Of a stretch of DNA of 64,000 nt, positions 1-64,000 are shown piece after piece. The stretch comes from Xaviernesmea oryzae (GTDB taxonomy: Bacteria > Pseudomonadota > Alphaproteobacteria > Rhizobiales > Rhizobiaceae): positions 434,001 through 498,000 of the forward strand of contig NZ_FXAF01000003.1 of NCBI RefSeq assembly GCF_900177415.1, written 5' to 3'. How positions within the stretch are numbered: the first letter of the stretch is position 1; each line of letters opens with the position of its first letter. Made by a program: the position numbers and the translations under genes. The notes beneath the pieces are model-generated. The model did no database searches. It was not told the DNA's origin and was given only the letters and a program-made list of their open reading frames with translations.

Positions 1-61
1 AGTCTTGTAACCAGCTATTACAGAAGACGATATCAAATGAAAAAATATTTACAAGAGCGAA

Positions 62-1030
62 ATGGACACAATCGTGGCACCCGATGACCCCCCCTCCCCG
101 CGGGCGGGATTGCCTGCGAATTCGGTGGTCGCGGAACGTCTCGAGGCGATCTATCCGGAACTGTCCCAGGCGCTGCGCACCTTCGCGGACTATGTCCTGA
201 AATATCCGATGAAGGTCGCGGGCCTTTCGATCAACGATACGGTGGATATCACCGGCGTGTCGGTTGCAAGCGCCAACCGCTTTGCCCGCAAGCTCGGCTT
301 TGACGGCTATGCCGAATTCCGCGCCGAACTGCTGCGCGGAATGGCGCCTGCGATCGAGCCGGTGGAGCGGCTGCGGCGGAAACTGTCGGAAGAATCGACG
401 ACGCCGGACGTGGTTGCCGCCTCCCTGATGGAGGATATCGCCAATTTGCAGGGCTCGCTCGGCAACCTCGATCCAGAGCGGGCCGAGCAGGCTATCGACA
501 TGATCGTCAATGCCAGGCGCATCTTCATCCTTGGCTTCGACAATGCCGCAGGCCTGGCGCTCGTCCTGACCCACCGGCTGCAGGCGATCGGCTGTGATGC
601 GCGCACGGTCGAAAGCGGCGCCGGCTCGCTTTCGGTTGCGCGCCATCTCTCCGGGCTTGGCCCGGAAGACCTCGTGATTTCCATCGCCTTTCCCCGTTAT
701 CTGCGGGACACGGTGTCGATGACGCGCTTTGCCCATCAGCACGACATTCCGATCCTCGTCGTGACGGACAGCCAGACCTCGCCGATCGCCAAGCTCGGGA
801 AAGTGGTCGTCTACGCCCATGCCCGCCGCAGCTTCTCCTCGACGTCGGATGCCGCCGTGCTGGCAGTGCTGGAAGCGCTCGCCGCCGGCGTCGCCAACAA
901 GAAGCCCGGCGCCGCCAACGCCGCCCAGCGCTTCGCCGACATGGGCTTTTACTGGTTTGCCTATCCCGAAGAAGAGGAGAAGGCGGCCACACGCAAGGTT
1001 TCGAAACCCGCCAAGAAGGACGTTCCATGA
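62..1030 (+). CDS. MurR/RpiR family transcriptional regulator
   Basis: A 322-residue DNA-binding regulator with the two-domain RpiR layout. An N-terminal helix-turn-helix (about residues 25-100, with the recognition region around SVASANRFARKLGF) is followed by a SIS sugar-phosphate-binding domain (about 140-270, containing RIFILGFDNAAG and an IVVTDS strand). Family members usually sense a phosphorylated sugar or a related metabolite. The stop overlaps the start of the nucleoside hydrolase by 4 nt (ATGA), so the regulator is probably the first gene of the operon that runs to 6731 and likely controls it. The basic, Lys-rich C-terminal tail (after about 300) is outside the SIS fold. The effector cannot be told from sequence. 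Confidence 0.9.
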   Translation: MDTIVAPDDPPSPRAGLPANSVVAERLEAIYPELSQALRTFADYVLKYPMKVAGLSINDTVDITGVSVASANRFARKLGFDGYAEFRAELLRGMAPAIEPVERLRRKLSEESTTPDVVAASLMEDIANLQGSLGNLDPERAEQAIDMIVNARRIFILGFDNAAGLALVLTHRLQAIGCDARTVESGAGSLSVARHLSGLGPEDLVISIAFPRYLRDTVSMTRFAHQHDIPILVVTDSQTSPIAKLGKVVVYAHARRSFSSTSDAAVLAVLEALAAGVANKKPGAANAAQRFADMGFYWFAYPEEEEKAATRKVSKPAKKDVP

Positions 1031-1986
1031 CCAAGCCCTGCCGCATTATCCTCGATGTGGATACCGGCATCGACGATGCGCTTGCGATCGTCTATGCGCT
1101 CGCCCACCCGGATATCGCGCTGGAGGCCGTGACGACCGTCTACGGCAACATCAATGTGGACATGGCAACGGCCAACACGCTCGGACTGCTCGAAGCGGCC
1201 GGACGATCCGACATTCCGGTGGCGGCCGGCGCCAAACGCTCGCTCACCCGGCCCTACAACAAGACCGCCAGCCGCATCCACGGACAGAACGGCTTCGGCG
1301 GCATCGAACTGCCGAAGCCGAGGGTCGCCGCCCGCGACATCTGGGGGCCGGACCTGTTGATCGAGATGGCCCGCGCCAATCCGGGCGAGATCACGCTGGT
1401 GCCGGTCGGGCCGATGACCAACGTGGCACAGGCGCTGATGAAGGCGCCGGAGATCGCCACGCTCTTCAAGCGTATCGTGCTGATGGGCGGCACGATCTGG
1501 CATCCGGGCGTGCCACGCATCCCGAGCCCGGTGGCCGATGCCAACTTCTTCAACGATCCGGAGGCCGCCCGCATCGTGCTGCAGTCGGGCGCGAGGATCG
1601 TCATGGTCGGCATGGACGTGACGATGAAGACGCTCTTCACGGAACCCATGATGGGCCGGATCGAACGCGAGGGCGGCCTTGCCTCCCGCAAATGCGCCGA
1701 AGCGAGCCGTTTCTATCTTGCCGCCTATCGCGAACAGTATCCCGACATCACCGGCTGCGCGCTGCATGATCCGTTGGCCGTCGCGGTCGCTCTCGACCCG
1801 AGCCTCGTCACGGTCGAGCCGATGCAGGTGGATATCGAATGCGCCGGCGAACTCTGCCGGGGACAGGTCATCCCCGACCGTCGCCGGACCGGCACGACCG
1901 TGCCGAATGCCGATGTCTGTATCGACGTCGATGTCGACCGGTTCGTCGGCGGTTTCGTCGACACGCTTTGCGGATTTCGCCCCTGA
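1027..1986 (+). CDS. Nucleoside hydrolase (inosine/uridine-preferring family)
   Basis: A 319-residue hydrolase of the N-ribosidase family, which splits a nucleoside into base and ribose using a calcium ion held by an Asp cluster. The N-terminal signature DVDTGIDDALA (residues 10-20) gives the Asp ligands D10, D16 and D17. The family NFFNDPEAA region lies near residue 175, and the C-terminal HDPLAVAVALDP carries the last Asp ligand. Length is normal for the family. Its start overlaps the RpiR gene, and a FecBCD-type importer follows 99 nt downstream, so the substrate may be an imported nucleoside-like compound. Family is certain; specificity is unknown. Confidence 0.9.
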   Translation: MTKPCRIILDVDTGIDDALAIVYALAHPDIALEAVTTVYGNINVDMATANTLGLLEAAGRSDIPVAAGAKRSLTRPYNKTASRIHGQNGFGGIELPKPRVAARDIWGPDLLIEMARANPGEITLVPVGPMTNVAQALMKAPEIATLFKRIVLMGGTIWHPGVPRIPSPVADANFFNDPEAARIVLQSGARIVMVGMDVTMKTLFTEPMMGRIEREGGLASRKCAEASRFYLAAYREQYPDITGCALHDPLAVAVALDPSLVTVEPMQVDIECAGELCRGQVIPDRRRTGTTVPNADVCIDVDVDRFVGGFVDTLCGFRP

Positions 1987-2052
1987 CGTTTGCGGCATTC
2001 AATTTTAAAGTGGAGAATTGTAGACAACATTAATCGGGAAGATTAGGAATGC

Positions 2053-2076
2053 CCCCGACGCAGCAACCAATCGGGG
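2053..2076 (+). promoter_or_regulatory. Leader hairpin over the ribosome-binding site of the binding-protein gene
   Basis: CCCCGA (2053-2058) pairs with TCGGGG (2071-2076), leaving a 12-nt loop. The 3' arm contains the only Shine-Dalgarno-like run (GGGGA) before the ATG at 2086, so folding could hide it. Seen directly; function is inferred. Confidence 0.3.
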
Positions 2077-2085
2077 ACACAGATC

Positions 2086-3177
2086 ATGGTTCCGCTTACC
2101 CGCTTTATCTCTCGCAGCCTGCTTGCCGCAGCATTTTCCACTCTGTTGGTCCACGGCGCCGGCGCCGATGAGATCGTTTTCAAGGACCAGGAAAACCGCG
2201 AGGTGAAACTTGCCAAGGCAGCCGAGCGGATCGTCTCGATCGTCATCCCGATGGCCTCCACGGTCATTGCGCTCGACGGCTCGACAAGGAAGCTCGTGGG
2301 CATGAACCCCACCGCCAAGAGCGCCGTCATGGAAGGCATTCTCGGCAAGATCTTCCCGGAGGCCAGGGACATTCCCTCGGACGTGACGGCGCCGAATTTC
2401 GTGCCGAATGTCGAGGCGCTCACCGCCACCAACCCCGATCTCGTCATCCAGTGGGGCGGCCGCGGCAACGACATCGTCGCGCCGATCACCAATGCCGGCC
2501 TCAATGCCATGCTGATCCTCTACGGCACGGAAGAGCTGACCCGCGAATATATGGCGATCACCGCCAAGGCGCTCGGCAAGCCGGAACGCATCGCCGAACT
2601 GGTCGAATGGCGCGACAAGGTCCAGAAGGACATCGAGGCGAAGACCAAAGCCATTCCCGAAGACAAGAGGCCGAGTGTCCTCTACGTCGGCCGGGCGCTT
2701 TCCGACATCAGCGCGTCGGGTACCAAGGGCAATTACAATGCCTGGTATATCGAGCTCGTTGGCGGCAAGAACGCCTCCTCCGGGCTCAACGGCACGGTAT
2801 CGATCAACAAGGAGCAGATCGCCGAGTGGGATCCGGAAGTCATCTTCCTGAATGCCTTCGAGGCCAAGCTCGACGTCAGCTGGGTCTATAACGACCCGAT
2901 CCTGTCGCTCACCAAGGCCGCCAAGAACAAGCGCGTCTACAAGATGCCGCTCGGCGGTTATCGCTGGGACCCGCCGAACCAGGAATCGCCGCTCTCCTGG
3001 ATGTGGTCGGCCAATCTCATCCAGCCGGACCTCTTCAAGTATGACCTGCGGTCCGAGATGAAGACCTATTACAAGATGCTCTACAATTACGAGCTCACCG
3101 ATGCGGATATCGACGGCATCCTGTGGGTGAAGGAACAGGGCGACGCGGCCAACTACGCCCAGTTCGGAGAAAAGTAA
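2086..3177 (+). CDS. FecB/BtuF-type ABC transporter substrate-binding protein
   Basis: A 363-residue periplasmic binding protein with a Sec signal peptide (hydrophobic stretch about residues 7-22, cleavage near HGAGA-DE). The body is a class III binding protein of the iron-siderophore, heme or cobalamin group: RIVSIVIPMASTVIALDG near the start of lobe 1, NPDLVIQWGG, and a long helix then lobe 2 with WDPEVIFLNA. Permease and ATPase genes follow immediately (3-nt gap, then a 4-nt overlap). The adjacent FmdE-like and amidotransferase-fold genes are not part of a standard siderophore system, so the substrate could be another metal or metal complex. The ligand is not predictable here. Confidence 0.85.
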   Translation: MVPLTRFISRSLLAAAFSTLLVHGAGADEIVFKDQENREVKLAKAAERIVSIVIPMASTVIALDGSTRKLVGMNPTAKSAVMEGILGKIFPEARDIPSDVTAPNFVPNVEALTATNPDLVIQWGGRGNDIVAPITNAGLNAMLILYGTEELTREYMAITAKALGKPERIAELVEWRDKVQKDIEAKTKAIPEDKRPSVLYVGRALSDISASGTKGNYNAWYIELVGGKNASSGLNGTVSINKEQIAEWDPEVIFLNAFEAKLDVSWVYNDPILSLTKAAKNKRVYKMPLGGYRWDPPNQESPLSWMWSANLIQPDLFKYDLRSEMKTYYKMLYNYELTDADIDGILWVKEQGDAANYAQFGEK

Positions 3178-3180
3178 GTC

Positions 3181-4245
3181 ATGGCGGCCGTTACAGAGGA
3201 TGGCGTGGCCATGACCGCACGCCGGTCGAGGATCGCGCGTCAGACGCTGGTCTTCGCCGGACTGCTGGCGCTTTTCGCCGCCGCCTTCGTGGTCAGCCTC
3301 TGCGTCGGCCGCTTCTCCGTCCCGGCGGGCCGAGCATTGGAGCTGATCTGGCTCGGCATCACCGATCCCACTCGCGAGCTCGGTGCGATCGACGAACGCA
3401 TCGTGCTCCTCGTGCGCGCGCCGCGCGTCGTACTCGCCGCTCTCGCCGGAGCGGGACTGGCGCTCTCAGGCGCGGCCCTGCAGGGCGTTTTCCGCAATCC
3501 GCTCGTCTCGCCGGACATTCTCGGCATCTCGCAGGGTGCGGCCTTCGGCGGCGCGCTCGGCATCATGCTCGGCATCTGGGGACTGCCGCTGATCGGCATG
3601 GTGTTCGTGTCCGGCCTGGTTGCGCTCATCCTCGTCGGCATGCTGTCGCGCGTCAACGGCCGGACGGAGACCGTCACCGTCATCCTCTGCGGACTGGTGG
3701 TCAGCTCGATGTTTTCGGCGGTGGTGTCGCTTTTGCAGTTCGTCGCCGATCCGAACACCTCCCTGCCGGCGATCGTCTACTGGCTGATGGGCTCCTTTGC
3801 CACCGCCACCTGGGAACGCACGCTGATCGCGGCACCCGGCCTCATCATCGGCGGCGTGCTGCTCTGGATGCTGCGCTTCCGTCTGAACATCCTGTCGCTC
3901 GACGAAGCGGAAGCCCAGAGCCTCGGCGCCAATACGACCCGCGAACGCTGGCTGGTCTTCGGGCTGATCGCCGTCATCGTCGGCAGCCAGGTAGCCGTCT
4001 CCGGCATCATCGGCTGGATCGGTATCGTCATCCCGCATGCCGCGCGCCTTCTGGTCGGCCACGACCACCGGGCGCTCTTGCCGGCCGCCGTGGTGCTCGG
4101 CGCCGGCTTCATGGTCATCATCGACACGCTGGCCCGCACCGCGACGGCTGCCGAGATCCCGCTCGGCGTCATCACCGCACTGGTCGGCGCGCCGATCTTC
4201 GCCGTGCTTCTGCGCAACCACTATCGCGAAAGGCATGCGTCATGA
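3181..4245 (+). CDS. FecCD-family ABC transporter permease
   Basis: A 354-residue inner-membrane permease of the BtuC/FecCD family with about ten hydrophobic segments. Family landmarks are RAPRVVLAALAGAGLALSGAA (about 80-100), the RNPLVSPDILGISQGAAFG region (about 110-130), the coupling segment LSLDEAEAQSLG (about 238) and SGIIGWIGIVIPHAAR (about 277-292). It would form a homodimeric channel with the ATPase encoded next. A second in-frame ATG at 3211 is a possible start; 3181 lies only 3 nt after the preceding stop. The last codons overlap the ATPase start. Confidence 0.92.
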   Translation: MAAVTEDGVAMTARRSRIARQTLVFAGLLALFAAAFVVSLCVGRFSVPAGRALELIWLGITDPTRELGAIDERIVLLVRAPRVVLAALAGAGLALSGAALQGVFRNPLVSPDILGISQGAAFGGALGIMLGIWGLPLIGMVFVSGLVALILVGMLSRVNGRTETVTVILCGLVVSSMFSAVVSLLQFVADPNTSLPAIVYWLMGSFATATWERTLIAAPGLIIGGVLLWMLRFRLNILSLDEAEAQSLGANTTRERWLVFGLIAVIVGSQVAVSGIIGWIGIVIPHAARLLVGHDHRALLPAAVVLGAGFMVIIDTLARTATAAEIPLGVITALVGAPIFAVLLRNHYRERHAS

Positions 4246-5000
4246 TCGGCCTCGACAACGCCACCGTCCGTTTCGGCACGCGGACCATCATCGATGGCCT
4301 GAGCTTTTCCGTGCCGGTCGGCCGCACCATGGCGATCCTGGGGCCGAACGGCCGCGGCAAGACAACGACGCTGAAGGCCATGCTCGGCTTCCAGCCGTTG
4401 AATGCCGGCCGGCGGATCGCGCCGGAGATCGTCGGCTACGTGCCCCAGACCGGCACCGGCAACCAGCGCTACCGGGGGATCGACATCGCCGTCATGGGCC
4501 GCGCCGCGCATCTCGGCCTATTCGGCCAGCCGGGTTCCGCCGACTTCGAGATCGCCCGTTCGGCGCTCGAACGGGCTGGCGCCGCCCGCTTCGCCGATCA
4601 TTATTTCGACCGGCTTTCGGGTGGCGAGCGCCAGCTCGTGCTTCTGGCGCGGGCGCTCGCGACCGGTTCGGAAGCTCTCGTTCTCGACGAGCCGGCGGCG
4701 GCGCTCGACCTCCATAATCAGGAACGCTTGCTGAACCTGTTGAATGCCCTGCGTCAGCCGCGCGACAGGGCGATCGTCTTCACCACCCACGACCCCAACC
4801 ACGCGCTCACCGCCGCCGACGATGCACTTTTGATGATGCCGGGTGGTCAGCCGCTGTTCGGCCCCGTTTCCGAAACGATCACGCCGGAGCATCTGGAGCA
4901 CCTCTATGGCGTGCCGATGCGGGTCGTCGAGCTTGCCGGGCCGTCTGGTGAAACCCATCGGGCGGTTCTGCCCGCCTTCGCAGGGACCCGCGCCGCATGA
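4242..5000 (+). CDS. FecE/BtuD-type ABC transporter ATP-binding protein
   Basis: A 252-residue ATPase that powers the FecBCD-type importer. Walker A is GPNGRGKTT (about residues 36-44), the signature motif is LSGGERQLVLLARAL, Walker B is LVLDEPAAALD and the switch His sits in FTTHDPNHA. The start at 4242 overlaps the permease stop by 4 nt; an upstream extension in the same frame only shadows the permease gene. The signature motif is typical of iron-chelate ATPases. Its stop overlaps the next gene by 4 nt, so all genes from 3181 to 6731 are probably translated together. Confidence 0.92.
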   Translation: MIGLDNATVRFGTRTIIDGLSFSVPVGRTMAILGPNGRGKTTTLKAMLGFQPLNAGRRIAPEIVGYVPQTGTGNQRYRGIDIAVMGRAAHLGLFGQPGSADFEIARSALERAGAARFADHYFDRLSGGERQLVLLARALATGSEALVLDEPAAALDLHNQERLLNLLNALRQPRDRAIVFTTHDPNHALTAADDALLMMPGGQPLFGPVSETITPEHLEHLYGVPMRVVELAGPSGETHRAVLPAFAGTRAA

Positions 5001-5614
5001 CCGTCCTGATGATCCAGTCGCATTACCAGGAGCCATTCGCGATGACCGCGCCGCTCTTTGCCGACGCCATCTCGTCGGGCCTGATGAAGGTGGTGCGCGA
5101 GATGGAACTTACCGATCAACATTTCGCCTCTGCTCGCGGGCTGATCACCACCACCCATCTCGACCAGATCGGTTTCCAGCGTTTTGCCGCCGCCGTCATC
5201 GCCTTCCTCGATCGCGGCGGCCGGTGGATCTACCACGGCCACATTCTCCGGCCGGTCCTGCCGGAACTCGGCATCTACCGGCCGATCGAGAACCCGAAGC
5301 GGGTCGACCTTGATCAGGTTCGCCTTTACGACCATCCGATCTTCTCAGGCATCGATCAGAAGACACTCGAAACGAACCACGGCGTTGCGGGCTTCTATGG
5401 TCGAGGCCACAATCCGCCGCCGGAAGGCGCGATCGTCATCAACGCGCTCGGGCCTCGCCAGGTGCCGGTGGACTGGATCTGGGCGCGGCCCAAAGGGGGC
5501 GAGATCCTCTCCCATGCCGGCAACGAGTTCTGGGGCTGCGGCGACGATCCGGAGGCGAAGAAACTTCTCGCCCGCCGTGCCACTGCCTGGCTTTGCGGGG
5601 AGCTGAACCGATGA
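4997..5614 (+). CDS. Amidotransferase-fold (ThuA/GATase1-like) conserved protein, copy 1
   Basis: A 205-residue protein I cannot assign to a characterised family. It has the alternating strand-helix pattern of the class I glutamine-amidotransferase or ThuA fold: a hydrophobic N-terminal strand (TVLMIQSHY), a helix ending in FLDRGGRWIYHGH (where amidotransferases have a G-G-G turn), and DHPIFSGID, resembling the H-P-I...G motif of ThuA-like proteins. No catalytic Cys is visible at the nucleophile elbow. No signal peptide, so cytoplasmic. It overlaps both neighbours by 4 nt, and the next gene encodes a protein of similar size and layout, so the two may form a heterodimer. Function unknown. Confidence 0.75.
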   Translation: MTVLMIQSHYQEPFAMTAPLFADAISSGLMKVVREMELTDQHFASARGLITTTHLDQIGFQRFAAAVIAFLDRGGRWIYHGHILRPVLPELGIYRPIENPKRVDLDQVRLYDHPIFSGIDQKTLETNHGVAGFYGRGHNPPPEGAIVINALGPRQVPVDWIWARPKGGEILSHAGNEFWGCGDDPEAKKLLARRATAWLCGELNR

Positions 5615-6231
5615 CCATTCTCGCGATACACCCCGGCGCCTACTACCATATCGAAACCCTCGAAGCACCGCGTTACGCCCGCCATTTCGACAGGCTCGTG
5701 CGGCCGGAAGACCTGGCTGACGAGGATCTTTCACGGCACGCTGTGGTCTTCATTCCCTGCCGTACGCCGGCCGACCGGTTGGCGTCGCACGCCGCGCAGC
5801 TTCGCACCTATCTCGACCAGGGCGGCACGATCGTCGCCACCGGCGAGACAGCCTGGGAGGTCTTCCTGCCGGGCATTGCATTCACGCCGGAGCCGACGAA
5901 CTGGTGGTGGTGGCTGACGCCCGGCGCCGATCTCGGCATCCGCATCGCTTCGCCCCAGCATTCGCTGTTCAAATGGCTGGATCAGGACGGCCTCACCTGG
6001 CATCTGCATGGCTGGTTCGACCCGCCGGAAGGCGCCGAAATCCTGGCAGTCAACGGCGAAGGAAAGCCGATCTTCTATGTGGACGAGGTGACGACGCCCG
6101 GCCGCATGATCATCACCAGCCTCGACCCCTGCTTCCACCACGGGTCGCATTTCATGCCGGCGACGACACGTTTCCTGGACGGCTTCCTGCCATGGATGCG
6201 TGAAGAGCTGGGCGGAGAAAAAGCAAAATGA
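5611..6231 (+). CDS. Amidotransferase-fold (ThuA/GATase1-like) conserved protein, copy 2
   Basis: A 206-residue protein with the same general layout as its upstream neighbour: an N-terminal strand (MTILAIHPGAYY), LDQGGTIVATGE (about 75-86), which matches the G-G-x-hydrophobic strand of amidotransferase-fold proteins, a Trp-rich NWWWWLTPG loop, SPQHSLFKWL, and a C-terminal region with SLDPCFHHGSHF and RFLDGFLPWM. No amidotransferase Cys-His-Glu triad could be assigned. The ATG at 5611 overlaps the previous stop by 4 nt, better than the alternative upstream start at 5593. Role unknown; the operon links it to the importer and the FmdE-like protein. Confidence 0.75.
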   Translation: MTILAIHPGAYYHIETLEAPRYARHFDRLVRPEDLADEDLSRHAVVFIPCRTPADRLASHAAQLRTYLDQGGTIVATGETAWEVFLPGIAFTPEPTNWWWWLTPGADLGIRIASPQHSLFKWLDQDGLTWHLHGWFDPPEGAEILAVNGEGKPIFYVDEVTTPGRMIITSLDPCFHHGSHFMPATTRFLDGFLPWMREELGGEKAK

Positions 6232-6731
6232 CCGATGCGATCGACGTTCTCGAGGGCGGCAAGCCGCTCTCCTACACCTATGCCGACCTCATGCATTTCC
6301 ACGGCTTCGGATTTCCGGGCGGTGTGGCGCATGCCTTCAAGGTGATGCAGCGGGCGATGCCTCTGCTCAGCCCCGACGGGCCGCCCGAGCGTCGCGAGAT
6401 CGTCGTCCGCACCGCCTTTCGCGGCCCCGGCGGCCGCGATGCCTTCGAGATGGTGACACGCGGTCTGACGGAAGGCCGCTATACGGTCGATCCCATGCTC
6501 GACAAGCCGGAACGCGGCGATATCCTGCAGCGCTATGTCTTCGAACTCACCTATCGCGGCAAGACGGTGACCCTGCAGCTCAAGGACGGGCACGTGCGCG
6601 AAGAATTCATCCGCCTCGGCCACAAGCAGGACCGCAGCCGGCAAGAGGAAGAGCGCCTCACCTATCTGAAGCAGGAAATGGCCGACCGGCTGCTCCTGAC
6701 CCCGGCCGACCAGGTCTATGAGGAGGCCTGA
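6228..6731 (+). CDS. FmdE-like protein (formylmethanofuran dehydrogenase subunit E fold)
   Basis: A 167-residue protein whose first half resembles the FmdE domain: HFHGFGFPGGVAHAFKVM (about 23-40) aligns with the FmdE pattern F-H-G-H-x-C-P-G...G, and GRDAFEMVTRGLTEGRY (about 75-92) aligns with the G-V-D-A-x-Q-x-x-T-G-C stretch. Both conserved Cys are replaced, so metal binding may be altered or lost. FmdE-domain proteins are often found near metal or molybdate transporters, which fits the FecBCD-type importer upstream. It ends the operon; the convergent OYE gene stops 9 nt beyond. Family call is moderate, function unknown. Confidence 0.6.
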   Translation: MTDAIDVLEGGKPLSYTYADLMHFHGFGFPGGVAHAFKVMQRAMPLLSPDGPPERREIVVRTAFRGPGGRDAFEMVTRGLTEGRYTVDPMLDKPERGDILQRYVFELTYRGKTVTLQLKDGHVREEFIRLGHKQDRSRQEEERLTYLKQEMADRLLLTPADQVYEEA

Positions 6732-6740
6732 CGGCCTCTT

Positions 6741-7844
6741 CTAGGACTTGAACAGGGTCCTGAACTGGGACGGCTGGCAGCGCAGATATTGCGGCGCCGG
6801 TTTCACCTGGGCGCCGAGCTCTGCCGCGGCATGCCACGGCCAGCGCGGATCATAAAGAACGGCGCGGGCGATGGCGATGATATCCGCGTCACCCGTGGCG
6901 ACGATCGCTTCCGCCTGGGCCGGTTCCGTGATCAGCCCGACCGCCACGACCGGCATCTTCACCGCGGCCTTGACGGCGCGGGCGAGCGGCACCTGATAGC
7001 TGGGGCCGAGCGCGATCTTCTGCTCGATATGCAGTCCGCCGCTCGACACGTGGATCGCATCGCAGCCCTTCTCCTCCAGCATTTTTGCAAACGCCACGGT
7101 CTCTTCGACGTTCAGGCCGTGGTCCATCCAGTCGGTCGCCGAAACACGCACCGTCACAGCCCTGTCGGATGGGAAAGCCTGACGCACCGCTTCGAAGACC
7201 TCCAGCGGGAAACGTGCACGGTTTTCCAGCGAGCCGCCATATTCATCGCTACGCTGGTTGGAGAGCGGCGACAGGAATTCGTGCAGCAGATAACCATGCG
7301 CCGCATGGATCTGGATCGCGTCGTGGCCGATTCGCGCAGCCCGCACTGCAGATGCCGCAAATGCATCGCGGATGCGCTTCAGCCCCTCCTTGTCGAGTGC
7401 GGCCGGTGCGACGTATTTCGGGTTGAACGGGATCGCCGAGGGCGCCACGGTCTGCCAGCCGTTCGGATGGTCGGGCGCGATCTGCCCGCCGCCGAACCAG
7501 GGCTTGTCGGTCGAGGCCTTGCGGCCGGCATGGGCGAGCTGGACCGAGATCGGCATGTCCGACCACTTGCGGATGCCTTCGATCACCCGGGCCATTGCCC
7601 TTTCGGTGGCGTCGTCATAAAGCCCGACATCGGCATAGGTGATGCGGCCGTCCGGCGTGACGCCCGTCGCCTCGATCGTCAGCAGCGCCGCACCGGAAAG
7701 GGCGAGCTGGCCGAGATGGATGAGATGCCAGTCGGTCATGCAGCCGTCTTCGGCCGAGTATTGGCACATGGGCGCGATGACGATGCGGTTTTCGAGTTCG
7801 AGATTGCGGACGCGGACGGGCGTGAAAAGTACGGGCTGGGCCAT
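6741..7844 (-). CDS. NADH:flavin oxidoreductase, Old Yellow Enzyme family (YqjM/NamA-like)
   Basis: A 367-residue FMN-dependent ene-reductase that reduces activated C=C bonds with NAD(P)H. YqjM-class features are visible: APMCQYSAEDG with the Cys and Tyr that tune the flavin (about residues 23-33), LAHAGRKAS, IHAAHGYLLHEFLSPLSNQR and DEYGGSLENRARF, plus the C-terminal FMN phosphate loop GDADIIAIARA. I chose the ATG at 7844, where homology begins; an upstream in-frame start would add 32 unsupported residues. The gene stands alone on the minus strand, convergent with the FecBCD operon. Physiological substrate unknown. Confidence 0.92.
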   Translation of the reverse strand: MAQPVLFTPVRVRNLELENRIVIAPMCQYSAEDGCMTDWHLIHLGQLALSGAALLTIEATGVTPDGRITYADVGLYDDATERAMARVIEGIRKWSDMPISVQLAHAGRKASTDKPWFGGGQIAPDHPNGWQTVAPSAIPFNPKYVAPAALDKEGLKRIRDAFAASAVRAARIGHDAIQIHAAHGYLLHEFLSPLSNQRSDEYGGSLENRARFPLEVFEAVRQAFPSDRAVTVRVSATDWMDHGLNVEETVAFAKMLEEKGCDAIHVSSGGLHIEQKIALGPSYQVPLARAVKAAVKMPVVAVGLITEPAQAEAIVATGDADIIAIARAVLYDPRWPWHAAAELGAQVKPAPQYLRCQPSQFRTLFKS

Positions 7845-7961
7845 GGCGGTTTCCTTTGCGATCGGCGGTGCATCAGACGGGAGGATAGGCTGGCGCGCGG
7901 ATCGGTTTTGTGTTTTGGCAAATCGCGCCCGCCGCTTCAAGTCACGCCGGCAGAGCGGCGC

Positions 7962-9839
7962 CTACCAGACCACCGGGTGCGTTTCTCCCGTCAGCACGTT
8001 GACGAAACCTTCCGGGGCTCGCTCGGACGGCGCAACCAGTACCCAGCGCCAGGGAGAGCAGGTGAGCGTCGCAAACGACAGGCGTTCCGGAAAACCCGGC
8101 CACCAGCGCGGCGAAAAGGTCGGCTCATACATCCAGTCGACCGCCTCTCCGGCCTTGTAGAGCGCCTGCATCTCCGCATCGAGTTCTTCGGCGAAGCGCG
8201 CGCTCATCAGCCCGCCCACCTCGTAACGGACACGTGCGAGCACCTTGCCGCCCGAAACCAGGACCCAGCCGCCCTGCTGCGCCTTCAGCTCGTTGGCGAC
8301 CATGGCCATGGCCTCGTCCGACGAGCCGACGACCCAGATATTGTGCTTGTCATGCCCGAGCGTGGAGCCGAGCGCCGTATCGGGCGTGCGCGGTCCGGTG
8401 CCGAGCCAGAACATCTTCGACACCTTCGCCTCTCCGGAAAACCGGTCGACGATCGCAAACTTCGTGACATTGCGGTCGTGATCGCGCTGCACGGCGCCAT
8501 CCCTGACCGGCAGTTCCATGGTGATGAAGTCGTCCGACCAGTGGAAGGGACGAAGCAGCGCCGCGTTGGCCGTCTCCCGGCCCGCCGGAGCCTCGATGCG
8601 GAAATCGGCGGCGGTGACCTCGCGATCGATCGTCACCGTCCTCGTCGCCCACTCCGGCCAATCGATCTTGGGCAACGGCCCGGTGAAGCGTTTGCCTTCC
8701 GAGGCCGGCTGGCCATCGGCCCACACCTTGGCGATCGACAGTTTCTGCAGGTCATCCAGGAGCACGACGTCGGCAAATCTGCCCGGCGCGATCGAGCCCA
8801 CGAAGGGCGTCAGCCGCATGTGCCGCGCAGGATTGAGCGTCACGCATTGGATGGCGATCTCCGGCTCGAGCCCGTTTTCGATCGCAAGCCGGACGTTGTA
8901 GTCCGTCGCACCCATCTTCAGCGTATCGGACGCGCTGCGGTCGTCGGTGACGAAGGCGATCTGCGACCAATCGGCAAGCTTCTTGTCGATCAGGCCGCGA
9001 ACGACCTCGGGCAGGGAATGCGGCCGAAGCTCGATGAACAAGCCATGCTGCAGCTTCTGCCAGACTTCTTCGAGAAACCAGCCTTCGTGGTCGGAGGCGA
9101 GGCCGGCTGCGGCAAATGCGTTGATCGACGGCAGGTCGCGCAAGCCGGCGCCATGGCCTTCCACCACGCCGCGGCTCTCGAATGTCGCGCCGATCATGCC
9201 CCATAACCGGTCGTAGGACGGGTTTGCGGGGTCCGAGATCGACGGCCAGTCCATCACCTCGTCGAGGCCGGCGACCATCAGGCTCTCGCCCAGGAACTGC
9301 TTCTGCTCGTCGTAGCCGAAATAGCCGCCGCCCCATTCGTAAGCGGTCGGCGGCACGGCCGAGCCCGGCAGGGGGAAAATCTTCATCGGTGAGCCGGCGC
9401 GGCGCGCAGTCAGCCAGAATTCCAGGTTCCGCGCGCCTTGAACGTTGGAAAACTCGTGGCTTGCCTCGCAGGTCCAGGTCACGCCACGCGGCATCACCAG
9501 CGCCGCCTCGAATTCCGGCGTCAGGTGCGAGCTTTCGATATGCTTGTGCGCCTCGCCGAAACCCGGCACCGCAAGAAGGTCCGGCTCATGCGCCCGCTCG
9601 GCGACCTCGCCCGTGTAGCTGCCGGCCGGCCCGACATAGGCGATACGGCGGCCCTTGATGACGATCTCCTGGTCATCGAGCCAGGTGCGGCTATGGACGT
9701 CGAGCAATCTGCCCACGCGCAGCAGCCGGTCGGCGGGGCGCTTGCCGAGCGCGGTGAGCACGAGATCCTGCCGGATGCGCACCTCGTCGGCGGCATTGAT
9801 CAGCAGGTCGTCGGGAAGAGTGTCGGGCGCGCTCACCAT
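7962..9839 (-). CDS. Adenine deaminase-like amidohydrolase
   Basis: A 625-residue metal-dependent amidohydrolase of the adenine deaminase family, which converts adenine to hypoxanthine and ammonia. The metal-site motif GFGEAHKHIESSHLTP (about residues 95-110) matches the family G-F-I-D-A-H-x-H-I-E-S-S-x-L-T-P, but with Glu for the usual Asp. VVEGHGAGL, FVTDDRS (metal Asp) and TLNPARHMRL follow, with the second domain at the C-terminus. It is slightly longer than the usual 550-600 residues. It is transcribed away from the PotABCD-type importer at 10049, so the two may act on a shared purine-like or amine substrate. Rhizobia often carry several paralogues, so adenine specificity is uncertain. 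Confidence 0.82.
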   Translation of the reverse strand: MVSAPDTLPDDLLINAADEVRIRQDLVLTALGKRPADRLLRVGRLLDVHSRTWLDDQEIVIKGRRIAYVGPAGSYTGEVAERAHEPDLLAVPGFGEAHKHIESSHLTPEFEAALVMPRGVTWTCEASHEFSNVQGARNLEFWLTARRAGSPMKIFPLPGSAVPPTAYEWGGGYFGYDEQKQFLGESLMVAGLDEVMDWPSISDPANPSYDRLWGMIGATFESRGVVEGHGAGLRDLPSINAFAAAGLASDHEGWFLEEVWQKLQHGLFIELRPHSLPEVVRGLIDKKLADWSQIAFVTDDRSASDTLKMGATDYNVRLAIENGLEPEIAIQCVTLNPARHMRLTPFVGSIAPGRFADVVLLDDLQKLSIAKVWADGQPASEGKRFTGPLPKIDWPEWATRTVTIDREVTAADFRIEAPAGRETANAALLRPFHWSDDFITMELPVRDGAVQRDHDRNVTKFAIVDRFSGEAKVSKMFWLGTGPRTPDTALGSTLGHDKHNIWVVGSSDEAMAMVANELKAQQGGWVLVSGGKVLARVRYEVGGLMSARFAEELDAEMQALYKAGEAVDWMYEPTFSPRWWPGFPERLSFATLTCSPWRWVLVAPSERAPEGFVNVLTGETHPVVW

Positions 9840-10048
9840 GGGTGTTGCCTTTAAGAAGAAGAACCGAAAGTTCGCCGGAACCTAGAGACGACGGATCGGC
9901 GTGTAAAGCGATGGAACCCGACTCTTAAAATCGGTCAATGCCTAATTGTTGGGCTTGCGGGCGAACCGTTCAAAAAATAGTATCCCCTCAATTCCCGGGG
10001 GGCGCCCAGGGGAGCGTCAACGCCGCTTTTGAAAAAGGATAATGCCTC

Positions 10049-11089
10049 ATGAAGGCCATGCGTCTCACCCAACTGGCAACCCTCGCACTGCTCGCCACCC
10101 TTGGCGGCGCGGCGACGGCAGCTGCGCAATCGAAGACCTTCACCATTTCCTGGTGGGGGTATAACGGCGAGAAGATGAACGCCAATATCATCGAGCCGTT
10201 CAAGAAGATCTGCGGCTGCGAGATCGTCTTCGAGACCGGCAACAATGCCGACCGCCTGAACAAATTGAAGCTGCGCGACGGCAAGGGCGTCGACGTCATC
10301 TATCTTTCCGACAGCTTCTCCCAGCTCGGCGTAGAACAGGGCCTCTTCCAGGAGATCGATCCTGCGAAGATCCCGAACCTGTCGGAGATCTACGAACTCG
10401 GCCGCGCACCGCAGGGCAAATACGGGCCGGCTTACACGATCGGCCGCGTCGGCCTGGTCTACGACTCGGCCAAGGTCAACCCACCGATCACCTCCTGGAA
10501 CGATCTCTGGCGTGAAGACCTCAAGAGCTCGGTTTCCCTGCCGGGCATTACCACGACGGCCGGTCCGATGGTCGTGATGCAGGCCGGCAAGCATGCGGGC
10601 GTCGATGCCTATGACGACGCCGACAAGGCTTTCGAAGCGGTGGAAGCTTTGAAGCCGAACGTCGTGAAGAACTACAACACCGGCTCGGAACTGGTGAACC
10701 TGATCTCGACGGGCGAAGTGCGCGTCGCGCTGGCGCAGGACTTTACGCTCGCCTCCATGCAGGCCGCCGTCAAGACGATGACCTGGGCGAAACTCTCCGA
10801 CGGCGACATCGCGACCCTCAACACGGTCAATATCCCGAAGGGCTCGGAAAACGTCGATCTCGCCTACAAGTTCATCGACTTCATCCTGTCGAAGGACGTG
10901 CAGCAGAAGGAGGCCGAACAGGGCGTCGATGCGCCGATCAACACGAAGGTCGAGCTGACGCCCGAACAGGCGAAGATCTGGACCTACGGCGCCGAACAGG
11001 TTTCAAGCCTGAGCCGCATCGACTATGCGAAGATGAACGAAGCCAAGACGGATTGGATCGATCGCTGGAACGAGGTTTTCGGCCAGTAG
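10049..11089 (+). CDS. PotD/PotF-type ABC transporter substrate-binding protein
   Basis: A 346-residue periplasmic binding protein of the spermidine/putrescine group with a clear Sec signal peptide (about residues 1-27, cleavage near AAAQS). Mature features are TISWWGYNGEKMN, the Asp/Ser-rich VDVIYLSDSF, a lobe-crossing AYTIGRVGLVYDS and the C-terminal IPKGSENVDLAYKFIDFIL seen in PotD-like proteins. Two permease genes and an ATPase gene follow in order on the same strand. The upstream 209 nt separate it from the divergent adenine deaminase-like gene and hold the promoters of both. Substrate could be a polyamine, an amino-acid derivative or a purine-related cation. Confidence 0.88.
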   Translation: MKAMRLTQLATLALLATLGGAATAAAQSKTFTISWWGYNGEKMNANIIEPFKKICGCEIVFETGNNADRLNKLKLRDGKGVDVIYLSDSFSQLGVEQGLFQEIDPAKIPNLSEIYELGRAPQGKYGPAYTIGRVGLVYDSAKVNPPITSWNDLWREDLKSSVSLPGITTTAGPMVVMQAGKHAGVDAYDDADKAFEAVEALKPNVVKNYNTGSELVNLISTGEVRVALAQDFTLASMQAAVKTMTWAKLSDGDIATLNTVNIPKGSENVDLAYKFIDFILSKDVQQKEAEQGVDAPINTKVELTPEQAKIWTYGAEQVSSLSRIDYAKMNEAKTDWIDRWNEVFGQ

Positions 11090-11176
11090 TCCGAATATCC
11101 GCTGAACCGAAGACTTGTTGAATCGACATCGGAACGTCGCCGTCGACGCGGCGTTCCCGCCTTCAAAGAGTATCCG

Positions 11177-12001
11177 ATGAACAAGCTCGCCAGATGGGGT
11201 TTGACGATGCCGGCGACGATCGCCGTCGTCGTGCTTCTGGTCATCCCCGTCCTTTTGACGATCGCCACGACCTTCGGCGAGGCGAAAGGACCGTTCTCCA
11301 CCTATGCGGCCTTCTTCAACAGCGGCTTCCGGCGTGCGGTTCTCTATCGCACGCTCAAGGTGGCGCTGATCACCACGGCGATCTCGCTCGTCATCGGCTT
11401 CATCACCGCTTACGTCATCGCGCAGATGCCCGGCCGGCTGAAAAGCATCGCGATCATCGCCGCCGTCTTTCCGCTTCTGACCGGCGTCGTCGTCCGGTCC
11501 TTTGCCTGGCTGATCATCCTCGGCAAGAACGGCATCATCAACGATACGCTGCTCTCGACCGGTCTGATCACCGAGCCGCTTTCCATGCTCTACACGGAAG
11601 GTTCGGTCATCGTCGCCATGGTCTATCTCTTCGTGCCGCTGATGATCCTGACGCTGACCGGCGTCCTGGAAGGCATTCCGCGTGACCTGATCGAGGCCTC
11701 CGCCTCGCTCGGCGCCAAGCCGGTCCCCACCTTCCTGCAGGTTATCCTGCCGCTCGCGACCCCCGGTCTCATCGTCGGAGCGGTTCTCGTCTTCACCGGC
11801 AGCTTCACCTCCTACGCGACGCCCCAGCTTCTGGGAGGCGAAAAGCAGATGATGATGGGCACATTCCTCTACCAGCGCGCCATGGTGACCTTCGACTGGG
11901 TCGGCGCTTCCACCATCGCGGCGATCATGGTGGTGATCACCATCGCCGTCGTCACCATCATGAGCCGGATTGCCCGCCGGCTGAACCCGATGGCGGTATG
12001 A
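11177..12001 (+). CDS. ABC transporter permease, PotB type
   Basis: A 274-residue inner-membrane permease with six predicted helices. The first is at about residues 10-30; the coupling loop with EASASLGAKPVPTFLQVILPLATPGL (about 173-200) matches the EAA motif that contacts the ATPase. It follows the binding-protein gene after 87 nt and precedes the second permease by 4 nt. It would pair with the PotC-type subunit as a heterodimer. Typical length. Confidence 0.92.
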   Translation: MNKLARWGLTMPATIAVVVLLVIPVLLTIATTFGEAKGPFSTYAAFFNSGFRRAVLYRTLKVALITTAISLVIGFITAYVIAQMPGRLKSIAIIAAVFPLLTGVVVRSFAWLIILGKNGIINDTLLSTGLITEPLSMLYTEGSVIVAMVYLFVPLMILTLTGVLEGIPRDLIEASASLGAKPVPTFLQVILPLATPGLIVGAVLVFTGSFTSYATPQLLGGEKQMMMGTFLYQRAMVTFDWVGASTIAAIMVVITIAVVTIMSRIARRLNPMAV

Positions 12002-12005
12002 CCCT

Positions 12006-12794
12006 ATGCCCACACGCGTTCACCCCGTTCTCGGCGCCTTCGCGGCTCTGGTCTTCCTTTTCCTTCTGGCGCCGCTCGTCATCATCGTCGGCGCCTCGCT
12101 CAGCGACACGACCTTTCTCACCTTCCCGCCACAGGGATTGACGCTGCGCTGGTTTTCCAACATCTTTCACGTCGAGGCCTTCCGGCGCACGGCGATCACC
12201 AGCCTGCAGGTCGCCTTTCTCGGCACGGCACTGTCGCTGCTGATCGGCATTCCGGCGGCCTATGCGCTGAATCGGTACCGGGTGGAGCTGCCACGCTGGC
12301 TCTCTACCCTCTTCGTCCTGCCGATCCTGGTGCCGGAAATCGTCTTCGGCTTTTCGCTGTTGAAATCCATCACGATCGGCCTCGGGCTGCCGGTCTATCC
12401 GAGCCTCATCCTGGGGCACGCCCTGCTCGTGCTGCCCTATTCGGTGCGCGTCGTCGGGGCGAGCCTCGCGTCCTTCGACTTCTCGGTCGAAGAAGCGGCA
12501 CGCAGCCTCGGCTGCCCGCCTGTCAAAACCTTCATGACGGTCGTGCTGCCGAACATCCGTGCGGGCGTCATCGCCGCCTTCATTCTCGCCTTCATCACCT
12601 CGATCAACGATGTCTCGGTCTCGGTCTTCCTGACGGGACCGGGCATCTCCACCCTGCCGATCCAGATCCTCGCCCATATGGAGCAGTTCTTCGATCCGAC
12701 GATCGCCTCCGTCTCGGTGCTCCTGATGCTGGTGACCGTCGGCGTCATGGCCGTCGTCGAAGCGACGCTCGGCCTCACTTTCCTGACCAAATAG
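12006..12794 (+). CDS. ABC transporter permease, PotC type
   Basis: A 262-residue partner permease. The N-terminal helix (about residues 8-30) carries the PotC-like FLLAPLVIIVGASLS, and the EAA coupling loop is EEAARSLGCPPVKTFMTVVLP (about 163-183). Six hydrophobic segments are visible. It lies 4 nt after the PotB-type gene and 7 nt before the ATPase, so all four importer genes look like one transcript. Confidence 0.92.
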   Translation: MPTRVHPVLGAFAALVFLFLLAPLVIIVGASLSDTTFLTFPPQGLTLRWFSNIFHVEAFRRTAITSLQVAFLGTALSLLIGIPAAYALNRYRVELPRWLSTLFVLPILVPEIVFGFSLLKSITIGLGLPVYPSLILGHALLVLPYSVRVVGASLASFDFSVEEAARSLGCPPVKTFMTVVLPNIRAGVIAAFILAFITSINDVSVSVFLTGPGISTLPIQILAHMEQFFDPTIASVSVLLMLVTVGVMAVVEATLGLTFLTK

Positions 12795-12801
12795 GTTCGT
12801 C

Positions 12802-13860
12802 GTGACCGTATCTCTCACCATCGAAAACCTTTCGGCCCATTACGGAACCACGCAGGTCCTCAAGGACCTGTCGCTTTCCGTCGCCGCCGGCGAACTCGTC
12901 TCGCTGCTCGGCTCCTCGGGCTGCGGCAAGACGACGACGCTCAGGATCGTCGCGGGCTTCCTCCAGCCGACCACCGGTACGGTGCGGCTCGGCGACCGCG
13001 ACCTGACGACGCTGCCCGCCCATGCCCGCGACATCGGCCTCGTCTTCCAGAACTATGCGCTCTTTCCGCATCTGAGCGTGCTCGACAATGTCGCCTTCGG
13101 GCTGAAACAGCGCGATATCGGCAAGCCGGAGCGCGTGAGGCGCGCCATCGCAATGCTCGAACGTGTCGGCCTCGCGCCGCTTTCCGACCGGTTGCCGTCT
13201 GCGCTTTCCGGCGGTCAGAAGCAGCGCGTCGCCCTTGCTCGCGCGCTGGTCATCGAGCCCCCGCTTTTGATGTTCGACGAGCCGCTCTCCAACCTCGATG
13301 CGAAACTGCGCATAGACATGCGGGTCGAGATCCGCCAGTTGCAGCGCGCCAACGGCACGACCTCGCTCTACGTTACCCACGACCAGGAAGAGGCATTTTC
13401 GATCTCCGACCGGGTGGCGATCATGAATGCCGGCCGCATCCTGCAGCTCGACACCCCCGAAGTGCTCTACCGCAGGCCGGCCAACGCCTTCGTTGCCCGG
13501 TTCGTCGGCTTCGAAAACCTGATCCGCATGAAGGTAACCGGCCGCGAGGGCGCGATGATCACGGCGGAAGCCGCCGGAGGCACGCGGCTGCATTTGTCGC
13601 AGGACGTATTCGGCCCGATCAAGGACGAGTTCGTGCTCGCCGCCCGCGCCGACGGCCTTTCGGTGCGCCGCGACGGCGAAGGCATCCCGGCAACGCTTGG
13701 AACGCGCACCTATCTCGGCCGGGCCTACCAGTACAAATGCGAGACCGCGGCCGGCGAGATCACCGCCAACGGCGCGCTCTCCGATCCGCTGGAAACCGGC
13801 ACCCGGGCCGTTCTGACCCCGGTTGCGGAACAGTGCTGCATCCTCGATCCGGAAGATTGA
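12802..13860 (+). CDS. ABC transporter ATP-binding protein, PotA type
   Basis: A 352-residue ATPase energising the PotBCD-like importer. Walker A is GSSGCGKTTT (about residues 36-45), Q-loop QNYALFPHLSV, signature LSGGQKQRVALARAL, Walker B LLMFDEPLSNLD and switch His in YVTHDQEEA. The last 110 residues form the TOBE regulatory domain (YRRPANAFVARFVGFENLI onward). The start codon is a GTG at 12802, with ggttc before it as a weak ribosome site. It ends the operon. Confidence 0.93.
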   Translation: MTVSLTIENLSAHYGTTQVLKDLSLSVAAGELVSLLGSSGCGKTTTLRIVAGFLQPTTGTVRLGDRDLTTLPAHARDIGLVFQNYALFPHLSVLDNVAFGLKQRDIGKPERVRRAIAMLERVGLAPLSDRLPSALSGGQKQRVALARALVIEPPLLMFDEPLSNLDAKLRIDMRVEIRQLQRANGTTSLYVTHDQEEAFSISDRVAIMNAGRILQLDTPEVLYRRPANAFVARFVGFENLIRMKVTGREGAMITAEAAGGTRLHLSQDVFGPIKDEFVLAARADGLSVRRDGEGIPATLGTRTYLGRAYQYKCETAAGEITANGALSDPLETGTRAVLTPVAEQCCILDPED

Positions 13861-13901
13861 TCCGGCGATAAGCAGGAACCGGTGCGCCATCTATCCGGGT
13901 G

Positions 13902-13915
13902 TTGACGCAAGTCAA
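13902..13915 (+). promoter_or_regulatory. FNR/FixK box (anaerobox) upstream of ccoN
   Basis: TTGACGCAAGTCAA is a perfect match to the TTGA-N6-TCAA site bound by FNR and FixK. It is centred about 90 nt before the ccoN start, which leaves room for a class II promoter with a start site near 13950. It should switch on the oxidase operon at low oxygen. Confidence 0.9.
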
Positions 13916-13998
13916 ACACCCGCCGCAGCCGCTGTGTCAGCACATCATGGTCACAACCCACCAACCGGCAGTGCGACTGCGCTGCGAGGCCAACGACC

Positions 13999-15630
13999 AT
14001 GAATTACGTCTCCGAGACCATCTGGCTGGCGATCGGCACCTTTCTCGCCCTGCTCGGGGCTGCCTACGCCCATGACAGCCTGTTCGCAGCCCATATGTGG
14101 GTTCTGTTCTTCGTGCTGCTCGTCAGCACGATCATCCTGCTGCGCCGCATGTCCTTCGCACCCGCGAGTTGGGACGCCAACACGCAGCCAGAATCTCAGT
14201 ATTTCGACGAGGTGATCCGCTATGGAGCGATTGCCACCGTATTCTGGGGCGTCGTCGGCTTCCTGGTGGGCGTCGTCATCGCACTGCAGCTTGCCTTTCC
14301 GGACCTGAACATCGAACCTTGGTTCAATTTCGGACGGATGCGGCCGCTGCACACCTCGGGCGTGATCTTCGCATTCGGCGGGAACGCACTGCTTGCCACC
14401 TCCTTCTACGTGGTGCAGCGCACCTGTCGGGCTCGTCTGTTCGGCGGCAATCTCGCCTGGTATGTCTTCTGGGGCTATCAGCTCTTCATCGTCATGGCGG
14501 CGACCGGCTATCTGCTCGGCATCACGCAAGGGCGTGAATATGCCGAACCGGAATGGTATGTCGACCTCTTCCTGACCATCGTCTGGGTTGGCTATCTTGC
14601 CGTCTTCCTCGGCACGATCCTGAACCGCAAGGAGCCGCATATCTACGTGGCGAACTGGTTCTATCTCGGCTTCATCGTCACCATCGCGATGCTGCATATC
14701 GTCAACAACCTGGCAGTTCCCTCTTCCTTCCTCGGGGTCAAGAGCTATTCGGCATTCTCGGGCGTGCAGGACGCGCTGACCCAGTGGTGGTACGGCCACA
14801 ACGCCGTAGGCTTCTTCCTCACGGCCGGCTTTCTCGGCATGATGTACTACTTCATCCCGAAGCAGGTGAACCGTCCGGTCTATTCCTACCGGCTATCGAT
14901 CATCCACTTCTGGGCGCTCATCTTCATGTATATCTGGGCAGGCCCGCACCACCTGCATTACACCGCCCTGCCCGACTGGGCGCAGACGCTCGGCATGGTC
15001 TTCTCCGTCATGCTCTGGATGCCTTCCTGGGGCGGCATGATCAACGGCCTGATGACGCTCTCCGGCGCCTGGGACAAGATCCGCACCGATCCGATCGTCC
15101 GCATGATGGTCATGGCCGTCGCCTTCTACGGCATGGCGACCTTCGAAGGGCCGATGATGTCGATCAAGGCGGTCAATTCGCTCAGCCACTACACGGACTG
15201 GACGATCGGCCACGTGCATTCGGGCGCGCTCGGCTGGAACGGCCTGATAACCTTCGGCGCGATCTACTACATGGTGCCGAAGCTGTGGAACCGCGAGCGC
15301 CTCTATTCCGTGCGCATGGTCAATTGGCACTTCTGGCTCGCCACACTCGGCATCGTCATCTATGCCGCGGTCATGTGGGTCGCCGGCGTGCAGCAGGGCC
15401 TCATGTGGCGCGAATACGACAGCCAAGGCTTCCTGGTCTATTCGTTTGCGGAAACGGTCGCGGCCATGGTCCCCTACTACGTGCTGCGCGCCGTCGGCGG
15501 CGGGCTCTATCTGGCCGGCGCACTCATCATGGCCTTCAACATCACAATGACCATCCTCGGCCATCAGCGCAGGGAAGCACCGATCGCCGGCTCGCTGACC
15601 CAGGCGCCCGCGCTTCAGGCGGCCGAGTAG
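13999..15630 (+). CDS. ccoN: Cytochrome c oxidase, cbb3-type, subunit I
   Basis: The 543-residue catalytic subunit (FixN) of the high-affinity cbb3 oxidase, which reduces oxygen at very low concentrations. It is a polytopic membrane protein with twelve or more helices. Family motifs include [18 protein letters not shown] (low-spin heme His, about residue 117), [18 protein letters not shown] (CuB His region, about 265), [15 protein letters not shown] (His pair, about 315) and [18 protein letters not shown] (heme ligands near 405). Length is normal. It is preceded by a perfect FNR/FixK box and followed by ccoOQP within 12 nt. In rhizobia this enzyme supports respiration in nodules. Confidence 0.98.
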
Positions 15631-15642
15631 AAAGGCTCGAAC

Positions 15643-16374
15643 ATGTCCATCCTCGACAAACATCACGTCATCGAACGCAACGCCACGCTTCTTCTCGTCG
15701 GTTCGCTGCTCGTCGTCTCGATCGGCGGCATCGTGGAGATCGCCCCGCTCTTCTATCTCGAAAACACCATCGAGAAGGTAGAGGGCATGCGCCCCTACTC
15801 GCCGTTGGAGCTTGCCGGGCGGAACATTTATATCCGCGAAGGTTGTTACGTGTGTCACAGCCAGATGATCCGCCCCTTCCGCGACGAGGTGGAACGCTAT
15901 GGGCATTACAGCCTGGCGGCTGAGTCCATGTACGACCATCCGTTCCAATGGGGATCGAAGCGCACCGGTCCGGACCTCGCCCGCGTCGGTGACCGCTACT
16001 CCAACGAATGGCACGTCCAGCATCTTGTCGAGCCGCGCGCCGTCGTGCCGGAGTCGGTCATGCCGAGCTATGCCTTCCTCAAGGAAACACCGCTCGGGGT
16101 CGACGACGTCTCGATGGAATTGAAGGCCAACCGCTCCGTCGGCGTGCCCTATTCGGACGAGATGATCGAAAACGCCAAAGCGGATCTTTCCGCCCAGGCC
16201 GATCCGAATGCCGACACGTCGGGGCTGCTGGCCCGCTATCCCAAGGCCAAGGTGGGCGATTTCGACGGCGACGCCCAGAACCTCACCGAAATGGATGCGC
16301 TGGTCGCCTACCTTCAGATGCTCGGCACGCTGGTCGATTTCTCCACCTATGACGATGCCGCCGGCTACCGCTAA
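15643..16374 (+). CDS. ccoO: Cytochrome c oxidase, cbb3-type, subunit II
   Basis: The 243-residue monoheme subunit (FixO). One N-terminal membrane anchor (about residues 14-36) is followed by a periplasmic cytochrome c domain with the heme site CYVCH (C68, C71, H72) and the conserved [10 protein letters not shown] after it. A downstream Met in the VMPSY segment can act as the sixth ligand. It passes electrons from CcoP to CcoN. It starts 12 nt after ccoN with a good ribosome site and is followed by ccoQ. Confidence 0.97.
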
Positions 16375-16386
16375 GGAGGCTTGGAC

Positions 16387-16539
16387 ATGGAAGTCTACAC
16401 GGCCATGCGCCACTTCGCCGATAGCTGGGGCCTGCTCGCCATGACCCTGTTCTTCATCGGCACTCTCGTCTTCATCCTGCGCCCCGGCGCGAAAGCCTCG
16501 GCCGACGAGGCCGCGCAGATCCCTCTGAAGGAAGATTAA
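16387..16539 (+). CDS. ccoQ: Cytochrome c oxidase, cbb3-type, subunit IV (CcoQ/FixQ)
   Basis: A 50-residue single-pass membrane protein: a short N-terminus, one helix (about residues 13-32, ending in FILRP) and a charged cytoplasmic tail ending in PLKED. CcoQ-type subunits stabilise the oxidase. It has an AAGGAGG ribosome site a few bases upstream (16373-16379), lies 12 nt after ccoO and 1 nt before ccoP, in the standard rhizobial order. Confidence 0.92.
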   Translation: MEVYTAMRHFADSWGLLAMTLFFIGTLVFILRPGAKASADEAAQIPLKED

Positions 16540-16540
16540 A

Positions 16541-17404
16541 ATGCCGGACAAACATATCGATGACGTGAGCGGCGTCGAGACCACCGGCCATGAATGGGAC
16601 GGCATCCGCGAGCTGAACAATCCCATGCCGCGCTGGTGGATCTATACCTTCTACGCCACCATCCTGTGGGCGCTCGCCTACACGGTCCTCTATCCGGCCT
16701 GGCCGATGCTGACCGATGCGACCAAGGGCGTATTCGGCTATTCCAGCCGCGCCGAACTGGCTGCGGACGTGAACGCGGCAAAGGTGGCACAAGGCGCTGT
16801 CCTGGAGAAAATTTCGAATTCGTCGCTTGAGGATATCGTCGCCGACCCGCAGCTTGCCCAATTCGCCACCGCCGGCGGAGCGGCGGCCTTCCGCGTCAAC
16901 TGCACGCCCTGCCACGGGACGGGTGCTGCCGGCGGCCAGGGCTATCCCAACCTCAACGACGACGACTGGCTATGGGGCGGCGACATCAATTCGATCTACC
17001 AGACGATTGCGCATGGCATACGCGATCCCGCCGACCAGGAGACCCGCATTTCCGAAATGCCGGCCTTCGCCGACATCCTGCAGCCGGAAGAGGTGCGCCA
17101 GGTTGCGGCCTATGTGACGAGCCTCACGGGCACGCCGGGCGATGTCTCGCTCGTCGAACCGGGCAAACAGGTCTTTGCCGACAACTGCGCTTCGTGTCAT
17201 GGCGAGAATGCTGGAGGCCATCGTGAGCTGGGCGGGCCCAATCTTGCCGACGCCATTTGGCTGAAGGTCGAGGGCGAGGCTGAGATCGCCGCACAGGTTC
17301 GCTCTCCCAAGCATGGCGTCATGCCGGCCTGGGAAGGCCGCCTCGGCGACGCCACGGTCAAACAGCTCGCCGTCTACATCCATTCGCTCGGCGGCGGAGA
17401 ATAG
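16541..17404 (+). CDS. ccoP: Cytochrome c oxidase, cbb3-type, subunit III (diheme)
   Basis: The 287-residue diheme subunit (FixP). The N-terminus has WDGIRELNNPMPRWWIYTFYAT, typical of CcoP, running into a membrane anchor (about residues 32-52). Two cytochrome c domains follow with heme sites CTPCH (121-125) and CASCH (216-220); Met ligands lie in SEMPAF and VMPAW. It accepts electrons from a soluble or membrane cytochrome c. A strong terminator 20 nt downstream separates it from ccoG. Confidence 0.97.
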   Translation: MPDKHIDDVSGVETTGHEWDGIRELNNPMPRWWIYTFYATILWALAYTVLYPAWPMLTDATKGVFGYSSRAELAADVNAAKVAQGAVLEKISNSSLEDIVADPQLAQFATAGGAAAFRVNCTPCHGTGAAGGQGYPNLNDDDWLWGGDINSIYQTIAHGIRDPADQETRISEMPAFADILQPEEVRQVAAYVTSLTGTPGDVSLVEPGKQVFADNCASCHGENAGGHRELGGPNLADAIWLKVEGEAEIAAQVRSPKHGVMPAWEGRLGDATVKQLAVYIHSLGGGE

Positions 17405-17423
17405 AAGACAGCCATCCCACCTG

Positions 17424-17460
17424 AAAACGGCCGTCTGTCTTCTGGTCAGGCGGCCGTTTT
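17424..17460 (+). terminator. Rho-independent terminator after ccoNOQP
   Basis: A perfect 10-bp inverted repeat, AAAACGGCCG (17424-17433) and CGGCCGTTTT (17451-17460), ends in a T run. It sits directly after ccoP and before the ccoG promoter box. Confidence 0.85.
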
Positions 17461-17495
17461 GCCGCAGCCAATGGCTGCGGCGACACCGCGCATCA

Positions 17496-17509
17496 TTGAC
17501 GTAAGTCAA
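17496..17509 (+). promoter_or_regulatory. FNR/FixK box upstream of ccoG
   Basis: TTGACGTAAGTCAA is a perfect TTGA-N6-TCAA site. Class II geometry (box centre at -41.5) would place the transcript start near 17544, just before the ccoG start codon. It therefore rules out the longest possible ccoG reading frame, which would include this box. Confidence 0.9.
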
Positions 17510-17560
17510 GGAACAGAAGCGCGCGGCGATGCGAGAAGGGAGGCGAAAGGGATGCCTCTC

Positions 17561-19150
17561 ATGAATGTCTACACAGCCCCTCATCTCGGGCGTGACAATC
17601 CGCCCATCGAACGGATCGATGTGCAATCCGTGCACGCGCCGGGTAAACCACGCCAGCCGCTCTACGAGAAGCGCAAGAAGATTTTTCCGAAGCGCGCCGA
17701 CGGACGCTTCCGCCGTTTCAAGTGGCTGGTAATGTTGATCACCCTCGGCATCTACTATCTCACCCCCTGGATCCCCTGGGATCGCGGCCCCTTCGCACCC
17801 GACCAGGCGGTGCTTGTCGATCTCGCGAACCGCCGCTTCTATTTCTTCTTCATCGAGATCTGGCCGCAGGAATTCTTCTTTATTGCCGGCCTTCTGGTGA
17901 TGGCAGGCTTCGGACTTTTCCTAGTGACGTCGGCCGTCGGCCGCGCCTGGTGCGGTTATGCCTGTCCACAAACGGTCTGGGTCGATCTCTTCCTCGCCGT
18001 CGAGCGTTTCATCGAAGGTGACCGTAATGCCCGCATGAAGCTCGATGCAGCGCCATGGACCTTCGGCAAGCTCTGGAGGCGGGTGACAAAGCACGCGATC
18101 TGGCTCGTGATTGCCGCCGCCACCGGCGGTGCCTGGATCTTCTACTTTGCCGACGCTCCTTCCCTCGCCTTCGATTTCATCACCGGGGAGGCGGCCATGG
18201 TCGCCTATTCGACGGTCGCCATCCTGACCGCCACGACCTATGTGCTCGGCGGCCTGATGCGCGAGCAGGTCTGCATTTATATGTGTCCCTGGCCGCGCAT
18301 CCAGGGGGCCATGCTCGACGAAAACTCGCTCGTCGTCACCTATAACGACTGGCGCGGCGAACCGCACAGCCGGCATGCCAAGAAAGCAGTGGCCGCCGGT
18401 CTGCCGGTGGGCGACTGCACCGATTGCAATGCCTGCGTCGCCGCCTGTCCCATGGGCATCGATATCCGTGACGGTCAGCAGATGGCCTGTATCACCTGCG
18501 CGCTCTGCATCGATGCATGCGATGGCGTCATGGACAAGGTCGGCAAGCCACGCGGCCTGATCGCCTATGCCACGCTCGACGAATACGAAGCCAATATGGC
18601 GCTCGCGACCAACAACGGCACGACGGCGATAGATCCTGCGCGGGTGCGCAATCCGGATGGTTCGTTCGTGGACAAAGTCCGGCACTTCGACTGGACGATC
18701 GTCTTCCGACTCCGCACGCTTGTCTATTTCGGTGTCTGGACTGCCATCGGGCTGGGTCTCGTCTATGCGCTTCTGTCCAGAGACCGTCTGGAGATCAACG
18801 TCCTGCACGACCGCAATCCGCAATTCGTGCTGGAATCGGATGGCTCGATCCGCAACGGCTACACGGTCCGGCTGCTCAACATGATCCCCGAGCCGCGCAC
18901 CATCCTTCTGTCGATGGAAGGGCTTCCGGAAGCGACGATGAAGATCATCGGTGTGACCGAAGTGCCGGGACGGCTGTTCGCCATACAGGTCGAACCCGAC
19001 AGAACGCTAGCATTGAAGGTGTTCGTCACGCTCCCGAAGAGCGCAGTCTCCGCCGAGGTTACGGACTTTCATTTCGTTGCCGAAGATCGGTCGAGCCACG
19101 AGGCGGACAGTTATGCGGCGGTCTTCAACACGCCGGGAATGGGGAAATGA
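17561..19150 (+). CDS. ccoG: Cytochrome c oxidase accessory protein CcoG (FixG)
   Basis: A roughly 529-residue membrane iron-sulfur protein of the FixG family, needed for cbb3 maturation and thought to help deliver copper. It has several membrane segments (WLVMLITLGIYYLTPW, FFFIAGLLVMAGFG and others), the CGYACPQTVW motif, and two 4Fe-4S clusters in CTDCNACVAACPMGIDIR and CITCALCIDACDG. The C-terminal part is an Ig-like periplasmic domain. The reading frame is open back to 17459, but an FNR/FixK box lies at 17496-17509, so the start is 17561 (or 17552, nine bases earlier, after GAAGGGAGG). The stop overlaps ccoH by 4 nt. Confidence 0.95.
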   Translation: MNVYTAPHLGRDNPPIERIDVQSVHAPGKPRQPLYEKRKKIFPKRADGRFRRFKWLVMLITLGIYYLTPWIPWDRGPFAPDQAVLVDLANRRFYFFFIEIWPQEFFFIAGLLVMAGFGLFLVTSAVGRAWCGYACPQTVWVDLFLAVERFIEGDRNARMKLDAAPWTFGKLWRRVTKHAIWLVIAAATGGAWIFYFADAPSLAFDFITGEAAMVAYSTVAILTATTYVLGGLMREQVCIYMCPWPRIQGAMLDENSLVVTYNDWRGEPHSRHAKKAVAAGLPVGDCTDCNACVAACPMGIDIRDGQQMACITCALCIDACDGVMDKVGKPRGLIAYATLDEYEANMALATNNGTTAIDPARVRNPDGSFVDKVRHFDWTIVFRLRTLVYFGVWTAIGLGLVYALLSRDRLEINVLHDRNPQFVLESDGSIRNGYTVRLLNMIPEPRTILLSMEGLPEATMKIIGVTEVPGRLFAIQVEPDRTLALKVFVTLPKSAVSAEVTDFHFVAEDRSSHEADSYAAVFNTPGMGK

Positions 19151-19653
19151 ACATGCAAACCGACAGAATTCAGGGAAAGCCGTTCATGTTCACGGGCTGG
19201 CATATGGCGGGCGTCATGATGCTCTTCTTCGGCACGATCATCTCCGTCAATGTCTACATGGCCTATAACGCTGTCACGAGCTGGAGCGGGCTGGTGGCGG
19301 AAAACACCTATGTCGCAAGCCAGCAGTTCAACGGGAAGGCCGCCGAAGCGCGAATGCTTGCCGCAACCGGGATCACAGGCAAGCTGACGATCGCCGGGGC
19401 GGACATCCGCTACGAGATATCCCATCCGAAGGATGGCGCCGTCGCCGCCGATACGCTGACGCTGAAATTCAAGCGCCCGGTCGGCGAGCACCAGGATTTC
19501 GAGCTCGACCTCATTCCCGTCGCAAAAGGTACCTTCAGCGCTACCCATGATGTCCTTTCCGGTCACTGGATCGTCGATGCCAGCGCCATGAAGGACGGTA
19601 GGCGCATCCTGCACGAGGCCAGCCGCATCGCCGTGGTCGGAGCGCGCCAATGA
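19147..19653 (+). CDS. ccoH: FixH/CcoH family protein
   Basis: A 168-residue membrane protein with one N-terminal anchor (GWHMAGVMMLFFGTIISVNVYMAY, about residues 17-40) and a periplasmic domain. FixH acts with FixI in assembling cbb3 oxidase. The motif WSGLVAENTYVASQQFN just after the anchor is typical of the family. The ATG at 19147 overlaps ccoG; the codon two positions later is also ATG. The stop overlaps ccoI by 4 nt. Confidence 0.95.
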   Translation: MNMQTDRIQGKPFMFTGWHMAGVMMLFFGTIISVNVYMAYNAVTSWSGLVAENTYVASQQFNGKAAEARMLAATGITGKLTIAGADIRYEISHPKDGAVAADTLTLKFKRPVGEHQDFELDLIPVAKGTFSATHDVLSGHWIVDASAMKDGRRILHEASRIAVVGARQ

Positions 19654-21926
19654 GCTGCTGCGCACCGGGAGCCGAAGGTTCGTTCGATCGTCCGCTCCCC
19701 TCATCGGCGGAATTGAAGCTTGCAAGCAGGATCGTGGGGCCGGGGCTGCGCCAAACCGATCTCAGCGTTCCGCAAGTCCATTGCGGCACCTGCATCACGG
19801 CGATCGAGAAGGCCTTGAACGGGCTCCCGTTGGTCGAGCGGGCGCGGGTCAACCTCTCCATGAAACGTGTTACCATCATTTGGAAGGAAAAGGTGGGAAA
19901 CGAACCCGCGGATCCGGCCATTTTGATCACCGCCATCGTCGGTGCCACCGGCTACGACGCCCATCTCTTCGCAAACATGGAAGATGCCGGCGACATGCTG
20001 CAACGGGATCTGATCCGGGCGGTCGCCGTCTCGGGCTTTGCGGCAGCAAACATCATGCTGCTTTCCGTCTCGGTTTGGTCGGGTGCCGAGGCTTCGACCC
20101 GTGACCTGTTCCATTGGATCTCGGCGATGATCGCTGCACCGGCGCTGATCTATGGCGGGCGGTTCTTCTATCAATCGGCCTGGAAGGCGTTGCGCGGCGG
20201 CCGTACCAACATGGACGTGCCGATCGCGCTCGCCATCACGCTTTCCTATGCAGCCTCGCTTTGGGAGACCATGCATCACGGCGAACATGCCTGGTTCGAC
20301 GCGACCGTGTCGCTCCTCTTCTTCCTGTTGATCGGCCGGACGCTCGATCACGTCATGCGCGACCGTGCGAGGGCCGCCATCACCGGCCTGGCGCGTCTTT
20401 CACCACGCGGGGCAACCCTCATCGGCGCCGACGGTTCGCGGGAATATCGCGCCATCGAGGACATCACGCCGGGTGACCGGATTGCGATTGCCGCAGGCGA
20501 ACGCGTGCCGGTCGACGGCGTGGTCGAAACCGGCGCAAGTGACATGGATGTTTCGATCGTCAACGGGGAAAGCGCGCCGAAGCCGGTCAAGCCGGGCGAT
20601 CAGCTGCAGGCGGGAACGCTCAGCCTGACGGGCTCGCTGGTGCTAAGGGCGACCACTGCTGCAAAGGATTCGTTCCTCTCCGAAGTCATCTCGCTGATGG
20701 AAGCGGCCGAAGGCGGACGGGCGCGTTATCGCCGTCTCGCCGACCGCGCGGCGCAATATTACTCGCCAGCCGTGCACCTCCTGGCACTTGCCGCCTTCCT
20801 GTGCTGGGGCTTCATCGGCGGCGACTGGAAGCAGGCGATGCTGGTTTCCATCGCGGTGCTGATCATCACCTGCCCCTGCGCGCTCGGCCTCTCCGTGCCA
20901 GTGGTCCAGGTCGTGGCGGCCGGTCGGTTGTTCAAAAACGGCATCATGGTCAAGGACGGGTCCGCCATGGAACGGCTTGAGGAGGTGGACGCCGTTCTCT
21001 TCGACAAGACCGGAACCCTGACCCTCGGGCGGCCTCGTCTGCTCAATATCGATCGGATCGACGAAAAGCATCTTGCACTGGCGGCCGGCCTTGCCGTCCA
21101 TTCGCGCCATCCGCTTTCACAGGCGCTGGCGCATGCGGTCTCCGGCCCTGTCGTCATTTTCGAAACGGTGAAGGAAATTCCAGGCCAGGGCCTGGAATCG
21201 ACGACACCGACGGGCATCTACCGTCTGGGCAACCGGTACTTCGCATTGTCCGGTCCCGATGAGGCAAGCCCGGGCAATGGCCTATCGGAAACCGTTCTTT
21301 CGCTCGACGGCCGGGAGATCGCCACCTTCCGCTTCGATGATATGCCGCGCCCCGGTGCACAGTCCGTCGTGGCGTCTCTCTCGGCCAAGGGGTTTGAGAC
21401 AGGCATGCTTTCCGGCGACCGGCGCGAAGTGGTTGCCAATCTCGCCATACGGCTCGGCCTCCATCACTGGCAAGCCGAGCTCTCTCCGAAGCAAAAGGCG
21501 CAGTTCTGCACATCGCTGGCTGAAAAGGATCGCAAAGTGCTGATGGTGGGTGACGGGATCAATGATGCGCCCGCGCTTGCCGCCGCGCATGTCTCTATTG
21601 CACCGGCAACGGCGACGGACATCGGCCGTCAGGCCGCCGATTTCGTCTTCATGCACGACAGCCTCGAAGCGGTGCCCCTAGCGATCGATCTATCGCGGCG
21701 GGCAGGGCGGCTGATCCGCGAGAATTTCGCGCTCGCAATCGGTTACAACATCGTCGCCGTGCCGATCGCGCTTGCCGGCTATGCGACACCGCTGATCGCG
21801 GCGATCGCCATGTCCACCTCATCGATCATCGTCGTCGCCAATGCGATGCGGCTGAATGGAGCGCTTACGAAATCTGTGCCGTCGAACGCCGCTCAGTCTC
21901 TTGGCGAAGGAGCGCGGCTCGCATGA
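19650..21926 (+). CDS. ccoI: Copper-transporting P-type ATPase for cbb3 assembly (CcoI/FixI)
   Basis: A 758-residue P1B-type ATPase that exports copper to the periplasm for insertion into the oxidase. An N-terminal heavy-metal domain has CGTCITAIEKAL (about residues 47-58). Membrane metal site CPC is in IITCPCALGLSVP, phosphorylation site DKTGTLT, ATP-binding HP motif in SRHPLSQALAHA, and hinge GDGINDAPAL. Two further Cys near the N-terminus (MSCCAPG) could also bind copper. It overlaps ccoH and ccoS by 4 nt each. Confidence 0.97.
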   Translation: MSCCAPGAEGSFDRPLPSSAELKLASRIVGPGLRQTDLSVPQVHCGTCITAIEKALNGLPLVERARVNLSMKRVTIIWKEKVGNEPADPAILITAIVGATGYDAHLFANMEDAGDMLQRDLIRAVAVSGFAAANIMLLSVSVWSGAEASTRDLFHWISAMIAAPALIYGGRFFYQSAWKALRGGRTNMDVPIALAITLSYAASLWETMHHGEHAWFDATVSLLFFLLIGRTLDHVMRDRARAAITGLARLSPRGATLIGADGSREYRAIEDITPGDRIAIAAGERVPVDGVVETGASDMDVSIVNGESAPKPVKPGDQLQAGTLSLTGSLVLRATTAAKDSFLSEVISLMEAAEGGRARYRRLADRAAQYYSPAVHLLALAAFLCWGFIGGDWKQAMLVSIAVLIITCPCALGLSVPVVQVVAAGRLFKNGIMVKDGSAMERLEEVDAVLFDKTGTLTLGRPRLLNIDRIDEKHLALAAGLAVHSRHPLSQALAHAVSGPVVIFETVKEIPGQGLESTTPTGIYRLGNRYFALSGPDEASPGNGLSETVLSLDGREIATFRFDDMPRPGAQSVVASLSAKGFETGMLSGDRREVVANLAIRLGLHHWQAELSPKQKAQFCTSLAEKDRKVLMVGDGINDAPALAAAHVSIAPATATDIGRQAADFVFMHDSLEAVPLAIDLSRRAGRLIRENFALAIGYNIVAVPIALAGYATPLIAAIAMSTSSIIVVANAMRLNGALTKSVPSNAAQSLGEGARLA

Positions 21927-22069
21927 ACATGCTCGTCTACCTCATACCGATCGCCCTCTTCCTCGGCGGCCTTGGGCTTTGCGCTTTCCTCTGGTCCCTG
22001 AAGAGCGGGCAATACGAGGATCTGGAAGGGGCATCCTGGCGGATGCTGCGGGACGATCCGCCGGAATGA
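21923..22069 (+). CDS. ccoS: cbb3-type oxidase assembly protein CcoS (FixS)
   Basis: A 48-residue protein with one membrane helix (LVYLIPIALFLGGLGLCAFLWSL, about residues 4-26) and a short acidic tail. The pattern ...WSLKSGQYEDLEG is the hallmark of CcoS. It is needed for cofactor insertion into the oxidase. Translation is probably coupled to ccoI through the ATGA overlap. It closes the ccoGHIS operon. Confidence 0.93.
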   Translation: MNMLVYLIPIALFLGGLGLCAFLWSLKSGQYEDLEGASWRMLRDDPPE

Positions 22070-22076
22070 GCCTTCC

Positions 22077-22090
22077 TTGACCCTCGACAA
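22077..22090 (+). promoter_or_regulatory. Degenerate FNR/FixK box upstream of hemN
   Basis: TTGACCCTCGACAA matches seven of the eight fixed positions of TTGA-N6-TCAA. It is centred 64 nt before the hemN start, a position where rhizobial hemN genes commonly have such a box. The mismatch makes it weaker than the two boxes upstream. Confidence 0.55.
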
Positions 22091-22147
22091 ACGCCAACCG
22101 TCCGACAGACGCTACTCTTCCGCGCATGGCCTTTAGGAGCCCCCCGA

Positions 22148-23500
22148 ATGTCCCAGTCCATTGTCGAAAAATATGGTGATGCCCGCCTCCCACGTTATAC
22201 CAGTTATCCGACAGCGCCGAACTTCGCCGCCGCTTTCGATCCGGCGACATACGAGACATGGCTGAGGAACATCCCTGCCGAACAGTCGACTTCGCTCTAC
22301 GTGCATGTCCCGTTCTGCCACGCGATGTGCTGGTATTGCGGCTGTCACACCACCGTCACCCGTCAGCAGCGGCCTATCGACAGCTACCTTACGGCTCTTC
22401 ATCGCGAGCTCGAGCTTTTGGCCGAAATACGAGACAATGATTTCCGCGTTGCGGAAATCCATTTCGGCGGCGGAACGCCGACGATCATGGAGCCCGAGCA
22501 GTTCGTCGGCTTGATATATGCGCTAAGGGATCGCCTGGGCCTCGCAAAGGCCACGAACATCGCGATCGAAATTGATCCGCGCACCCTCACTGCTGAGATG
22601 GCAGCAGTGCTTGGAGCTTCCGGCGTCAATCGTGCAAGCCTCGGCGTTCAGAGTTTCGACCCGGCGGTACAGAAGGCTATCAACCGCATCCAGAGCGCCG
22701 AGACGACCATCAATGCCGTCGAGCAGCTGCGTGGAAACGGCATCGCGGACATTAATTCCGACCTGATCTATGGCCTTCCCGAGCAGACCGTCGAGTCCTG
22801 CGTGAAAACGGTGGAGACGACGATCGCCATGCGACCCGACCGCATCTCGGTATTCGGCTATGCGCATGTGCCCGGCTTCAAGAAACACCAGCGGATGATC
22901 GACGAGACCACGCTTCCCGATGCTCCGCAGCGCTATCGGCAGGCCGAAGCGATTGGCGAAGCACTCTGCGCCGCCGGCTATCTGCCGATCGGGCTCGACC
23001 ACTTCGCTCTTCCCGGAGACGGGCTTGCCATCGCGCAGGCGCAAGGCCGACTTCATCGCAACTTTCAGGGCTATACGACGGATGCCTGCAAGACGCTAGT
23101 CGGGCTCGGAGCCTCGGCCATCAGCAAGTTCGAGGGCGGGTATGCGCAGAATGAAGTGCCGATCGGGCTTTATCAGTCGAGGATCGCCAGGAGCGAGGTG
23201 CCAGTTGCGAAAATCTGCGCAACGACGGCGGAAGACCAGTTCCGAGGCGAAGTCATCGAAAGATTGATGTGCGATTTTTCGGCCGACATCGAGGGCATCG
23301 CCCTCCATCATGGTTTCGCGGCGGAGCTGCTCCTGCAAGACAATGCCAGGCTCCGGCAGCTGGAAAACGACGGTGTTGTGGAGGTGATCGACGGCAAGGT
23401 GCGCGTCTCCCATAAGCACCGCTTTATCATTCGCGCGGTTGCTTCCGCCTTCGATGCCTATCTGCTGCAAGGGTCGCGAAAATACAGCCAGGCCGCTTGA
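22148..23500 (+). CDS. hemN: Oxygen-independent coproporphyrinogen III oxidase
   Basis: A 450-residue radical SAM enzyme that decarboxylates coproporphyrinogen III to protoporphyrinogen IX without oxygen, supplying heme when cbb3 oxidase is made. The cluster motif CHAMCWYCGC (about residues 57-66) is preceded by LYVHVPF, and GGGTPT lies near residue 112. The DINSDLIYGLPEQT segment and the C-terminal HemN domain are present. Normal length. It follows ccoS by 78 nt with its own probable FNR-type box. Confidence 0.97.
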   Translation: MSQSIVEKYGDARLPRYTSYPTAPNFAAAFDPATYETWLRNIPAEQSTSLYVHVPFCHAMCWYCGCHTTVTRQQRPIDSYLTALHRELELLAEIRDNDFRVAEIHFGGGTPTIMEPEQFVGLIYALRDRLGLAKATNIAIEIDPRTLTAEMAAVLGASGVNRASLGVQSFDPAVQKAINRIQSAETTINAVEQLRGNGIADINSDLIYGLPEQTVESCVKTVETTIAMRPDRISVFGYAHVPGFKKHQRMIDETTLPDAPQRYRQAEAIGEALCAAGYLPIGLDHFALPGDGLAIAQAQGRLHRNFQGYTTDACKTLVGLGASAISKFEGGYAQNEVPIGLYQSRIARSEVPVAKICATTAEDQFRGEVIERLMCDFSADIEGIALHHGFAAELLLQDNARLRQLENDGVVEVIDGKVRVSHKHRFIIRAVASAFDAYLLQGSRKYSQAA

Positions 23501-23538
23501 ACCGGAGAACGAGCGATACACGGACAAAAGGAGTTGCC

Positions 23539-25503
23539 TCAATCCAGAAGCTCGCGAAGCCGTATCGCGAGTTCCCTTGCGGTATAGGGTTTTTGCAGCC
23601 AGCTGCCCGCTTGGGCGAATTCACGGCCGGCGATCGCCGGTTCCGCATAGCCTGATGTGAACAGCACCTTGATATCGGGCTGCCTGGCGCGCACTTGCCC
23701 CGCCAGCTCATCGCCGGTCATGCCGCCGGGCATGACGATATCGGTGAAAAGTAGTGCGATATCGCCGCTCTCGCCAAGGCGGGCGAGCGCCTGCGTGCCG
23801 TTCGCAGCCTCGACGACAGCATATCCCAGTTGCGTCAACCGCGAGACGGCGATGCGCCTCACTCTCGGATCGTCCTCGACGACCAGGATCTTCTCGGTCC
23901 CTCCGGGAATAGACGCCGGATCGGAGGCAGTCTCGCCGGCGAGCTGTCCGGCAGTTTCGACCTTCGGCGCTGCCGGCAGGAAAATCCTCACGCTGGTCCC
24001 CTGTTCCGGCTCGCTATAGAGCTGAACGTGGCCGCCCGACTGCTTGGCAAAACCGTAGACCATGCTGAGACCGAGGCCCGTTCCAGCCCCCACGCCCTTG
24101 GTCGTGAAGAAGGGATCGAAAGCCTTTTCCTTGACGTCCGCGGTCATGCCGATACCCGTATCGGTGACGGAAATCAGCACGTAATCACCCGTGCGGACAT
24201 CCGGATACATCTGCGCATAGTCGACATCCAGCCTCACCCGGGAAATCTCGATCGAAAGCTTGCCGCCGCGGGGCATGGCGTCGCGTGCATTCAAGGCGAG
24301 ATTGAGGAGTGCATTCTGAAGCTGCGATCCATCGACAAGCGCTTCGTTCGAGGCACCGGTGACGGCGGTGCGAAGCTCGATCATTTCTCCAAGCGTGCGG
24401 CGCAGAAGTTCGGAAAATCCCGAGACGAGGCCGCCGACATCGGCCAGTTTCGGATTAAGCGGCTGGCGGCGCCCGAAGGCGAGAAGCTGCCCAGTGAGCT
24501 TCGCGCCGTCTTCTGCAGCCCCTTGCGCCTCATGCAGCAGCTCGAGCAGACCCTTGTCCGCGAGTTTGCCCTCGATCATCTCGAGATTGCCGCTGATCAC
24601 GGTCAGGAGGTTGTTGAAGTCGTGCGCCAGGCCTCCGGTCAGTTGGCCGATGGCCTCCATCTTCTGGGCCTGCCGAAGCTCCTCCTCGATCCTGTGGCGG
24701 CTGGTGAGATCGCGGACGAAGCCGGTAAAGATCCGCTTTCCGTTCGTCAGGGCCTCACCGACGGCAAGCTCCATAGGAAAAACGGTCTTGTCCTTGCGCT
24801 GCCCCTGGACGACGCGGCCGTAGCCGATGATGCGCCGCTCACCGGTTGCCAAATAGCGTGCGATATATCCATCATGCCCCTCCCGATCGGGCGAAGGCAT
24901 CAACATCTTCACGTTCTGTCCGCAGACCTCGTCGGCCGAATATCCAAAAAGCCGTTCGGCCGCAGCGCTGAAGGACGAGATGAGCCCAAATTCATCGATG
25001 ACGATCATCGATTCCGGAACCGTCTCCAGAATGGACCGCAGATGCGCTTCGCGCTCGGCAAGGTCGTTCTGCACTCTTTTCATGTCCGTGACGTCGTTAT
25101 TGGTCTGGATGATGATCACAGCCCCATCTGGAGACGGACCGACGACGACCCATCGGCTTGCAACGAAAACGGAATGGCCGTTTCGGTGCCGGTGAACAAC
25201 CTCGCCTTCCCAGCTATGGCGGGCCTGGACATGGCTGCGGATGTCCTCGAGCGGCTGCGGAAACTGTGTCGCCAGAAGATCGTGGACGACTTTGCCGAGC
25301 GCTTCGTCCCGTCGCCAGCCGTAGAGACGCTCGCAACCGGTCGTCCATCGGCTGATGATGCCGTCGACATCGTGGACGATGAGATTGGCATCGTCGAGAA
25401 GAAGGGTGACGGCATCGAGCTGGTTCTGCGTCGTCGCTTCGGGTCCTGTCTTGCCACTCATGTTTATTCCGCCGGCATCGCTTTCAATGGCGCCGCCGCT
25501 CAT
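23539..25503 (-). CDS. FixL-type heme-PAS hybrid sensor histidine kinase (hFixL-like)
   Basis: A soluble hybrid kinase of about 654 residues. Order: PAS1 (about 30-145), a FixL-type heme PAS (about 150-270), histidine kinase core (His in [13 protein letters not shown], about 294; ATPase motifs [24 protein letters not shown]) and a C-terminal receiver (Asp in [10 protein letters not shown]). The PAS2 segment [20 protein letters not shown] carries the proximal heme His (H210, counting from ATG 25503) and the Arg 20 residues later (R230), the same spacing as H200 and R220 of Bradyrhizobium FixL. There are no membrane helices and no fixJ beside it, as described for hFixL of R. etli and R. leguminosarum. 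Start is uncertain: 25503 overlaps the fixK-like gene; 25461 has a better ribosome site; the longest frame begins with TTG at 25512. Confidence 0.9.
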
Positions 25504-26239
25504 CACGAGCAATCAGGTCGCGCCGAATCTCCCCACAGTCATCGTCGTCTCCGGCAAGTTGCGCAAGCATTCCCGGTTTTTCGATCCTTATGGAATGGCG
25601 CGCGGCCGGATCCACGACATTCACCACGCCCTTGCCGATCAGCCTGGTGATGGTGCGCGAAACGGTTTCTATCGTCAGGCCGAGAAAATCCGCCATGTCC
25701 TGCCGGCTCATCGGCAGATCGACGACCGGCTGGACACGGCCTTCGGCCATGGCCCGCCTTAGATACTTGAGCAGGAAGGTGCAGAGCCGTTCCTCCGCGC
25801 TCTTGCTCGACAGCAGCACCATCTGATCCTGCGCGGCGGCCATCTCGTCGCAGACGCGGGCGAGAACCTCCGGCCCCAGACTACCGGAATTGATGACCGA
25901 CGCGTCAAATTGCCTGCGGGCCAGCCGACGGATTTTCGCCGGTGTGATCGCTTCTGCGCTATAAAGATACTCGTCCCTCAGTGAAACGCCAATGATGTCG
26001 CCCGCATGCAGGAAACCTGTGATCACCCGCCGGCCGTCCGAAATGATCCGGAAAACACGTAGCGTCCCTTCCACGACTTCAAAAATATGCCTCGCCTCAT
26101 CGCCTTCGAAAAAAAGCGGCTGGCTCGGCGCGAGATACTCGACCGGCTGCCTTACAAACAGCGAATGCAGGCAATCCGGCTCATCGAAAAGGTTTGAACC
26201 GGTTGCGTGCAAAGTCTTGGCGTAATCCGTGAGAAACAT
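25484..26239 (-). CDS. fixK: Crp/Fnr-family regulator, FixK-like
   Basis: A 251-residue regulator with a cyclic-nucleotide-binding-like fold (about residues 25-140) and a C-terminal winged helix (SRQDMADFLGLTIETVSRTITRL, about 180-205). The recognition helix has E-T-V-S-R, the Glu/Ser/Arg set that reads TTGA-N6-TCAA. The N-terminus lacks the Cys cluster of FNR/FnrN, so oxygen sensing is probably indirect, as in FixK. I chose the ATG at 26239 (good GGGGTGG ribosome site); a longer frame reaches 26365 but would run into the divergent gene. It is co-oriented with the hybrid FixL, and both likely share a promoter containing the direct repeat at 26326-26341. Confidence 0.88.
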   Translation of the reverse strand: MFLTDYAKTLHATGSNLFDEPDCLHSLFVRQPVEYLAPSQPLFFEGDEARHIFEVVEGTLRVFRIISDGRRVITGFLHAGDIIGVSLRDEYLYSAEAITPAKIRRLARRQFDASVINSGSLGPEVLARVCDEMAAAQDQMVLLSSKSAEERLCTFLLKYLRRAMAEGRVQPVVDLPMSRQDMADFLGLTIETVSRTITRLIGKGVVNVVDPAARHSIRIEKPGMLAQLAGDDDDCGEIRRDLIARDERRRH

Positions 26240-26325
26240 GAAACCACCCCTGTCCATTCGGTTAAGGCAGTTGACCTGTTCCCAGTAACACGCGAATGCT
26301 GCTTGCATGAAAAACAGCTCGATTT

Positions 26326-26341
26326 GGTAACAATGTGTAAC
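26326..26341 (-). promoter_or_regulatory. Candidate K-box (FxkR-type binding site) upstream of fixK-like gene
   Basis: Read on the minus strand the site is GTTACACATTGTTACC, two GTTAC half-sites on the same face of DNA, 10 nt apart. On the plus strand it reads GTAACA-N4-GTAACA (26327-26342), and a third GTAACA lies at 26285-26290. OmpR-type regulators bind such direct repeats. From memory, the K-box reported for R. etli FxkR is GTTACA-N4-GTTACA, which differs at one base. Confidence 0.6.
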
Positions 26342-26358
26342 AAACCGGTTCCTTGTTG

Positions 26359-27084
26359 ATGACATTTCCTGCCAATGCCGCGAACATCCTCGTCGTCGAC
26401 GACGATCCCCGAATTCGTCAGATGCTGACGCGATATTTCGAAGGAGAGGGATATGCCGTCAGCACCGCATGCGGCGGCGAGGAAATGCGCAGCCAGCTGA
26501 AGCAGAAGAAGATCGATATCATCCTTCTCGATCTTTCGCTGCCCGGCGGGCAGGACGGTGTCGATCTTGCCCGTGAGCTCAGGACGCAATCGGACATCCC
26601 GATCATGATGCTCACCGGTCGCGATGACGTGCTCGACCGGATCATCGGCATCGAGATCGGCGCGGATGATTATATCGCCAAGCCCTTTCATCTTCGCGAA
26701 GTGCACGCCCGTCTGAAATCGATTTTGAGGCGGCGCCAGCCCGTGGCGCCAAGACACGAAGGGAGCCAGGAAAAGATCGTTCGCTTCGAGGGATGGGCGC
26801 TCGACCTTTTGCGGCGCCAGCTGCATTCCCGCGACGGTAGGGAAGTGGAATTGACGACGGGCGAATTCGACATGCTGGCTGCCTTCGTCCAGCATCCCGG
26901 CAGAGTTCTGACGCGCGATTTCCTGATGGATGCCACCAGGGGCAGAAGGCTCGAAGCGTTCGATCGCACGATCGATGCCCAGATCGTCCGTTTGCGCCGG
27001 AAGATCGAGGCGGATGCCAAACATCCCCAACTCATCAAAGCCGTCCGCGGCGTGGGCTACATCTTCACCGCAAAGATAGGGTGA
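26359..27084 (+). CDS. OmpR-family response regulator, FxkR-like
   Basis: A 241-residue two-domain response regulator. Receiver (about residues 8-120): acidic pair VVDDD, phosphoacceptor Asp in IILLDLSLPGG, Thr in MMLTGRDD and Lys in YIAKPFH. The C-terminal winged helix has LTTGEFDMLAAFVQHPGRVLTRDFLMDA and RTIDAQIVRLRRKIE, as in OmpR/PhoB. It is divergent from the FixK-like gene and linked to the hybrid FixL; in R. etli the response regulator FxkR fills the place of FixJ between hFixL and fixK. I infer that role here. The ATG at 26359 is preceded in frame by two TTG codons. Confidence 0.8.
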   Translation: MTFPANAANILVVDDDPRIRQMLTRYFEGEGYAVSTACGGEEMRSQLKQKKIDIILLDLSLPGGQDGVDLARELRTQSDIPIMMLTGRDDVLDRIIGIEIGADDYIAKPFHLREVHARLKSILRRRQPVAPRHEGSQEKIVRFEGWALDLLRRQLHSRDGREVELTTGEFDMLAAFVQHPGRVLTRDFLMDATRGRRLEAFDRTIDAQIVRLRRKIEADAKHPQLIKAVRGVGYIFTAKIG

Positions 27085-27100
27085 GAGACGGAAGGCCGGG

Positions 27101-27379
27101 CTAATTGCGCGGCAATTTCAAAGAGGTCGGTTCGCGTCGAGGTCCGATGATAGAACTAAACAAAACCCGCTTGTCATTTGGAAAGTCACACTCTTTCCCG
27201 CCGGCATTTTGGAACAAACGAATTCGGCCTTTGCCCTGGAAGACGATAGTATCCCCGCTCCGCAACTGATGATACAGGAGAGCCTTCGATGATCGATCTG
27301 CGCCGTCGGCCGCTGCCAATTGCGAAACGGCAATCATCGGATGTCCGGTATCATCGATCACCAGCCGGAGGATGGCCAT
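27101..27379 (-). CDS. Small hypothetical protein (doubtful)
   Basis: A 92-residue open frame starting MAILRLVIDDTGHPM in the gap between the response regulator and the peroxiredoxin. It has no recognisable domain, signal peptide or membrane helix. Composition is unremarkable and the ribosome site is not convincing. The rest of 27085-27505 holds only the palindrome at 27428 and presumably the peroxiredoxin promoter. Confidence 0.3.
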   Translation of the reverse strand: MAILRLVIDDTGHPMIAVSQLAAADGADRSSKALLYHQLRSGDTIVFQGKGRIRLFQNAGGKECDFPNDKRVLFSSIIGPRREPTSLKLPRN

Positions 27380-27427
27380 GAACCTATTGGCGTGTTCGAA
27401 ACCGGCGCCGATCCTCTATAATCAACG

Positions 27428-27443
27428 GGCGATCCCGATCGCC
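27428..27443. repeat. Inverted repeat upstream of the peroxiredoxin gene
   Basis: GGCGATC and GATCGCC (7-bp perfect arms, 2-nt centre) lie 63 nt before the peroxiredoxin start. Position suggests an operator, but no known regulator site is matched. Confidence 0.35.
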
Positions 27444-27505
27444 GATTGATCGGCATATCAGAAATCATCGACCGGGCAATCCAGTCAATTCAAGGGAGTT
27501 GAAAC

Positions 27506-28165
27506 ATGAGCCTTCGCATCAACGATACCGCACCGGACTTCACCGCCGAAACCACGAAAGGGACGATCCATTTCCATGACTGGATCGGCAATGGCTGGGC
27601 AGTCCTGTTTTCCCATCCGAAGAATTTCACCCCCGTCTGCACGACCGAGCTCGGCACCATGGCCGGCCTCGAAGGAGAGTTCACGAAGCGCGGCGTCAAG
27701 ATCATCGGCATCTCCGTCGATCCGGTCGAAAGCCACGGCAAGTGGAAGGACGACATCAAGACCGCGACCGGGTTCGACGTGGAATATCCGCTGATCGGCG
27801 ACCGCGATCTCAAGGTGGCCAAGCTCTACGACATGCTGCCGGCCGGCGCCGGCGAGACTTCGGAAGGCCGCACGCCGGCCGACAACGCCACGGTGCGCTC
27901 GGTCTACGTCATCGGGCCGGACAAGAAGATCAAGCTTATCCTCACCTATCCGATGACAACCGGCCGCAACTTCAACGAGATCCTGCGGGCGATCGACTCG
28001 ATCCAGCTCACCGCCAAGCACCAGGTGGCGACACCCGCCAACTGGCAGCAGGGCGACGACGTCATCATCACCGCTGCGGTTTCGAACGAGGATGCCGTAG
28101 CCCGCTTCGGGTCCTTCGATACGGTCCTGCCTTATCTGCGCAAGACCAAGCAGCCGACGGCCTGA
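27506..28165 (+). CDS. Peroxiredoxin, Prx6 (1-Cys) type
   Basis: A 219-residue peroxidase that reduces hydrogen peroxide and organic peroxides in the cytoplasm. The active site PKNFTPVCTTE (about residues 40-50) has the peroxidatic Cys, with Thr and Glu placed as in the Prx6 group. The long C-terminal extension (QVATPANWQQGDDVIIT) is typical of that group and provides the dimer interface. An AAGGGAGT ribosome site precedes the ATG, and a terminator follows. Its place next to the oxygen-responsive genes may be coincidence. Confidence 0.95.
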   Translation: MSLRINDTAPDFTAETTKGTIHFHDWIGNGWAVLFSHPKNFTPVCTTELGTMAGLEGEFTKRGVKIIGISVDPVESHGKWKDDIKTATGFDVEYPLIGDRDLKVAKLYDMLPAGAGETSEGRTPADNATVRSVYVIGPDKKIKLILTYPMTTGRNFNEILRAIDSIQLTAKHQVATPANWQQGDDVIITAAVSNEDAVARFGSFDTVLPYLRKTKQPTA

Positions 28166-28186
28166 CCCGAGCTGACGTGAATCTTG

Positions 28187-28220
28187 AGGCCGGCGGAGCG
28201 GATCGCTTCGCCGGCCTTCT
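28187..28220 (+). terminator. Terminator after the peroxiredoxin gene
   Basis: AGGCCGGCG (28187-28195) and CGCCGGCCT (28209-28217) form a perfect 9-bp stem followed by a short TTCT tail. The T tract is weak. It lies 22 nt past the stop codon. Confidence 0.65.
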
Positions 28221-28263
28221 CATATCACTCCTATCGAATGCCGGAGCCGTGGGGAATTTCCCT

Positions 28264-28455
28264 TCAATAGACGGGATACATCCCCCAGAAGAAGCTTTCG
28301 GAATATTCCCGGTCGGGAACACGGTCCATCTCGCGATCGTTGCGCACTTTCTCGGGCGCCTGCTGCTCGGCAGGCTCCGGCTCCGCCTTCGGCGTCGCTC
28401 GCCGGGTCAGCCCGAACAGATCAAATCCAAACAGGGAAAAGCCACCACCAATCAT
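28264..28455 (-). CDS. Small conserved-looking hypothetical protein
   Basis: A 63-residue protein, not recognised. It begins with a Gly/Phe-rich stretch (MIGGGFSLFGFDLFGL), has a charged Pro/Glu-rich middle and ends in SFFWGMYPVY. A strong GGAGG ribosome site lies 6 nt before the ATG, which is the main reason to accept it. No signal peptide or convincing membrane helix. It is convergent with the peroxiredoxin gene and separated from it by the terminator at 28187. Confidence 0.55.
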   Translation of the reverse strand: MIGGGFSLFGFDLFGLTRRATPKAEPEPAEQQAPEKVRNDREMDRVPDREYSESFFWGMYPVY

Positions 28456-28631
28456 CGTCAGCCTCCGGTTGGGTCAGCATCATGCCTTGAGAAGTTTCGG
28501 GTCAAAACCGATTTCGGTCAATGTAATCTACAAAAACGCTATACTAATTAGGCCGGAGCCTGGAAACAATTCTGTCACAAATGTGGCGTTTCACGAAATC
28601 GCCATCTTTGCAAGTGGAGCACTGAATGGTG

Positions 28632-29951
28632 TCAGGTGAAGAAACGGTTTGCCGGCCGGGGCAGGCCGAGGTGCTCCCTCAGCGTCGTGCCTTCGTAGTC
28701 GCGGCGGAAAATTCCCCGGCGCTGGAGTTCCGGGATCAGCCGCTCCGCCACATCGTCCAGGCCTTGCGGCAGATAAGGGAAGACGACGGTGAAACCGTCG
28801 GACGCCTCTTCCCCCAGCCACGATTGCATCTCGTCGGCAACGGTTTGCGGCGTGCCGACGAAGGCGAGCCCGGAATATCCGCCATAGCGCTGGGCAAGTT
28901 GCCGCACGGTGAGCTTTTCCTGTTCGGCGAGCCTCAGGACCCCTGCCCTGCCGGACTTGCTGGCATTGGTTTCGGGGATATCCGGCAGCGGTTGATCGGG
29001 ATCGAAACCGGAAGCATCGTGACCGAGCGCGATCGAGAGCGAAGCGATCGCGCTGTCGTAATGCACGAGACTGTCGAGCTTGGCCCGCTTCGCCTTCGCC
29101 TCCTCGACCGTATCTCCGATCACGATGAAGGCGGCCGGCAGGATTTTCAGGTGCTCCCGATTGCGGCCGATCGCCGCCATGCGCCCCTTGATGTCCGCAT
29201 AAAGCGCCTTGCCGGCTGAAAGATCACGCGGCGAACAGAAGACCACCTCGGCCGTCTCCGCCGCAAGCTGGCGTCCCGGTTCCGACTGCCCTGCCTGCAC
29301 GATCACCGGCCAACCCTGAATAGGCCGGGCGATATTGAGCGGCCCGCGCACGCTCAGTTCCTCGCCCTTGTGGTCGAGCACATGCATCTTGCCGGGATCG
29401 AAGTAGATGCCGCTTTCCTGATCGCGGACAAACGCGTCGTCGGCGAAACTGTCCCACAGACCCGTCACCACGTCGTAGAATTCCCGCGCCCGCTTGTAGC
29501 GCTCGCCATGTTCCACATGCTCGTCGAGCCCGAAATTGCGCGCCGCATCCGGATTGGACGTCGTGACGATGTTCCAGGCGGCCCGGCCGTTACTGATATG
29601 ATCGAGCGAGGCGAAGCGGCGGGCGATGTGATAGGGCTCGTCGAATGTCGTCGAGGCGGTCGCCGCAAGGCCGATCCGCTCGGTCACCGCCGCCAGTGCC
29701 GAAAGCAGCGTGAACGGCTCGAAGGACGTGACGGTGTGGCTGCGCTTCAGCGCTTCCACCGGCATGTTCAGCACCGCCAGGTGATCGGCCATGAAGAAGG
29801 CATCGAACTTCGCCCGCTCCAGCTTCTGGGCGAAGGACCTGATATGCGCAAAGTTGAAGTTGGCGTCCGGATAGGCGCCGGGATAACGCCACGCTCCCGT
29901 ATGCAGGCTGACGGGGCGCATGAAGGCGGTGAGGTGCAGAGACTTTGGCAT
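28632..29951 (-). CDS. FMN-dependent monooxygenase, NtaA/SnaA/DszA family (copy 1)
   Basis: A 439-residue flavin monooxygenase of the bacterial luciferase superfamily. The N-terminus LHLTAFMRPVSLHTGAWRYPG and FDAFFMADHLA, the SNGRAAWNIVTTSNPDAARNFG segment (about residues 120-140) and IVQAGQSEPGRQLAAETAEVVF (about 230-250) are classic for the NtaA/SnaA/DszA clade. These enzymes use FMNH2 from a separate reductase to oxidise S, N or C centres; members cleave aminopolycarboxylates, sulfones or dimethyl sulfide. The adjacent DszC/SfnB-like gene on the other strand suggests an organosulfur role. Exact substrate unknown. Confidence 0.9.
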   Translation of the reverse strand: MPKSLHLTAFMRPVSLHTGAWRYPGAYPDANFNFAHIRSFAQKLERAKFDAFFMADHLAVLNMPVEALKRSHTVTSFEPFTLLSALAAVTERIGLAATASTTFDEPYHIARRFASLDHISNGRAAWNIVTTSNPDAARNFGLDEHVEHGERYKRAREFYDVVTGLWDSFADDAFVRDQESGIYFDPGKMHVLDHKGEELSVRGPLNIARPIQGWPVIVQAGQSEPGRQLAAETAEVVFCSPRDLSAGKALYADIKGRMAAIGRNREHLKILPAAFIVIGDTVEEAKAKRAKLDSLVHYDSAIASLSIALGHDASGFDPDQPLPDIPETNASKSGRAGVLRLAEQEKLTVRQLAQRYGGYSGLAFVGTPQTVADEMQSWLGEEASDGFTVVFPYLPQGLDDVAERLIPELQRRGIFRRDYEGTTLREHLGLPRPANRFFT

Positions 29952-30105
29952 GGGAGACGCTCGATCGGAAAGGAGGACGTAAGCCGCGTTCCATCCAGAT
30001 TAGAGTTTCTCTTTTTGCGCGCTAAGGAAAGTTGTTTCGCGGATCATATCGGGCCGGAGAAATTCTCTCTTCTCCCGCTCAATTCGGCGTGACAATCCGC
30101 AAATC

Positions 30106-30130
30106 TCTCTTTGCAGCCGCTGAAAAGAGA
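30106..30130. promoter_or_regulatory. 25-bp near-perfect palindrome in a divergent promoter region
   Basis: TCTCTTTGCAGC and GCTGAAAAGAGA flank a single C; 11 of 12 arm positions pair. It lies between the NtaA-type (minus) and DszC-like (plus) genes, 111 nt before the latter. A related shorter palindrome, GAGAA-A-TTCTC, is at 30057-30067. Both look like regulator sites; the regulator is unknown, though a Rrf2-type regulator is encoded nearby. Confidence 0.5.
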
Positions 30131-30240
30131 AAATTCGCTTCGTCCGGCGCCGGCAATTGAAGCTTTATTCCTTCTCACGGACCTCACGGCGTGGCTCAAT
30201 AACAGGCTTGATCCGGGAGTTGAGCCCCAGGAGTTGATCA

Positions 30241-31458
30241 ATGAGCAGGGTTTTCCATTTGGCTGGAAAGATCAGAGCAGTGGCTCCATACCTCGCAACC
30301 GAAGACCAGGCAATCGACGTGGCGAAGGCGCTGGCGCAGCAGATCGTCGAGGGCTCGGGCCTTCGCGACCGGGAAAGGATCCTTCCCCATCACGAGATGG
30401 AGCTTGTCGCCCAGTCGGGCCTGCTCGGCATCACGGTACCCGCCGAATATGGCGGGGCGGATATTTCCAACGCCTTCCTGGCGGAGGTGATCGCCATCCT
30501 GTCGGAGGCGGATAGTTCGGTGGGACAAATCCCGCAGAACCATTATCACATCCTCGAAGCGCTCAGGCTTTGCGGCACGGAGGAACAGAAGAAGTTCTTC
30601 TTCGCGCGGGCGCTGGCGGGTGAACATTTCGCCAATGCGCTGGCGGAAGCAGGCGTCGCGGCGGCCGGAGATATCGAGACCAGGCTCGGGCCGGACGGCG
30701 TCGGCTATCGCATCAACGGGCGCAAATATTATTCGACCGGTGCGCTCTTTGCCGATTGGGTGGCGATCTTCGCCATCGACCCTCATGGCAGGATCGTCAT
30801 GGCGATCGTGCCCAGGGAGACGGACGGCGTCACCATCGTCGATGACTGGGACAGCTTCGGGCAGCGAACGACCGCCAGCGGCACGGTCCTGATCGAGAAC
30901 GTCTATGTCTCGGCGGATGCGGTGATTGCCTATCACCGCAGCTTCGAGCGGCACGCGCCGGTCGGTTCCCTCGGCCAGCTCCTGCATGCGGCGATCGATC
31001 TCGGCATCGCGCGCGCCGCCTTCGCAGACATGCTGGATTTCGTCCGCCACAAGTCCCGCGGCATGCGCAATCTGGGGATCGAGACGGCAAGCAGCGATCC
31101 GCTGACGATCGCGCGCACGGGTTCGATCGCCGTGCGGCTGGAAGCGGCAGCGGCGGTTCTCGAACGGGCAGGCCGCAAGGTCGATGTCGCCCAGATCACC
31201 CCTTCGCCCGAAACGGCGATCGAGGCTTCGCTGGCGGTTGCGGCGGCGAAGATACTGACGACGGAGGCGGCGATGGATGCGACCAACGGCATATTCGAAC
31301 TGGCCGGCACATCCGCCACGAAAGAAGAACTGAACCTCGACCGCCACTGGCGCAATGCCCGCACCCATACCGTGCATGATCCCGTCCGCTGGAAATATCA
31401 TGCGATCGGAGACTTCCACCTGAACGGCAAGGTGCCGAAGCCGAACGGGCAGTTCTAG
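30241..31458 (+). CDS. DszC/SfnB-like flavin monooxygenase (acyl-CoA dehydrogenase fold)
   Basis: A 405-residue protein of the acyl-CoA dehydrogenase superfamily. The C-terminal pattern NLDRHWRNARTHTVHDPVRW is shared with DszC and SfnB monooxygenases and differs from true acyl-CoA dehydrogenases, which have a catalytic Glu. LLGITVPAEYGG and the YYSTGALFADW flavin-contact region are visible. SfnB-type proteins serve in sulfone and sulfonate use. An AGGAG ribosome site lies 8 nt before the ATG. It is divergent from the NtaA-type gene and convergent with the Rrf2 gene (4-nt overlap of stops). Likely needs FMNH2 from elsewhere. Confidence 0.85.
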   Translation: MSRVFHLAGKIRAVAPYLATEDQAIDVAKALAQQIVEGSGLRDRERILPHHEMELVAQSGLLGITVPAEYGGADISNAFLAEVIAILSEADSSVGQIPQNHYHILEALRLCGTEEQKKFFFARALAGEHFANALAEAGVAAAGDIETRLGPDGVGYRINGRKYYSTGALFADWVAIFAIDPHGRIVMAIVPRETDGVTIVDDWDSFGQRTTASGTVLIENVYVSADAVIAYHRSFERHAPVGSLGQLLHAAIDLGIARAAFADMLDFVRHKSRGMRNLGIETASSDPLTIARTGSIAVRLEAAAAVLERAGRKVDVAQITPSPETAIEASLAVAAAKILTTEAAMDATNGIFELAGTSATKEELNLDRHWRNARTHTVHDPVRWKYHAIGDFHLNGKVPKPNGQF

Positions 31459-31916
31459 CCCTGCCTGCCGATCGCCTGGGCGTCCTCGGGAATGCCGCCG
31501 GAGCGCTTGGCGACCATCTCTTCCAGCGTCATCGTGTCGAGCACCGAGGCGATCGCATCGCGCACCTCGCTCATCGAGTGGCGGATCTGACAGTCTTCCG
31601 GGTGGTCGCAGTCGTCGCAGGCCTCGAACGCCGTCTTGCTGGCGCAGCGGATCGGCGCCAGCGGGCCGTCGAGAATGCGCACCGCCTGGCCGACATAGAT
31701 CTGCGACGCCGGCTTCGACAGCGCATAGCCGCCGCCCGGCCCTTTCTTCGAGCGCAGCAGGCCGCCCTTGCGCAGTTCCAGCAGGATCGCGTCGAGGAAC
31801 TTCTTGGAGATGTTGTTCTGCTCGGCGATCTCGCTGACGAAGGCGGTCCTGCCGGGTTCCAGCTGCGCCAGATGCACCAGGGCCTTGAGACCGTATTTTC
31901 CCTTTTTTGTCAGCAT
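31455..31916 (-). CDS. Rrf2-family transcriptional regulator (CymR/IscR-like)
   Basis: A 153-residue regulator. The winged helix begins at MLTKKGKYGLKALVHLA and includes NNISKKFLDAILLELRKGGLLRSKKGPGGGYAL, typical of Rrf2. The core resembles CymR of Firmicutes, a sulfur-metabolism repressor. The insert CASKTAFEACDDCDHPEDC (about residues 95-115) has four Cys that could hold an iron-sulfur cluster or zinc, as in IscR-type members. I chose ATG 31916, where homology starts; an earlier in-frame start at 32024 is unsupported. Its neighbours on both sides are organosulfur-type enzymes, so control of that region is plausible but not shown. Confidence 0.85.
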   Translation of the reverse strand: MLTKKGKYGLKALVHLAQLEPGRTAFVSEIAEQNNISKKFLDAILLELRKGGLLRSKKGPGGGYALSKPASQIYVGQAVRILDGPLAPIRCASKTAFEACDDCDHPEDCQIRHSMSEVRDAIASVLDTMTLEEMVAKRSGGIPEDAQAIGRQG

Positions 31917-32060
31917 CGAATATCGAAAGCCTGCCTCGCCGTTTCCTTCTCGATACAGGACATGCCCGCAACGTTCAACGCCTGGTCTCACGTGACCGGC
32001 GTCGGTCGATCTTTCCGGAACCATCTTTCGAAAGGCGCAGCCGACGCATCCCTTAAGCGC

Positions 32061-32663
32061 TCATGTGGATGTCTGCATCGTTCCGCCGAGCGGCCGGGGC
32101 GCCAAAACGGCGGTTGGCCCCGCCCCGCTGAGAGAACCGGAAAGCACGTCGAAGAGAGCGTATCCTTCCTCCCAGCGCCCGAAACCGCTCGCGACATTGA
32201 TATGACCGGCAAAGCCGATGGTGGTCAATTCGCTGCCCCAGTTGCGGACATGGTGCTCGAGATCGGCCACGCTCATATAGGGATCGTTGAGGCTGCCCAC
32301 GACGAGGCTCGGAAAGGGAAGCCGTCCCAAAGGTTCCTCTCCGAATTCGATCATGCAGGGATGAAGCCGGAGCGTGACGCTCAGCGAACACGGTGCCACG
32401 AGCAAGGCTCCCCGGATTTTCTCCGCGGCGGGGCGATCGGCATAGCTTGCCGCAAGCAGGCATCCCAAGCTGTGGGCGACGAGAAAGGCGCCTTCGGTCT
32501 TCGAAAGCGCCCTGTCCAGTTCGGCCTGCCAGTCCTCCAGAACCGGACAGCTCCAGTCCTCCTGTTCCACGACGAACGCGCCGGGGCGCTCCCTCGCCCA
32601 ATGGCGCTGCCAGTGCCCTTCCGGCGAGCCGTTCAGACCGGGCAGAATAAGGGTCGGATACAT
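32061..32663 (-). CDS. Alpha/beta hydrolase, RBBP9/YdeN family
   Basis: A 200-residue serine hydrolase. The N-terminal PTLILPGLNGSPEGHWQRHW, nucleophile elbow VAHSLGCLLA (about residues 64-73), the Asp in VVGSLNDPYMS (about 125) and His in FAGHINVASGFG (about 153) give the triad and match the RBBP9/YdeN family. It follows the frameshifted DszC-like gene by 81 nt on the same strand and may share its transcript. Substrate unknown. ATG 32663 is preferred over 32720 because homology starts there. Confidence 0.88.
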   Translation of the reverse strand: MYPTLILPGLNGSPEGHWQRHWARERPGAFVVEQEDWSCPVLEDWQAELDRALSKTEGAFLVAHSLGCLLAASYADRPAAEKIRGALLVAPCSLSVTLRLHPCMIEFGEEPLGRLPFPSLVVGSLNDPYMSVADLEHHVRNWGSELTTIGFAGHINVASGFGRWEEGYALFDVLSGSLSGAGPTAVLAPRPLGGTMQTST

Positions 32664-32744
32664 GGCAACCTCCAGAGCGGCTCCAGCAGTTTCGGATCGG
32701 ACACGCCACAATGCGCACAAGGTGGAGACAGCGTCGGCCCTGCC

Positions 32745-33967
32745 TCAGAACACCTTTCCTTCCTTGAGATGGGTCGTCGTTCCGTTGAGCAGGTAATCGC
32801 CCACGACGCGCGATTTATGCAGCAGCGGATTGTGGTTGAGCACGGTACGGATGTTGCGCCAGTGACGGTCGAAATTGTTGTTGCGCGAGGTCGCCGACCC
32901 GCCGCCAAGTTCGAATATGCGTTCCGCAGTCCGGGGGCCGAGCTGCCCGAGCAGAAGCTGGGTCCGTGCGGTCGTCAGGGCACTTTGGAGCAACGCCTCT
33001 TCGACCTTCGCGTCGCCGCCTGCAGCAAACGCGGCCACCGTCCGATCCAGTGCCGCCGCGGCTGCGGCAACGGCCGCATCGATGGCGAACGAGTTGGCGG
33101 CGATCTCGCCGATCACCTGCTGGACGAACGGATCCTGGTTCGCCGTCTCCGCCATGCTGTGGGCGGCCGATCGGGCCTGGCGGCGCACATAGTCCAATCC
33201 ATCGGCCAGAACGTTGCGGACCGCGCCCGCCGCGCTCGCGGCCAGATGCAGCTGCCGAAGCGTCGAACAATGGCGTCCGACCAGATTATCGAGACTGCGC
33301 CGCGCGAATTCGTGCGGGAATACCTCGACATCCTCGAGGATCACGCCGCCGCTCGCCGTCAGGCGCTGGCCCATGCCGTCCCAGTCGTCGAGGATCTTGA
33401 TGCCCGGCCGGTCGACAGGCAGGAGCACGCCGACCGTCATCCCCTCTTCGTCCAGCGCGCTGAACGAAGCGAAGTCGGCAAAAGCCGTACCCGTCGCATA
33501 CCATTTGCGCCCGTTCAGCCGGTAGGTGTCGCCCTTCCGGACGATCGTGTGGTCACCTGCCCCGGCCGCGCCGTCCCCTGCTCCGTATGGGCGCCGCCGA
33601 ACAGTTTTCCGGCAAGGATCAGTTCGACCGCCCCGGCATCCCGCTCCCTCGGTTCGCTTAGGATGACGTTCTCGACATAGTTGAAATGCGACCGGAGCGC
33701 ATGCGCCACGTTGGAATCCGCAGCGCCGATGGCGGCGATCATCTCGATGTAATCGGCAACCGAGCCGCCCGGCCCGCCCAGAGCGACGGGAATGCGCAAC
33801 GTGCCAAGGCCCAGTTCGCGAAAGAGCCGGAAAGCTGCGAACGGCAGTTCGCGGTTGAGGTCGCGTTCAGCAGCCCCCCTGGCAATCTCGGCCGTAAACG
33901 CAGGAACGCGCGCAAGCAGCTCCTCTCGCGTCAGGTTCCTGTTTGTCTGCAATTTGGCGATCGTCAC
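32745..33967 (-). pseudogene. DszC/acyl-CoA-dehydrogenase-like monooxygenase, frameshifted
   Basis: Two reading frames together make one protein of about 407 residues. The 5' part (33967-33515) opens with a normal N-terminus including FRELGLGTLRIPVALGGPGG; it changes frame near a run of four C (33575-33578, G on the coding strand) and stops at 33515. The 3' part continues in the next frame with TYRLNGRKWYATGTAFADF and ends with NFDRHWRNIRTVLNHNP, the DszC-type C-terminus. One missing base explains it: 1223 nt is one short of 408 codons. It may be a sequencing error in a homopolymer or a true recent inactivation. It lies just downstream of the binding-protein gene at 34033. Confidence 0.85.
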
Positions 33968-34032
33968 GAGAAAGTCTCCGGGGCGTAAAAACAGATGCGG
34001 GCGAACAATCAGGCCGCCCGCCTTTTCGTCAG

Positions 34033-35649
34033 CTACTCCTCAAGGTAGATGTCGGCTCCGTTGCTCCAGAGATGCTCCACCCCGACCTTGAGGTTCTTCA
34101 CGCGCTTGTCGTAGACGGTGAGCACCGAGGGCGTGACGATGTCGAGCGTCGGCAGGTCCTGGACGACCAGCTTCTGGAACTCGTTGAAGAGTTGCAGCCG
34201 CTTTTGCGGATCGACTTCGACCGCCGCCGTCTCGAGCAGATGGTCGACCTGCGGGTTCACATATCTGGAACCGTTGGTGAAGGGCACGCCCGGCTTGAAG
34301 TTCTTCGACCAGTAGAGACGCTGGATGCCGACGGTCGGATCGTAGAGATTGCTCATGCCCTCGATGGCGATGTCGAAATCGCGGTCGGTGAAGATGCGCT
34401 TGACGAACGTGGCGAAATCCTGCGTGCGCAGCTCCACCTTGATGCCGATCTTGGCGAGGGCCTGGGCAAAATATTCGGCGGTCTGCTTGGGAGGACCGGA
34501 GGGCTGGGTCGGATCGATGAAGAGCTTGAAGCGGAAGCCGTCGGCGCCGCGCTTGTAGCCTGCCTCGTCGAGAAGCTTTTCGGCCTTGGCGGGATCGAAC
34601 TCGTATTTGGGAAGATCCGGCGTGTAGAATTTCGCGAGATCCGGGCTGACCGGACCGTCGAGCCGCGTCGCGTATCCGAGATAGACCGTGTTGACGATGA
34701 AATCCTTGTCGATCGCGTGCGCGATCGCATGGCGCACCTTGATATCGGCCAGATATTTGTTTTCGAGGTTGAACTCCGCACGCGCGATGCTCGGAGAATA
34801 AGGCGCCGGATCGGTGTCGACGACGAGGTTCGGATTGGCTTTCAGGCGCTCGATATCGGTCAGCGGAAGATTGGCGGTCGAGACCTGCACCTCGCCGGTT
34901 TCGATCGCCGCGACCGCGGCTGCCGGATCTATGATGAAGCGGAAAATGATCTGGTCGAGATAAGGCTTCGGCGAGCCCCAATAATCCTCGTTCCTCTCGA
35001 AGATCGCATGGCTGCCGCGCACCCATTCGACGAATTTGTAGGGGCCGGTGCCGACCGGCGCGACGTTATGCGGGTTTTCGGCGATCTTGGTGCCTTCGTA
35101 GAGATGCTTCGGCACGATCGGCGCCTCGAAGCTCGCAAAAGCGCTGAGAAGATAGGGGGCCGGTTTGGAGAGGATGAGCTCGACCTCATGCGGGTTGAGG
35201 ACATTCGCCTTTTCGACCGTCGCGAATGTGGCGCGGCCGCGCGGATGGTTTTCCTTGAGCGCGAGAATGGAGAAGGCGACGTCCTCGGCGGTGAAATCCT
35301 GGCCGTCATGCCAGCGCACGCCCTCTCGCAGCTTGAACCAGTAGCGCAGGCCGTCGCCGCTCACCTTCCATTCGGTGGCCAGAAGCGGCTGGGGATTGAA
35401 ATCCTTGTCATAGGTAAGCAGGCTCTCGGTCGTCTTGCCGCTGATGTAATAGGCGGCTCCGGCGCTATGGGCGATGAGAACCAGGACCGGCGGTTCCGTG
35501 CCGATATTGATCGAAACGCTGCCGCCCCGAGGCGTCTCGTCCTCAGCGCGGGAAGCATAAGGAACGGCGGCGACCGCCGCCAGAGCAACCGTGGAAAGCA
35601 GGAAAGCGCGGCGGGTCGGCTTCAGGGCCTGCGCGTTTTTGATCGTCAT
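34033..35649 (-). CDS. Family-5 (DppA/OppA/NikA-type) ABC substrate-binding protein
   Basis: A 538-residue periplasmic binding protein. The N-terminus has a twin-arginine-like signal (PTRRAFLLSTVALAAVA, about residues 11-27) with cleavage near ASRAED. Family landmarks are YDKDFNPQPLLATEWKVSGDG, FKLREGVRWHDGQDFTAEDVAFS and NPHNVAPVGTGPYKF. It most likely feeds the DppBCDF-type importer encoded at 39291-43205. It is divergent from the SsuD-like gene and followed by the frameshifted DszC-like gene. Family-5 proteins bind peptides, nickel, opines or other small solutes; here an organosulfur compound is a fair guess. Start 35649 chosen for the signal peptide. Confidence 0.9.
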   Translation of the reverse strand: MTIKNAQALKPTRRAFLLSTVALAAVAAVPYASRAEDETPRGGSVSINIGTEPPVLVLIAHSAGAAYYISGKTTESLLTYDKDFNPQPLLATEWKVSGDGLRYWFKLREGVRWHDGQDFTAEDVAFSILALKENHPRGRATFATVEKANVLNPHEVELILSKPAPYLLSAFASFEAPIVPKHLYEGTKIAENPHNVAPVGTGPYKFVEWVRGSHAIFERNEDYWGSPKPYLDQIIFRFIIDPAAAVAAIETGEVQVSTANLPLTDIERLKANPNLVVDTDPAPYSPSIARAEFNLENKYLADIKVRHAIAHAIDKDFIVNTVYLGYATRLDGPVSPDLAKFYTPDLPKYEFDPAKAEKLLDEAGYKRGADGFRFKLFIDPTQPSGPPKQTAEYFAQALAKIGIKVELRTQDFATFVKRIFTDRDFDIAIEGMSNLYDPTVGIQRLYWSKNFKPGVPFTNGSRYVNPQVDHLLETAAVEVDPQKRLQLFNEFQKLVVQDLPTLDIVTPSVLTVYDKRVKNLKVGVEHLWSNGADIYLEE

Positions 35650-36072
35650 CGTCAGTATCCCCCAAACGGCAACTTCGGCCAGGAGGCGGAAGAGCGCGGA
35701 TTCGTCCAACACTCATGCAAGAGTGATCGCCGATGACGATATAAAATCCACTAACTTTATCGAGATACTGGATTTCTAAAGCTCCGCGCATTGCTGAAAA
35801 AAGCTACGCGATTTCCGATGGTCTTGGAGAATTTTTCACATCGGCGGCTGGTGGGAGACCGCTTTCCAAAAATTCATCCTAATCTCCCGAAAACCGGCGA
35901 AATCGGACGGAGCGAACGAAATTGCTCCGGAACCGCCATCCGGAAAAATCCCATCTCAAAATTGTTCCTCAAAACGCAATCTATAATGTCTATTGGATAA
36001 CTGGAGTAATTTAAGTTCGTGCATGGTCGCCCGACCGAAACTTGGGCTTTCGCTGCCTTCCAGGAGCTCTTC
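35650..36072. other. AT-rich divergent intergenic region
   Basis: No gene seen in these 423 nt. The region is clearly more AT-rich than its neighbours and should hold the divergent promoters for the binding protein (minus) and the SsuD-like gene (plus). A TATAAT hexamer at 35982-35987 could be a -10 for the plus-strand gene; no well-spaced -35 is evident. Confidence 0.5.
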
Positions 36073-37173
36073 ATGCAATCCGAATTCATCGGCCATACCT
36101 CCAACCGCGAGGGATCCGACATCGTCCCCGCCAGCGGTCCGGTCATAGACAAGGCCTATATCCGCAGGCATGTGCAGGCTGCGGAAGCCGCAGGGATCGA
36201 TCGCCTGCTGATCGGCCAGTTCGCGCAATGGCCCGACAACAACCAGATCGCGGCCTATGTCTTCAGCCAGACGGAAAGGATCGGTGCGCTGCTTGCCCAT
36301 CGGCCCGGCCTGATGACCCCGACGCTCGGCGCACGGCAGCTCGCGACCCTCGACCAGTTCTCCGAGGGGCGCCTGTGGGTGCATATCATCACCGGCGGCT
36401 CGGATGCCGACCAGGCCCGCGATGGCGATTTCGAGGACCACGACACCCGCTACGCCCGCACCGACGAATACCTGGCCGTGCTGAAGAAGGTCTGGGAAAG
36501 CGATGAGCCCTTCGACCATGAAGGCCGTTTCTACAAGTTCAAGGGCGCATTCAGCCAGGTGAAACCGTTCCAGAAGCCGCGCATCCCGATCTCCTTCGGC
36601 GGTTCTTCCGATGCGGCCATCGCGGTGGCCGGCAAGCACGCCGATATCTATGCGCTCTGGGGTGAGCCGCTGGACGGCGCGCGCGAGACGATCGCCAAGG
36701 TGCGCGCCGCAGCCACCGCCAACGGCCGTTCGCCCCATGACATCCGCTTCACCCTCGCCTTCCGCACCGTCGTCGCCGAGACCGAGGACGCAGCTTGGGA
36801 GAAGGCCGCCGACATCCTCCGGAAGGTGAAATCGCAGGTCGCCCGCTCGGCCGGCGGCAACGGCGAGAAACTGCCCTCGAATACCGGTTCGGTGCGGCTG
36901 CGCGAGGCCGCCAGTCGCGGCAAGGTTCTCGACAAGCGGCTGTGGACCGAAGTGGCGGAGGCAAGCGGCGCCGGCGGCAATTCCACCGCGCTCGTCGGCA
37001 CGCCGGAGCAGATCGCCGAGGCCATCCTCGATTATTACGATGCCGGCGTCTCCAACTTCCTCGTGCGCGGCTTCTACCCGACCGAGGATACCGTCACCTA
37101 CGGGCGGGACGTGGTGCCGCTCGTCAAAGCCGGAATTGCAGAACGGGAAGCCAGAAAGGTGGCCGCAGAATGA
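36073..37173 (+). CDS. FMN-dependent alkanesulfonate monooxygenase-like protein (SsuD family)
   Basis: A 366-residue luciferase-fold monooxygenase. AAEAAGIDRLLIGQF, PTLGARQLATLDQFSEGRLWVHIITGGSDADQARDGD (about residues 85-122) and FGGSSDAAIAVAGKHADIYALWGEPL match SsuD, which splits sulfonates into sulfite and an aldehyde using FMNH2. AGGAG lies 6 nt before the ATG at 36073, better than a start at 36019. The stop overlaps an amidohydrolase gene by 4 nt. No SsuE-type FMN reductase was seen in the window. Confidence 0.88.
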   Translation: MQSEFIGHTSNREGSDIVPASGPVIDKAYIRRHVQAAEAAGIDRLLIGQFAQWPDNNQIAAYVFSQTERIGALLAHRPGLMTPTLGARQLATLDQFSEGRLWVHIITGGSDADQARDGDFEDHDTRYARTDEYLAVLKKVWESDEPFDHEGRFYKFKGAFSQVKPFQKPRIPISFGGSSDAAIAVAGKHADIYALWGEPLDGARETIAKVRAAATANGRSPHDIRFTLAFRTVVAETEDAAWEKAADILRKVKSQVARSAGGNGEKLPSNTGSVRLREAASRGKVLDKRLWTEVAEASGAGGNSTALVGTPEQIAEAILDYYDAGVSNFLVRGFYPTEDTVTYGRDVVPLVKAGIAEREARKVAAE

Positions 37174-38123
37174 CAACACCGCTCGATATCGTCGACGTTC
37201 ATACGCATCTGTGGCCGCCGGCCTGGGGACCGGGGGGCAAATATGCCAAGCCCGCCAGCGGCTTCGCGCCAGAGATCTACCGCAAGATCACCACCCCCGA
37301 GGCTCTCGTGGAAGAGTTCGAGGCGGCCGGCGTGCAGCTTTCGATCGTCACGGCGACGATCGAAAGCCTGTTCGGCGCGGAAGGCCCGGTGAACTTTGCG
37401 GCCATACGCGAAGCCAACGACTGGCTGGCCACGCTTTCCCGCGATCACCGGACACTTGCCGGCTTCGGCGTGACCGATGCCTTCGCAGGGGAGGAAGGAG
37501 CCCGCGAGGCGGAGCGCGCGATCGGCGAACTCGGCCTGTCGGGGCTGGTGATCGATTCCTCACGCGACGGAAAATTCCTCGCCGACGCATCGGTCAGACC
37601 GACGCTCGAAGTGGCCGCGCACTACAGGGTGCCGGTCTTCGTGCATCCGGTCGCCCACCCGAATTCGCAGGTGCTGATCGCGGGTGCCGGCATGCTCGGA
37701 AACTCGCTCGGACGGGGCCTGATGAACGGCGTGGCCTTCCTCTCCGTCATCCAGTCGCCGCTGCTCGACGAACTGCCGGACCTCCACCTCATCTTCGCAA
37801 CCCTTGGGCTGGGCGCGATCGTGCAGGCCGCCCGCGGCGGAATTTACGGCCGCGCCGAGCGGGCGGCGGGCAAACGCCCCAACATCTATTTCGATACGAT
37901 GGGGCACGATCCGGCGATCATCCGCACGCTGACCGGCTTCTTCGGTGCCGAACGCGTGCTGGCCGGCACCGATTGGCCCATCCTCGCCGCTCTCGACCAG
38001 AAGAACCTGGCTGCGAGCCTCGCCGAAGCGGGCCTGAACGATGCGGAAGCCCGCCTGGTGGCGGGCGGCAATGCCCGGCGGCTCCTCGGCTTGCGGGAAG
38101 CGCAGGCGCAAGCGGCGGAGTAG
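37170..38123 (+). CDS. Amidohydrolase, ACMSD-like TIM-barrel family
   Basis: A 317-residue metal-dependent hydrolase or decarboxylase of the amidohydrolase_2 family. The metal motif is VDVHTHLWP (about residues 8-16), followed by VFVHPVAHP (about 154), DTMGHDP and the terminal Asp in LAGTDWPIL (about 271). It is coupled to the SsuD-like gene by a 4-nt overlap, so it may process the product of that oxidation. A strong terminator lies 13 nt after the stop. Substrate unknown. Confidence 0.88.
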   Translation: MTTPLDIVDVHTHLWPPAWGPGGKYAKPASGFAPEIYRKITTPEALVEEFEAAGVQLSIVTATIESLFGAEGPVNFAAIREANDWLATLSRDHRTLAGFGVTDAFAGEEGAREAERAIGELGLSGLVIDSSRDGKFLADASVRPTLEVAAHYRVPVFVHPVAHPNSQVLIAGAGMLGNSLGRGLMNGVAFLSVIQSPLLDELPDLHLIFATLGLGAIVQAARGGIYGRAERAAGKRPNIYFDTMGHDPAIIRTLTGFFGAERVLAGTDWPILAALDQKNLAASLAEAGLNDAEARLVAGGNARRLLGLREAQAQAAE

Positions 38124-38136
38124 ACTGCCCAACGAG

Positions 38137-38166
38137 AAAGGCCCCGACCGAAAATCGGGGCCTTTT
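38137..38166 (+). terminator. Rho-independent terminator after the amidohydrolase gene
   Basis: AAGGCCCCGA and TCGGGGCCTT form a stem around a short ccgaaaa loop, ending in TTTT. It separates the plus-strand pair from the convergent aldo/keto reductase and could work in both directions. Confidence 0.85.
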
Positions 38167-38209
38167 CGTCGACGGAAAAGACCCGGCCTCGCGGCCGGGC
38201 AAACTTCAA

Positions 38210-39271
38210 TCAGGCCACACGCTGCGGACGGGCGAGCGGGATAACCTGTGCCTCAGCAGCCGCCGAACGCGGTACGCGGCCTTCGACCGGATGGCCTGGA
38301 TCGGTAAAGCCGGGCGTCGAGGGATGGCCGGTCGCGACCAGCCGATCGACGAGTGCCTCGTCTTCCGCGTCCAGCTTCACGTCGAGGGCACGGATGTAAG
38401 CGTCCCATTGCTCTTCGGTACGGGGGCCGGCGATCGCCGAGGTGATCAGCCGGTTGTTCAGCACCCAGGCGAGCGCGAAATCGGCGGCGGCGATGCCCCT
38501 GGCCTCCGCATGCGCGGCGATCTGCTTTGCGATGGCGATCGATTCCTCACGGAACTCCACGTCGTGCATGCGCTTGTCGCCGCGGCCGGCGCGGGTATCG
38601 GCGGCCGGCGCCTCGCCGACGTTGTATTTGCCGGTCAAGACGCCACGCGCCAGCGGGCTATAGGAGACGACACCGAGACCATAGGCGGCCGCGGCCGGCA
38701 GCTGCTCGGCTTCGGCCGTGCGGTTGACGATGTTGTAGAGCGGCTGGCTGGCGATCGGCCGGTCGATGCCGAGCTGGTCGGCAAGATGGGCAACCTCCGC
38801 GATGCGCCAGCCACGGAAATTCGAGACGCCGAAATAGCGCAGCTTTCCGGCCTTGATCAGGTCGGCGATCGCCCGCACCGGCTCCTCCAGCGGCGCATCG
38901 AAGACGGCGCGGTGGAAGTAGAGGATGTCGATGTAGTCGGTATCGAGATTGCGCAGCGAATTCTCCACCGTCTGGTAGACCCATTTGCGGGAATAGCCGC
39001 CGAGGTTCGGCCCCTTGTTGTGAGAATTGACGAACTTGGTCGCCACGACCCAGCTGTCGCGGTTCTTCTTGATGCCCCGGCCGACCACCTGCTCCGACTT
39101 GCCGTCGTGATAGACGTCGGCGGTATCGATGAAATTGATGCCCTGGTCGCGTGCCTTGTCGATGATGCGGAATGCGACATCGTCAGGCGTCTGGTTGCCG
39201 AACATCATGGCCCCCAGCGTCAGCGGCGACACCTTGAGGGCACTGCGGCCCAGATAGCGATACTCAACCAT
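38210..39271 (-). CDS. Aldo/keto reductase
   Basis: A 353-residue NADPH-dependent oxidoreductase of the YajO/Tas-type subfamily. The catalytic tetrad is visible: D49 and Y54 in FIDTADVYHDGKSE, K79 in VVATKF and H120 in DILYFHR. The NADPH-binding segment RPIASQPLYN and C-terminal SAIAGPRTEEQW are present. It is the last gene of the dppBCDF-type operon (19 nt after the final ATPase gene). It could reduce an aldehyde released from the imported compound. Confidence 0.9.
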   Translation of the reverse strand: MVEYRYLGRSALKVSPLTLGAMMFGNQTPDDVAFRIIDKARDQGINFIDTADVYHDGKSEQVVGRGIKKNRDSWVVATKFVNSHNKGPNLGGYSRKWVYQTVENSLRNLDTDYIDILYFHRAVFDAPLEEPVRAIADLIKAGKLRYFGVSNFRGWRIAEVAHLADQLGIDRPIASQPLYNIVNRTAEAEQLPAAAAYGLGVVSYSPLARGVLTGKYNVGEAPAADTRAGRGDKRMHDVEFREESIAIAKQIAAHAEARGIAAADFALAWVLNNRLITSAIAGPRTEEQWDAYIRALDVKLDAEDEALVDRLVATGHPSTPGFTDPGHPVEGRVPRSAAAEAQVIPLARPQRVA

Positions 39272-39290
39272 TTGAAAACTCCCTGGTCAT

Positions 39291-40235
39291 TCAGTTGATA
39301 GTGTCCGCGAAATGGCACGCGACCTGATGGCCGGGCGCAATGGAACGGAATTCGGGCTCCTCGGCGCGACAGAGATCCGTCGCGAGCGGGCAGCGGGTAT
39401 GGAACCGGCAGCCCGATGGAATATCGCTCGGGCTCGGCAGGTCGCCGCCGAGCGGGGCTGCCTGGCGTGGCCTTGCCGGATCGGGCACCGCCTCCATCAG
39501 CGCCCGCGTATAGGGATGCCGCGGATCGGACCAGAGCGTGGCATTGTCGGCGCTTTCCACGATCCGCCCGAGATACATGACCATAACCCGGTCGGCGAAA
39601 TAGCGCACCACGGAAAGATCGTGGCTGATGAAAAGATAGGAAAGGCCGAACTCCTTCTTCATCTCGACCAGCAGGTTGAGGATCTGCGCCTGGATGGAGA
39701 GGTCGAGCGCCGAGACGGGCTCGTCGCAGACGATCAGTTCCGGGTTGAGAAGCAGGGCGCGGGCGATGCCGATGCGCTGCCGCTGGCCGCCGGAGAATTC
39801 GTGCGGGTAGCGATTGATGGAATCGGCCGGCAGCCCGACCTTGGCAACGATGTCGCCGACGATCCGCCGCCGCTTGGCGCGATCCCCCGCCTTGTGCACG
39901 GCGAGTGGCGCCTCCAGGATCTCGCCGATCGTCTGGCGCGGATTGAGGGAAGCGAACGGATCCTGAAAGATCATCTGGATCGACTTGCGGACGTTCCGCA
40001 ACCGCCGCTGGTCGAGGACAGTTATATCCTCTCCCTTGAATTCGATCCTGCCGTCGGTCGGATCGACCAGCCTGAGCACCGTCTTGCCGAGCGTGGATTT
40101 GCCGCAGCCGCTTTCGCCGACAAGGCCGACCGTCTCGCCCCGTTCGACCACCAGATCGACGCCGTCGACTGCCCGCAACACGCCGTCGCGGCTCTTGTAA
40201 TGGGTCTTGAGGTCAGAGACTGAGAGCAGCGGCAT
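39291..40235 (-). CDS. Oligopeptide-type ABC transporter ATP-binding protein, DppF/OppF type
   Basis: A 314-residue ATPase. Walker A GESGCGKSTLGKT (about residues 42-54), signature FSGGQRQRIGIARAL, Walker B LIVCDEPVSALD and switch His in FISHDLSVV. The C-terminal DppF extension has GCRFHTRCPLATDLC, a Cys-rich motif that can hold an iron-sulfur cluster in this family. Start at 40235 (MPLLSV); it overlaps the DppD-type gene by 23 nt. It pairs with DppD as the heterodimeric motor. Confidence 0.92.
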   Translation of the reverse strand: MPLLSVSDLKTHYKSRDGVLRAVDGVDLVVERGETVGLVGESGCGKSTLGKTVLRLVDPTDGRIEFKGEDITVLDQRRLRNVRKSIQMIFQDPFASLNPRQTIGEILEAPLAVHKAGDRAKRRRIVGDIVAKVGLPADSINRYPHEFSGGQRQRIGIARALLLNPELIVCDEPVSALDLSIQAQILNLLVEMKKEFGLSYLFISHDLSVVRYFADRVMVMYLGRIVESADNATLWSDPRHPYTRALMEAVPDPARPRQAAPLGGDLPSPSDIPSGCRFHTRCPLATDLCRAEEPEFRSIAPGHQVACHFADTIN

Positions 40236-41211
40236 GCGGCACGGCCTTGATGGGAGAAGTGAAGGGACAGGCGACCAGGCGGTCCGGAGCCGGAACGGTG
40301 AGCTGCGGGACATGATGGCCGCAGCTCGCACGCGCTTGCGCGCATCGCGGCCGGAAAGGACAGCCCGCCTCGCCGGCGGCGGAGACGATCGAGCCGGGAA
40401 TTTCGCTGAGCGCACCGTCGCGATAGTGAAAATCGTTCTTCAGCCGCGGCGAGGCCGCGAGCAGACCGCGCGTATAGGGATGCAGCGGATTGTTGAAGAG
40501 GTCGCCGGGCAGCGCCTGCTCGACCTTGCGGCCGGCATACATGACGACCACCTTGTCGGCCCATTGCGCCACCACGCCGAGATCGTGCGTGATGAGGACC
40601 ACGGCCATCTGCAGCTCGCGCCTCAACGTGTCGAGCAGGTCGAGCACCTGCGCCTGGATGGTGACGTCGAGCGCCGTCGTCGGTTCGTCGGCGATCAGGA
40701 GCTTCGGCTTGCAGGCGACGGCGATCGCGATCATCACGCGCTGCCGCATGCCGCCGGAGAGCTGGTGCGGATAATCGTCCACCCGCTTTTCCGGCGCCGG
40801 GATGCGCACCAGCTTCAGGAGCTCGACCGCCCGCTCGCTCGCCGCCCTGCCCGACAGCCTCTCGTGAACCTTCAGCACTTCGGCGATCTGCCGGCCGATG
40901 GTCATCACCGGATTGAGGCTGGTCATCGGCTCCTGGAAGATCATCGCGATGTCGCGCCCGCGCAGGTGCCGCATCTCGCGCGCGTCGAGCTTCAGGAGGT
41001 CGCGCCCGCCAAAGGCGATACGACCGCTGGCCACCTTCGCCGCGCGTGGCAGAAGTTGCATCAGCGCCAGCGCGGTGAGCGACTTTCCGGACCCGGATTC
41101 GCCGACGATTGCCAGCGTCTCGCCCTGCCCGATGTCGAAGGAGAGATCGCGGACGGGTTCTGCGCGCGGAAAGCGGATGGTGAGATTGTCGACCTGAAGA
41201 AGCGGTGCCAT
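40213..41211 (-). CDS. Oligopeptide-type ABC transporter ATP-binding protein, DppD/OppD type
   Basis: A 332-residue ATPase. Walker [11 protein letters not shown] (about residues 36-45), the DppD-type [22 protein letters not shown] region, signature [17 protein letters not shown], Walker [13 protein letters not shown] and switch His in LITHDLGVV. The C-terminal CPFRPRC...C motif is present. It starts 3 nt after the permease gene and overlaps the DppF-type gene. Confidence 0.92.
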
Positions 41212-41214
41212 GGG

Positions 41215-42219
41215 TCAGCGGTCCTGCGAGAAGCGAGGGTTGAGGGCATCGTTGAGCCCGTCGCCGATGAGGTTGAGGGCAAGCACCGTGAAGACGATCG
41301 CGAGTCCCGGCAGCGCGGTGAGATACCATGCGGTGCGGACGAGCTCGCGCCCGGTGCCGATCATCGAGCCCCAGCTCACCACGTTGGGATCGCCGAGCCC
41401 CATGAAGGACAGCGCCGATTCCATCAGGATCGCGGTGGCGACCATGACCGACGACGTGACGATAATCGGCGGCAGCGCGTTCGGCAGGATCTCGCGGAAG
41501 ATGATGCGCATGTGGCCGTAACCGAGGCTGCGGGCGGCCATGACGAAATCCTTCTCGCGGATGGCGCGGAACTCGGCGCGCGTCAGCCGCGCCACCGTCG
41601 GCCACGAAATGACGGCGATCGCCAGCGTCACGGTCGTCGCGGAAGGCTGGGCGATCGCCACCAGCACGACGAGCAGCACGAAGCTCGGCAGCGTCTGGAA
41701 GATTTCGATCAGCCGCACCAGCGCATCGTCGATCCAGCCGCCGAAATAACCGGCGACCGACCCGACCAGGACGCCGAAGGTGAGACCGAGGGCGGTTGCC
41801 GTCAGGCCGACGAAGAGCGAGATGCGGGAACCGTGCAATATGCCGGCCAGCACGTCGCGGCCAAGCGAATCCGTGCCGAGCGGAAAATCCGGATTCTGGC
41901 CCGGCCATAGGAAGGGCCGCCCCACCATGGAAAGAGGGTCGTCGGGATAAAGGATCGGCGCGATGAAGGCGATGATGATGACGAGCGCCAGAAACCCCGT
42001 ACCGAACAGGGCGTTCGGATTGGACAGGAAAACCTTGAGCGCCCGCCTGCCATTGGTGACGGCGACGGCCGAACTCGACTGCGAGCGCGCATCCGGCGCC
42101 TTCATGTTGGACCAGGCCGGATCCGCCGGAGAGGAAGGCGCGACCGGCTCCGCCTCGATCGGGGCGATCTGGCGCTCGGCCGCAACACCACGCAGCGTAC
42201 CGATATCGGTGGTGGACAT
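41215..42219 (-). CDS. Oligopeptide-type ABC transporter permease, DppC/OppC type
   Basis: A 334-residue permease. A long hydrophilic N-terminal tail (about 75 residues) is followed by the first helix, and HPLG-like GTDSLGRDVLAGILHGSRISL (about residues 130-150) is typical of DppC. The coupling loop is MAARSLGYGHMRIIFREILPN (about 230-250). The start overlaps the DppB-type stop by 1 nt (TGATG), implying coupled translation. Confidence 0.92.
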   Translation of the reverse strand: MSTTDIGTLRGVAAERQIAPIEAEPVAPSSPADPAWSNMKAPDARSQSSSAVAVTNGRRALKVFLSNPNALFGTGFLALVIIIAFIAPILYPDDPLSMVGRPFLWPGQNPDFPLGTDSLGRDVLAGILHGSRISLFVGLTATALGLTFGVLVGSVAGYFGGWIDDALVRLIEIFQTLPSFVLLVVLVAIAQPSATTVTLAIAVISWPTVARLTRAEFRAIREKDFVMAARSLGYGHMRIIFREILPNALPPIIVTSSVMVATAILMESALSFMGLGDPNVVSWGSMIGTGRELVRTAWYLTALPGLAIVFTVLALNLIGDGLNDALNPRFSQDR

Positions 42220-43205
42220 CAGCGGGCTCCAATACGGGGGTCGAGCCAGGCGTGGACGAGGTCCACGGCGGCATTGGCGATGATGACGAGAAGCGAGGAT
42301 AAAAGCAGGATGCCGAGCAGCACCGTGAAATCGCGGCCCATCACCGCCTCGAAGGCAAGCCGCCCGAGGCCGGGCCAGCTATAGACGGTCTCCACCACCA
42401 CGGCACCGCCGAGCATGCCGCCGATATGCATGCCGGCCATGGTGGTGATCGGGATCAGCGCATTGCGCAGGATATGCCGCGCCGTGACGCCGAAAGGTGT
42501 CAGGCCCTTCGCATAGGCCGTACGGACGAAATCCTGGTTCTTGACCTCGAGCATCGAGGCGCGCGTCAGCCGGGCATAGATCGCGACGTAAAAGAGCGCC
42601 AGGGAAGTTGCCGGCAGCACCATGTAGCGGGCCTTGTCGAGAAGCGCCGGCCAGCCGGTGAGCCGCGATCCGATGGTCGCCGCCCCGCCGCTTGGCAGCC
42701 AGCCGAGCTTGACGGAGAAGAAGACGATCAGCATCAGGCCGATCCAGAAGCTCGGGATCGAATAAAAGAGCAGCGAGAAGATCGACAAAAGCCGGTCGGG
42801 GATGCGGCCGGCAAAGGTCGCCATCAACGAACCGAGAATGACGCCGAGCAGAATGGCGATCAAAAGCGCCACCGCCATCAAGGTGAGCGTGCCCGGCAGG
42901 CGTTGCGCGATGAGATCGGCGACCGGCATGCCATAACGCGGCGAAAAGCCGAGGCTGAAATGCGCCAGGTTGTTGAGATAATGCCCCAACTGCACGAGCA
43001 CGGGATTGTCGAGCCCGAAGCGCGAGCGCAGCGCCGCCATGCTCTCCTCGGTCGCCGAACCCGCCTCGCCGGCCATCACGTCGGCGGCATCGCCGGGCGC
43101 GAGCTGGAGCAGGAAGAAATTCAGGATGACGATCCCGAGCACGGTCGGGATCGCCTGCAGCAAAGTGCGTCGCAGTGTTCGTCCAATTCTCACCAGCGCC
43201 GGCAT
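42219..43205 (-). CDS. Oligopeptide-type ABC transporter permease, DppB/OppB type
   Basis: A 328-residue permease and the first gene of the dppBCDF-AKR operon. The first helix (AIPTVLGIVILNFFLLQLAPGDAA) and LGFSPRYGMPVADLIAQRLPGTL (about 92-115) are classic for DppB; the coupling loop is RTAYAKGLTPFGVTARHILRNALIP. No binding-protein gene lies in this operon; the family-5 proteins at 34033 and 54730 are the local candidates. It is divergent from the desulfinase-like operon across 318 nt, so the two may be regulated together. Confidence 0.92.
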   Translation of the reverse strand: MPALVRIGRTLRRTLLQAIPTVLGIVILNFFLLQLAPGDAADVMAGEAGSATEESMAALRSRFGLDNPVLVQLGHYLNNLAHFSLGFSPRYGMPVADLIAQRLPGTLTLMAVALLIAILLGVILGSLMATFAGRIPDRLLSIFSLLFYSIPSFWIGLMLIVFFSVKLGWLPSGGAATIGSRLTGWPALLDKARYMVLPATSLALFYVAIYARLTRASMLEVKNQDFVRTAYAKGLTPFGVTARHILRNALIPITTMAGMHIGGMLGGAVVVETVYSWPGLGRLAFEAVMGRDFTVLLGILLLSSLLVIIANAAVDLVHAWLDPRIGAR

Positions 43206-43329
43206 GGATGTCGTCTCTTCACTTCAACAATTCGCCCGAACGGTTCCTGGGGATCGCGAACCGAAACCCTCGGCGCTTGCGATCAGTCGGGCGTCCAATG
43301 ATTTTGATAGTTGACTAATTCTATAGGCT

Positions 43330-43357
43330 TTGTCAAACCTGTTTTGGTAAATATAAC
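43330..43357 (+). promoter_or_regulatory. Candidate promoter of the desulfurisation operon
   Basis: TTGTCA (43330-43335) and TATAAC (43352-43357) are spaced 16 nt and point toward the first desulfinase-like gene at 43524. They lie in the AT-rich 318-nt divergent region 43206-43523, which holds no gene. Confidence 0.45.
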
Positions 43358-43387
43358 CTGATATATGCCAATTTCAGAAATCAGGTT
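43355..43387. promoter_or_regulatory. Inverted repeat overlapping the candidate -10
   Basis: AACCTGAT (43355-43362) and ATCAGGTT (43380-43387) are perfect 8-bp arms separated by 17 nt. The left arm overlaps the candidate -10 hexamer, a position suited to a repressor site. The regulator is unknown. Confidence 0.45.
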
Positions 43388-43523
43388 CCGTTAGAAACCG
43401 ATTTTTGCAAGAAGGAAGAAACGATTTACCAATTTCCCTTCGACGCGCGCAACAAACGCGTTCCAAAGCGGTGATTGGCGAAAAAGGCTTCCGGGGATGT
43501 GCCGCAAAGGCAGGAGAGGACCT

Positions 43524-44564
43524 ATGACGCTCAGAAACACGATCTCGCAGATCTGGTATACCCGCTGCCCCGTGCCCACCCCCGTCGGCCTGGCCACCCA
43601 GCTCGGCCTGCTCGATGAGGCCTTTGCAAAAGAGGGCATCACGCTCAATTCGATCATCGACAGCAAGGACCGGGCGATCCGATCCAGCCATTTCGATCAT
43701 CACCTGCAGTATTCGTTCCGCCACGGCGGCAATGTCCCGCCGATCCGAGCGCGCTCGGAAGGCAATCCGACCCGGCTTGCCGGCATCACCTGGACCGACG
43801 AATTCCAGGCGATCGTCACGCTGCCGCAAACCGGCATCAAGACGACGCGCGATCTCCTCGGCCGCCGCTTCGGCATCGCGCGCCGCCCGCCCGGCATCGT
43901 CGATTTCATGGCCGCGACGGCGCTGAAGGGCCTCGTCTCCGCCCTGTCGCTCGAGGGACTGACGCATAAGGATGTCGAGATCGTCGATATTCCGCTGCCC
44001 GACTCCGTGCTCGACAACCGTGAAGGCCCACAACTCTACGGGCTTCGCAACCGGCAGGCCTATGGTCCCGAAATCGCAGCCCTGCTGCGTGGCGAAGTGG
44101 ACGCGATCTACGTAAAAGGCACGCCCGGCATCAACGTCGCCAATCTCTTCGCCACCCATACGGTCAGCGAATTCGGCTTCCACCCCGATCCGAAGATCCG
44201 CATCAACTCGGGTTCCCCGCGCATTCTGACCGTCGACGAGCGGCTGGCGGAGGACCGGCCGGATCTCGTGGCAAAGCTCATCGAAACCCTGAAGAAGGCG
44301 AGCGCCTGGGCGGAAAGCCATCCGGACGAGGTACGCCGTTTCGTCGCCCGCGAAGTCGGCGCATCGGAGGAAGTGGTCGCGGCCGCCAATGGCCCGGATC
44401 TTCATCGGCATCTTGGTATCGGGCTCGAACCGGAATTGGTCGACGCCATCGGCCATTACAAGGATTTCCTGCACGAATGGGGCTTCCTTGCATCGAATTT
44501 CGATATCGGGGAATGGATCGACCGCCGTCCCTGGGCGCTTATCGAAACTCCCGCCGCCGCCTGA
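43524..44564 (+). CDS. DszB-like sulfinate desulfinase (SsuA/NMT1 fold, no signal peptide), copy 1
   Basis: A 346-residue protein with the fold of ABC sulfonate-binding proteins but no signal peptide, so cytoplasmic. It keeps the catalytic triad of DszB (2'-hydroxybiphenyl-2-sulfinate desulfinase, C27-H60-R70): WYTRCPVPTP gives C15, and SHFDHHLQYSFRHGGNVPPI gives H56 and R66, with the same 10-residue His-Arg spacing and the following Gly-Gly and Pro-Pro. DszB removes sulfite from an aromatic sulfinate. Automatic annotation would probably say 'ABC substrate-binding protein'. AGGAGAGG precedes the ATG at 43524. The DszC-like gene follows after 12 nt. Confidence 0.8.
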   Translation: MTLRNTISQIWYTRCPVPTPVGLATQLGLLDEAFAKEGITLNSIIDSKDRAIRSSHFDHHLQYSFRHGGNVPPIRARSEGNPTRLAGITWTDEFQAIVTLPQTGIKTTRDLLGRRFGIARRPPGIVDFMAATALKGLVSALSLEGLTHKDVEIVDIPLPDSVLDNREGPQLYGLRNRQAYGPEIAALLRGEVDAIYVKGTPGINVANLFATHTVSEFGFHPDPKIRINSGSPRILTVDERLAEDRPDLVAKLIETLKKASAWAESHPDEVRRFVAREVGASEEVVAAANGPDLHRHLGIGLEPELVDAIGHYKDFLHEWGFLASNFDIGEWIDRRPWALIETPAAA

Positions 44565-44576
44565 CCGGAGAGCCCG

Positions 44577-45806
44577 ATGACACAAACCATCGATTTCGCG
44601 CCGGTGATCGCCAGGGCCGAGGAACTGGGACAGCGTTTCGCGCTGACCGCCGGGCATTATGACGCGACAGGCGAATTCCCGTTCGCCAATTTCGATGCGC
44701 TCCACGAGGCGGGCCTGCTCGGTCTCGTGACCGCGCCCGAACACGGCGGCCTCGGAGGCGGCCTCGACCAAGCGCTGGCGGTCGTCTCGGCCATTGCCCG
44801 CGGCGAGCCTTCCACCGCGCTGGTGCTCTCCATGCACTACAACCAGCATTATTCGATCCGGGCTTCCGGCAAGTGGCCGAAACACCTGGTCGAGCGGGTC
44901 ACCAGGGCCAATCGCGACGGCGTGGCGCTCATCAATGCCGCGCAGGTGGAGCCACGCGTCGGCTCGCCCTCGCACGGCGCCCTGCCGGAAACCATAGCCC
45001 GCAGGGTCGGCAACCAGTGGCGGATCACCGGCCACAAGACCTATGCGACCGGCATTCCGCTGCTGCGCTGGGTCTTAGTACTCGCCGTCACCGACGAGCC
45101 GGAACCGCGGCTCGGTTCCTTCCTCGTGCCGACCTCGGCAGACGGCATCCGGGTCGAGAAGACCTGGAACGCCACCGGCATGCGTGCCACCAACAGCGAC
45201 GATCTGATCCTCGACGACGTGGCGATCCCGCTGGAGGACGTGCTCGACATCGCCCCCGCCAGCGAGGGACTGAGGCGCGACGAGCGCATGGGCGCCTGGT
45301 ATTTCAGCCTCGTCCCGGCGATCTACGACGGTGCCGCCCGCGGCGCACGCGACTGGCTGCTCGACTTCACCACGACGCGGGCGCCGGCCAGCCTCGGCGC
45401 GCCGCTTTCGACCGTGCCGCGCATTCAGGACGGTCTTGGCCAGATCGAGGTCTGGCTGACGGTCAACCGCCGGCTGCTCCGCTCGATCGCCGAGGACTTC
45501 GATGCCGGTCGGCCCTTCGGTCCGGATGCGGCAGCCGTCAAGCACACGGTCATCGAGAATGCGATTGCGGTCACCACGCTGGCGCTGGAGCTCGGCGGCA
45601 ATCCCGGCATCAGCCGCGACAATCCACTGGAACGCCACCACCGCGACGCGCTTTCCGGCAAGGCGCACGCCCCGCAGAACAATCTCGTCCGCACCATGCT
45701 CGCCAAAGCGGCGATCGGCCGCCACGCGGCCACCCCCGCCGTGCCGCGGGAACCCGTGCCCGTGCGCGCCGGCCCGCAACCCCGCCTCGCCGCCGTCGGC
45801 CGCTAG
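44577..45806 (+). CDS. DszC-like monooxygenase (acyl-CoA dehydrogenase fold)
   Basis: A 409-residue flavoprotein of the acyl-CoA dehydrogenase superfamily. N-terminal helical domain with HEAGLLGLVTAPEHGGLGGG (about residues 43-62), middle beta domain with QWRITGHKTYATGIPLLRW (flavin contact), and a C-terminal four-helix domain. The conserved NPLERHHRDA near residue 347 replaces the R-x-x-R-N segment of DszC. No CoA-binding features are obvious. DszC-type enzymes use FMNH2 to oxidise an organic sulfur atom. Being flanked by two desulfinase-like genes, it probably makes or processes their sulfinate precursor. A Pro/Arg-rich tail ends the protein. Confidence 0.8.
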   Translation: MTQTIDFAPVIARAEELGQRFALTAGHYDATGEFPFANFDALHEAGLLGLVTAPEHGGLGGGLDQALAVVSAIARGEPSTALVLSMHYNQHYSIRASGKWPKHLVERVTRANRDGVALINAAQVEPRVGSPSHGALPETIARRVGNQWRITGHKTYATGIPLLRWVLVLAVTDEPEPRLGSFLVPTSADGIRVEKTWNATGMRATNSDDLILDDVAIPLEDVLDIAPASEGLRRDERMGAWYFSLVPAIYDGAARGARDWLLDFTTTRAPASLGAPLSTVPRIQDGLGQIEVWLTVNRRLLRSIAEDFDAGRPFGPDAAAVKHTVIENAIAVTTLALELGGNPGISRDNPLERHHRDALSGKAHAPQNNLVRTMLAKAAIGRHAATPAVPREPVPVRAGPQPRLAAVGR

Positions 45807-45820
45807 CCAAGGAGCCCGCC

Positions 45821-46855
45821 ATGTCCACTCTCGATTCCGTCTGGTATACGCGCTGCCCGGCGCCGACGCCGCTGTCGATCGCCCACCAGCTCGGCTGGGT
45901 CGACCGGCAATTCCAGGCATCCGGCATTTCCGTGCGTTCGATCCGCGACAGCAAGGACCCTGCGGTCCGGCAGAGCCATTTCACCCATGCGCTCGACTAT
46001 TCCTTCCGCCAGGGAGGTAATATTCCGCCGATCTGGGCGCGGGCCGGCGGGCGCAAGACCCGTGTCGTCGGCATCACGACAACCGACGAATTCCAGGCGA
46101 TCATCGCACTCCCCTCCTCCGGCATCGCCAGGGGCGCCGATCTCAAGGGCCGGCGCATCGGCGTGCCGCGCAAGCCGCAGGAGAAGCTCGTCGATTTCCA
46201 GCGCGCCACGGCGCTCAAGGGGATCGTCTCCGCCCTGTCGCTGGAGGGGCTGAGCCATGCCGATGTCGAACTCGTCTATCTCGACAGCGCCGAGGCAACC
46301 CTGATCGAGCGCGGCAATGCTGCCTTTCTCGGCCTGAAGCGCCGCTATCCCTACGGTGACGAGCTCCTGGCGCTTGCCCGCGGGGATATCGACGCCTTCT
46401 TCGTCAAGGGCGCGGAAGGCGTAGTCCTGGCCAATCAGATCGGTGCCGTCGTGGTGTCGGAATTCGGCTTCCATCCGGACCCGAAGATCCGCATCAACAA
46501 CGGCACGCCGCGGCCGCTGACGGTCGATGCCCGTTTCTTCGACGAACATTTCGATCTGGTCGCCGATCTGGTCGCCACCGTCGGCCGGGTCGCCGCGTGG
46601 GCTGAGGAGAACCCGCATGATGCGGTGCGCTTCATCGCCAACGAAATCGGCGTCGGCGAGGATGCCATCCGGGCCGCAAACGGCCCGGATGTGCACAGGC
46701 ATCTGACGCTCTCGCTCGACGACGAGCAGATCGCCGCCTTCGACCATTTCAAGCAATTCCTGCTCGAATGGGACTTCATCCCGGCAGATTTCGACATCTC
46801 TGGCTGGATAGACCGCGGACCGCTGGAAGCGGCCAATCGGCGGGCGGCGGCATGA
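45821..46855 (+). CDS. DszB-like sulfinate desulfinase (SsuA/NMT1 fold, no signal peptide), copy 2
   Basis: A 344-residue paralogue of the protein at 43524. WYTRCPAPTP gives C12 and SHFTHALDYSFRQGGNIPPI gives H53 and R63, again with 10 residues between His and Arg and 41 between Cys and His, as in copy 1. There is no signal peptide. Shared segments include TDEFQAI, ATALKG(L/I)VSALSLEGL and VSEFGFHPDPKIRIN, so the two arose by duplication. AAGGAG lies 9 nt before the ATG at 45821; earlier in-frame sequence only shadows the monooxygenase gene. It may act on a different substrate or form a heterodimer with copy 1. Confidence 0.8.
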   Translation: MSTLDSVWYTRCPAPTPLSIAHQLGWVDRQFQASGISVRSIRDSKDPAVRQSHFTHALDYSFRQGGNIPPIWARAGGRKTRVVGITTTDEFQAIIALPSSGIARGADLKGRRIGVPRKPQEKLVDFQRATALKGIVSALSLEGLSHADVELVYLDSAEATLIERGNAAFLGLKRRYPYGDELLALARGDIDAFFVKGAEGVVLANQIGAVVVSEFGFHPDPKIRINNGTPRPLTVDARFFDEHFDLVADLVATVGRVAAWAEENPHDAVRFIANEIGVGEDAIRAANGPDVHRHLTLSLDDEQIAAFDHFKQFLLEWDFIPADFDISGWIDRGPLEAANRRAAA

Positions 46856-47721
46856 GCCCGGCCCCGATCCTCGTGACCGGCGCGACCGGCCGGCTGGGGC
46901 GGCTTGTCGTCGAGCGGCTGATCGCGCTGGAACAGCCGGTTCGCGTCTTCACGCGCCGGCCGGAGACCGCGCGAAAGCTCTTCGGTAAGGCGGTGCAGAT
47001 CGCGCTTGGGGAATTCGCCGACGGAACCTCACTCGAGGCGGCCCTGCGCGGCGCCGAACGGCTTCTCCTGCTGTCGCCGATCAGTGCGACGCTTGTCGCG
47101 GACCAGATCGCCGTCGCCAATGCGGCGGCAGCTTCCGGCGCCCGCCGCATCGTCAAGATTTCCGGCTCCGACTGGACGATCGACCCGCCCGGCAGTTCCA
47201 TCTCGGGCGACGCGCATGCCGCCGTGGAACGCCATCTCGGCAAGCTTCCGCTCGAACGGGTTTGCCTGCGCCCCAATGCCTGGATGCAGGTGTCGCTCGC
47301 CAACACGATAAGGCAGGTGCTGTCCGGCAATCCCGTCTTTGCAGCCAATCCCGATGCCGGGGTCGGCTATATCGACGCCCGCGACATCGCCGATGTCGCC
47401 GTCCATCAATTGCTCGCCGATCAGGTTGCCGGCGAGACGCTCAATCTGACCGGTCCTCACGTGGCGACGCCCCGACAGATCGCCGGCCTCCTCTCGGCGG
47501 CTCTCGGGCGCCCGGTCGCCGCGATCGGCAAGACGCCGGCCGCTGCCGCTCCGGGCGCGGATTTCGAACAGCGTGCCGTCGCGCAATTTGCCACGTTGAT
47601 CGCCGCCGGACGGGCGGCGGTGGCAACAGGTGTCGTCCAATCCCTTCTTCACCGCTCACCACGCAGCGTCGAAGCCTTCATTTCCGAACATCTGGTTTCC
47701 GAGGCGGCGCTTGCCGGGTAA
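46852..47721 (+). CDS. NmrA-like NAD(P)-binding protein (atypical SDR)
   Basis: A 289-residue protein with the Rossmann motif VTGATGRLGRLVVERL (about residues 7-22) and VRVFTRRPE. The KISGSDW strand and VGYIDARDIADVAVHQL are typical of NmrA/QorB-type atypical SDRs, which bind NAD(P) and either reduce quinones or act as redox sensors. The start overlaps the desulfinase copy 2 stop by 4 nt. It could be a reductase for the flavin enzymes around it, but it lacks a flavin-reductase signature, so this is a guess. Confidence 0.85.
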   Translation: MSPAPILVTGATGRLGRLVVERLIALEQPVRVFTRRPETARKLFGKAVQIALGEFADGTSLEAALRGAERLLLLSPISATLVADQIAVANAAAASGARRIVKISGSDWTIDPPGSSISGDAHAAVERHLGKLPLERVCLRPNAWMQVSLANTIRQVLSGNPVFAANPDAGVGYIDARDIADVAVHQLLADQVAGETLNLTGPHVATPRQIAGLLSAALGRPVAAIGKTPAAAAPGADFEQRAVAQFATLIAAGRAAVATGVVQSLLHRSPRSVEAFISEHLVSEAALAG

Positions 47722-47726
47722 TATTC

Positions 47727-48998
47727 ATGACTATTCCCTTCGTTGACATCGCCATCATCGGTGGAGGTCCGGGCGGCCTGGCACTCGCCCAAGGACTGAA
47801 GAAGAACGGCATCGACGCCGCGGTTTTCGAGCGCGACCCGGTCCGCGCCGATTACGTGCAGGGTTTTCGCATGCGCATCCGCCAACGCGGCATCGATGCG
47901 CTTAAAGCCAATCTGCCGACACACCTTTTCGATGCCTTCATCGATACGCTGGGCCTTGCGCCCACCGAAAACCTCGTTCTCGACGAGCAGTTCAACCGCA
48001 TCGATGGCGCTGGCAACGGCAGCGGCGAGCCGGAAGACACCCATATCGAGAAATCCGTAAGCCGCATCACGCTGCGGCAGATCCTGTTGTCCGGTCTCGA
48101 CGGCATCTTCCACCCGGGCAAGTGTTTCGAGCGCTACGAGAACCTGCGTGACGGAACAGTGGTCGCCCACTTCGCCGACGGGACCGCGGTGCGCGCCAGC
48201 CTGCTGGTCGGTGCCGATGGCGCGGGATCCAAGGTGCGCCGGCAGCTTCTGCCGGAGCTCGGAAGCATCGACACGGGCGTTCGCCGCCTGGCCGGCAAGA
48301 TCACGCTCGAAGACGCGGCTCGCTACGGCATCTCCCCGCTGCTGACCGATTTCAACACCCATATCCGGCCGCGTGACGGCCGCACCTTGATGATCACCAG
48401 CCACCGGGTCGATCCCGCGGCTTACGCCCGGCATGGCCTGATCGGTGCGGAAGATCCGGGCCACCGCGACATCCCCGGCTTCCATTTCAACAACACGACC
48501 AGCTATGCTTGGTGGAATACCGCCTATGAGGCAGGGGAACTCGGCCCTGACGAGGTTCTCGAACATCTCGACGGCGCGGCATTGCTGGACGCGCTCCTCG
48601 CCCGCATCGCCCGCTGGGACGAGCGTATCCTGAAGCTCATCCGCCATACCGATCCCTCGACGGTCGCCTTCCTCAAGGTGAAGAGCTCCACGCCGGGAGC
48701 CGTCTGGCAGACCGGCCCCGTCACCCTGCTCGGCGATGCCATCCACGCGATGACCTATTTTCGCGCGCTCGGCGGCAATACGGCGCTCTACGACACGGGG
48801 CTGCTCGTTCCAGAACTTGTCGCCGCGCGTCGCCAGGGCAAGCCGCTGCTTGCCGCGGTTCAGGATTACGAGAACGCCATGCGAGACCATGGATACGAGG
48901 CGGTCCGCTCCTCGCTTTCGGCCATGCAGCGCAATATCGGAGCCGGCCGGCCGCTGAAGGCCGAGGCCGCTCCCCAACGGTTCCGGGAACACACATGA
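47727..48998 (+). CDS. FAD-dependent monooxygenase (aromatic hydroxylase family)
   Basis: A 423-residue class A flavoprotein monooxygenase. GxGxxG is in IAIIGGGPGGLALAQGL (about residues 8-24), the second FAD region is LLVGADGAGSKVRRQLLP (about 158-175) and GD motif VTLLGDAIHAMTYFRALGGN (about 333-352). Family members hydroxylate aromatic rings with NAD(P)H. Here Met replaces the common Pro after HA in the GD motif. It follows the NmrA-like gene by 5 nt and overlaps the DszA-like gene by 4 nt. It could open or hydroxylate the ring left after sulfur removal. Confidence 0.88.
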   Translation: MTIPFVDIAIIGGGPGGLALAQGLKKNGIDAAVFERDPVRADYVQGFRMRIRQRGIDALKANLPTHLFDAFIDTLGLAPTENLVLDEQFNRIDGAGNGSGEPEDTHIEKSVSRITLRQILLSGLDGIFHPGKCFERYENLRDGTVVAHFADGTAVRASLLVGADGAGSKVRRQLLPELGSIDTGVRRLAGKITLEDAARYGISPLLTDFNTHIRPRDGRTLMITSHRVDPAAYARHGLIGAEDPGHRDIPGFHFNNTTSYAWWNTAYEAGELGPDEVLEHLDGAALLDALLARIARWDERILKLIRHTDPSTVAFLKVKSSTPGAVWQTGPVTLLGDAIHAMTYFRALGGNTALYDTGLLVPELVAARRQGKPLLAAVQDYENAMRDHGYEAVRSSLSAMQRNIGAGRPLKAEAAPQRFREHT

Positions 48999-50302
48999 CC
49001 AGTTCAAAACGCAAGCTCAATCTCAACGTGGGCATCAATACGACCGGCTATCTCGGCAACGCATGGCGATACCGCACAGGCACGCGCCACGACATCACCG
49101 ATCCCGATTATTATCGCCGGCTGACCGAGCTTGCCCACAAGGGCCGGTTCGATGCGGTATTCTTTTCCGACCACCCCGCGCTGATGACCGACCCGAACGG
49201 GCGGCCCTTCCACACGATCGACCCGCTGATGCTGTGCACGGCGCTCGCAGCGCAAGTGCCGGACATCGGTTTCGTCGCCACGATGACCTCAAGCTACAAT
49301 TCGCCCTACAATTTCGCGCGGCGCACCCAGTCGGCGGATATCATTTCCGGCGGCCGTATGATCATCAACGTCGTCTCGTCGTTCAATCCGAACGTCTCCG
49401 CCAATTTCGGCTCGGCCCCGCTGCCACCGCGCAGTGAACGCTATGCCAGGGCAACCGAGTTCCTCGACGTCGCCAAGAAGCTCTGGTCGAGCTGGGACTG
49501 GGAGCGGGAGGGCGAAGTTCCCGAAAACCGCTTCTGGGATGCGTCGAGCGCCCGCGCGATCGACCACGAAGGCGCCTATTTCAGCGTCAAGGGGCCGCTC
49601 AACGTGCCGCGCGGCCCGCAGGGCCATCCGGTTCTGGCGCAGGCCGGCGCCTCCGAGGGAGGCATCGATCTTGCCGCACGCCACGGCGAGATCATCTACT
49701 GCAATATTCTCTCGCGGCCGGCCGGCCAGACCTTCGGCAAGAAGGTTCGGGACCGCGCAGCGGCGCTTGGACGCGACCCCGCCGGCATCCGGATCGTGCC
49801 CGGCCTCGTCGTCATCCTCGGCGAAACGCGCAAGGAGGCGCTGCGCAAGCACGAGCTTTTCAGCGGGGCCGGTTCCGAGGACGGTCTGATCGCCCGGTTC
49901 GTGAAGGAAAACGGCATCGATCCGGGGGGATTTGATCCCGATGCCGTTCTGGACCCGGAGCGCTTCCTTCCCGATCCGAACCGGCTGCAGGCCGTCGGCA
50001 TGGGTCTCGGACTCTACGATCTTCTCACGCATGAAAACCTGACCGCGCGGCAGGCGATCCGCCGCTCCGAGGGCCACCACCGGCTGCTGCTCGGAACGCC
50101 CGAGGAAGTGGCCGACGCGATCGTCGATCTCTGGGCCGACGGCACGGTGGACGGCTATACGCTGCAGCCGCCGCGCGCCCCGGACGACATCGAGGAATTC
50201 ATCGAAAAGGTGGTGCCGATCCTGCAGGACCGCGGCGTCTACCGCACGCGCTATGAGGAAAGGACCGTCCGCGAACGGTATGGCCTGCCCTATCCTGCCT
50301 GA
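48995..50302 (+). CDS. FMN-dependent monooxygenase, NtaA/SnaA/DszA family (copy 2)
   Basis: A 435-residue luciferase-fold monooxygenase. Features are NLNVGINTTGYLGNAWRY, GRFDAVFFSDHPAL, IGFVATMTSSYNSPYNFARR, SGGRMIINVVSSFNPNVSANFG and VLAQAGASEGGIDLAARHGEIIY. DszA of the 4S pathway belongs to this clade and converts a sulfone to a sulfinate, the substrate class of DszB. It closes the operon that starts at 43524, giving DszB-like, DszC-like, DszB-like, NmrA-like, FAD monooxygenase and DszA-like genes in one unit. Confidence 0.88.
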   Translation: MTSSKRKLNLNVGINTTGYLGNAWRYRTGTRHDITDPDYYRRLTELAHKGRFDAVFFSDHPALMTDPNGRPFHTIDPLMLCTALAAQVPDIGFVATMTSSYNSPYNFARRTQSADIISGGRMIINVVSSFNPNVSANFGSAPLPPRSERYARATEFLDVAKKLWSSWDWEREGEVPENRFWDASSARAIDHEGAYFSVKGPLNVPRGPQGHPVLAQAGASEGGIDLAARHGEIIYCNILSRPAGQTFGKKVRDRAAALGRDPAGIRIVPGLVVILGETRKEALRKHELFSGAGSEDGLIARFVKENGIDPGGFDPDAVLDPERFLPDPNRLQAVGMGLGLYDLLTHENLTARQAIRRSEGHHRLLLGTPEEVADAIVDLWADGTVDGYTLQPPRAPDDIEEFIEKVVPILQDRGVYRTRYEERTVRERYGLPYPA

Positions 50303-50403
50303 GGGAATTCCAAAGTATCAAAGACAAGTCAGGCTGCGCGCGCTCCGCCATCGGGCAATTTACCAGCGCGCGGCCGCCATTAGCCCGCCAGCACAGTGGC
50401 TGG

Positions 50404-51294
50404 TCAATGTGCTGGAGCCGGTCTGGGGGACTTGTCGGTCCATTCAGGCGGCGCGCCGTAATTGGCGGCCACGGCTCCCAATATTCCAGGCGCGCGGCCG
50501 AATGCGTCACAGGCGGCGTATTTCGGCTTTCCACCCAGCCACGACCGCATCCGCTGTCCCGATGGAAGCGAGATATCCAGCCCCTTCGGCTCCTTTCCCT
50601 TGACAAGCATGCGGGAGAATTCGTTCGCGAACTTCGACGCCAAACCATAGGCATCGCCGACTTCGGAAACTCGCGGATTGTCCTGGATCGAGTTCGCGCC
50701 GCGTGCCCAAACCATCGCGGCACGCTGTACGCCACCGCCATCGATCGCCTCTGCCTCGACCGCAAGTCCGCCGAGCCCGAAAGGCAGGCGTGGTACGCTG
50801 ACAGGCACGTTGCCGGGCAAGGCGAAACCGCTGCCGACGGTCACGACGGTTGCAACGCCTGCCATCGCCTTGTTTGTCGGAACGAGATCGGTGACGACGG
50901 ATCGAACCGTCAGGTCAGCCGACTCGCCGGCAGGAACCATGCGGTACTTGTCGCTCAGCGCAACGCAGAGCGCCCTGTCCAGTGCGTTGGATACCATTGC
51001 ACGGTCGGCTTGCGATTTGACGCGGGACGCGGCGCTGAACGAGAAGGTCGTCGGCGCGATGCTCACCGTCTTCGCGGAGGCTAGACCTTGTCCATCGACA
51101 TAGAGCCGCCTCTTGGACAATTTTCCCTTCGGCGCGCTGAGATTGCTGTAGGATGTGAGTGTTCCCGCCTCCTTGATCGCCACCGACGCGCAGCCGGTGA
51201 CCACTATGGCGATGAGCAGTGTTAGACATCCGCGCAAGAGTGATTTCGGCGTATTTCCGAGGAATTGACGGAAGAGATTCAATTTGCTGCGCAC
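50404..51294 (-). CDS. DUF3313-like outer-membrane or periplasmic lipoprotein
   Basis: A 296-residue protein with an N-terminal signal (LLRGCLTLLIAIVVTGCAS) ending in a lipobox (VTGC), which puts the lipidated Cys at about residue 35. The body resembles DUF3313 proteins: LSAPKGKLSKRRLYVDG near the start, ADLTVRSVVTDLVPTNKA, and a VEAEAIDGGGVQRAAMVW strand pair. Function unknown. It stands alone on the minus strand, 162 nt before the sensor kinase stop codon. Confidence 0.75.
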   Translation of the reverse strand: MRSKLNLFRQFLGNTPKSLLRGCLTLLIAIVVTGCASVAIKEAGTLTSYSNLSAPKGKLSKRRLYVDGQGLASAKTVSIAPTTFSFSAASRVKSQADRAMVSNALDRALCVALSDKYRMVPAGESADLTVRSVVTDLVPTNKAMAGVATVVTVGSGFALPGNVPVSVPRLPFGLGGLAVEAEAIDGGGVQRAAMVWARGANSIQDNPRVSEVGDAYGLASKFANEFSRMLVKGKEPKGLDISLPSGQRMRSWLGGKPKYAACDAFGRAPGILGAVAANYGAPPEWTDKSPRPAPAH

Positions 51295-51455
51295 GCTCTA
51301 TGGTCTCCGTGGGTGATGACGCAGAACCGTGGGAGCGAAGGATTGCCGCAACATTACAAGATGATTTCGAACGCAGACGGATTCACCGACGCATGCCGCT
51401 CCTCCAGATTGGGCATTTGTCATGGTGAGGCGCGGGCGGCAAAGCGCAGTCAAGC

Positions 51456-52808
51456 TCAAGTTGACGCAGGCAGCTGAATGGCCACCTGCGTCCCGGCCGA
51501 GCTGCTCTTGAGGCTGACCTGACCCCGATGGTTATCGACGATCTGCTTTACCACGCTCAGGCCAAGACCGGCGCCCGTGCTTTTGGGCGTCACCCGATAA
51601 AACGGCTCGAAAACCAGATCCCGGTGTTCGGCTGGAATTCCCGGCCCGTCATCGGATATGGCGATCTGCCCGTCGGCCGATATGGAGACGGTGATCATTC
51701 CCCGCTTGCCGCCATGGTCGATCGCGTTGCGAACGAGATTGATGATCGCTCTCGGCAAGGCCGAGGGACTGCCTTTGCGTTCGAGGCTTTCGACGTCATT
51801 TCGAAAGGAAATCTGATATCCGGCCGCGATCGCCAGCGGCGCGAGATCCGCCACGACCGTGCGTGCGATCTCAACGAGATCGACTGTTTCGTGGAGATCG
51901 GTCGCCTGATCGCTACGCTCGAAATCGAGGAGCTGTTCGGCCGTCTCGGCTAAACGCGCCACGTCGTCCAGCAAACGCCTGCGTTCCTGCCCTTCGGGCA
52001 TGCCGTCGATGCGCGTCTGCATGATCGCAATCGGCGTCCTGAGCTCATGGGCTGCATCGATGAGGAAGCGCTGGCGTTTCCTGAATTCATTCTCAAGCCG
52101 CTCAAGCGTTCCATTGAATGCGATGACCAGCGGGGCAACGTCCTTGGGGATGCCGTCCACCGGCAGGCGTGCTTCCGGACGACGCGGTTCGATCTCCGCC
52201 GCCTTTTGAGCAACGTCGCTTACCTTCGTCATGGCGCGCCTCACGATATAGGGGACGGTGAGGAAGATGGTGGGCAGGGCAATCGCGAGCAAGGATCCGT
52301 AGATCGGATAGCTCCTGGCCAAGAGCGCCAGAACGGGCCAGCCCTTGTCGTCGAAGCCGCCAAACAGAATTCGAATTTGACCGACGGCCGTCTCCACGCT
52401 TTCGACCGATGCGATCTCACTTATCCCAGCTGATCCTCGTAAATCGGCGTCCTCGAACAGGTGCGTCAAATGCGCGAGCTCGGCATAGACCGGCGGGATG
52501 GTGCCGTAGGAAACCGAAGCGCCGTCCGGTGTCGCCACGACATACCAAAGCCTGCGGTTCTCTTCCTTGAGGGTCTCAAGCTCGGGTGTGTCGCGCAGCC
52601 GAAGTCTGCCTTGCGGATCAATTTCCACTGCCCCCGTCATCACCTCCGTGATGGTATCCTCGCGCGCGACGTTCGGCGACAGGATCATGGTGGCCCAGAC
52701 GCAAAGCCCGACGATGACCGCGGCAACGACGGCTATTATGACAAGGCTGAGCCGCCAGCTGAGCTGCCACCAGAGCGATGGGTTTGTTCTGTCCGCCACG
52801 CGCATCAT
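51456..52808 (-). CDS. Sensor histidine kinase (PhoR/QseC-like, two membrane segments)
   Basis: A 450-residue membrane kinase. Helix 1 (about residues 19-42), periplasmic sensor region (about 43-165), helix 2 (about 168-188), HAMP-like linker, HisKA with FLIDAAHELRTPIA (about 247-260) and ATPase domain with NAIDHG, DDGPGIP and GAGLGLSVVKQI. It is cotranscribed with and downstream of the response regulator (4-nt overlap). Signal unknown. Confidence 0.92.
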   Translation of the reverse strand: MMRVADRTNPSLWWQLSWRLSLVIIAVVAAVIVGLCVWATMILSPNVAREDTITEVMTGAVEIDPQGRLRLRDTPELETLKEENRRLWYVVATPDGASVSYGTIPPVYAELAHLTHLFEDADLRGSAGISEIASVESVETAVGQIRILFGGFDDKGWPVLALLARSYPIYGSLLAIALPTIFLTVPYIVRRAMTKVSDVAQKAAEIEPRRPEARLPVDGIPKDVAPLVIAFNGTLERLENEFRKRQRFLIDAAHELRTPIAIMQTRIDGMPEGQERRRLLDDVARLAETAEQLLDFERSDQATDLHETVDLVEIARTVVADLAPLAIAAGYQISFRNDVESLERKGSPSALPRAIINLVRNAIDHGGKRGMITVSISADGQIAISDDGPGIPAEHRDLVFEPFYRVTPKSTGAGLGLSVVKQIVDNHRGQVSLKSSSAGTQVAIQLPAST

Positions 52809-53476
52809 TCTTCCTTCAGGAGATATCCGACGCCCCTGATATTGTGGATCGTCACGCCGGCGCCCGCATCCAGCAGCCGTTTGCGCAGCCTGGAGATATG
52901 CGCGTCGAGAGCATTGGATTGGATTTCCTCTTCGTAATTGTAGACCGCTGCTTCGAGCGTGGACCGAAGCACCGTTTTGTCTTTCCGCTTTGCCAGCGTC
53001 ACAAGGACCAGGAGCTCGCGCCGGGGCAGATCGAGCGGGATGGGGCCGATCGTGACATTCAGATGCAGCGGGTCGATGACCATCCGCCCGGCCGTGACGC
53101 TGGGCTCCGCCAGGTTGGGCGGCCGCCTCAATACCGCGCGTACCCGCGCCATTAGCTCCTCCACCAGGAACGGCTTGCCGAGATAATCGTCGGCGCCGAC
53201 ATCCAGCCCCTCGACGCGCTCCAGCGGTTCGTTCCTTGCCGTCAGCACGATGATCGGTGTCTCGATGCCTGAGCGCCTCAGCTTCGGAATAAGTGCCAGC
53301 CCCTCGCCGTCCGGCAAGCGGCGGTCCAGGAGGATCGCATCGTAATCGTTCTGGCGCGTCAATTCGAAGGCATCATCCAGATGCATCGTATGGTCGGTGA
53401 CGATGCCGTGCTTGGCCAGTGCCGCCGACAGCGCGTTCGCCAGCTCCCTCTCATCTTCTATCAACAGAAGTCTCAT
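52805..53476 (-). CDS. OmpR-family response regulator
   Basis: A 223-residue regulator. Receiver: LLIEDE acidic residues, Asp in AILLDRRLPDG, Thr in VLTARNE, Lys in YLGKPFLVEEL. The winged helix includes VLRSTLEAAVYNYEEEIQSNALDAHISRLRKRL. It partners the kinase encoded next. The ATG at 53476 has an AAGGAAC-type site upstream; a start at 53551 would add 25 unsupported residues. Its divergent neighbours (53657 onward) are tiny exported or membrane proteins that could be its targets. Confidence 0.92.
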   Translation of the reverse strand: MRLLLIEDERELANALSAALAKHGIVTDHTMHLDDAFELTRQNDYDAILLDRRLPDGEGLALIPKLRRSGIETPIIVLTARNEPLERVEGLDVGADDYLGKPFLVEELMARVRAVLRRPPNLAEPSVTAGRMVIDPLHLNVTIGPIPLDLPRRELLVLVTLAKRKDKTVLRSTLEAAVYNYEEEIQSNALDAHISRLRKRLLDAGAGVTIHNIRGVGYLLKEE

Positions 53477-53656
53477 CGTTCCTTCGCCTTGCAATCCCGT
53501 TCTTGTCTGCCGCGAAGGTTGCGGCAGCATTACGGGGGCGGAAGGCCGCACAGGTAATGCTGCTGCAATTGTCGAAGCCTAGCAACTGGCCCATCCGGTC
53601 GTGACACCGATGCGACCGCCCGATCGGCGTCACGCCGACATGCAAGGAACAAAGCT

Positions 53657-53971
53657 ATGGCTTTTACATGGACGATGCGACTGACCAAGGCAGGATTGCT
53701 TCTCGGCGGCATTTATCGTTCTGTCGCGTTCGCCGATCCCGCGCGCGGAGCAATCACCGCGACCGAACGGCCGAGGACGGCCGTGGAAGCGGCGATGGCA
53801 GGCCGGATCGACAAACCGCTCGAACTGTCGCTTTTGGAAGTGGCCGCCATCGGGCTCTCTTGCGTGAAGGCCAGCGGCGAGCCCGAGCCGGTCAGGGGAG
53901 CCGTCCTGCACGCAACGGACCGAGGCGAAATTCGCGAGGCTGGCGCGCCTGGGTTGGGAAACGCGACGTGA
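53657..53971 (+). CDS. Hypothetical small exported protein
   Basis: A 104-residue open frame. The N-terminus TWTMRLTKAGLLLGGIYRSVAFADPARG looks like a signal peptide with cleavage near AFA-DP. The rest (EVAAIGLSCVKASGEPEPVRG) is not recognised. AAGGAACAAAGCT lies before the ATG. It is divergent from the response regulator (180 nt between) and overlaps a small membrane-protein frame at its end. Acceptable but unproven. Confidence 0.4.
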   Translation: MAFTWTMRLTKAGLLLGGIYRSVAFADPARGAITATERPRTAVEAAMAGRIDKPLELSLLEVAAIGLSCVKASGEPEPVRGAVLHATDRGEIREAGAPGLGNAT

Positions 53972-54075
53972 TAAATCTCGGACCTGTTCTTCGCATTGTC
54001 TCCGGGTATCTTCTGTCAGCCATCATTCCGGCTTCGCTCATCGCCGGACCGCTCGTCATACTGGTCGTGAGATAA
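53968..54075 (+). CDS. Hypothetical 35-residue single-pass membrane peptide
   Basis: A GTG-started frame overlapping the previous stop by 4 nt (GTGA). The translation is almost entirely one membrane helix (VLRIVSGYLLSAIIPASLIAGPLVILVV), which is unusual for a random frame. The overlap suggests coupled translation with the exported protein upstream. No function assigned. Confidence 0.35.
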   Translation: MINLGPVLRIVSGYLLSAIIPASLIAGPLVILVVR

Positions 54076-54729
54076 GACGTGCCGCAGCCCCAACGTCTCC
54101 GGCCACATCAGCCGTGGCCGAAAAGTCTGCGGCAGCCTCGAAGCGAGGGGAACCCCGCGCGCTGAAGAGGCGCGATCGTGGCGGCAGCGTCGGGCTATTC
54201 CGCGGACCCCGCGACCGGTTGCGCATCGTCTTCGGCATTCGGATTAGTTGCGGTCCCCATCGGAGCCGGGAGCCAGCCCGAACCCTTGACCCTGCGTTCC
54301 GCCACCAGAATGGCCTCCATCTTCGTGGATGCGGCGGAACCGCAAGCGCAGCCTGGCGCTGCTTATCGCCTTCTCCGACAATTTCCATGGCTCACCTTTA
54401 AGCAGGGGCAGGACATCGTTCCAAATCACACCGAATGCACGAATGGCATCATCGTCCGTGAACTTCACGCCTGGCGAAGGCAAGAGCGCAATGTCCTCCG
54501 TCAGGCTTTTCTCAGCTTTTCAAGCATTCGTTGCTCAGCGTTCGCGCGTGATTACATTCTCCTCGAGCGAAAGGGAGTGCTTGAAAGCAGCAACGAGCTG
54601 TCCAGCGTCGAGAGAAAGCTCGTGCCAGCCTTCATGTAGATCAAAGATCGCGGTTCTTTCGCCGCTGCAGGAGAGCCCTGAGCTTTGTGCTAAACAACTC
54701 CCCCTTATCATAGGATACGGTATCAAGCG
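54076..54729. other. Gene-poor stretch with a possible decayed minus-strand gene
   Basis: No well-supported gene in 654 nt. On the minus strand, frame 54726-54535 (with FDLHEGWHELSLDAGQL) and frame 54483-54244 (with FTDDDAIRAFGVIWNDVLPLLKG) are in the same phase, separated by two stops. They look protein-like and may be remnants of one small gene or two tiny genes. A GATAC-G-GTATC palindrome lies at 54714-54724. Confidence 0.4.
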
Positions 54730-56370
54730 CTAGCCGCGCGTGGCATTGCCTTCCTTCCAATAGACATCGCCATAGGCATAGATCGACTCCGCAGCCCAGG
54801 TGTGAAGATTGCCGAACCTGGCGTTGAACGCGCTGAACGTCGGATTCTCATAAAGCCAGACCATGGCGACGTCTTCGCACAGAATGCGCGACACGTCCTT
54901 GTAGAGCTTCGCCCGCTCCTCACGCGACGGGTTGTGCGCCGCGTCGCCAAGCAGCTTGTCCACGACCGGGTTCCTGTATCCGATGGCATTGGTGTTCGGC
55001 ACCGGGCGGATATTGGCCGAGACATACTGCCGCTGCACACCCATCGCCGGATCCGGTCCGGTGGTCAGGCTGTTGACGTACATTCCGAATTCCCGCTTGG
55101 TGAAAACCATTTCGTTGACGGTCGCCGTATCGAGGGCATTCACGGTGACGGCAATGCCCACGGCCTTCAGCTGCTCCGCAATAATCTGCGCGGCTTTGAC
55201 GAAAGCTTCGGTCGAGCGGTTCGTCGTGACCGAGGTCGAGAACCGCACCCCGTCGGCGCCACGCGGATAGCCGGCCTTGTCGAGAAGCGCATTCGCCTTC
55301 GCGACATCGTAGGGATATTGGATCGTATCCGGCGTGTAGGCCCAGGCGAGCTGGCTTGAAATCGGACCGGTGGCGGGTTTCGCCAGCCCATAGACCGCCT
55401 TCTCGATAATGAAATCCCGATTGACCGCATGCGCGATCGCCTGCCGCACCTCGAGCTTGGAAAACGGCTCCTTGTCCAAGTTCATCATCAGCTCGACAAG
55501 CGAACCCCAGGCCTCATGTCCTGCGCTGGTGACGACGAGATCCTTGTTCTTGCGCAGCTCGGCCACCATCGACGGCGGCAGGTCGGCATAGGTCACGTAG
55601 TCGACCTCGCCATTGACCAGCGCGTTGATACGCGCAGATGGCTCGGGAATGAAGCGCGTTACGATCCGGTCCACATAGGGCTGGTCCTTCAGGAAATAGT
55701 TCTCGTTGCGGACGATCTCCAACTCCTGGCCGCGGCGCCAGTTCGAGAATTTAAAGGGACCCGTGCCGACCGGCCTAAGGTTTGCAGGGTTTTGGCTGAA
55801 ATCGGTGCCCTCGTAGATATGACGCGGCTGAATGAAGCCCTGCCCCGCGACAAAGGTGACGAAATAGTCGTTCGGGCTGTTCAGCGTGAAGACGACCGTC
55901 GTGGCATCCGGCGCCTCGACCGACTTGACGAAAGGCTGCAGTGTCTTGCCGACATTGTGGAGCGGAAACAGGATCTTCTCGAAGCTGAATTTCACATCGG
56001 CGGCTCCGAAGGGCTCGCCGTCGTGCCATTTGACGCCGTCATGCAGGTTGAACGTATAGACGAGCTTGTCCTCGGATACGGTCCAGGACTTCGCCAGGTC
56101 CGGTTTCGTCGTCAGATCGCTTTTCAATCCAACGAGCTTGCTGAAGATGGGATTGGCGATGAGCTTGATGGCGATGTCGGTGGACGTGTTCAGGTTGAGA
56201 TGCCGGGGCTCTTCCGCGGCACCGACGATGAACACGCCCCCGTAGAGCGGCGCATCGCTGGCGGCTCGTACAAATCCCGGCAGCGACATCGTCGCCATAA
56301 GGGCGGCGGTGCCTTTCAGCATCCCGCGGCGAGACACGGCGCCTTCCGTCATCCTCTCAGATATGATCAT
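54730..56370 (-). CDS. Family-5 (DppA/OppA-type) ABC substrate-binding protein, orphan
   Basis: A 546-residue periplasmic binding protein. The N-terminus has a twin-arginine-type signal (SRRGMLKGTAALMATMSLPGFV, cleavage near RAASD), matching the signal style of the protein at 34033. Landmarks are KPDLAKSWTVSEDK, FNLHDGVKWHDGEPFGAADVKFSFEKI and NPANLRPVGTGPFKF. No permease or ATPase gene is adjacent, so it probably serves an importer elsewhere or the DppBCDF set at 39291. A palindromic operator-like site (56519-56534) lies upstream. Its place beside the nicotinate genes suggests a pyridine or peptide-like ligand, but that is only context. Confidence 0.9.
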   Translation of the reverse strand: MIISERMTEGAVSRRGMLKGTAALMATMSLPGFVRAASDAPLYGGVFIVGAAEEPRHLNLNTSTDIAIKLIANPIFSKLVGLKSDLTTKPDLAKSWTVSEDKLVYTFNLHDGVKWHDGEPFGAADVKFSFEKILFPLHNVGKTLQPFVKSVEAPDATTVVFTLNSPNDYFVTFVAGQGFIQPRHIYEGTDFSQNPANLRPVGTGPFKFSNWRRGQELEIVRNENYFLKDQPYVDRIVTRFIPEPSARINALVNGEVDYVTYADLPPSMVAELRKNKDLVVTSAGHEAWGSLVELMMNLDKEPFSKLEVRQAIAHAVNRDFIIEKAVYGLAKPATGPISSQLAWAYTPDTIQYPYDVAKANALLDKAGYPRGADGVRFSTSVTTNRSTEAFVKAAQIIAEQLKAVGIAVTVNALDTATVNEMVFTKREFGMYVNSLTTGPDPAMGVQRQYVSANIRPVPNTNAIGYRNPVVDKLLGDAAHNPSREERAKLYKDVSRILCEDVAMVWLYENPTFSAFNARFGNLHTWAAESIYAYGDVYWKEGNATRG

Positions 56371-56518
56371 GTTCGTTCCCTTTTATGGTTGGTTTTGGCA
56401 ATCAGGCTTCGAAGCTTCGGCAAGAACTGCGAATAGAGCCGCTCCTGCGGAAGTTTCGGCACGTCTCGAAGTGCAGGCGAATTGGATTGACGCGCCTTCC
56501 TGCACCGCCGGAATTCGC

Positions 56519-56534
56519 ATATCGTATACCATAT
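56519..56534. promoter_or_regulatory. Operator-like palindrome with a GTATAC core
   Basis: ATATCGTATACCATAT is palindromic at 14 of 16 positions. GntR regulators of the FCD (FadR-type) group often bind sites with a central GTATAC. It lies 149 nt before the orphan binding-protein gene and about 220 nt before the MFS gene, in the AT-rich divergent gap 56371-56755, which holds no gene. Confidence 0.45.
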
Positions 56535-56755
56535 TTGTTTTTCGATTTAGTCAAGCTTCATGATGCCTTTCAAGGAAACTTCACGTAAATTTTCGATTCT
56601 CCGATACCCTGGCTTGGGCGCGCAGTTTTGCTTTTTTAATGGGCTTCTCTTGGCCATTTCACCGCCTGCAGACCTGGAAATACTATCGTCATTCAGCTTG
56701 CGCGCGGCAACTTACGCATACATTATACGACAAGTCACAATTTCATCGCCGTCCC

Positions 56756-58204
56756 ATGCCGATACCGCACATGCAGAAATTTGAAGGCCCGCAAAATCCC
56801 GGCCCGTCGGTGAGAGCCGCGCCGCCGACATCGCTACAGCTGATGGCGGCTGTACTCCCTCCCCTTTTCATCGGCATGGTGGACCAGACGATCATCGCCA
56901 CCGCACTTCCGTCGATGGCGCGAGAACTGGGCAGCCTCGACCGGATGTCCCTGATCGTGGTGGCCTATCTTGCCGCGACGGCAATTTCCGCTCCGGTCTA
57001 CGGCCGGCTGGGGGATGCTTTCGGCCGGCGCAACATGCTCGCGCTCAGTCTTTTGATGACCATTGCGGGAAGCCTGCTTTGCGCCATCGCGCCGACATTC
57101 CCGATGCTGGTCGCCGCGCGCGTCGTCCAGGGCCTTGGAGGCGGCGGCATCATAAGCCTCTCCTATGCCCTGGTGGCGCAGTGGACGACGCTGGATGAAC
57201 GCGCCCGCTACCAGGGATATCTCGCCACCATCGCGATGATTTCCTCCGCTCTCGGTCCGCCGCTCGGAGGCACCATCACCGCCTTGATCGGCTGGCGGTG
57301 GATATTCGCCCTCAACATTCCGATCGGCCTGCTCGCCATCGTGCTGATCTTCCGATTGCCGCCACGCATCAAGCCTCGTGACGCCATGGCTTTCGATTTC
57401 GTCGGATTGCTGCTGTTTGCAACCTTCACGGCGGCTCTGATCACCGTCATCGAACGCATGAAAACCGGCGGGCTCATCGATGCGATCAATCTGCTGCAGC
57501 TCGGATTCGGGGCTCTCATTCTTGCGATCCTTTTCAGGCAACAGTCTCAGGCGAATGATCCGCTCTTTCCTCCTTGCCTGTTTCGCATACCCTCCGTCCT
57601 GCTTTCCAACATGCTGGCCTTGGCTCACGGCGCTCTCTATGTCTCGCTGCTGACGTTTGCGCCGGCTTTCTTCGCTCTCGCGCGGGGCGTCGATGCGCAG
57701 GACCTCGGCCTTTACATGCTGCCCGTGACGTTCGGCACCGGCACCGGAGCGCTGATCACCGGCAGGCTGATCGCCGCTACGGGACGGACAACCATATTTC
57801 CGGTGGTCGGTCTCGCCGCCGTCGCAATTCTGCTGGCCATTCTTTGCCTGAAAGGCCGGCATTTCTCGAACTGGGAAATCTCCATGGTGTTCACGGCAAT
57901 CTACCTCTTTCTGGGAACAACCATGGCGGTGGTGCAACTGACCGTCCAGGCGGAGGTGGGATCGGCGCGGCTTGGCATCGGCACCGCCACGACGATGGTC
58001 GCCCGCTCCTTCGGCGCATCGGCCGGCACGGCGGCAGCGGGGGTCATGCTGGCTGCGGCCTTGGCGGGAAGAGAACTCCAGGCGGTCGACAGCACGGTCG
58101 TCGAACAGGCGTTTCAGGCGGTGTTCGCGGCGGTCGCCGTCTTTGGCCTGGCGGCAGCCATGGTCGCCGCCGCCATTCCCCGCCGCCGTTTGAAGATACG
58201 GTAG
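56756..58204 (+). CDS. MFS drug/solute exporter, DHA2 (EmrB/QacA) family
   Basis: A 482-residue transporter with 14 hydrophobic segments. Motifs: MVDQTIIATALPSMARELG (DHA2 motif D1, helix 1), GRLGDAFGRRNMLALSL (motif A), LGPPLGGTITALIGWRWIFALNIPIGL (motif C and beyond). It exports drugs or organic compounds by proton antiport. Start is uncertain: 56756 and 56771 are possible, neither with a strong ribosome site; the frame is open back to 56639. It is divergent from the orphan binding protein and convergent with the NtaA-type gene. Confidence 0.88.
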   Translation: MPIPHMQKFEGPQNPGPSVRAAPPTSLQLMAAVLPPLFIGMVDQTIIATALPSMARELGSLDRMSLIVVAYLAATAISAPVYGRLGDAFGRRNMLALSLLMTIAGSLLCAIAPTFPMLVAARVVQGLGGGGIISLSYALVAQWTTLDERARYQGYLATIAMISSALGPPLGGTITALIGWRWIFALNIPIGLLAIVLIFRLPPRIKPRDAMAFDFVGLLLFATFTAALITVIERMKTGGLIDAINLLQLGFGALILAILFRQQSQANDPLFPPCLFRIPSVLLSNMLALAHGALYVSLLTFAPAFFALARGVDAQDLGLYMLPVTFGTGTGALITGRLIAATGRTTIFPVVGLAAVAILLAILCLKGRHFSNWEISMVFTAIYLFLGTTMAVVQLTVQAEVGSARLGIGTATTMVARSFGASAGTAAAGVMLAAALAGRELQAVDSTVVEQAFQAVFAAVAVFGLAAAMVAAAIPRRRLKIR

Positions 58205-58222
58205 CGGGTCATATCCCAAGGG

Positions 58223-59557
58223 CTACGGCCGGCGCGGCAGCGGCAGGCCGAGATTTTCACGCAGCGTCGTGCCCTCATACGCCGTGCGGTAAAGGCCGCG
58301 ACGCTGCAGTTCCGGCACAACCTGGCACTTGAAATCCTCGAGGCTGGTCGGGAAGTAGTCCATCAGGAAGATGAAACCGTCGGCAGCCTCTTCCTCGAAC
58401 CACTGCTGCAGTTCGTCAGCGACCTCTGAAGGCGTCCCGATGATCGGATAAGCGCCCTTCGAGGCCTGGCGCATATAAAGCTGGCGAAGTGTCAGCTTTT
58501 CCTCATGGGCAAGCTTGAGCAGCTTTTCCTGATAACTCTTGTTGGCGTTGCTGGGCGGCAATTCCCTCGGCAGATGATCGGTCTCGCCAAACTGGGAGAG
58601 GTCGATCACGTCGCCGAGAATGTGCTTGAGGAAATCCCGCCCGACGACGGGATCGACAAGTTCCAGCAATTCATCGCGCTTTCGTTGCGCTTCGTCCCTG
58701 GTATCGGCGACATAGATCGACACGCCCGGCATGATCACCAGTTCATTCGGCGTACGCCCGTATTTGCACATCCGGCCCTTCACATCGGCGTAGAATTTCT
58801 TCGCATCCGCCATGGTGGCGTGACCGCCGAAGATCGTCTCGGCAAATTCGGCGGCGAGTTCCTTGCCCGGCTCCGATGCGCCGGCCTGTACCATGACGGG
58901 ATGGCGCTGCGGCGAAGGCGGCACGTTGAGTGGGCCACGAACGGAGAAATGTTTGCCCTTGTGGTTCAGGGGGTGCAGTTTCCTCGCGTCGAAGAAAATG
59001 CCGCTTTCCTTGTCGATCGGAAAGGCATCGTCATCCCAACTGAACCAGAGGCCCCGCACGATCTTGGCGAACTCGATCGCCCGGTCGTATCGCTCGGCGT
59101 GATCGGGGTGCTCCTCCCGGCTGAAGTTGCCGGCTTCCTCGATGTTCGAAGACGTGACGAGATTCCAGCCGGCGCGCCCGCCGCTCAGGAGATCGAGAGA
59201 AGCAAACCGGCGGGCGAGCAGATAGGGTTCCTCATAGCTGGTATTCAGCGTAGCCACGAGGCCGATGTGAGTGGTTGCCATGGCGAGCGCCGAAAGCAGC
59301 GTCAGCGGCTCGAACTGCGCCACATAGCGTGTCGAACCGCGGGAAAGGATTTCCCAATCGTGTCCCCGCATCGCCATGCTGTCGGCCAGGAAAACGAAGT
59401 CCATCAGGGCGTCCTCGGCAAGCTGCGCCATCGCGGCCGCGGCTTCGATGTTCATGCCCATGTCGGCGGCAGCCTTGGGATGCCTCCAACCGGAAGAGTT
59501 GGCACCGGTCGCGGCACCATAGACGCCGAATTTGATCTTGGTTCCAGGTTTTCTCAT
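58223..59557 (-). CDS. FMN-dependent monooxygenase, NtaA/SnaA/DszA family (copy 3)
   Basis: A 444-residue luciferase-fold monooxygenase. Landmarks are KFGVYGAATGANSSGWRHP, FVFLADSMAMRGHDWEILSRGS, SGGRAGWNLVTSSNIEEAGNF and VMVQAGASEPGKELAAEFAETIFGG. It lies downstream of nicX on the same strand, with a 135-nt gap. It is not one of the known nicotinate-pathway enzymes, so this cluster may accept an additional substituted pyridine or N-heterocycle, or the gene may belong to a separate unit. ATG 59557 is preferred because homology starts there. Confidence 0.88.
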   Translation of the reverse strand: MRKPGTKIKFGVYGAATGANSSGWRHPKAAADMGMNIEAAAAMAQLAEDALMDFVFLADSMAMRGHDWEILSRGSTRYVAQFEPLTLLSALAMATTHIGLVATLNTSYEEPYLLARRFASLDLLSGGRAGWNLVTSSNIEEAGNFSREEHPDHAERYDRAIEFAKIVRGLWFSWDDDAFPIDKESGIFFDARKLHPLNHKGKHFSVRGPLNVPPSPQRHPVMVQAGASEPGKELAAEFAETIFGGHATMADAKKFYADVKGRMCKYGRTPNELVIMPGVSIYVADTRDEAQRKRDELLELVDPVVGRDFLKHILGDVIDLSQFGETDHLPRELPPSNANKSYQEKLLKLAHEEKLTLRQLYMRQASKGAYPIIGTPSEVADELQQWFEEEAADGFIFLMDYFPTSLEDFKCQVVPELQRRGLYRTAYEGTTLRENLGLPLPRRP

Positions 59558-59692
59558 CGTCGTTCCCCACGAGCCGAGGCGCACTCACAAGGCCGCCACT
59601 TCCGGCTCCTTGATTTTGATAAAGGCGAAAGACGAGCGAGACCTGCCGCAGGCCGCGCTCGTCTCTCCTGTCAGCCGATGCCGGACATTCCG

Positions 59693-60724
59693 CTATGCAG
59701 CCTTGGCCGGCCGCATCTCCCTGATGGCGAGCTCGCCGTTGAGCACGACCGGCTCGTCGTCGAGGAAGAGGCTGCAATTGCGCATGGGGATGTCGAGATG
59801 GCACGCCGTGTCGTTCGGACCGCCGAGTTCGTTGTTCGGACCGGTCGAGAACATCACGTTGCCGTAGAAGGAACGCAGCTCCATTCCCATGCCGCCCGGA
59901 AACTGCGTGAGGCCGTGCCACTTGGCCCGCTCGTCCAGGCCCCAGCCGACATGCGACATCCCGAAGCCGCGCGGATCGTTGAAGCCCGCCATATAGGACT
60001 TGACGAGTTCCGCATCGAGCCCGCCGCGGATGTCGCGAATGATGCCCTTCTCGATCGTGTAGGTGATCGGATCCCGGACGTAGCTGTTGAAAGGCAGGAG
60101 AACATCGCCGGGCGCCACCACAATCTGGCCGTCGACGCCGTCATCGGCGCCGCCGGTGAAGACGAAGCCGGCCGGCCAATGGTCCCAACGGCCCGGCTGA
60201 TCGGTATAGCCGTATTCGCTCATGGTCGGATACATGCCGATCCTGTAGGTCACGTCCGTGCCGTGCTCGCTGGTGATGCGCATCACCTTGGCCTTCGAAA
60301 GCAGTTCCGCTCCCACTTCGACGCGCTCGCGCAGTTCCTTCGTCGGGATGAGCCGCGCGAGGAGGTCCGCAGGCTCGACCGCGGTGACGATGCGCGTGCC
60401 GGCGGCCTGGATGGCCATCTGCTCGTCGCTGAAGAGCAGGAAGATCAGGTCGACGACCATGTCGGCCTGTTTCAGCGCTTCAACCGCATCGGGATTTGCC
60501 GCCAGGCCCGTTTCCCCGACGGCCCAGGCGCCGTTGGTCGGCATCGGCGCCGGCAGGCGCATGTGGAACATCCGGGCTCCCAGCATCTGACCGGCTGCGA
60601 GGAAGGCATCGGCATAATCGAGACGTTCGTTGCCCTGGGAAAGCACGACGACCTTCTCGCCTTCATGTACGCCGCTCAGTTCGAGCTGGATTTTGCATAT
60701 TGCCGTTAATGTGCTGATATCCAT
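59693..60724 (-). CDS. nicX: 2,5-dihydroxypyridine 5,6-dioxygenase (NicX)
   Basis: A 343-residue ring-cleaving dioxygenase that converts 2,5-dihydroxypyridine to N-formylmaleamate, using a non-heme iron. It matches NicX of Pseudomonas putida along its length: EYGYTDQPGRWDHWPAGF (about residues 170-187), SHVGWGL (H258) and CHLDIPMRNC (H309 and D311), the three iron ligands. The fold is shared with M29 aminopeptidases, which misleads annotation. nicD lies 29 nt upstream, so they share a transcript. Substrate call rests on conserved ligands plus the neighbouring nicD, nicE, nicF and nicC. Confidence 0.93.
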   Translation of the reverse strand: MDISTLTAICKIQLELSGVHEGEKVVVLSQGNERLDYADAFLAAGQMLGARMFHMRLPAPMPTNGAWAVGETGLAANPDAVEALKQADMVVDLIFLLFSDEQMAIQAAGTRIVTAVEPADLLARLIPTKELRERVEVGAELLSKAKVMRITSEHGTDVTYRIGMYPTMSEYGYTDQPGRWDHWPAGFVFTGGADDGVDGQIVVAPGDVLLPFNSYVRDPITYTIEKGIIRDIRGGLDAELVKSYMAGFNDPRGFGMSHVGWGLDERAKWHGLTQFPGGMGMELRSFYGNVMFSTGPNNELGGPNDTACHLDIPMRNCSLFLDDEPVVLNGELAIREMRPAKAA

Positions 60725-60753
60725 GACTTTCGTTCCCTTTGCTGATCTTGTGG

Positions 60754-61578
60754 CTAATGCTTGCGCCCGCCGGTGAGGACGGGAGCGAGGACTTCGAAGA
60801 AACCGCGGAAATTGTCCCAGGGGATCATGTGTCCGGCTCCCGGGATGGCGACGATCGGAATAGTCGGATTGGCGGCCGCGAGATCGGCGGCCGCGGAGGG
60901 CGGAACGACAGGGCTTTCTGCGCCCCTCAACAGGATGGCGGGCCGTTTGAGTTTTGCCCAGAACGGGAAGAAGTCCTCGCTTTCGAAGCCTGCATGCGTT
61001 TCCAGCACGGCGGTTTCATCACAGCTCGGCAATACGTCGAGGCGCAGTCTGAGTTCCCGCTCCGGCCATTTCGGATAGAAGCGCCGGGCCTCGTCGACGG
61101 AGCTGCCGCGTTTCGCCTCGTTCAATTGCGTGAGGAAGGAGTCACGGCTCGTCGGATACGGCCCCCGACCGGGACCGGATGTGGGGGGATCGACGAGGAC
61201 GAGCCTGCGCGGCTTTTCCGGATCATGCAGCACCGCGTAAGCTGCGGCGATGCGGGCGCCGAGCGAATGGCCGATGACGATTTCATCGGCAATGTCGAAG
61301 GCATCAATCAGCCCCGCGACATCGGCCGCGTAATCCTCGATCCGGTATTGCCCGGACGGCGCGATATCCGTCTGGCCTCGGCCGCGCAGGTCCGGCACCA
61401 CAACCCGGAAGCCCATCTTCGAAAGCGGTACCGCCAGAAAGTCCGCCGTGGCGGCCGGGCTTGTGATCCCGGGCAGCATGACGATCGTGCCCTTGTCTCC
61501 CCGTCCGTAGTCGAGCACGTGATGACGCAGCCCGTTTGCGCGGACGAACCGCGACCGACCGGAAATCTCGATCGCCAT
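60754..61578 (-). CDS. nicD: N-formylmaleamate deformylase (NicD), alpha/beta hydrolase
   Basis: A 274-residue serine hydrolase that removes formate from N-formylmaleamate, the NicX product. The triad is S105 in VIGHSLGARIA, D130 in LVLVDPP and H250 in GAGHMIPWDN. VPDLRGRGQTDI precedes the nucleophile as in NicD. ATG 61578 lies 1 nt after the nicE stop. Alone it would be a generic hydrolase; the gene order makes NicD the best call. Confidence 0.88.
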   Translation of the reverse strand: MAIEISGRSRFVRANGLRHHVLDYGRGDKGTIVMLPGITSPAATADFLAVPLSKMGFRVVVPDLRGRGQTDIAPSGQYRIEDYAADVAGLIDAFDIADEIVIGHSLGARIAAAYAVLHDPEKPRRLVLVDPPTSGPGRGPYPTSRDSFLTQLNEAKRGSSVDEARRFYPKWPERELRLRLDVLPSCDETAVLETHAGFESEDFFPFWAKLKRPAILLRGAESPVVPPSAAADLAAANPTIPIVAIPGAGHMIPWDNFRGFFEVLAPVLTGGRKH

Positions 61579-61579
61579 C

Positions 61580-62341
61580 TCAGGCCGCCTTTCTGAGCGG
61601 CATCGCGCCGAGGGCCGCACCCGCTCCGGGGATCGAAGGCGAAAGCCCGAGCGACAGGAGGATTTCGCGGACCGTCGACGTAGCGGCGGTCAAAACCGGC
61701 AGACCCGTCTGATCTTGAACGAGCTGAACGGAGGGGAACGAAGGCATCTGGACGCAAGCGCTCAAGACGATGCCTTCGGCCTCGGACAGATTGAGCCGCG
61801 AGACGTAGCCCGGCAAAGCCGCCGGATCGAGACGGCCGACCATGAGGTTGTCGGAGACCGAAAGGCTGATGCTGTCGACGACCTCGGTCCCGGCAGCTTC
61901 GATATAGTCGATCACCATCTTCGTCAGCGGCGGCATGTAAGGCGCGACGAGGGCAATCTTCTTCAGGCCGAGGTCGCCAAGCGTGCGGACCAGTGCCCCC
62001 GCGCTGCTGACGACGGGAACGTCGCGCCCCGTTTCCTGACGGATGACCTCGCCGAGCTTCGCCTCGATGCCGGTATGGGCGCCAGCCCCTCGCGACATCA
62101 GCGCCACGAGGCAAGCATAGGCGGCCACGTCGATGCTCGCATCGCCGACTTCGGCGGCGCAACGCTCGCCGTCATTGACCATGCAGGACAGCGATTCCAC
62201 ATCGACGGTATGGAGCCTGGCGCGGCTCGAATGGAAGGTGAATTGCGTTCCGTGCTCCCTGGCATGCGCAGCCAGCATCAACGGAATTTCCGTTTCCATG
62301 GTGGTGTTCGAGCTCGGTACGATCAGCCCTATGCGATACAT
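61580..62341 (-). CDS. nicE: Maleate isomerase (NicE), Asp/Glu racemase superfamily
   Basis: A 253-residue isomerase that converts maleate to fumarate with two catalytic Cys. The substrate loop is PSSNTTMETEIP (about residues 9-20), C77 is in AYACLVALMSRG and C196 in VLSACVQMPS, one in each half of the fold, as in known maleate isomerases. GGAGGA lies 5 nt before the ATG. It is the last step of the lower nicotinate route and feeds the TCA cycle. Confidence 0.92.
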   Translation of the reverse strand: MYRIGLIVPSSNTTMETEIPLMLAAHAREHGTQFTFHSSRARLHTVDVESLSCMVNDGERCAAEVGDASIDVAAYACLVALMSRGAGAHTGIEAKLGEVIRQETGRDVPVVSSAGALVRTLGDLGLKKIALVAPYMPPLTKMVIDYIEAAGTEVVDSISLSVSDNLMVGRLDPAALPGYVSRLNLSEAEGIVLSACVQMPSFPSVQLVQDQTGLPVLTAATSTVREILLSLGLSPSIPGAGAALGAMPLRKAA

Positions 62342-62411
62342 AAGTTCCTCCTTTCCCGTTTCCTGCAAAACGAGAGCCTGCCCTTGCGGGTGGTTGACGA
62401 TGGTTCAGACG

Positions 62412-63056
62412 TCAGGCCTGGCGTGCGGCCAGACCCGACAGGTAATCGAGCGCGTCATCGAGGCCGATGACGTCTCCGTATTTCTGGTCGATGTCGAAGA
62501 GGTTCGCCTCGTGCGGCGCCGAGGCTCTGTCCGCGACGCATTCCCGTGGCACAAGGACGTCGAAGCCGCTCTGCACCGCATCGACGGCGCTGGCGCGCAC
62601 GCATCCGCTGGTGGTCGCACCGGTGATGACGACCGTATCCACACGCAATGCGGTGAGATGCGATGCCAGGTCCGTCCCGAAGAAGGCGGATGCACCATGC
62701 TTGACGATCAAGACCTCGTCCTCGCGCCGCCCCAGCCGGCCATCGACTTCCACAAGGCGGGTGCCGGCGATCAGTGCCCCCATGCCGGTCGCCTTCCTCA
62801 GCCAGGCAAGCGATCCGAGATGCCCTTTCTCATAGGCGATCGTGGTGAAGATCACCGGAACGCTGCTTTCGCGGGCGGCATCGATGAGCCTGCGGGTTGC
62901 CATGACCTGTTCGGTCATGTCCGATGCCGTCGGATAGGACGGATCGGTAAAGCCGTAGGTGAAGTCGACGACCACGATGGCCGGACGTCCGCCGCGTTCG
63001 AGGCGGGCTCCGAAGCCGGCCGCCGTGTAGACTTGAGTGACCTGCGAGCAAGACAT
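62412..63056 (-). CDS. nicF: Maleamate amidohydrolase (NicF), isochorismatase family
   Basis: A 214-residue cysteine hydrolase that turns maleamate into maleate and ammonia. The catalytic Asp is in AIVVVDFTYGFTD, the Lys in VLIVKHGASAFFGT and the Cys in VVITGATTSGCVRASAVDA, the standard isochorismatase-family triad. PHEANLFDIDQKYGDVI is near the C-terminus. Start at 63056 (MSCSQV) follows the nicC stop by 4 nt. Confidence 0.92.
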   Translation of the reverse strand: MSCSQVTQVYTAAGFGARLERGGRPAIVVVDFTYGFTDPSYPTASDMTEQVMATRRLIDAARESSVPVIFTTIAYEKGHLGSLAWLRKATGMGALIAGTRLVEVDGRLGRREDEVLIVKHGASAFFGTDLASHLTALRVDTVVITGATTSGCVRASAVDAVQSGFDVLVPRECVADRASAPHEANLFDIDQKYGDVIGLDDALDYLSGLAARQA

Positions 63057-63060
63057 GCGC

Positions 63061-64000
63061 CTACTCCGCCGCCTGATGGACCGGAGCCTCGTCCCGCAAC
63101 TGTGCCGCGGCGTCGTATTCGTACACCCAGTTGGCACCGAGACCACTCGTCTGCGGATTGATGAAGCTCTTCCATCGATAGCCGAGGTCGCGCTTGATCT
63201 GCGCGAATCGCGAGCTCAGATGGTAGGTGCGGCCACGCTCGCGCGACTCCAACTGCACGCGGGTCGTGCGAGGCCGCCGCAGGCTCTCGTATCGATGCAG
63301 CGCCGCCTCGACGTCCGGCGTGTCCGAAAGCGCGCCGGCCAGCACGAAACCGTCCTCGATCGCCATCGCGGCTCCCTGCGAGAGGAAGGGCAACATCGGA
63401 TGGGCGGCATCACCAAGGAGCGTAACCCGGCCCTTCGTCCATGACGTCATCGGATCGCGGTCGAAAAGTCCCCATTTGAAGACATTGTCGGCACGCGAGA
63501 ACAGTTTCTGCAGATTTGCGTGCCAGCCTTTGTAGCCAGCCAGCAATTCCTCGCGGCTCGACCGTACGTTCCAGGATTCCTCGACCCAATCCCTGGTCTC
63601 CAGCACGGCGACAATATTCACCGCAGCGCCGCCGGAAACGTAGTAAGTGACGACGTGGCCATTCGGGCCGAGCCAGAAAGAGCTGTCGGGCGTGACATAG
63701 TCGAAGGGTGGCGTATCGAACGGAACCACGGCGCGCCAGCACATGTTGCCGGTGAAACGCGGCGGCTCGTCACCGAAGAGCGACTTACGGATGGTGGAAT
63801 GGATACCGTCCGCGCCGACGATCACATCGGCCTCGAACTCCTTGCCGTCCGCGAAGCTCGCAACCCCGGTCTTTCCCTCCTGCCTGACACCCGTGCATAC
63901 GGTGCCCAGTGCCGTCGCATCGAGGTCGATGCGATCAAGCAGTATCCGATGGAGATCCGCGCGATGGACGTGAAAGAACGGCGCCCCGTAAAGACGCGGG
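63061..64000 (-). CDS. nicC: 6-hydroxynicotinate 3-monooxygenase-like FAD enzyme (NicC), 5' end outside window
   Basis: The visible 313 residues are the middle and C-terminus of a class A FAD monooxygenase; the N-terminal FAD-binding GxGxxG lies beyond 64000. The frame is open to the window edge (RLYGAPFFHVHRADLHRILLDRI, then the second FAD motif VIVGADGIHSTIRK). The GD motif is VTLLGDAAHPMLPFLSQGAAMAIEDG. NicC decarboxylates and hydroxylates 6-hydroxynicotinate to 2,5-dihydroxypyridine. The specific call depends on its place upstream of nicF, nicE, nicD and nicX; salicylate-hydroxylase-like alternatives exist. Confidence 0.85.
   Translation of the reverse strand, partial: PRLYGAPFFHVHRADLHRILLDRIDLDATALGTVCTGVRQEGKTGVASFADGKEFEADVIVGADGIHSTIRKSLFGDEPPRFTGNMCWRAVVPFDTPPFDYVTPDSSFWLGPNGHVVTYYVSGGAAVNIVAVLETRDWVEESWNVRSSREELLAGYKGWHANLQKLFSRADNVFKWGLFDRDPMTSWTKGRVTLLGDAAHPMLPFLSQGAAMAIEDGFVLAGALSDTPDVEAALHRYESLRRPRTTRVQLESRERGRTYHLSSRFAQIKRDLGYRWKSFINPQTSGLGANWVYEYDAAAQLRDEAPVHQAAE

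Follow-up and report, generated by a model that had tools for sequence, protein, structure and literature searches.

Two distant DszB homologs, putative sulfinate desulfinases, in a flavin monooxygenase gene cluster of Xaviernesmea oryzae

Organization of the gene cluster

The window analyzed here is a stretch of 64,000 nucleotides from Xaviernesmea oryzae. It contains six open reading frames on the forward strand (g1 to g6; Table 1), whose tight junctions (from g1 to g6: 12 nt, 14 nt, a 4-nt overlap, 5 nt, and a 4-nt overlap) agree with the co-directional run described in the original prediction. Divergently arranged is an ABC transporter of the peptide type, which has its own binding protein (SBP_bac_5) that carries a signal sequence. 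A true SfnB is encoded nearby (552 bits; cut-off 430.9), and the sulfur-type neighborhood with flavin monooxygenase relatives that had been noticed around g1 and g3 is indeed present. The SsuD-like gene also lies close to the cluster.

Table 1. Genes and features of the cluster and its surroundings (positions within the window).
Feature	Position	Strand	Length	Description
g1	43524-44564	+	346 aa	DszB-type protein, C15/H56/R66, without evident signal peptide
g2	44577-45806	+	409 aa	acyl-CoA-dehydrogenase-fold flavoprotein, probably flavin monooxygenase; not close to DszC
g3	45821-46855	+	344 aa	second DszB-type protein, C12/H53/R63, without evident signal peptide
g4	46852-47721	+	289 aa	NmrA-like NAD(P)-binding protein
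g5	47727-48998	+	423 aa	FAD_binding_3 (group A) monooxygenase
g6	48995-50302	+	435 aa	NtaA/DmoA-family FMN-dependent monooxygenase; nearest solved relative EDTA monooxygenase
Conserved element	43310..43337	.		divergent promoter region
ABC permease 1	42219..43205	-		divergent peptide-class importer; conserved in relatives
ABC permease 2	41215..42219	-		named from annotated relatives
ABC ATPase 1	40213..41211	-		named from annotated relatives
ABC ATPase 2	39291..40415	-		start codon uncertain; named from annotated relatives
Aldo/keto reductase	38210..39271	-		last gene of divergent operon
Amidohydrolase	37170..38123	+		Amidohydro_2
SsuD-like monooxygenase	36019..37173	+		luciferase-type
SBP_bac_5 binding protein	34033..35712	-		likely partner of peptide-class importer

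The DszB-type proteins g1 and g3

In a phmmer search of the PDB, DszB was the top match of both g1 (4.6e-13) and g3 (1.2e-12), and its Cys, His, and Arg columns align with those of the two proteins. Profile comparison against the PDB ranked DszB (3.2e-39) far ahead of SsuA (9e-6). Homology to the DszB of Mycobacterium yongonense extends over the full length at 25–28% identity, and g1 and g3 are 53% identical to each other. The Cys-His-Arg set previously picked out in both proteins was recovered, with His and Arg 10 residues apart as in DszB (H60-R70), and the positions of S25 and G73 of DszB are occupied by Thr and Gly, respectively; this Gly is also found in 8 of 26 binding-protein controls. 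The suggested comparison of predicted structures with DszB was carried out at the level of the fold, and models of good confidence (pLDDT 89.7 for g1 and 91.5 for g3) recovered the DszB fold in both cases: substrate-bound DszB (2de3) was the top Foldseek match (3.3e-21 and 2.4e-20; TM 0.75–0.76), followed by SsuA and TauA.

Among 125 aligned family rows, which include DszB itself (L063), two genes counted twice, and a partial match (L143) that may not belong to the family, the Cys-His-Arg set is complete in 107. The Cys is retained in 108, while the sulfinate-holding Arg (124) and the Gly (125) are near invariant. None of 26 SsuA-like controls from the source genome has C, H, or R in the DszB columns; these counts leave out DszB-like rows of up to 300 aa, L057 with its wrong N-terminal frame, and one short control. 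Taken with the alignment to DszB, this shows that the residue match is not due to chance: by sequence, g1 and g3 are distant DszB homologs that have kept the predicted catalytic residues. Because members without the Cys are common (17/125), not every family member need be an enzyme. Ser replaces the Cys in some relatives, nine (Para)Burkholderia rows additionally have Ile for the His, and Arg and GG are kept, as expected if binding is useful on its own. Such relatives, together with a binding-protein fold for which SsuA and TauA come next in the list, would also suit g1 and g3 as cytoplasmic, non-catalytic binders of sulfinates or sulfonates (sensor, carrier, or delivery proteins), with the Cys as a ligand or redox switch. 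We regard this as quite unlikely, since g1 and g3 themselves retain the full set and the Cys prevails in the family but not in the controls.

Public records name proteins of this type ABC transporter substrate-binding proteins, and the SsuA model TIGR01728 matches g1 and g3 with 71 and 73.5 bits. These scores lie below the cut-off of 163.5, which says little because none of the 31 matches in the source genome passes it. However, the annotated function as ordinary ABC sulfonate-binding proteins is very improbable and was dropped: g1 and g3 carry the catalytic residues and show no evident signal peptide, and the divergent importer already has a proper SBP_bac_5 protein; moreover, no partner of the SsuBC type was observed within the operon. 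The Cys of g1 and g3 sits only 12–15 residues after the start, so that a signal peptide would hardly fit in front of it. N-terminal hydrophobicity, taken as the best 12-residue Kyte–Doolittle mean in the first 45 aa, is 1.16 for g1 and 0.58 for g3, compared with at least 1.46 in 25 of 27 SsuA-model matches of the source genome. The measure is a crude proxy: high values are also reached by proteins with no obvious signal sequence (at least L084 and L085), and 11 of 106 DszB-like proteins fall within the control range. That g1 and g3 are signal-less and of DszB type, as originally proposed, is supported.

Partner enzymes

The partner enzymes resemble their proposed Dsz counterparts less than had been supposed. 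The designation of g2 as DszC-like holds only at the level of the flavoprotein superfamily, since it reaches 43.6 bits against the DszC model (cut-off 850) and does not qualify as a DszC ortholog. Among solved structures it matches 5z8t with 226 bits and TdsC with 47 bits, and a literature search on the PDB codes 5GJ7/5Z8T, its nearest solved relative, yielded nothing useful on function. The second-best NCBIfam model for g2 is that of 3-sulfinopropanoyl-CoA desulfinase (NF042439; 104.3 bits), raising the question of whether g2, rather than g1 and g3, removes the sulfur as a desulfinase of the acyl-CoA dehydrogenase fold. This score is far below the cut-off of 600 and is equaled by other acyl-CoA dehydrogenase models (105.9 and 103.6 bits); it therefore reflects superfamily background, and we discarded the assignment as highly improbable. 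No CoA ligase gene was noted in passing near the cluster.

For g6, membership of the DszA clade was too strong a claim. The protein passes the NtaA/DmoA subfamily cut-off (379.9 versus 279.7), and the solved structure closest to it is that of EDTA monooxygenase (312 bits), followed by YtnJ/MoxC, whereas DszA/BdsA reach 193 bits; among solved relatives it is thus nearer to EmoA, MoxC, and NtaA than to DszA. No flavin reductase was found among the genes searched. Relatives carry an additional gene that separates g5 from g6; it was considered for this role and rejected, as in L061 it encodes another NAD(P)-binding/NmrA-like protein.

The affinities of g6 and the peptide class of the importer would fit DszB-fold enzymes with another chemistry, for example on a non-sulfur substrate or in a Thi5-like reaction, or else desulfinases of aliphatic sulfinates that an EmoA/MoxC-type g6 produces from thioethers or amino-acid conjugates. 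Thi5 does appear in the fold list, but its best matches (3.6e-12 and 8.8e-13) are far weaker than those of DszB and it is absent from the sequence and profile searches, so that the Thi5-like variant was dropped. The near invariance of the Arg and Gly in the family also speaks against this alternative, which we consider unlikely overall.

Conservation and modularity

The order g1-g2-g3, followed by g6, is conserved in all 18 other stretches that contain both paralogs (Rhizobiaceae, Devosia, Chelatococcus). One of these stretches is a symbiotic plasmid, and some of them lack g4 or g5 at its usual position. In a tree built from 61 of 111 rows (below 90% mutual identity) and 5 of 27 controls, g1 and g3 fall into two separate clades (SH-aLRT 99 each); the branch leading to DszB is long (3.32) and its placement unsure. 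Each clade also occurs without the other, although assignment by identity thresholds (56 and 62%) could miss more distant copies. The term duplicated desulfinases is therefore misleading, and the pair of g1 and g3 resembles a union of two modules more than the product of a recent duplication. These modules are not strictly kept, because a g2-like gene accompanies g3 in two of the six stretches with g3 but without g1. In Sinorhizobium meliloti 1021 and 2011, both model strains, g2 is broken up over two reading frames, and the route is therefore dispensable there. Whole copies of g1 to g6 are present in the Ensifer canadensis stretch L061 and in the S. medicae stretches L016 and L060, the last two with a broken SsuD-like gene. 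The family is patchy (7/397 genomes); in most genomes the best five candidates were scored, and copy numbers are accordingly lower bounds. Related DszB-type forms are present in Burkholderia and methylotrophs.

Divergent promoter region

The conserved promoter element (43310..43337) recurs at a few other sulfur-type operons. Its core ASTARWTNNATAGRC, which was narrowed after two of its sites had been seen, has three exact matches in the source genome, all beside sulfur-type operons, a result that is partly circular; when one mismatch is allowed, the core has fewer matches than its reversed control (6 versus 25). A fairer comparison is that with the pattern ACTAAWTNNATAGRC, which has 8 exact matches in 39 genomes outside G000. 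The 23 further genomes from the source genus account for five of these, all adjoining sulfur-type genes: two belong to the cluster itself, one to an ortholog of an operon used in choosing the pattern, and two to a new SfnB/LLM site in two genomes. The three matches in the distant genome G007 are not located by sulfur-type genes. The reversed pattern has two matches, neither with a match to the sulfur query set. This evidence is small and partly post hoc. A general GTCTAT-N7-ATAGAC motif was abandoned, as it is no commoner than its reversed control (46 versus 71, per strand). Among the papers listed in a literature search, none named a regulator for the element.

Proposed function

We consider it probable, from sequence and predicted structure, that g1 and g3 work in the cytoplasm as DszB-type sulfinate desulfinases and act with flavin monooxygenases in scavenging organosulfur compounds. 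The divergent importer would bring in the compound. Its oxidation and the opening of a C-S bond to yield a sulfinate would fall to g2 and g6, possibly assisted by g5 and the SsuD-like enzyme. Either g1 or g3 could then replace the sulfinate group by hydrogen, with the Cys as proton donor and the sulfinate held in place by Arg and His (for the DszB mechanism, see PMC6100217), and the sulfite set free would enter assimilation. Since g1 with g2, and g3 with g4 and g6, form partly separable modules, the two putative desulfinases probably serve two different sulfinates. Desulfinase activity, substrates, order of steps, and control by sulfur starvation are what we infer here; for the substrate, our first but tentative guess is a thiophenic compound such as benzothiophene. 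Of the 4S-like pathway of the original prediction, the DszB-type proteins g1 and g3 are supported; a plain 4S route has no place for g4 (NmrA) and g5 (FAD_binding_3).

A wider reading is possible, though doubtful. The proteins may represent a sizeable unrecognized family of cytoplasmic DszB-type desulfinases in Proteobacteria, hidden under the annotation of sulfonate-binding proteins and often working in sets. The rhizobial set would consist of two intact enzymes, joined from two modules and in some cases carried by symbiotic megaplasmids; the set of Burkholderia, Methylovorus, and a third lineage would pair an intact enzyme with a binding-only Cys-to-Ser partner. The rhizobial cluster might then provide the genetic basis, so far missing, for benzothiophene desulfurization by Sinorhizobium and also serve normal sulfur scavenging in soil and rhizosphere. 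DszB is a slow enzyme that is usually discussed in connection with fuel-desulfurizing bacteria. If the proposed function is correct, desulfination would be a commoner soil reaction, with operons in Rhizobiaceae, Devosia, and Chelatococcus and related forms in Burkholderia and methylotrophs; the misannotation as binding proteins would be corrected, fresh candidate desulfinases besides DszB would be on offer, and candidate genes for the phenotype of strain KT55 (see below) would be at hand. A literature search, with subscription journals largely outside its scope, retrieved no paper on proteins of this type as desulfinases.

Comparison with known systems

SsuA and TauA share the fold of g1 and g3, but the Cys-His-Arg set is missing from the 26 controls of this type, most of which have a hydrophobic N terminus. 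With DszB of Rhodococcus IGTS8 (PDB 2de2-2de4), both proteins share homology, the Cys/His/Arg set, Ser or Thr plus Gly, the fold, and an N terminus with no evident signal peptide; differences are the two paralogs per operon, the other partner enzymes, and the low sequence identity. Like the cluster, dszABC on the M. yongonense plasmid combines an LLM monooxygenase, a desulfinase, and a flavoprotein of the acyl-CoA dehydrogenase fold in one operon. The gene order differs, however, and the cluster has two predicted desulfinases, NmrA and FAD_binding_3 genes, a dedicated importer, and a g2 that is not close to DszC. For bdsABC of Gordonia terrae C-6 and for Sinorhizobium sp. KT55, PMC3868597 gives a route of oxidation, C-S cleavage to a sulfinate or sultine, and desulfination; benzothiophene desulfurization by KT55 is attributed to Tanaka (2001) in citing work. 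The order of steps proposed for the cluster would resemble this route, and the cluster is common in the genus of KT55 among the plasmids searched.

Classification of g1 and g3

The six ORFs of the run g1–g6, their gaps and the Cys, His and Arg residues named in the original prediction are all present in the window sequence. The two candidate desulfinases, g1 and g3, share 53% identity, and a search of their own 6.07-Mb genome with g1 (E 0.001) matched only these two places. Pfam recognized NMT1/THI5 alone in both proteins (33.5 and 34.0 bits, above a cut-off of 20.5). The NCBIfam model SsuA_fam stayed below half its cut-off. DszB was the best match of both in a phmmer search of all PDB sequences (g1, 4.6e-13; g3, 1.2e-12), followed by SsuA for g3 only (0.0028), and a family profile of 43 rows scored DszB at 3.2e-39 vs. 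9e-6 for SsuA. In the phmmer alignment C15/C12 (g1/g3) stand under C27 of DszB, H56/H53 under H60 and R66/R63 under R70; a Thr occupies the position of S25, and the second Gly of a GG pair that of G73.

The proposed comparison of predicted structures agreed with this placement: DszB was the top Foldseek match of both AlphaFold2 models (pLDDT 89.7 for g1 and 91.5 for g3), the first entry being 2de3, the substrate-bound C27S protein (3.3e-21 and 2.4e-20, respectively; TM 0.75–0.76), with TauA or SsuA as runners-up at approximately 1e-15. Each model contains one long low-confidence stretch (g1 163–177, g3 161–175), which, judged from the alignment, would lie at about the region of DszB loop 187–204, reported to become ordered upon substrate binding (PMC6100217).

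Among 125 DszB-like rows (including DszB itself, and with two genes counted twice), the Cys position is occupied by Cys in 108, Ser in 16 and Ala in one; His is conserved in 113, Arg in 124 and the full set in 107, as well as in 39 of 46 representatives below 80% identity. None of 26 SsuA-model matches from the same genome has Cys, His or Arg at these positions, and eight have the Gly corresponding to G73. An N-terminal hydrophobicity proxy (g1 1.16, g3 0.58) was at least 1.46 in 25 of 27 controls, certain high-scoring ones being without an obvious signal sequence; it splits the groups less cleanly than the residues, since values of 1.46 or more also occur in 11 of 106 DszB-like proteins. In a quickly built tree, g1 and g3 belong to separate clades (support 99 each) within a clade of support 100, and DszB, on a long branch, groups with the DszB-like proteins rather than with the binding proteins (support 88). 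Membership of g1 and g3 in the DszB type is well supported by these sequence and fold comparisons, and catalysis is likely and unproven.

Partner enzymes and genomic context

The g2 product has an acyl-CoA-dehydrogenase fold, and literature searching found no published function for its best solved relatives, 5z8t (226 bits) and 5gj7 (225 bits). Acyl-CoA dehydrogenases commonly carry a C-terminal YEGT motif with the catalytic Glu. Because RDALSGKAHAPQNN stands at this place in g2 (positioned by eye), a monooxygenase would be likelier than a dehydrogenase. The g4 and g5 products are NmrA-like and FAD_binding_3 proteins, respectively. The divergent operon comprises genes for a pair of permeases, a pair of ATPases and an aldo/keto reductase.

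Features of the window and of related stretches
Sequence	Positions	Strand	Feature
Window	27506–31458		1-Cys peroxiredoxin, NtaA-type monooxygenase and true SfnB, adjoining; extend the sulfur-type region
Window	32745–33970	-	Acyl-CoA-dehydrogenase/SfnB-like gene broken across two frames (outer limits by eye)
Window	34033–35712		SBP_bac_5 protein; accompanies the divergent operon in most relatives
Window	43524–50302	+	g1–g6
Window	58223–59584	-	Further luciferase-type monooxygenase
Window	59693–63825		ORFs beside the preceding gene; from their starts, a putative nicotinate-degradation set
L035	6225–7298		Ser-for-Cys paralogue adjoining intact copy
L053	10847–11875		Ser-for-Cys paralogue adjoining intact copy
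L145			Ser-for-Cys paralogue adjoining intact copy
L067 (Rhizobium leguminosarum plasmid)	7956–9122		Distant DszB-like protein retaining Cys, His and Arg

In relatives, the gene at the position of the broken SfnB-like one is intact. A DszB-like gene of Methylovorus has a peroxiredoxin nearby that resembles, by eye, the 1-Cys enzyme of the window.

Organization and distribution in relatives

A search of genome contigs yielded 48 loci, to which plasmid and genome loci were added. Both clades occur in 19 stretches, the window and 18 others that are not independent (L016 and L060 represent one species), and the order g1–g2–g3, later g6, is kept in all. Within this set, four Devosia stretches (L019, L022, L023, L029) lack g4 at its usual position, and the search found no g5 in L021 and L024. 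A g2 of 50% identity or more is present in all 26 g1-clade loci and immediately follows g1 in 24 of them. Four long stretches (L026, L028, L064, L065) have g1 and g2 without g3; L003–L005 also have g1 and g2, and are too short to judge the absence of g3. Conversely, g3 occurs without g1 in six stretches, with g4 directly downstream in four, g6 in four (on the opposite strand in L034 and L059) and a g2-like gene in two. As the two clades are distinct in the tree and also occur apart, the cluster is better read, with exceptions, as two old modules joined.

The family is patchy, with matches in 7 of 397 genomes from the order at E 1e-20 and in 8 of 398 genomes from the phylum at E 1e-25, the window's own genome counted in each. 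Among 72,556 plasmid records 95 matched g1 (E 1e-5), 51 from Sinorhizobium and 22 from Rhizobium. Nine (Para)Burkholderia loci encode three paralogues each, one of which has Ser in place of Cys and Ile in place of His; intact and Ser forms also occur together in two Methylovorus loci and as tandem pairs in four genomes of family f87, and one Devosia stretch has a partial Ser form. Such Ser-for-Cys paralogues are the natural equivalent of the C27S mutant of DszB. The L067 gene is flanked by two 2-hydroxyacyl-CoA dehydratase genes on one side and two genes for dehydratase activases on the other, with rhodanese and SulP genes next, a context that possibly indicates another sulfur chemistry.

A putative control element

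The g1/permease intergenic region contains a 28-bp element, GTTGACTAATTCTATAGGCTTTGTCAAA. It scores 54–64 of 64 weighted points in all 25 scanned stretches that cover this region, some of one species (the window, L012–L029, L060, L061, L064, L065, L068, L069), always between the permease and g1 or the neighboring binding-protein gene; a degenerate form of the element matches the genome exactly at one site. The core is also found upstream of operons C5 (SsuA-like protein, ABC genes, LLM) and C9 (flavoprotein, two SsuA-like proteins), where the ABC, LLM and flavoprotein names were assigned by eye. In relatives, it lies in addition between genes for SfnB-like and LLM proteins. This recurrence suggests a common sulfur-related control, with small numbers and partly post hoc.

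Links to Sinorhizobium and the 4S pathway

Sinorhizobium meliloti pSymA carries the divergent operons sma2085–sma2077 (five genes) and sma2087–sma2101 (eight genes), which are both up-regulated on deletion of pSymB 635,940–869,642; the word sulfur is absent from the main text of that report (PMC5940162). The sequence records examined do not annotate these locus tags; by their layout, the two operons would correspond to the divergent operon and the g1–g6 cluster, respectively. In strains 1021 and 2011 (L069 and L068, respectively) a five-gene minus operon faces the plus operon, and the g2 of the latter is broken into two frames near codon 114. Gap size and analogy with relatives point to an extra gene between g5 and g6, and the split g2 together with this gene would account for the total of eight. 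No match to the SsuD-like gene flanking the cluster was found in these two stretches, and with g2 split both strains are therefore poor hosts for pathway tests. Sinorhizobium sp. KT55 converts benzothiophene via the sulfone to o-hydroxystyrene, for which the available text of PMC3868597 names no genes, and also uses dimethyl sulfone (PMC6630823). Hypothetically, the g1–g6 cluster could be responsible for the benzothiophene conversion.

The original prediction had likened the run to the 4S pathway, with g2 and g6 as DszC- and DszA-type enzymes. The identity of these monooxygenases did not hold, as g2 reaches only 47 bits with TdsC, and g6, which exceeds the NtaA/DmoA family cut-off, matches EmoA best (312 bits vs. 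218 for MoxC/YtnJ and 193 for the DszA-type BdsA); in outline, however, the analogy to the 4S pathway stands.
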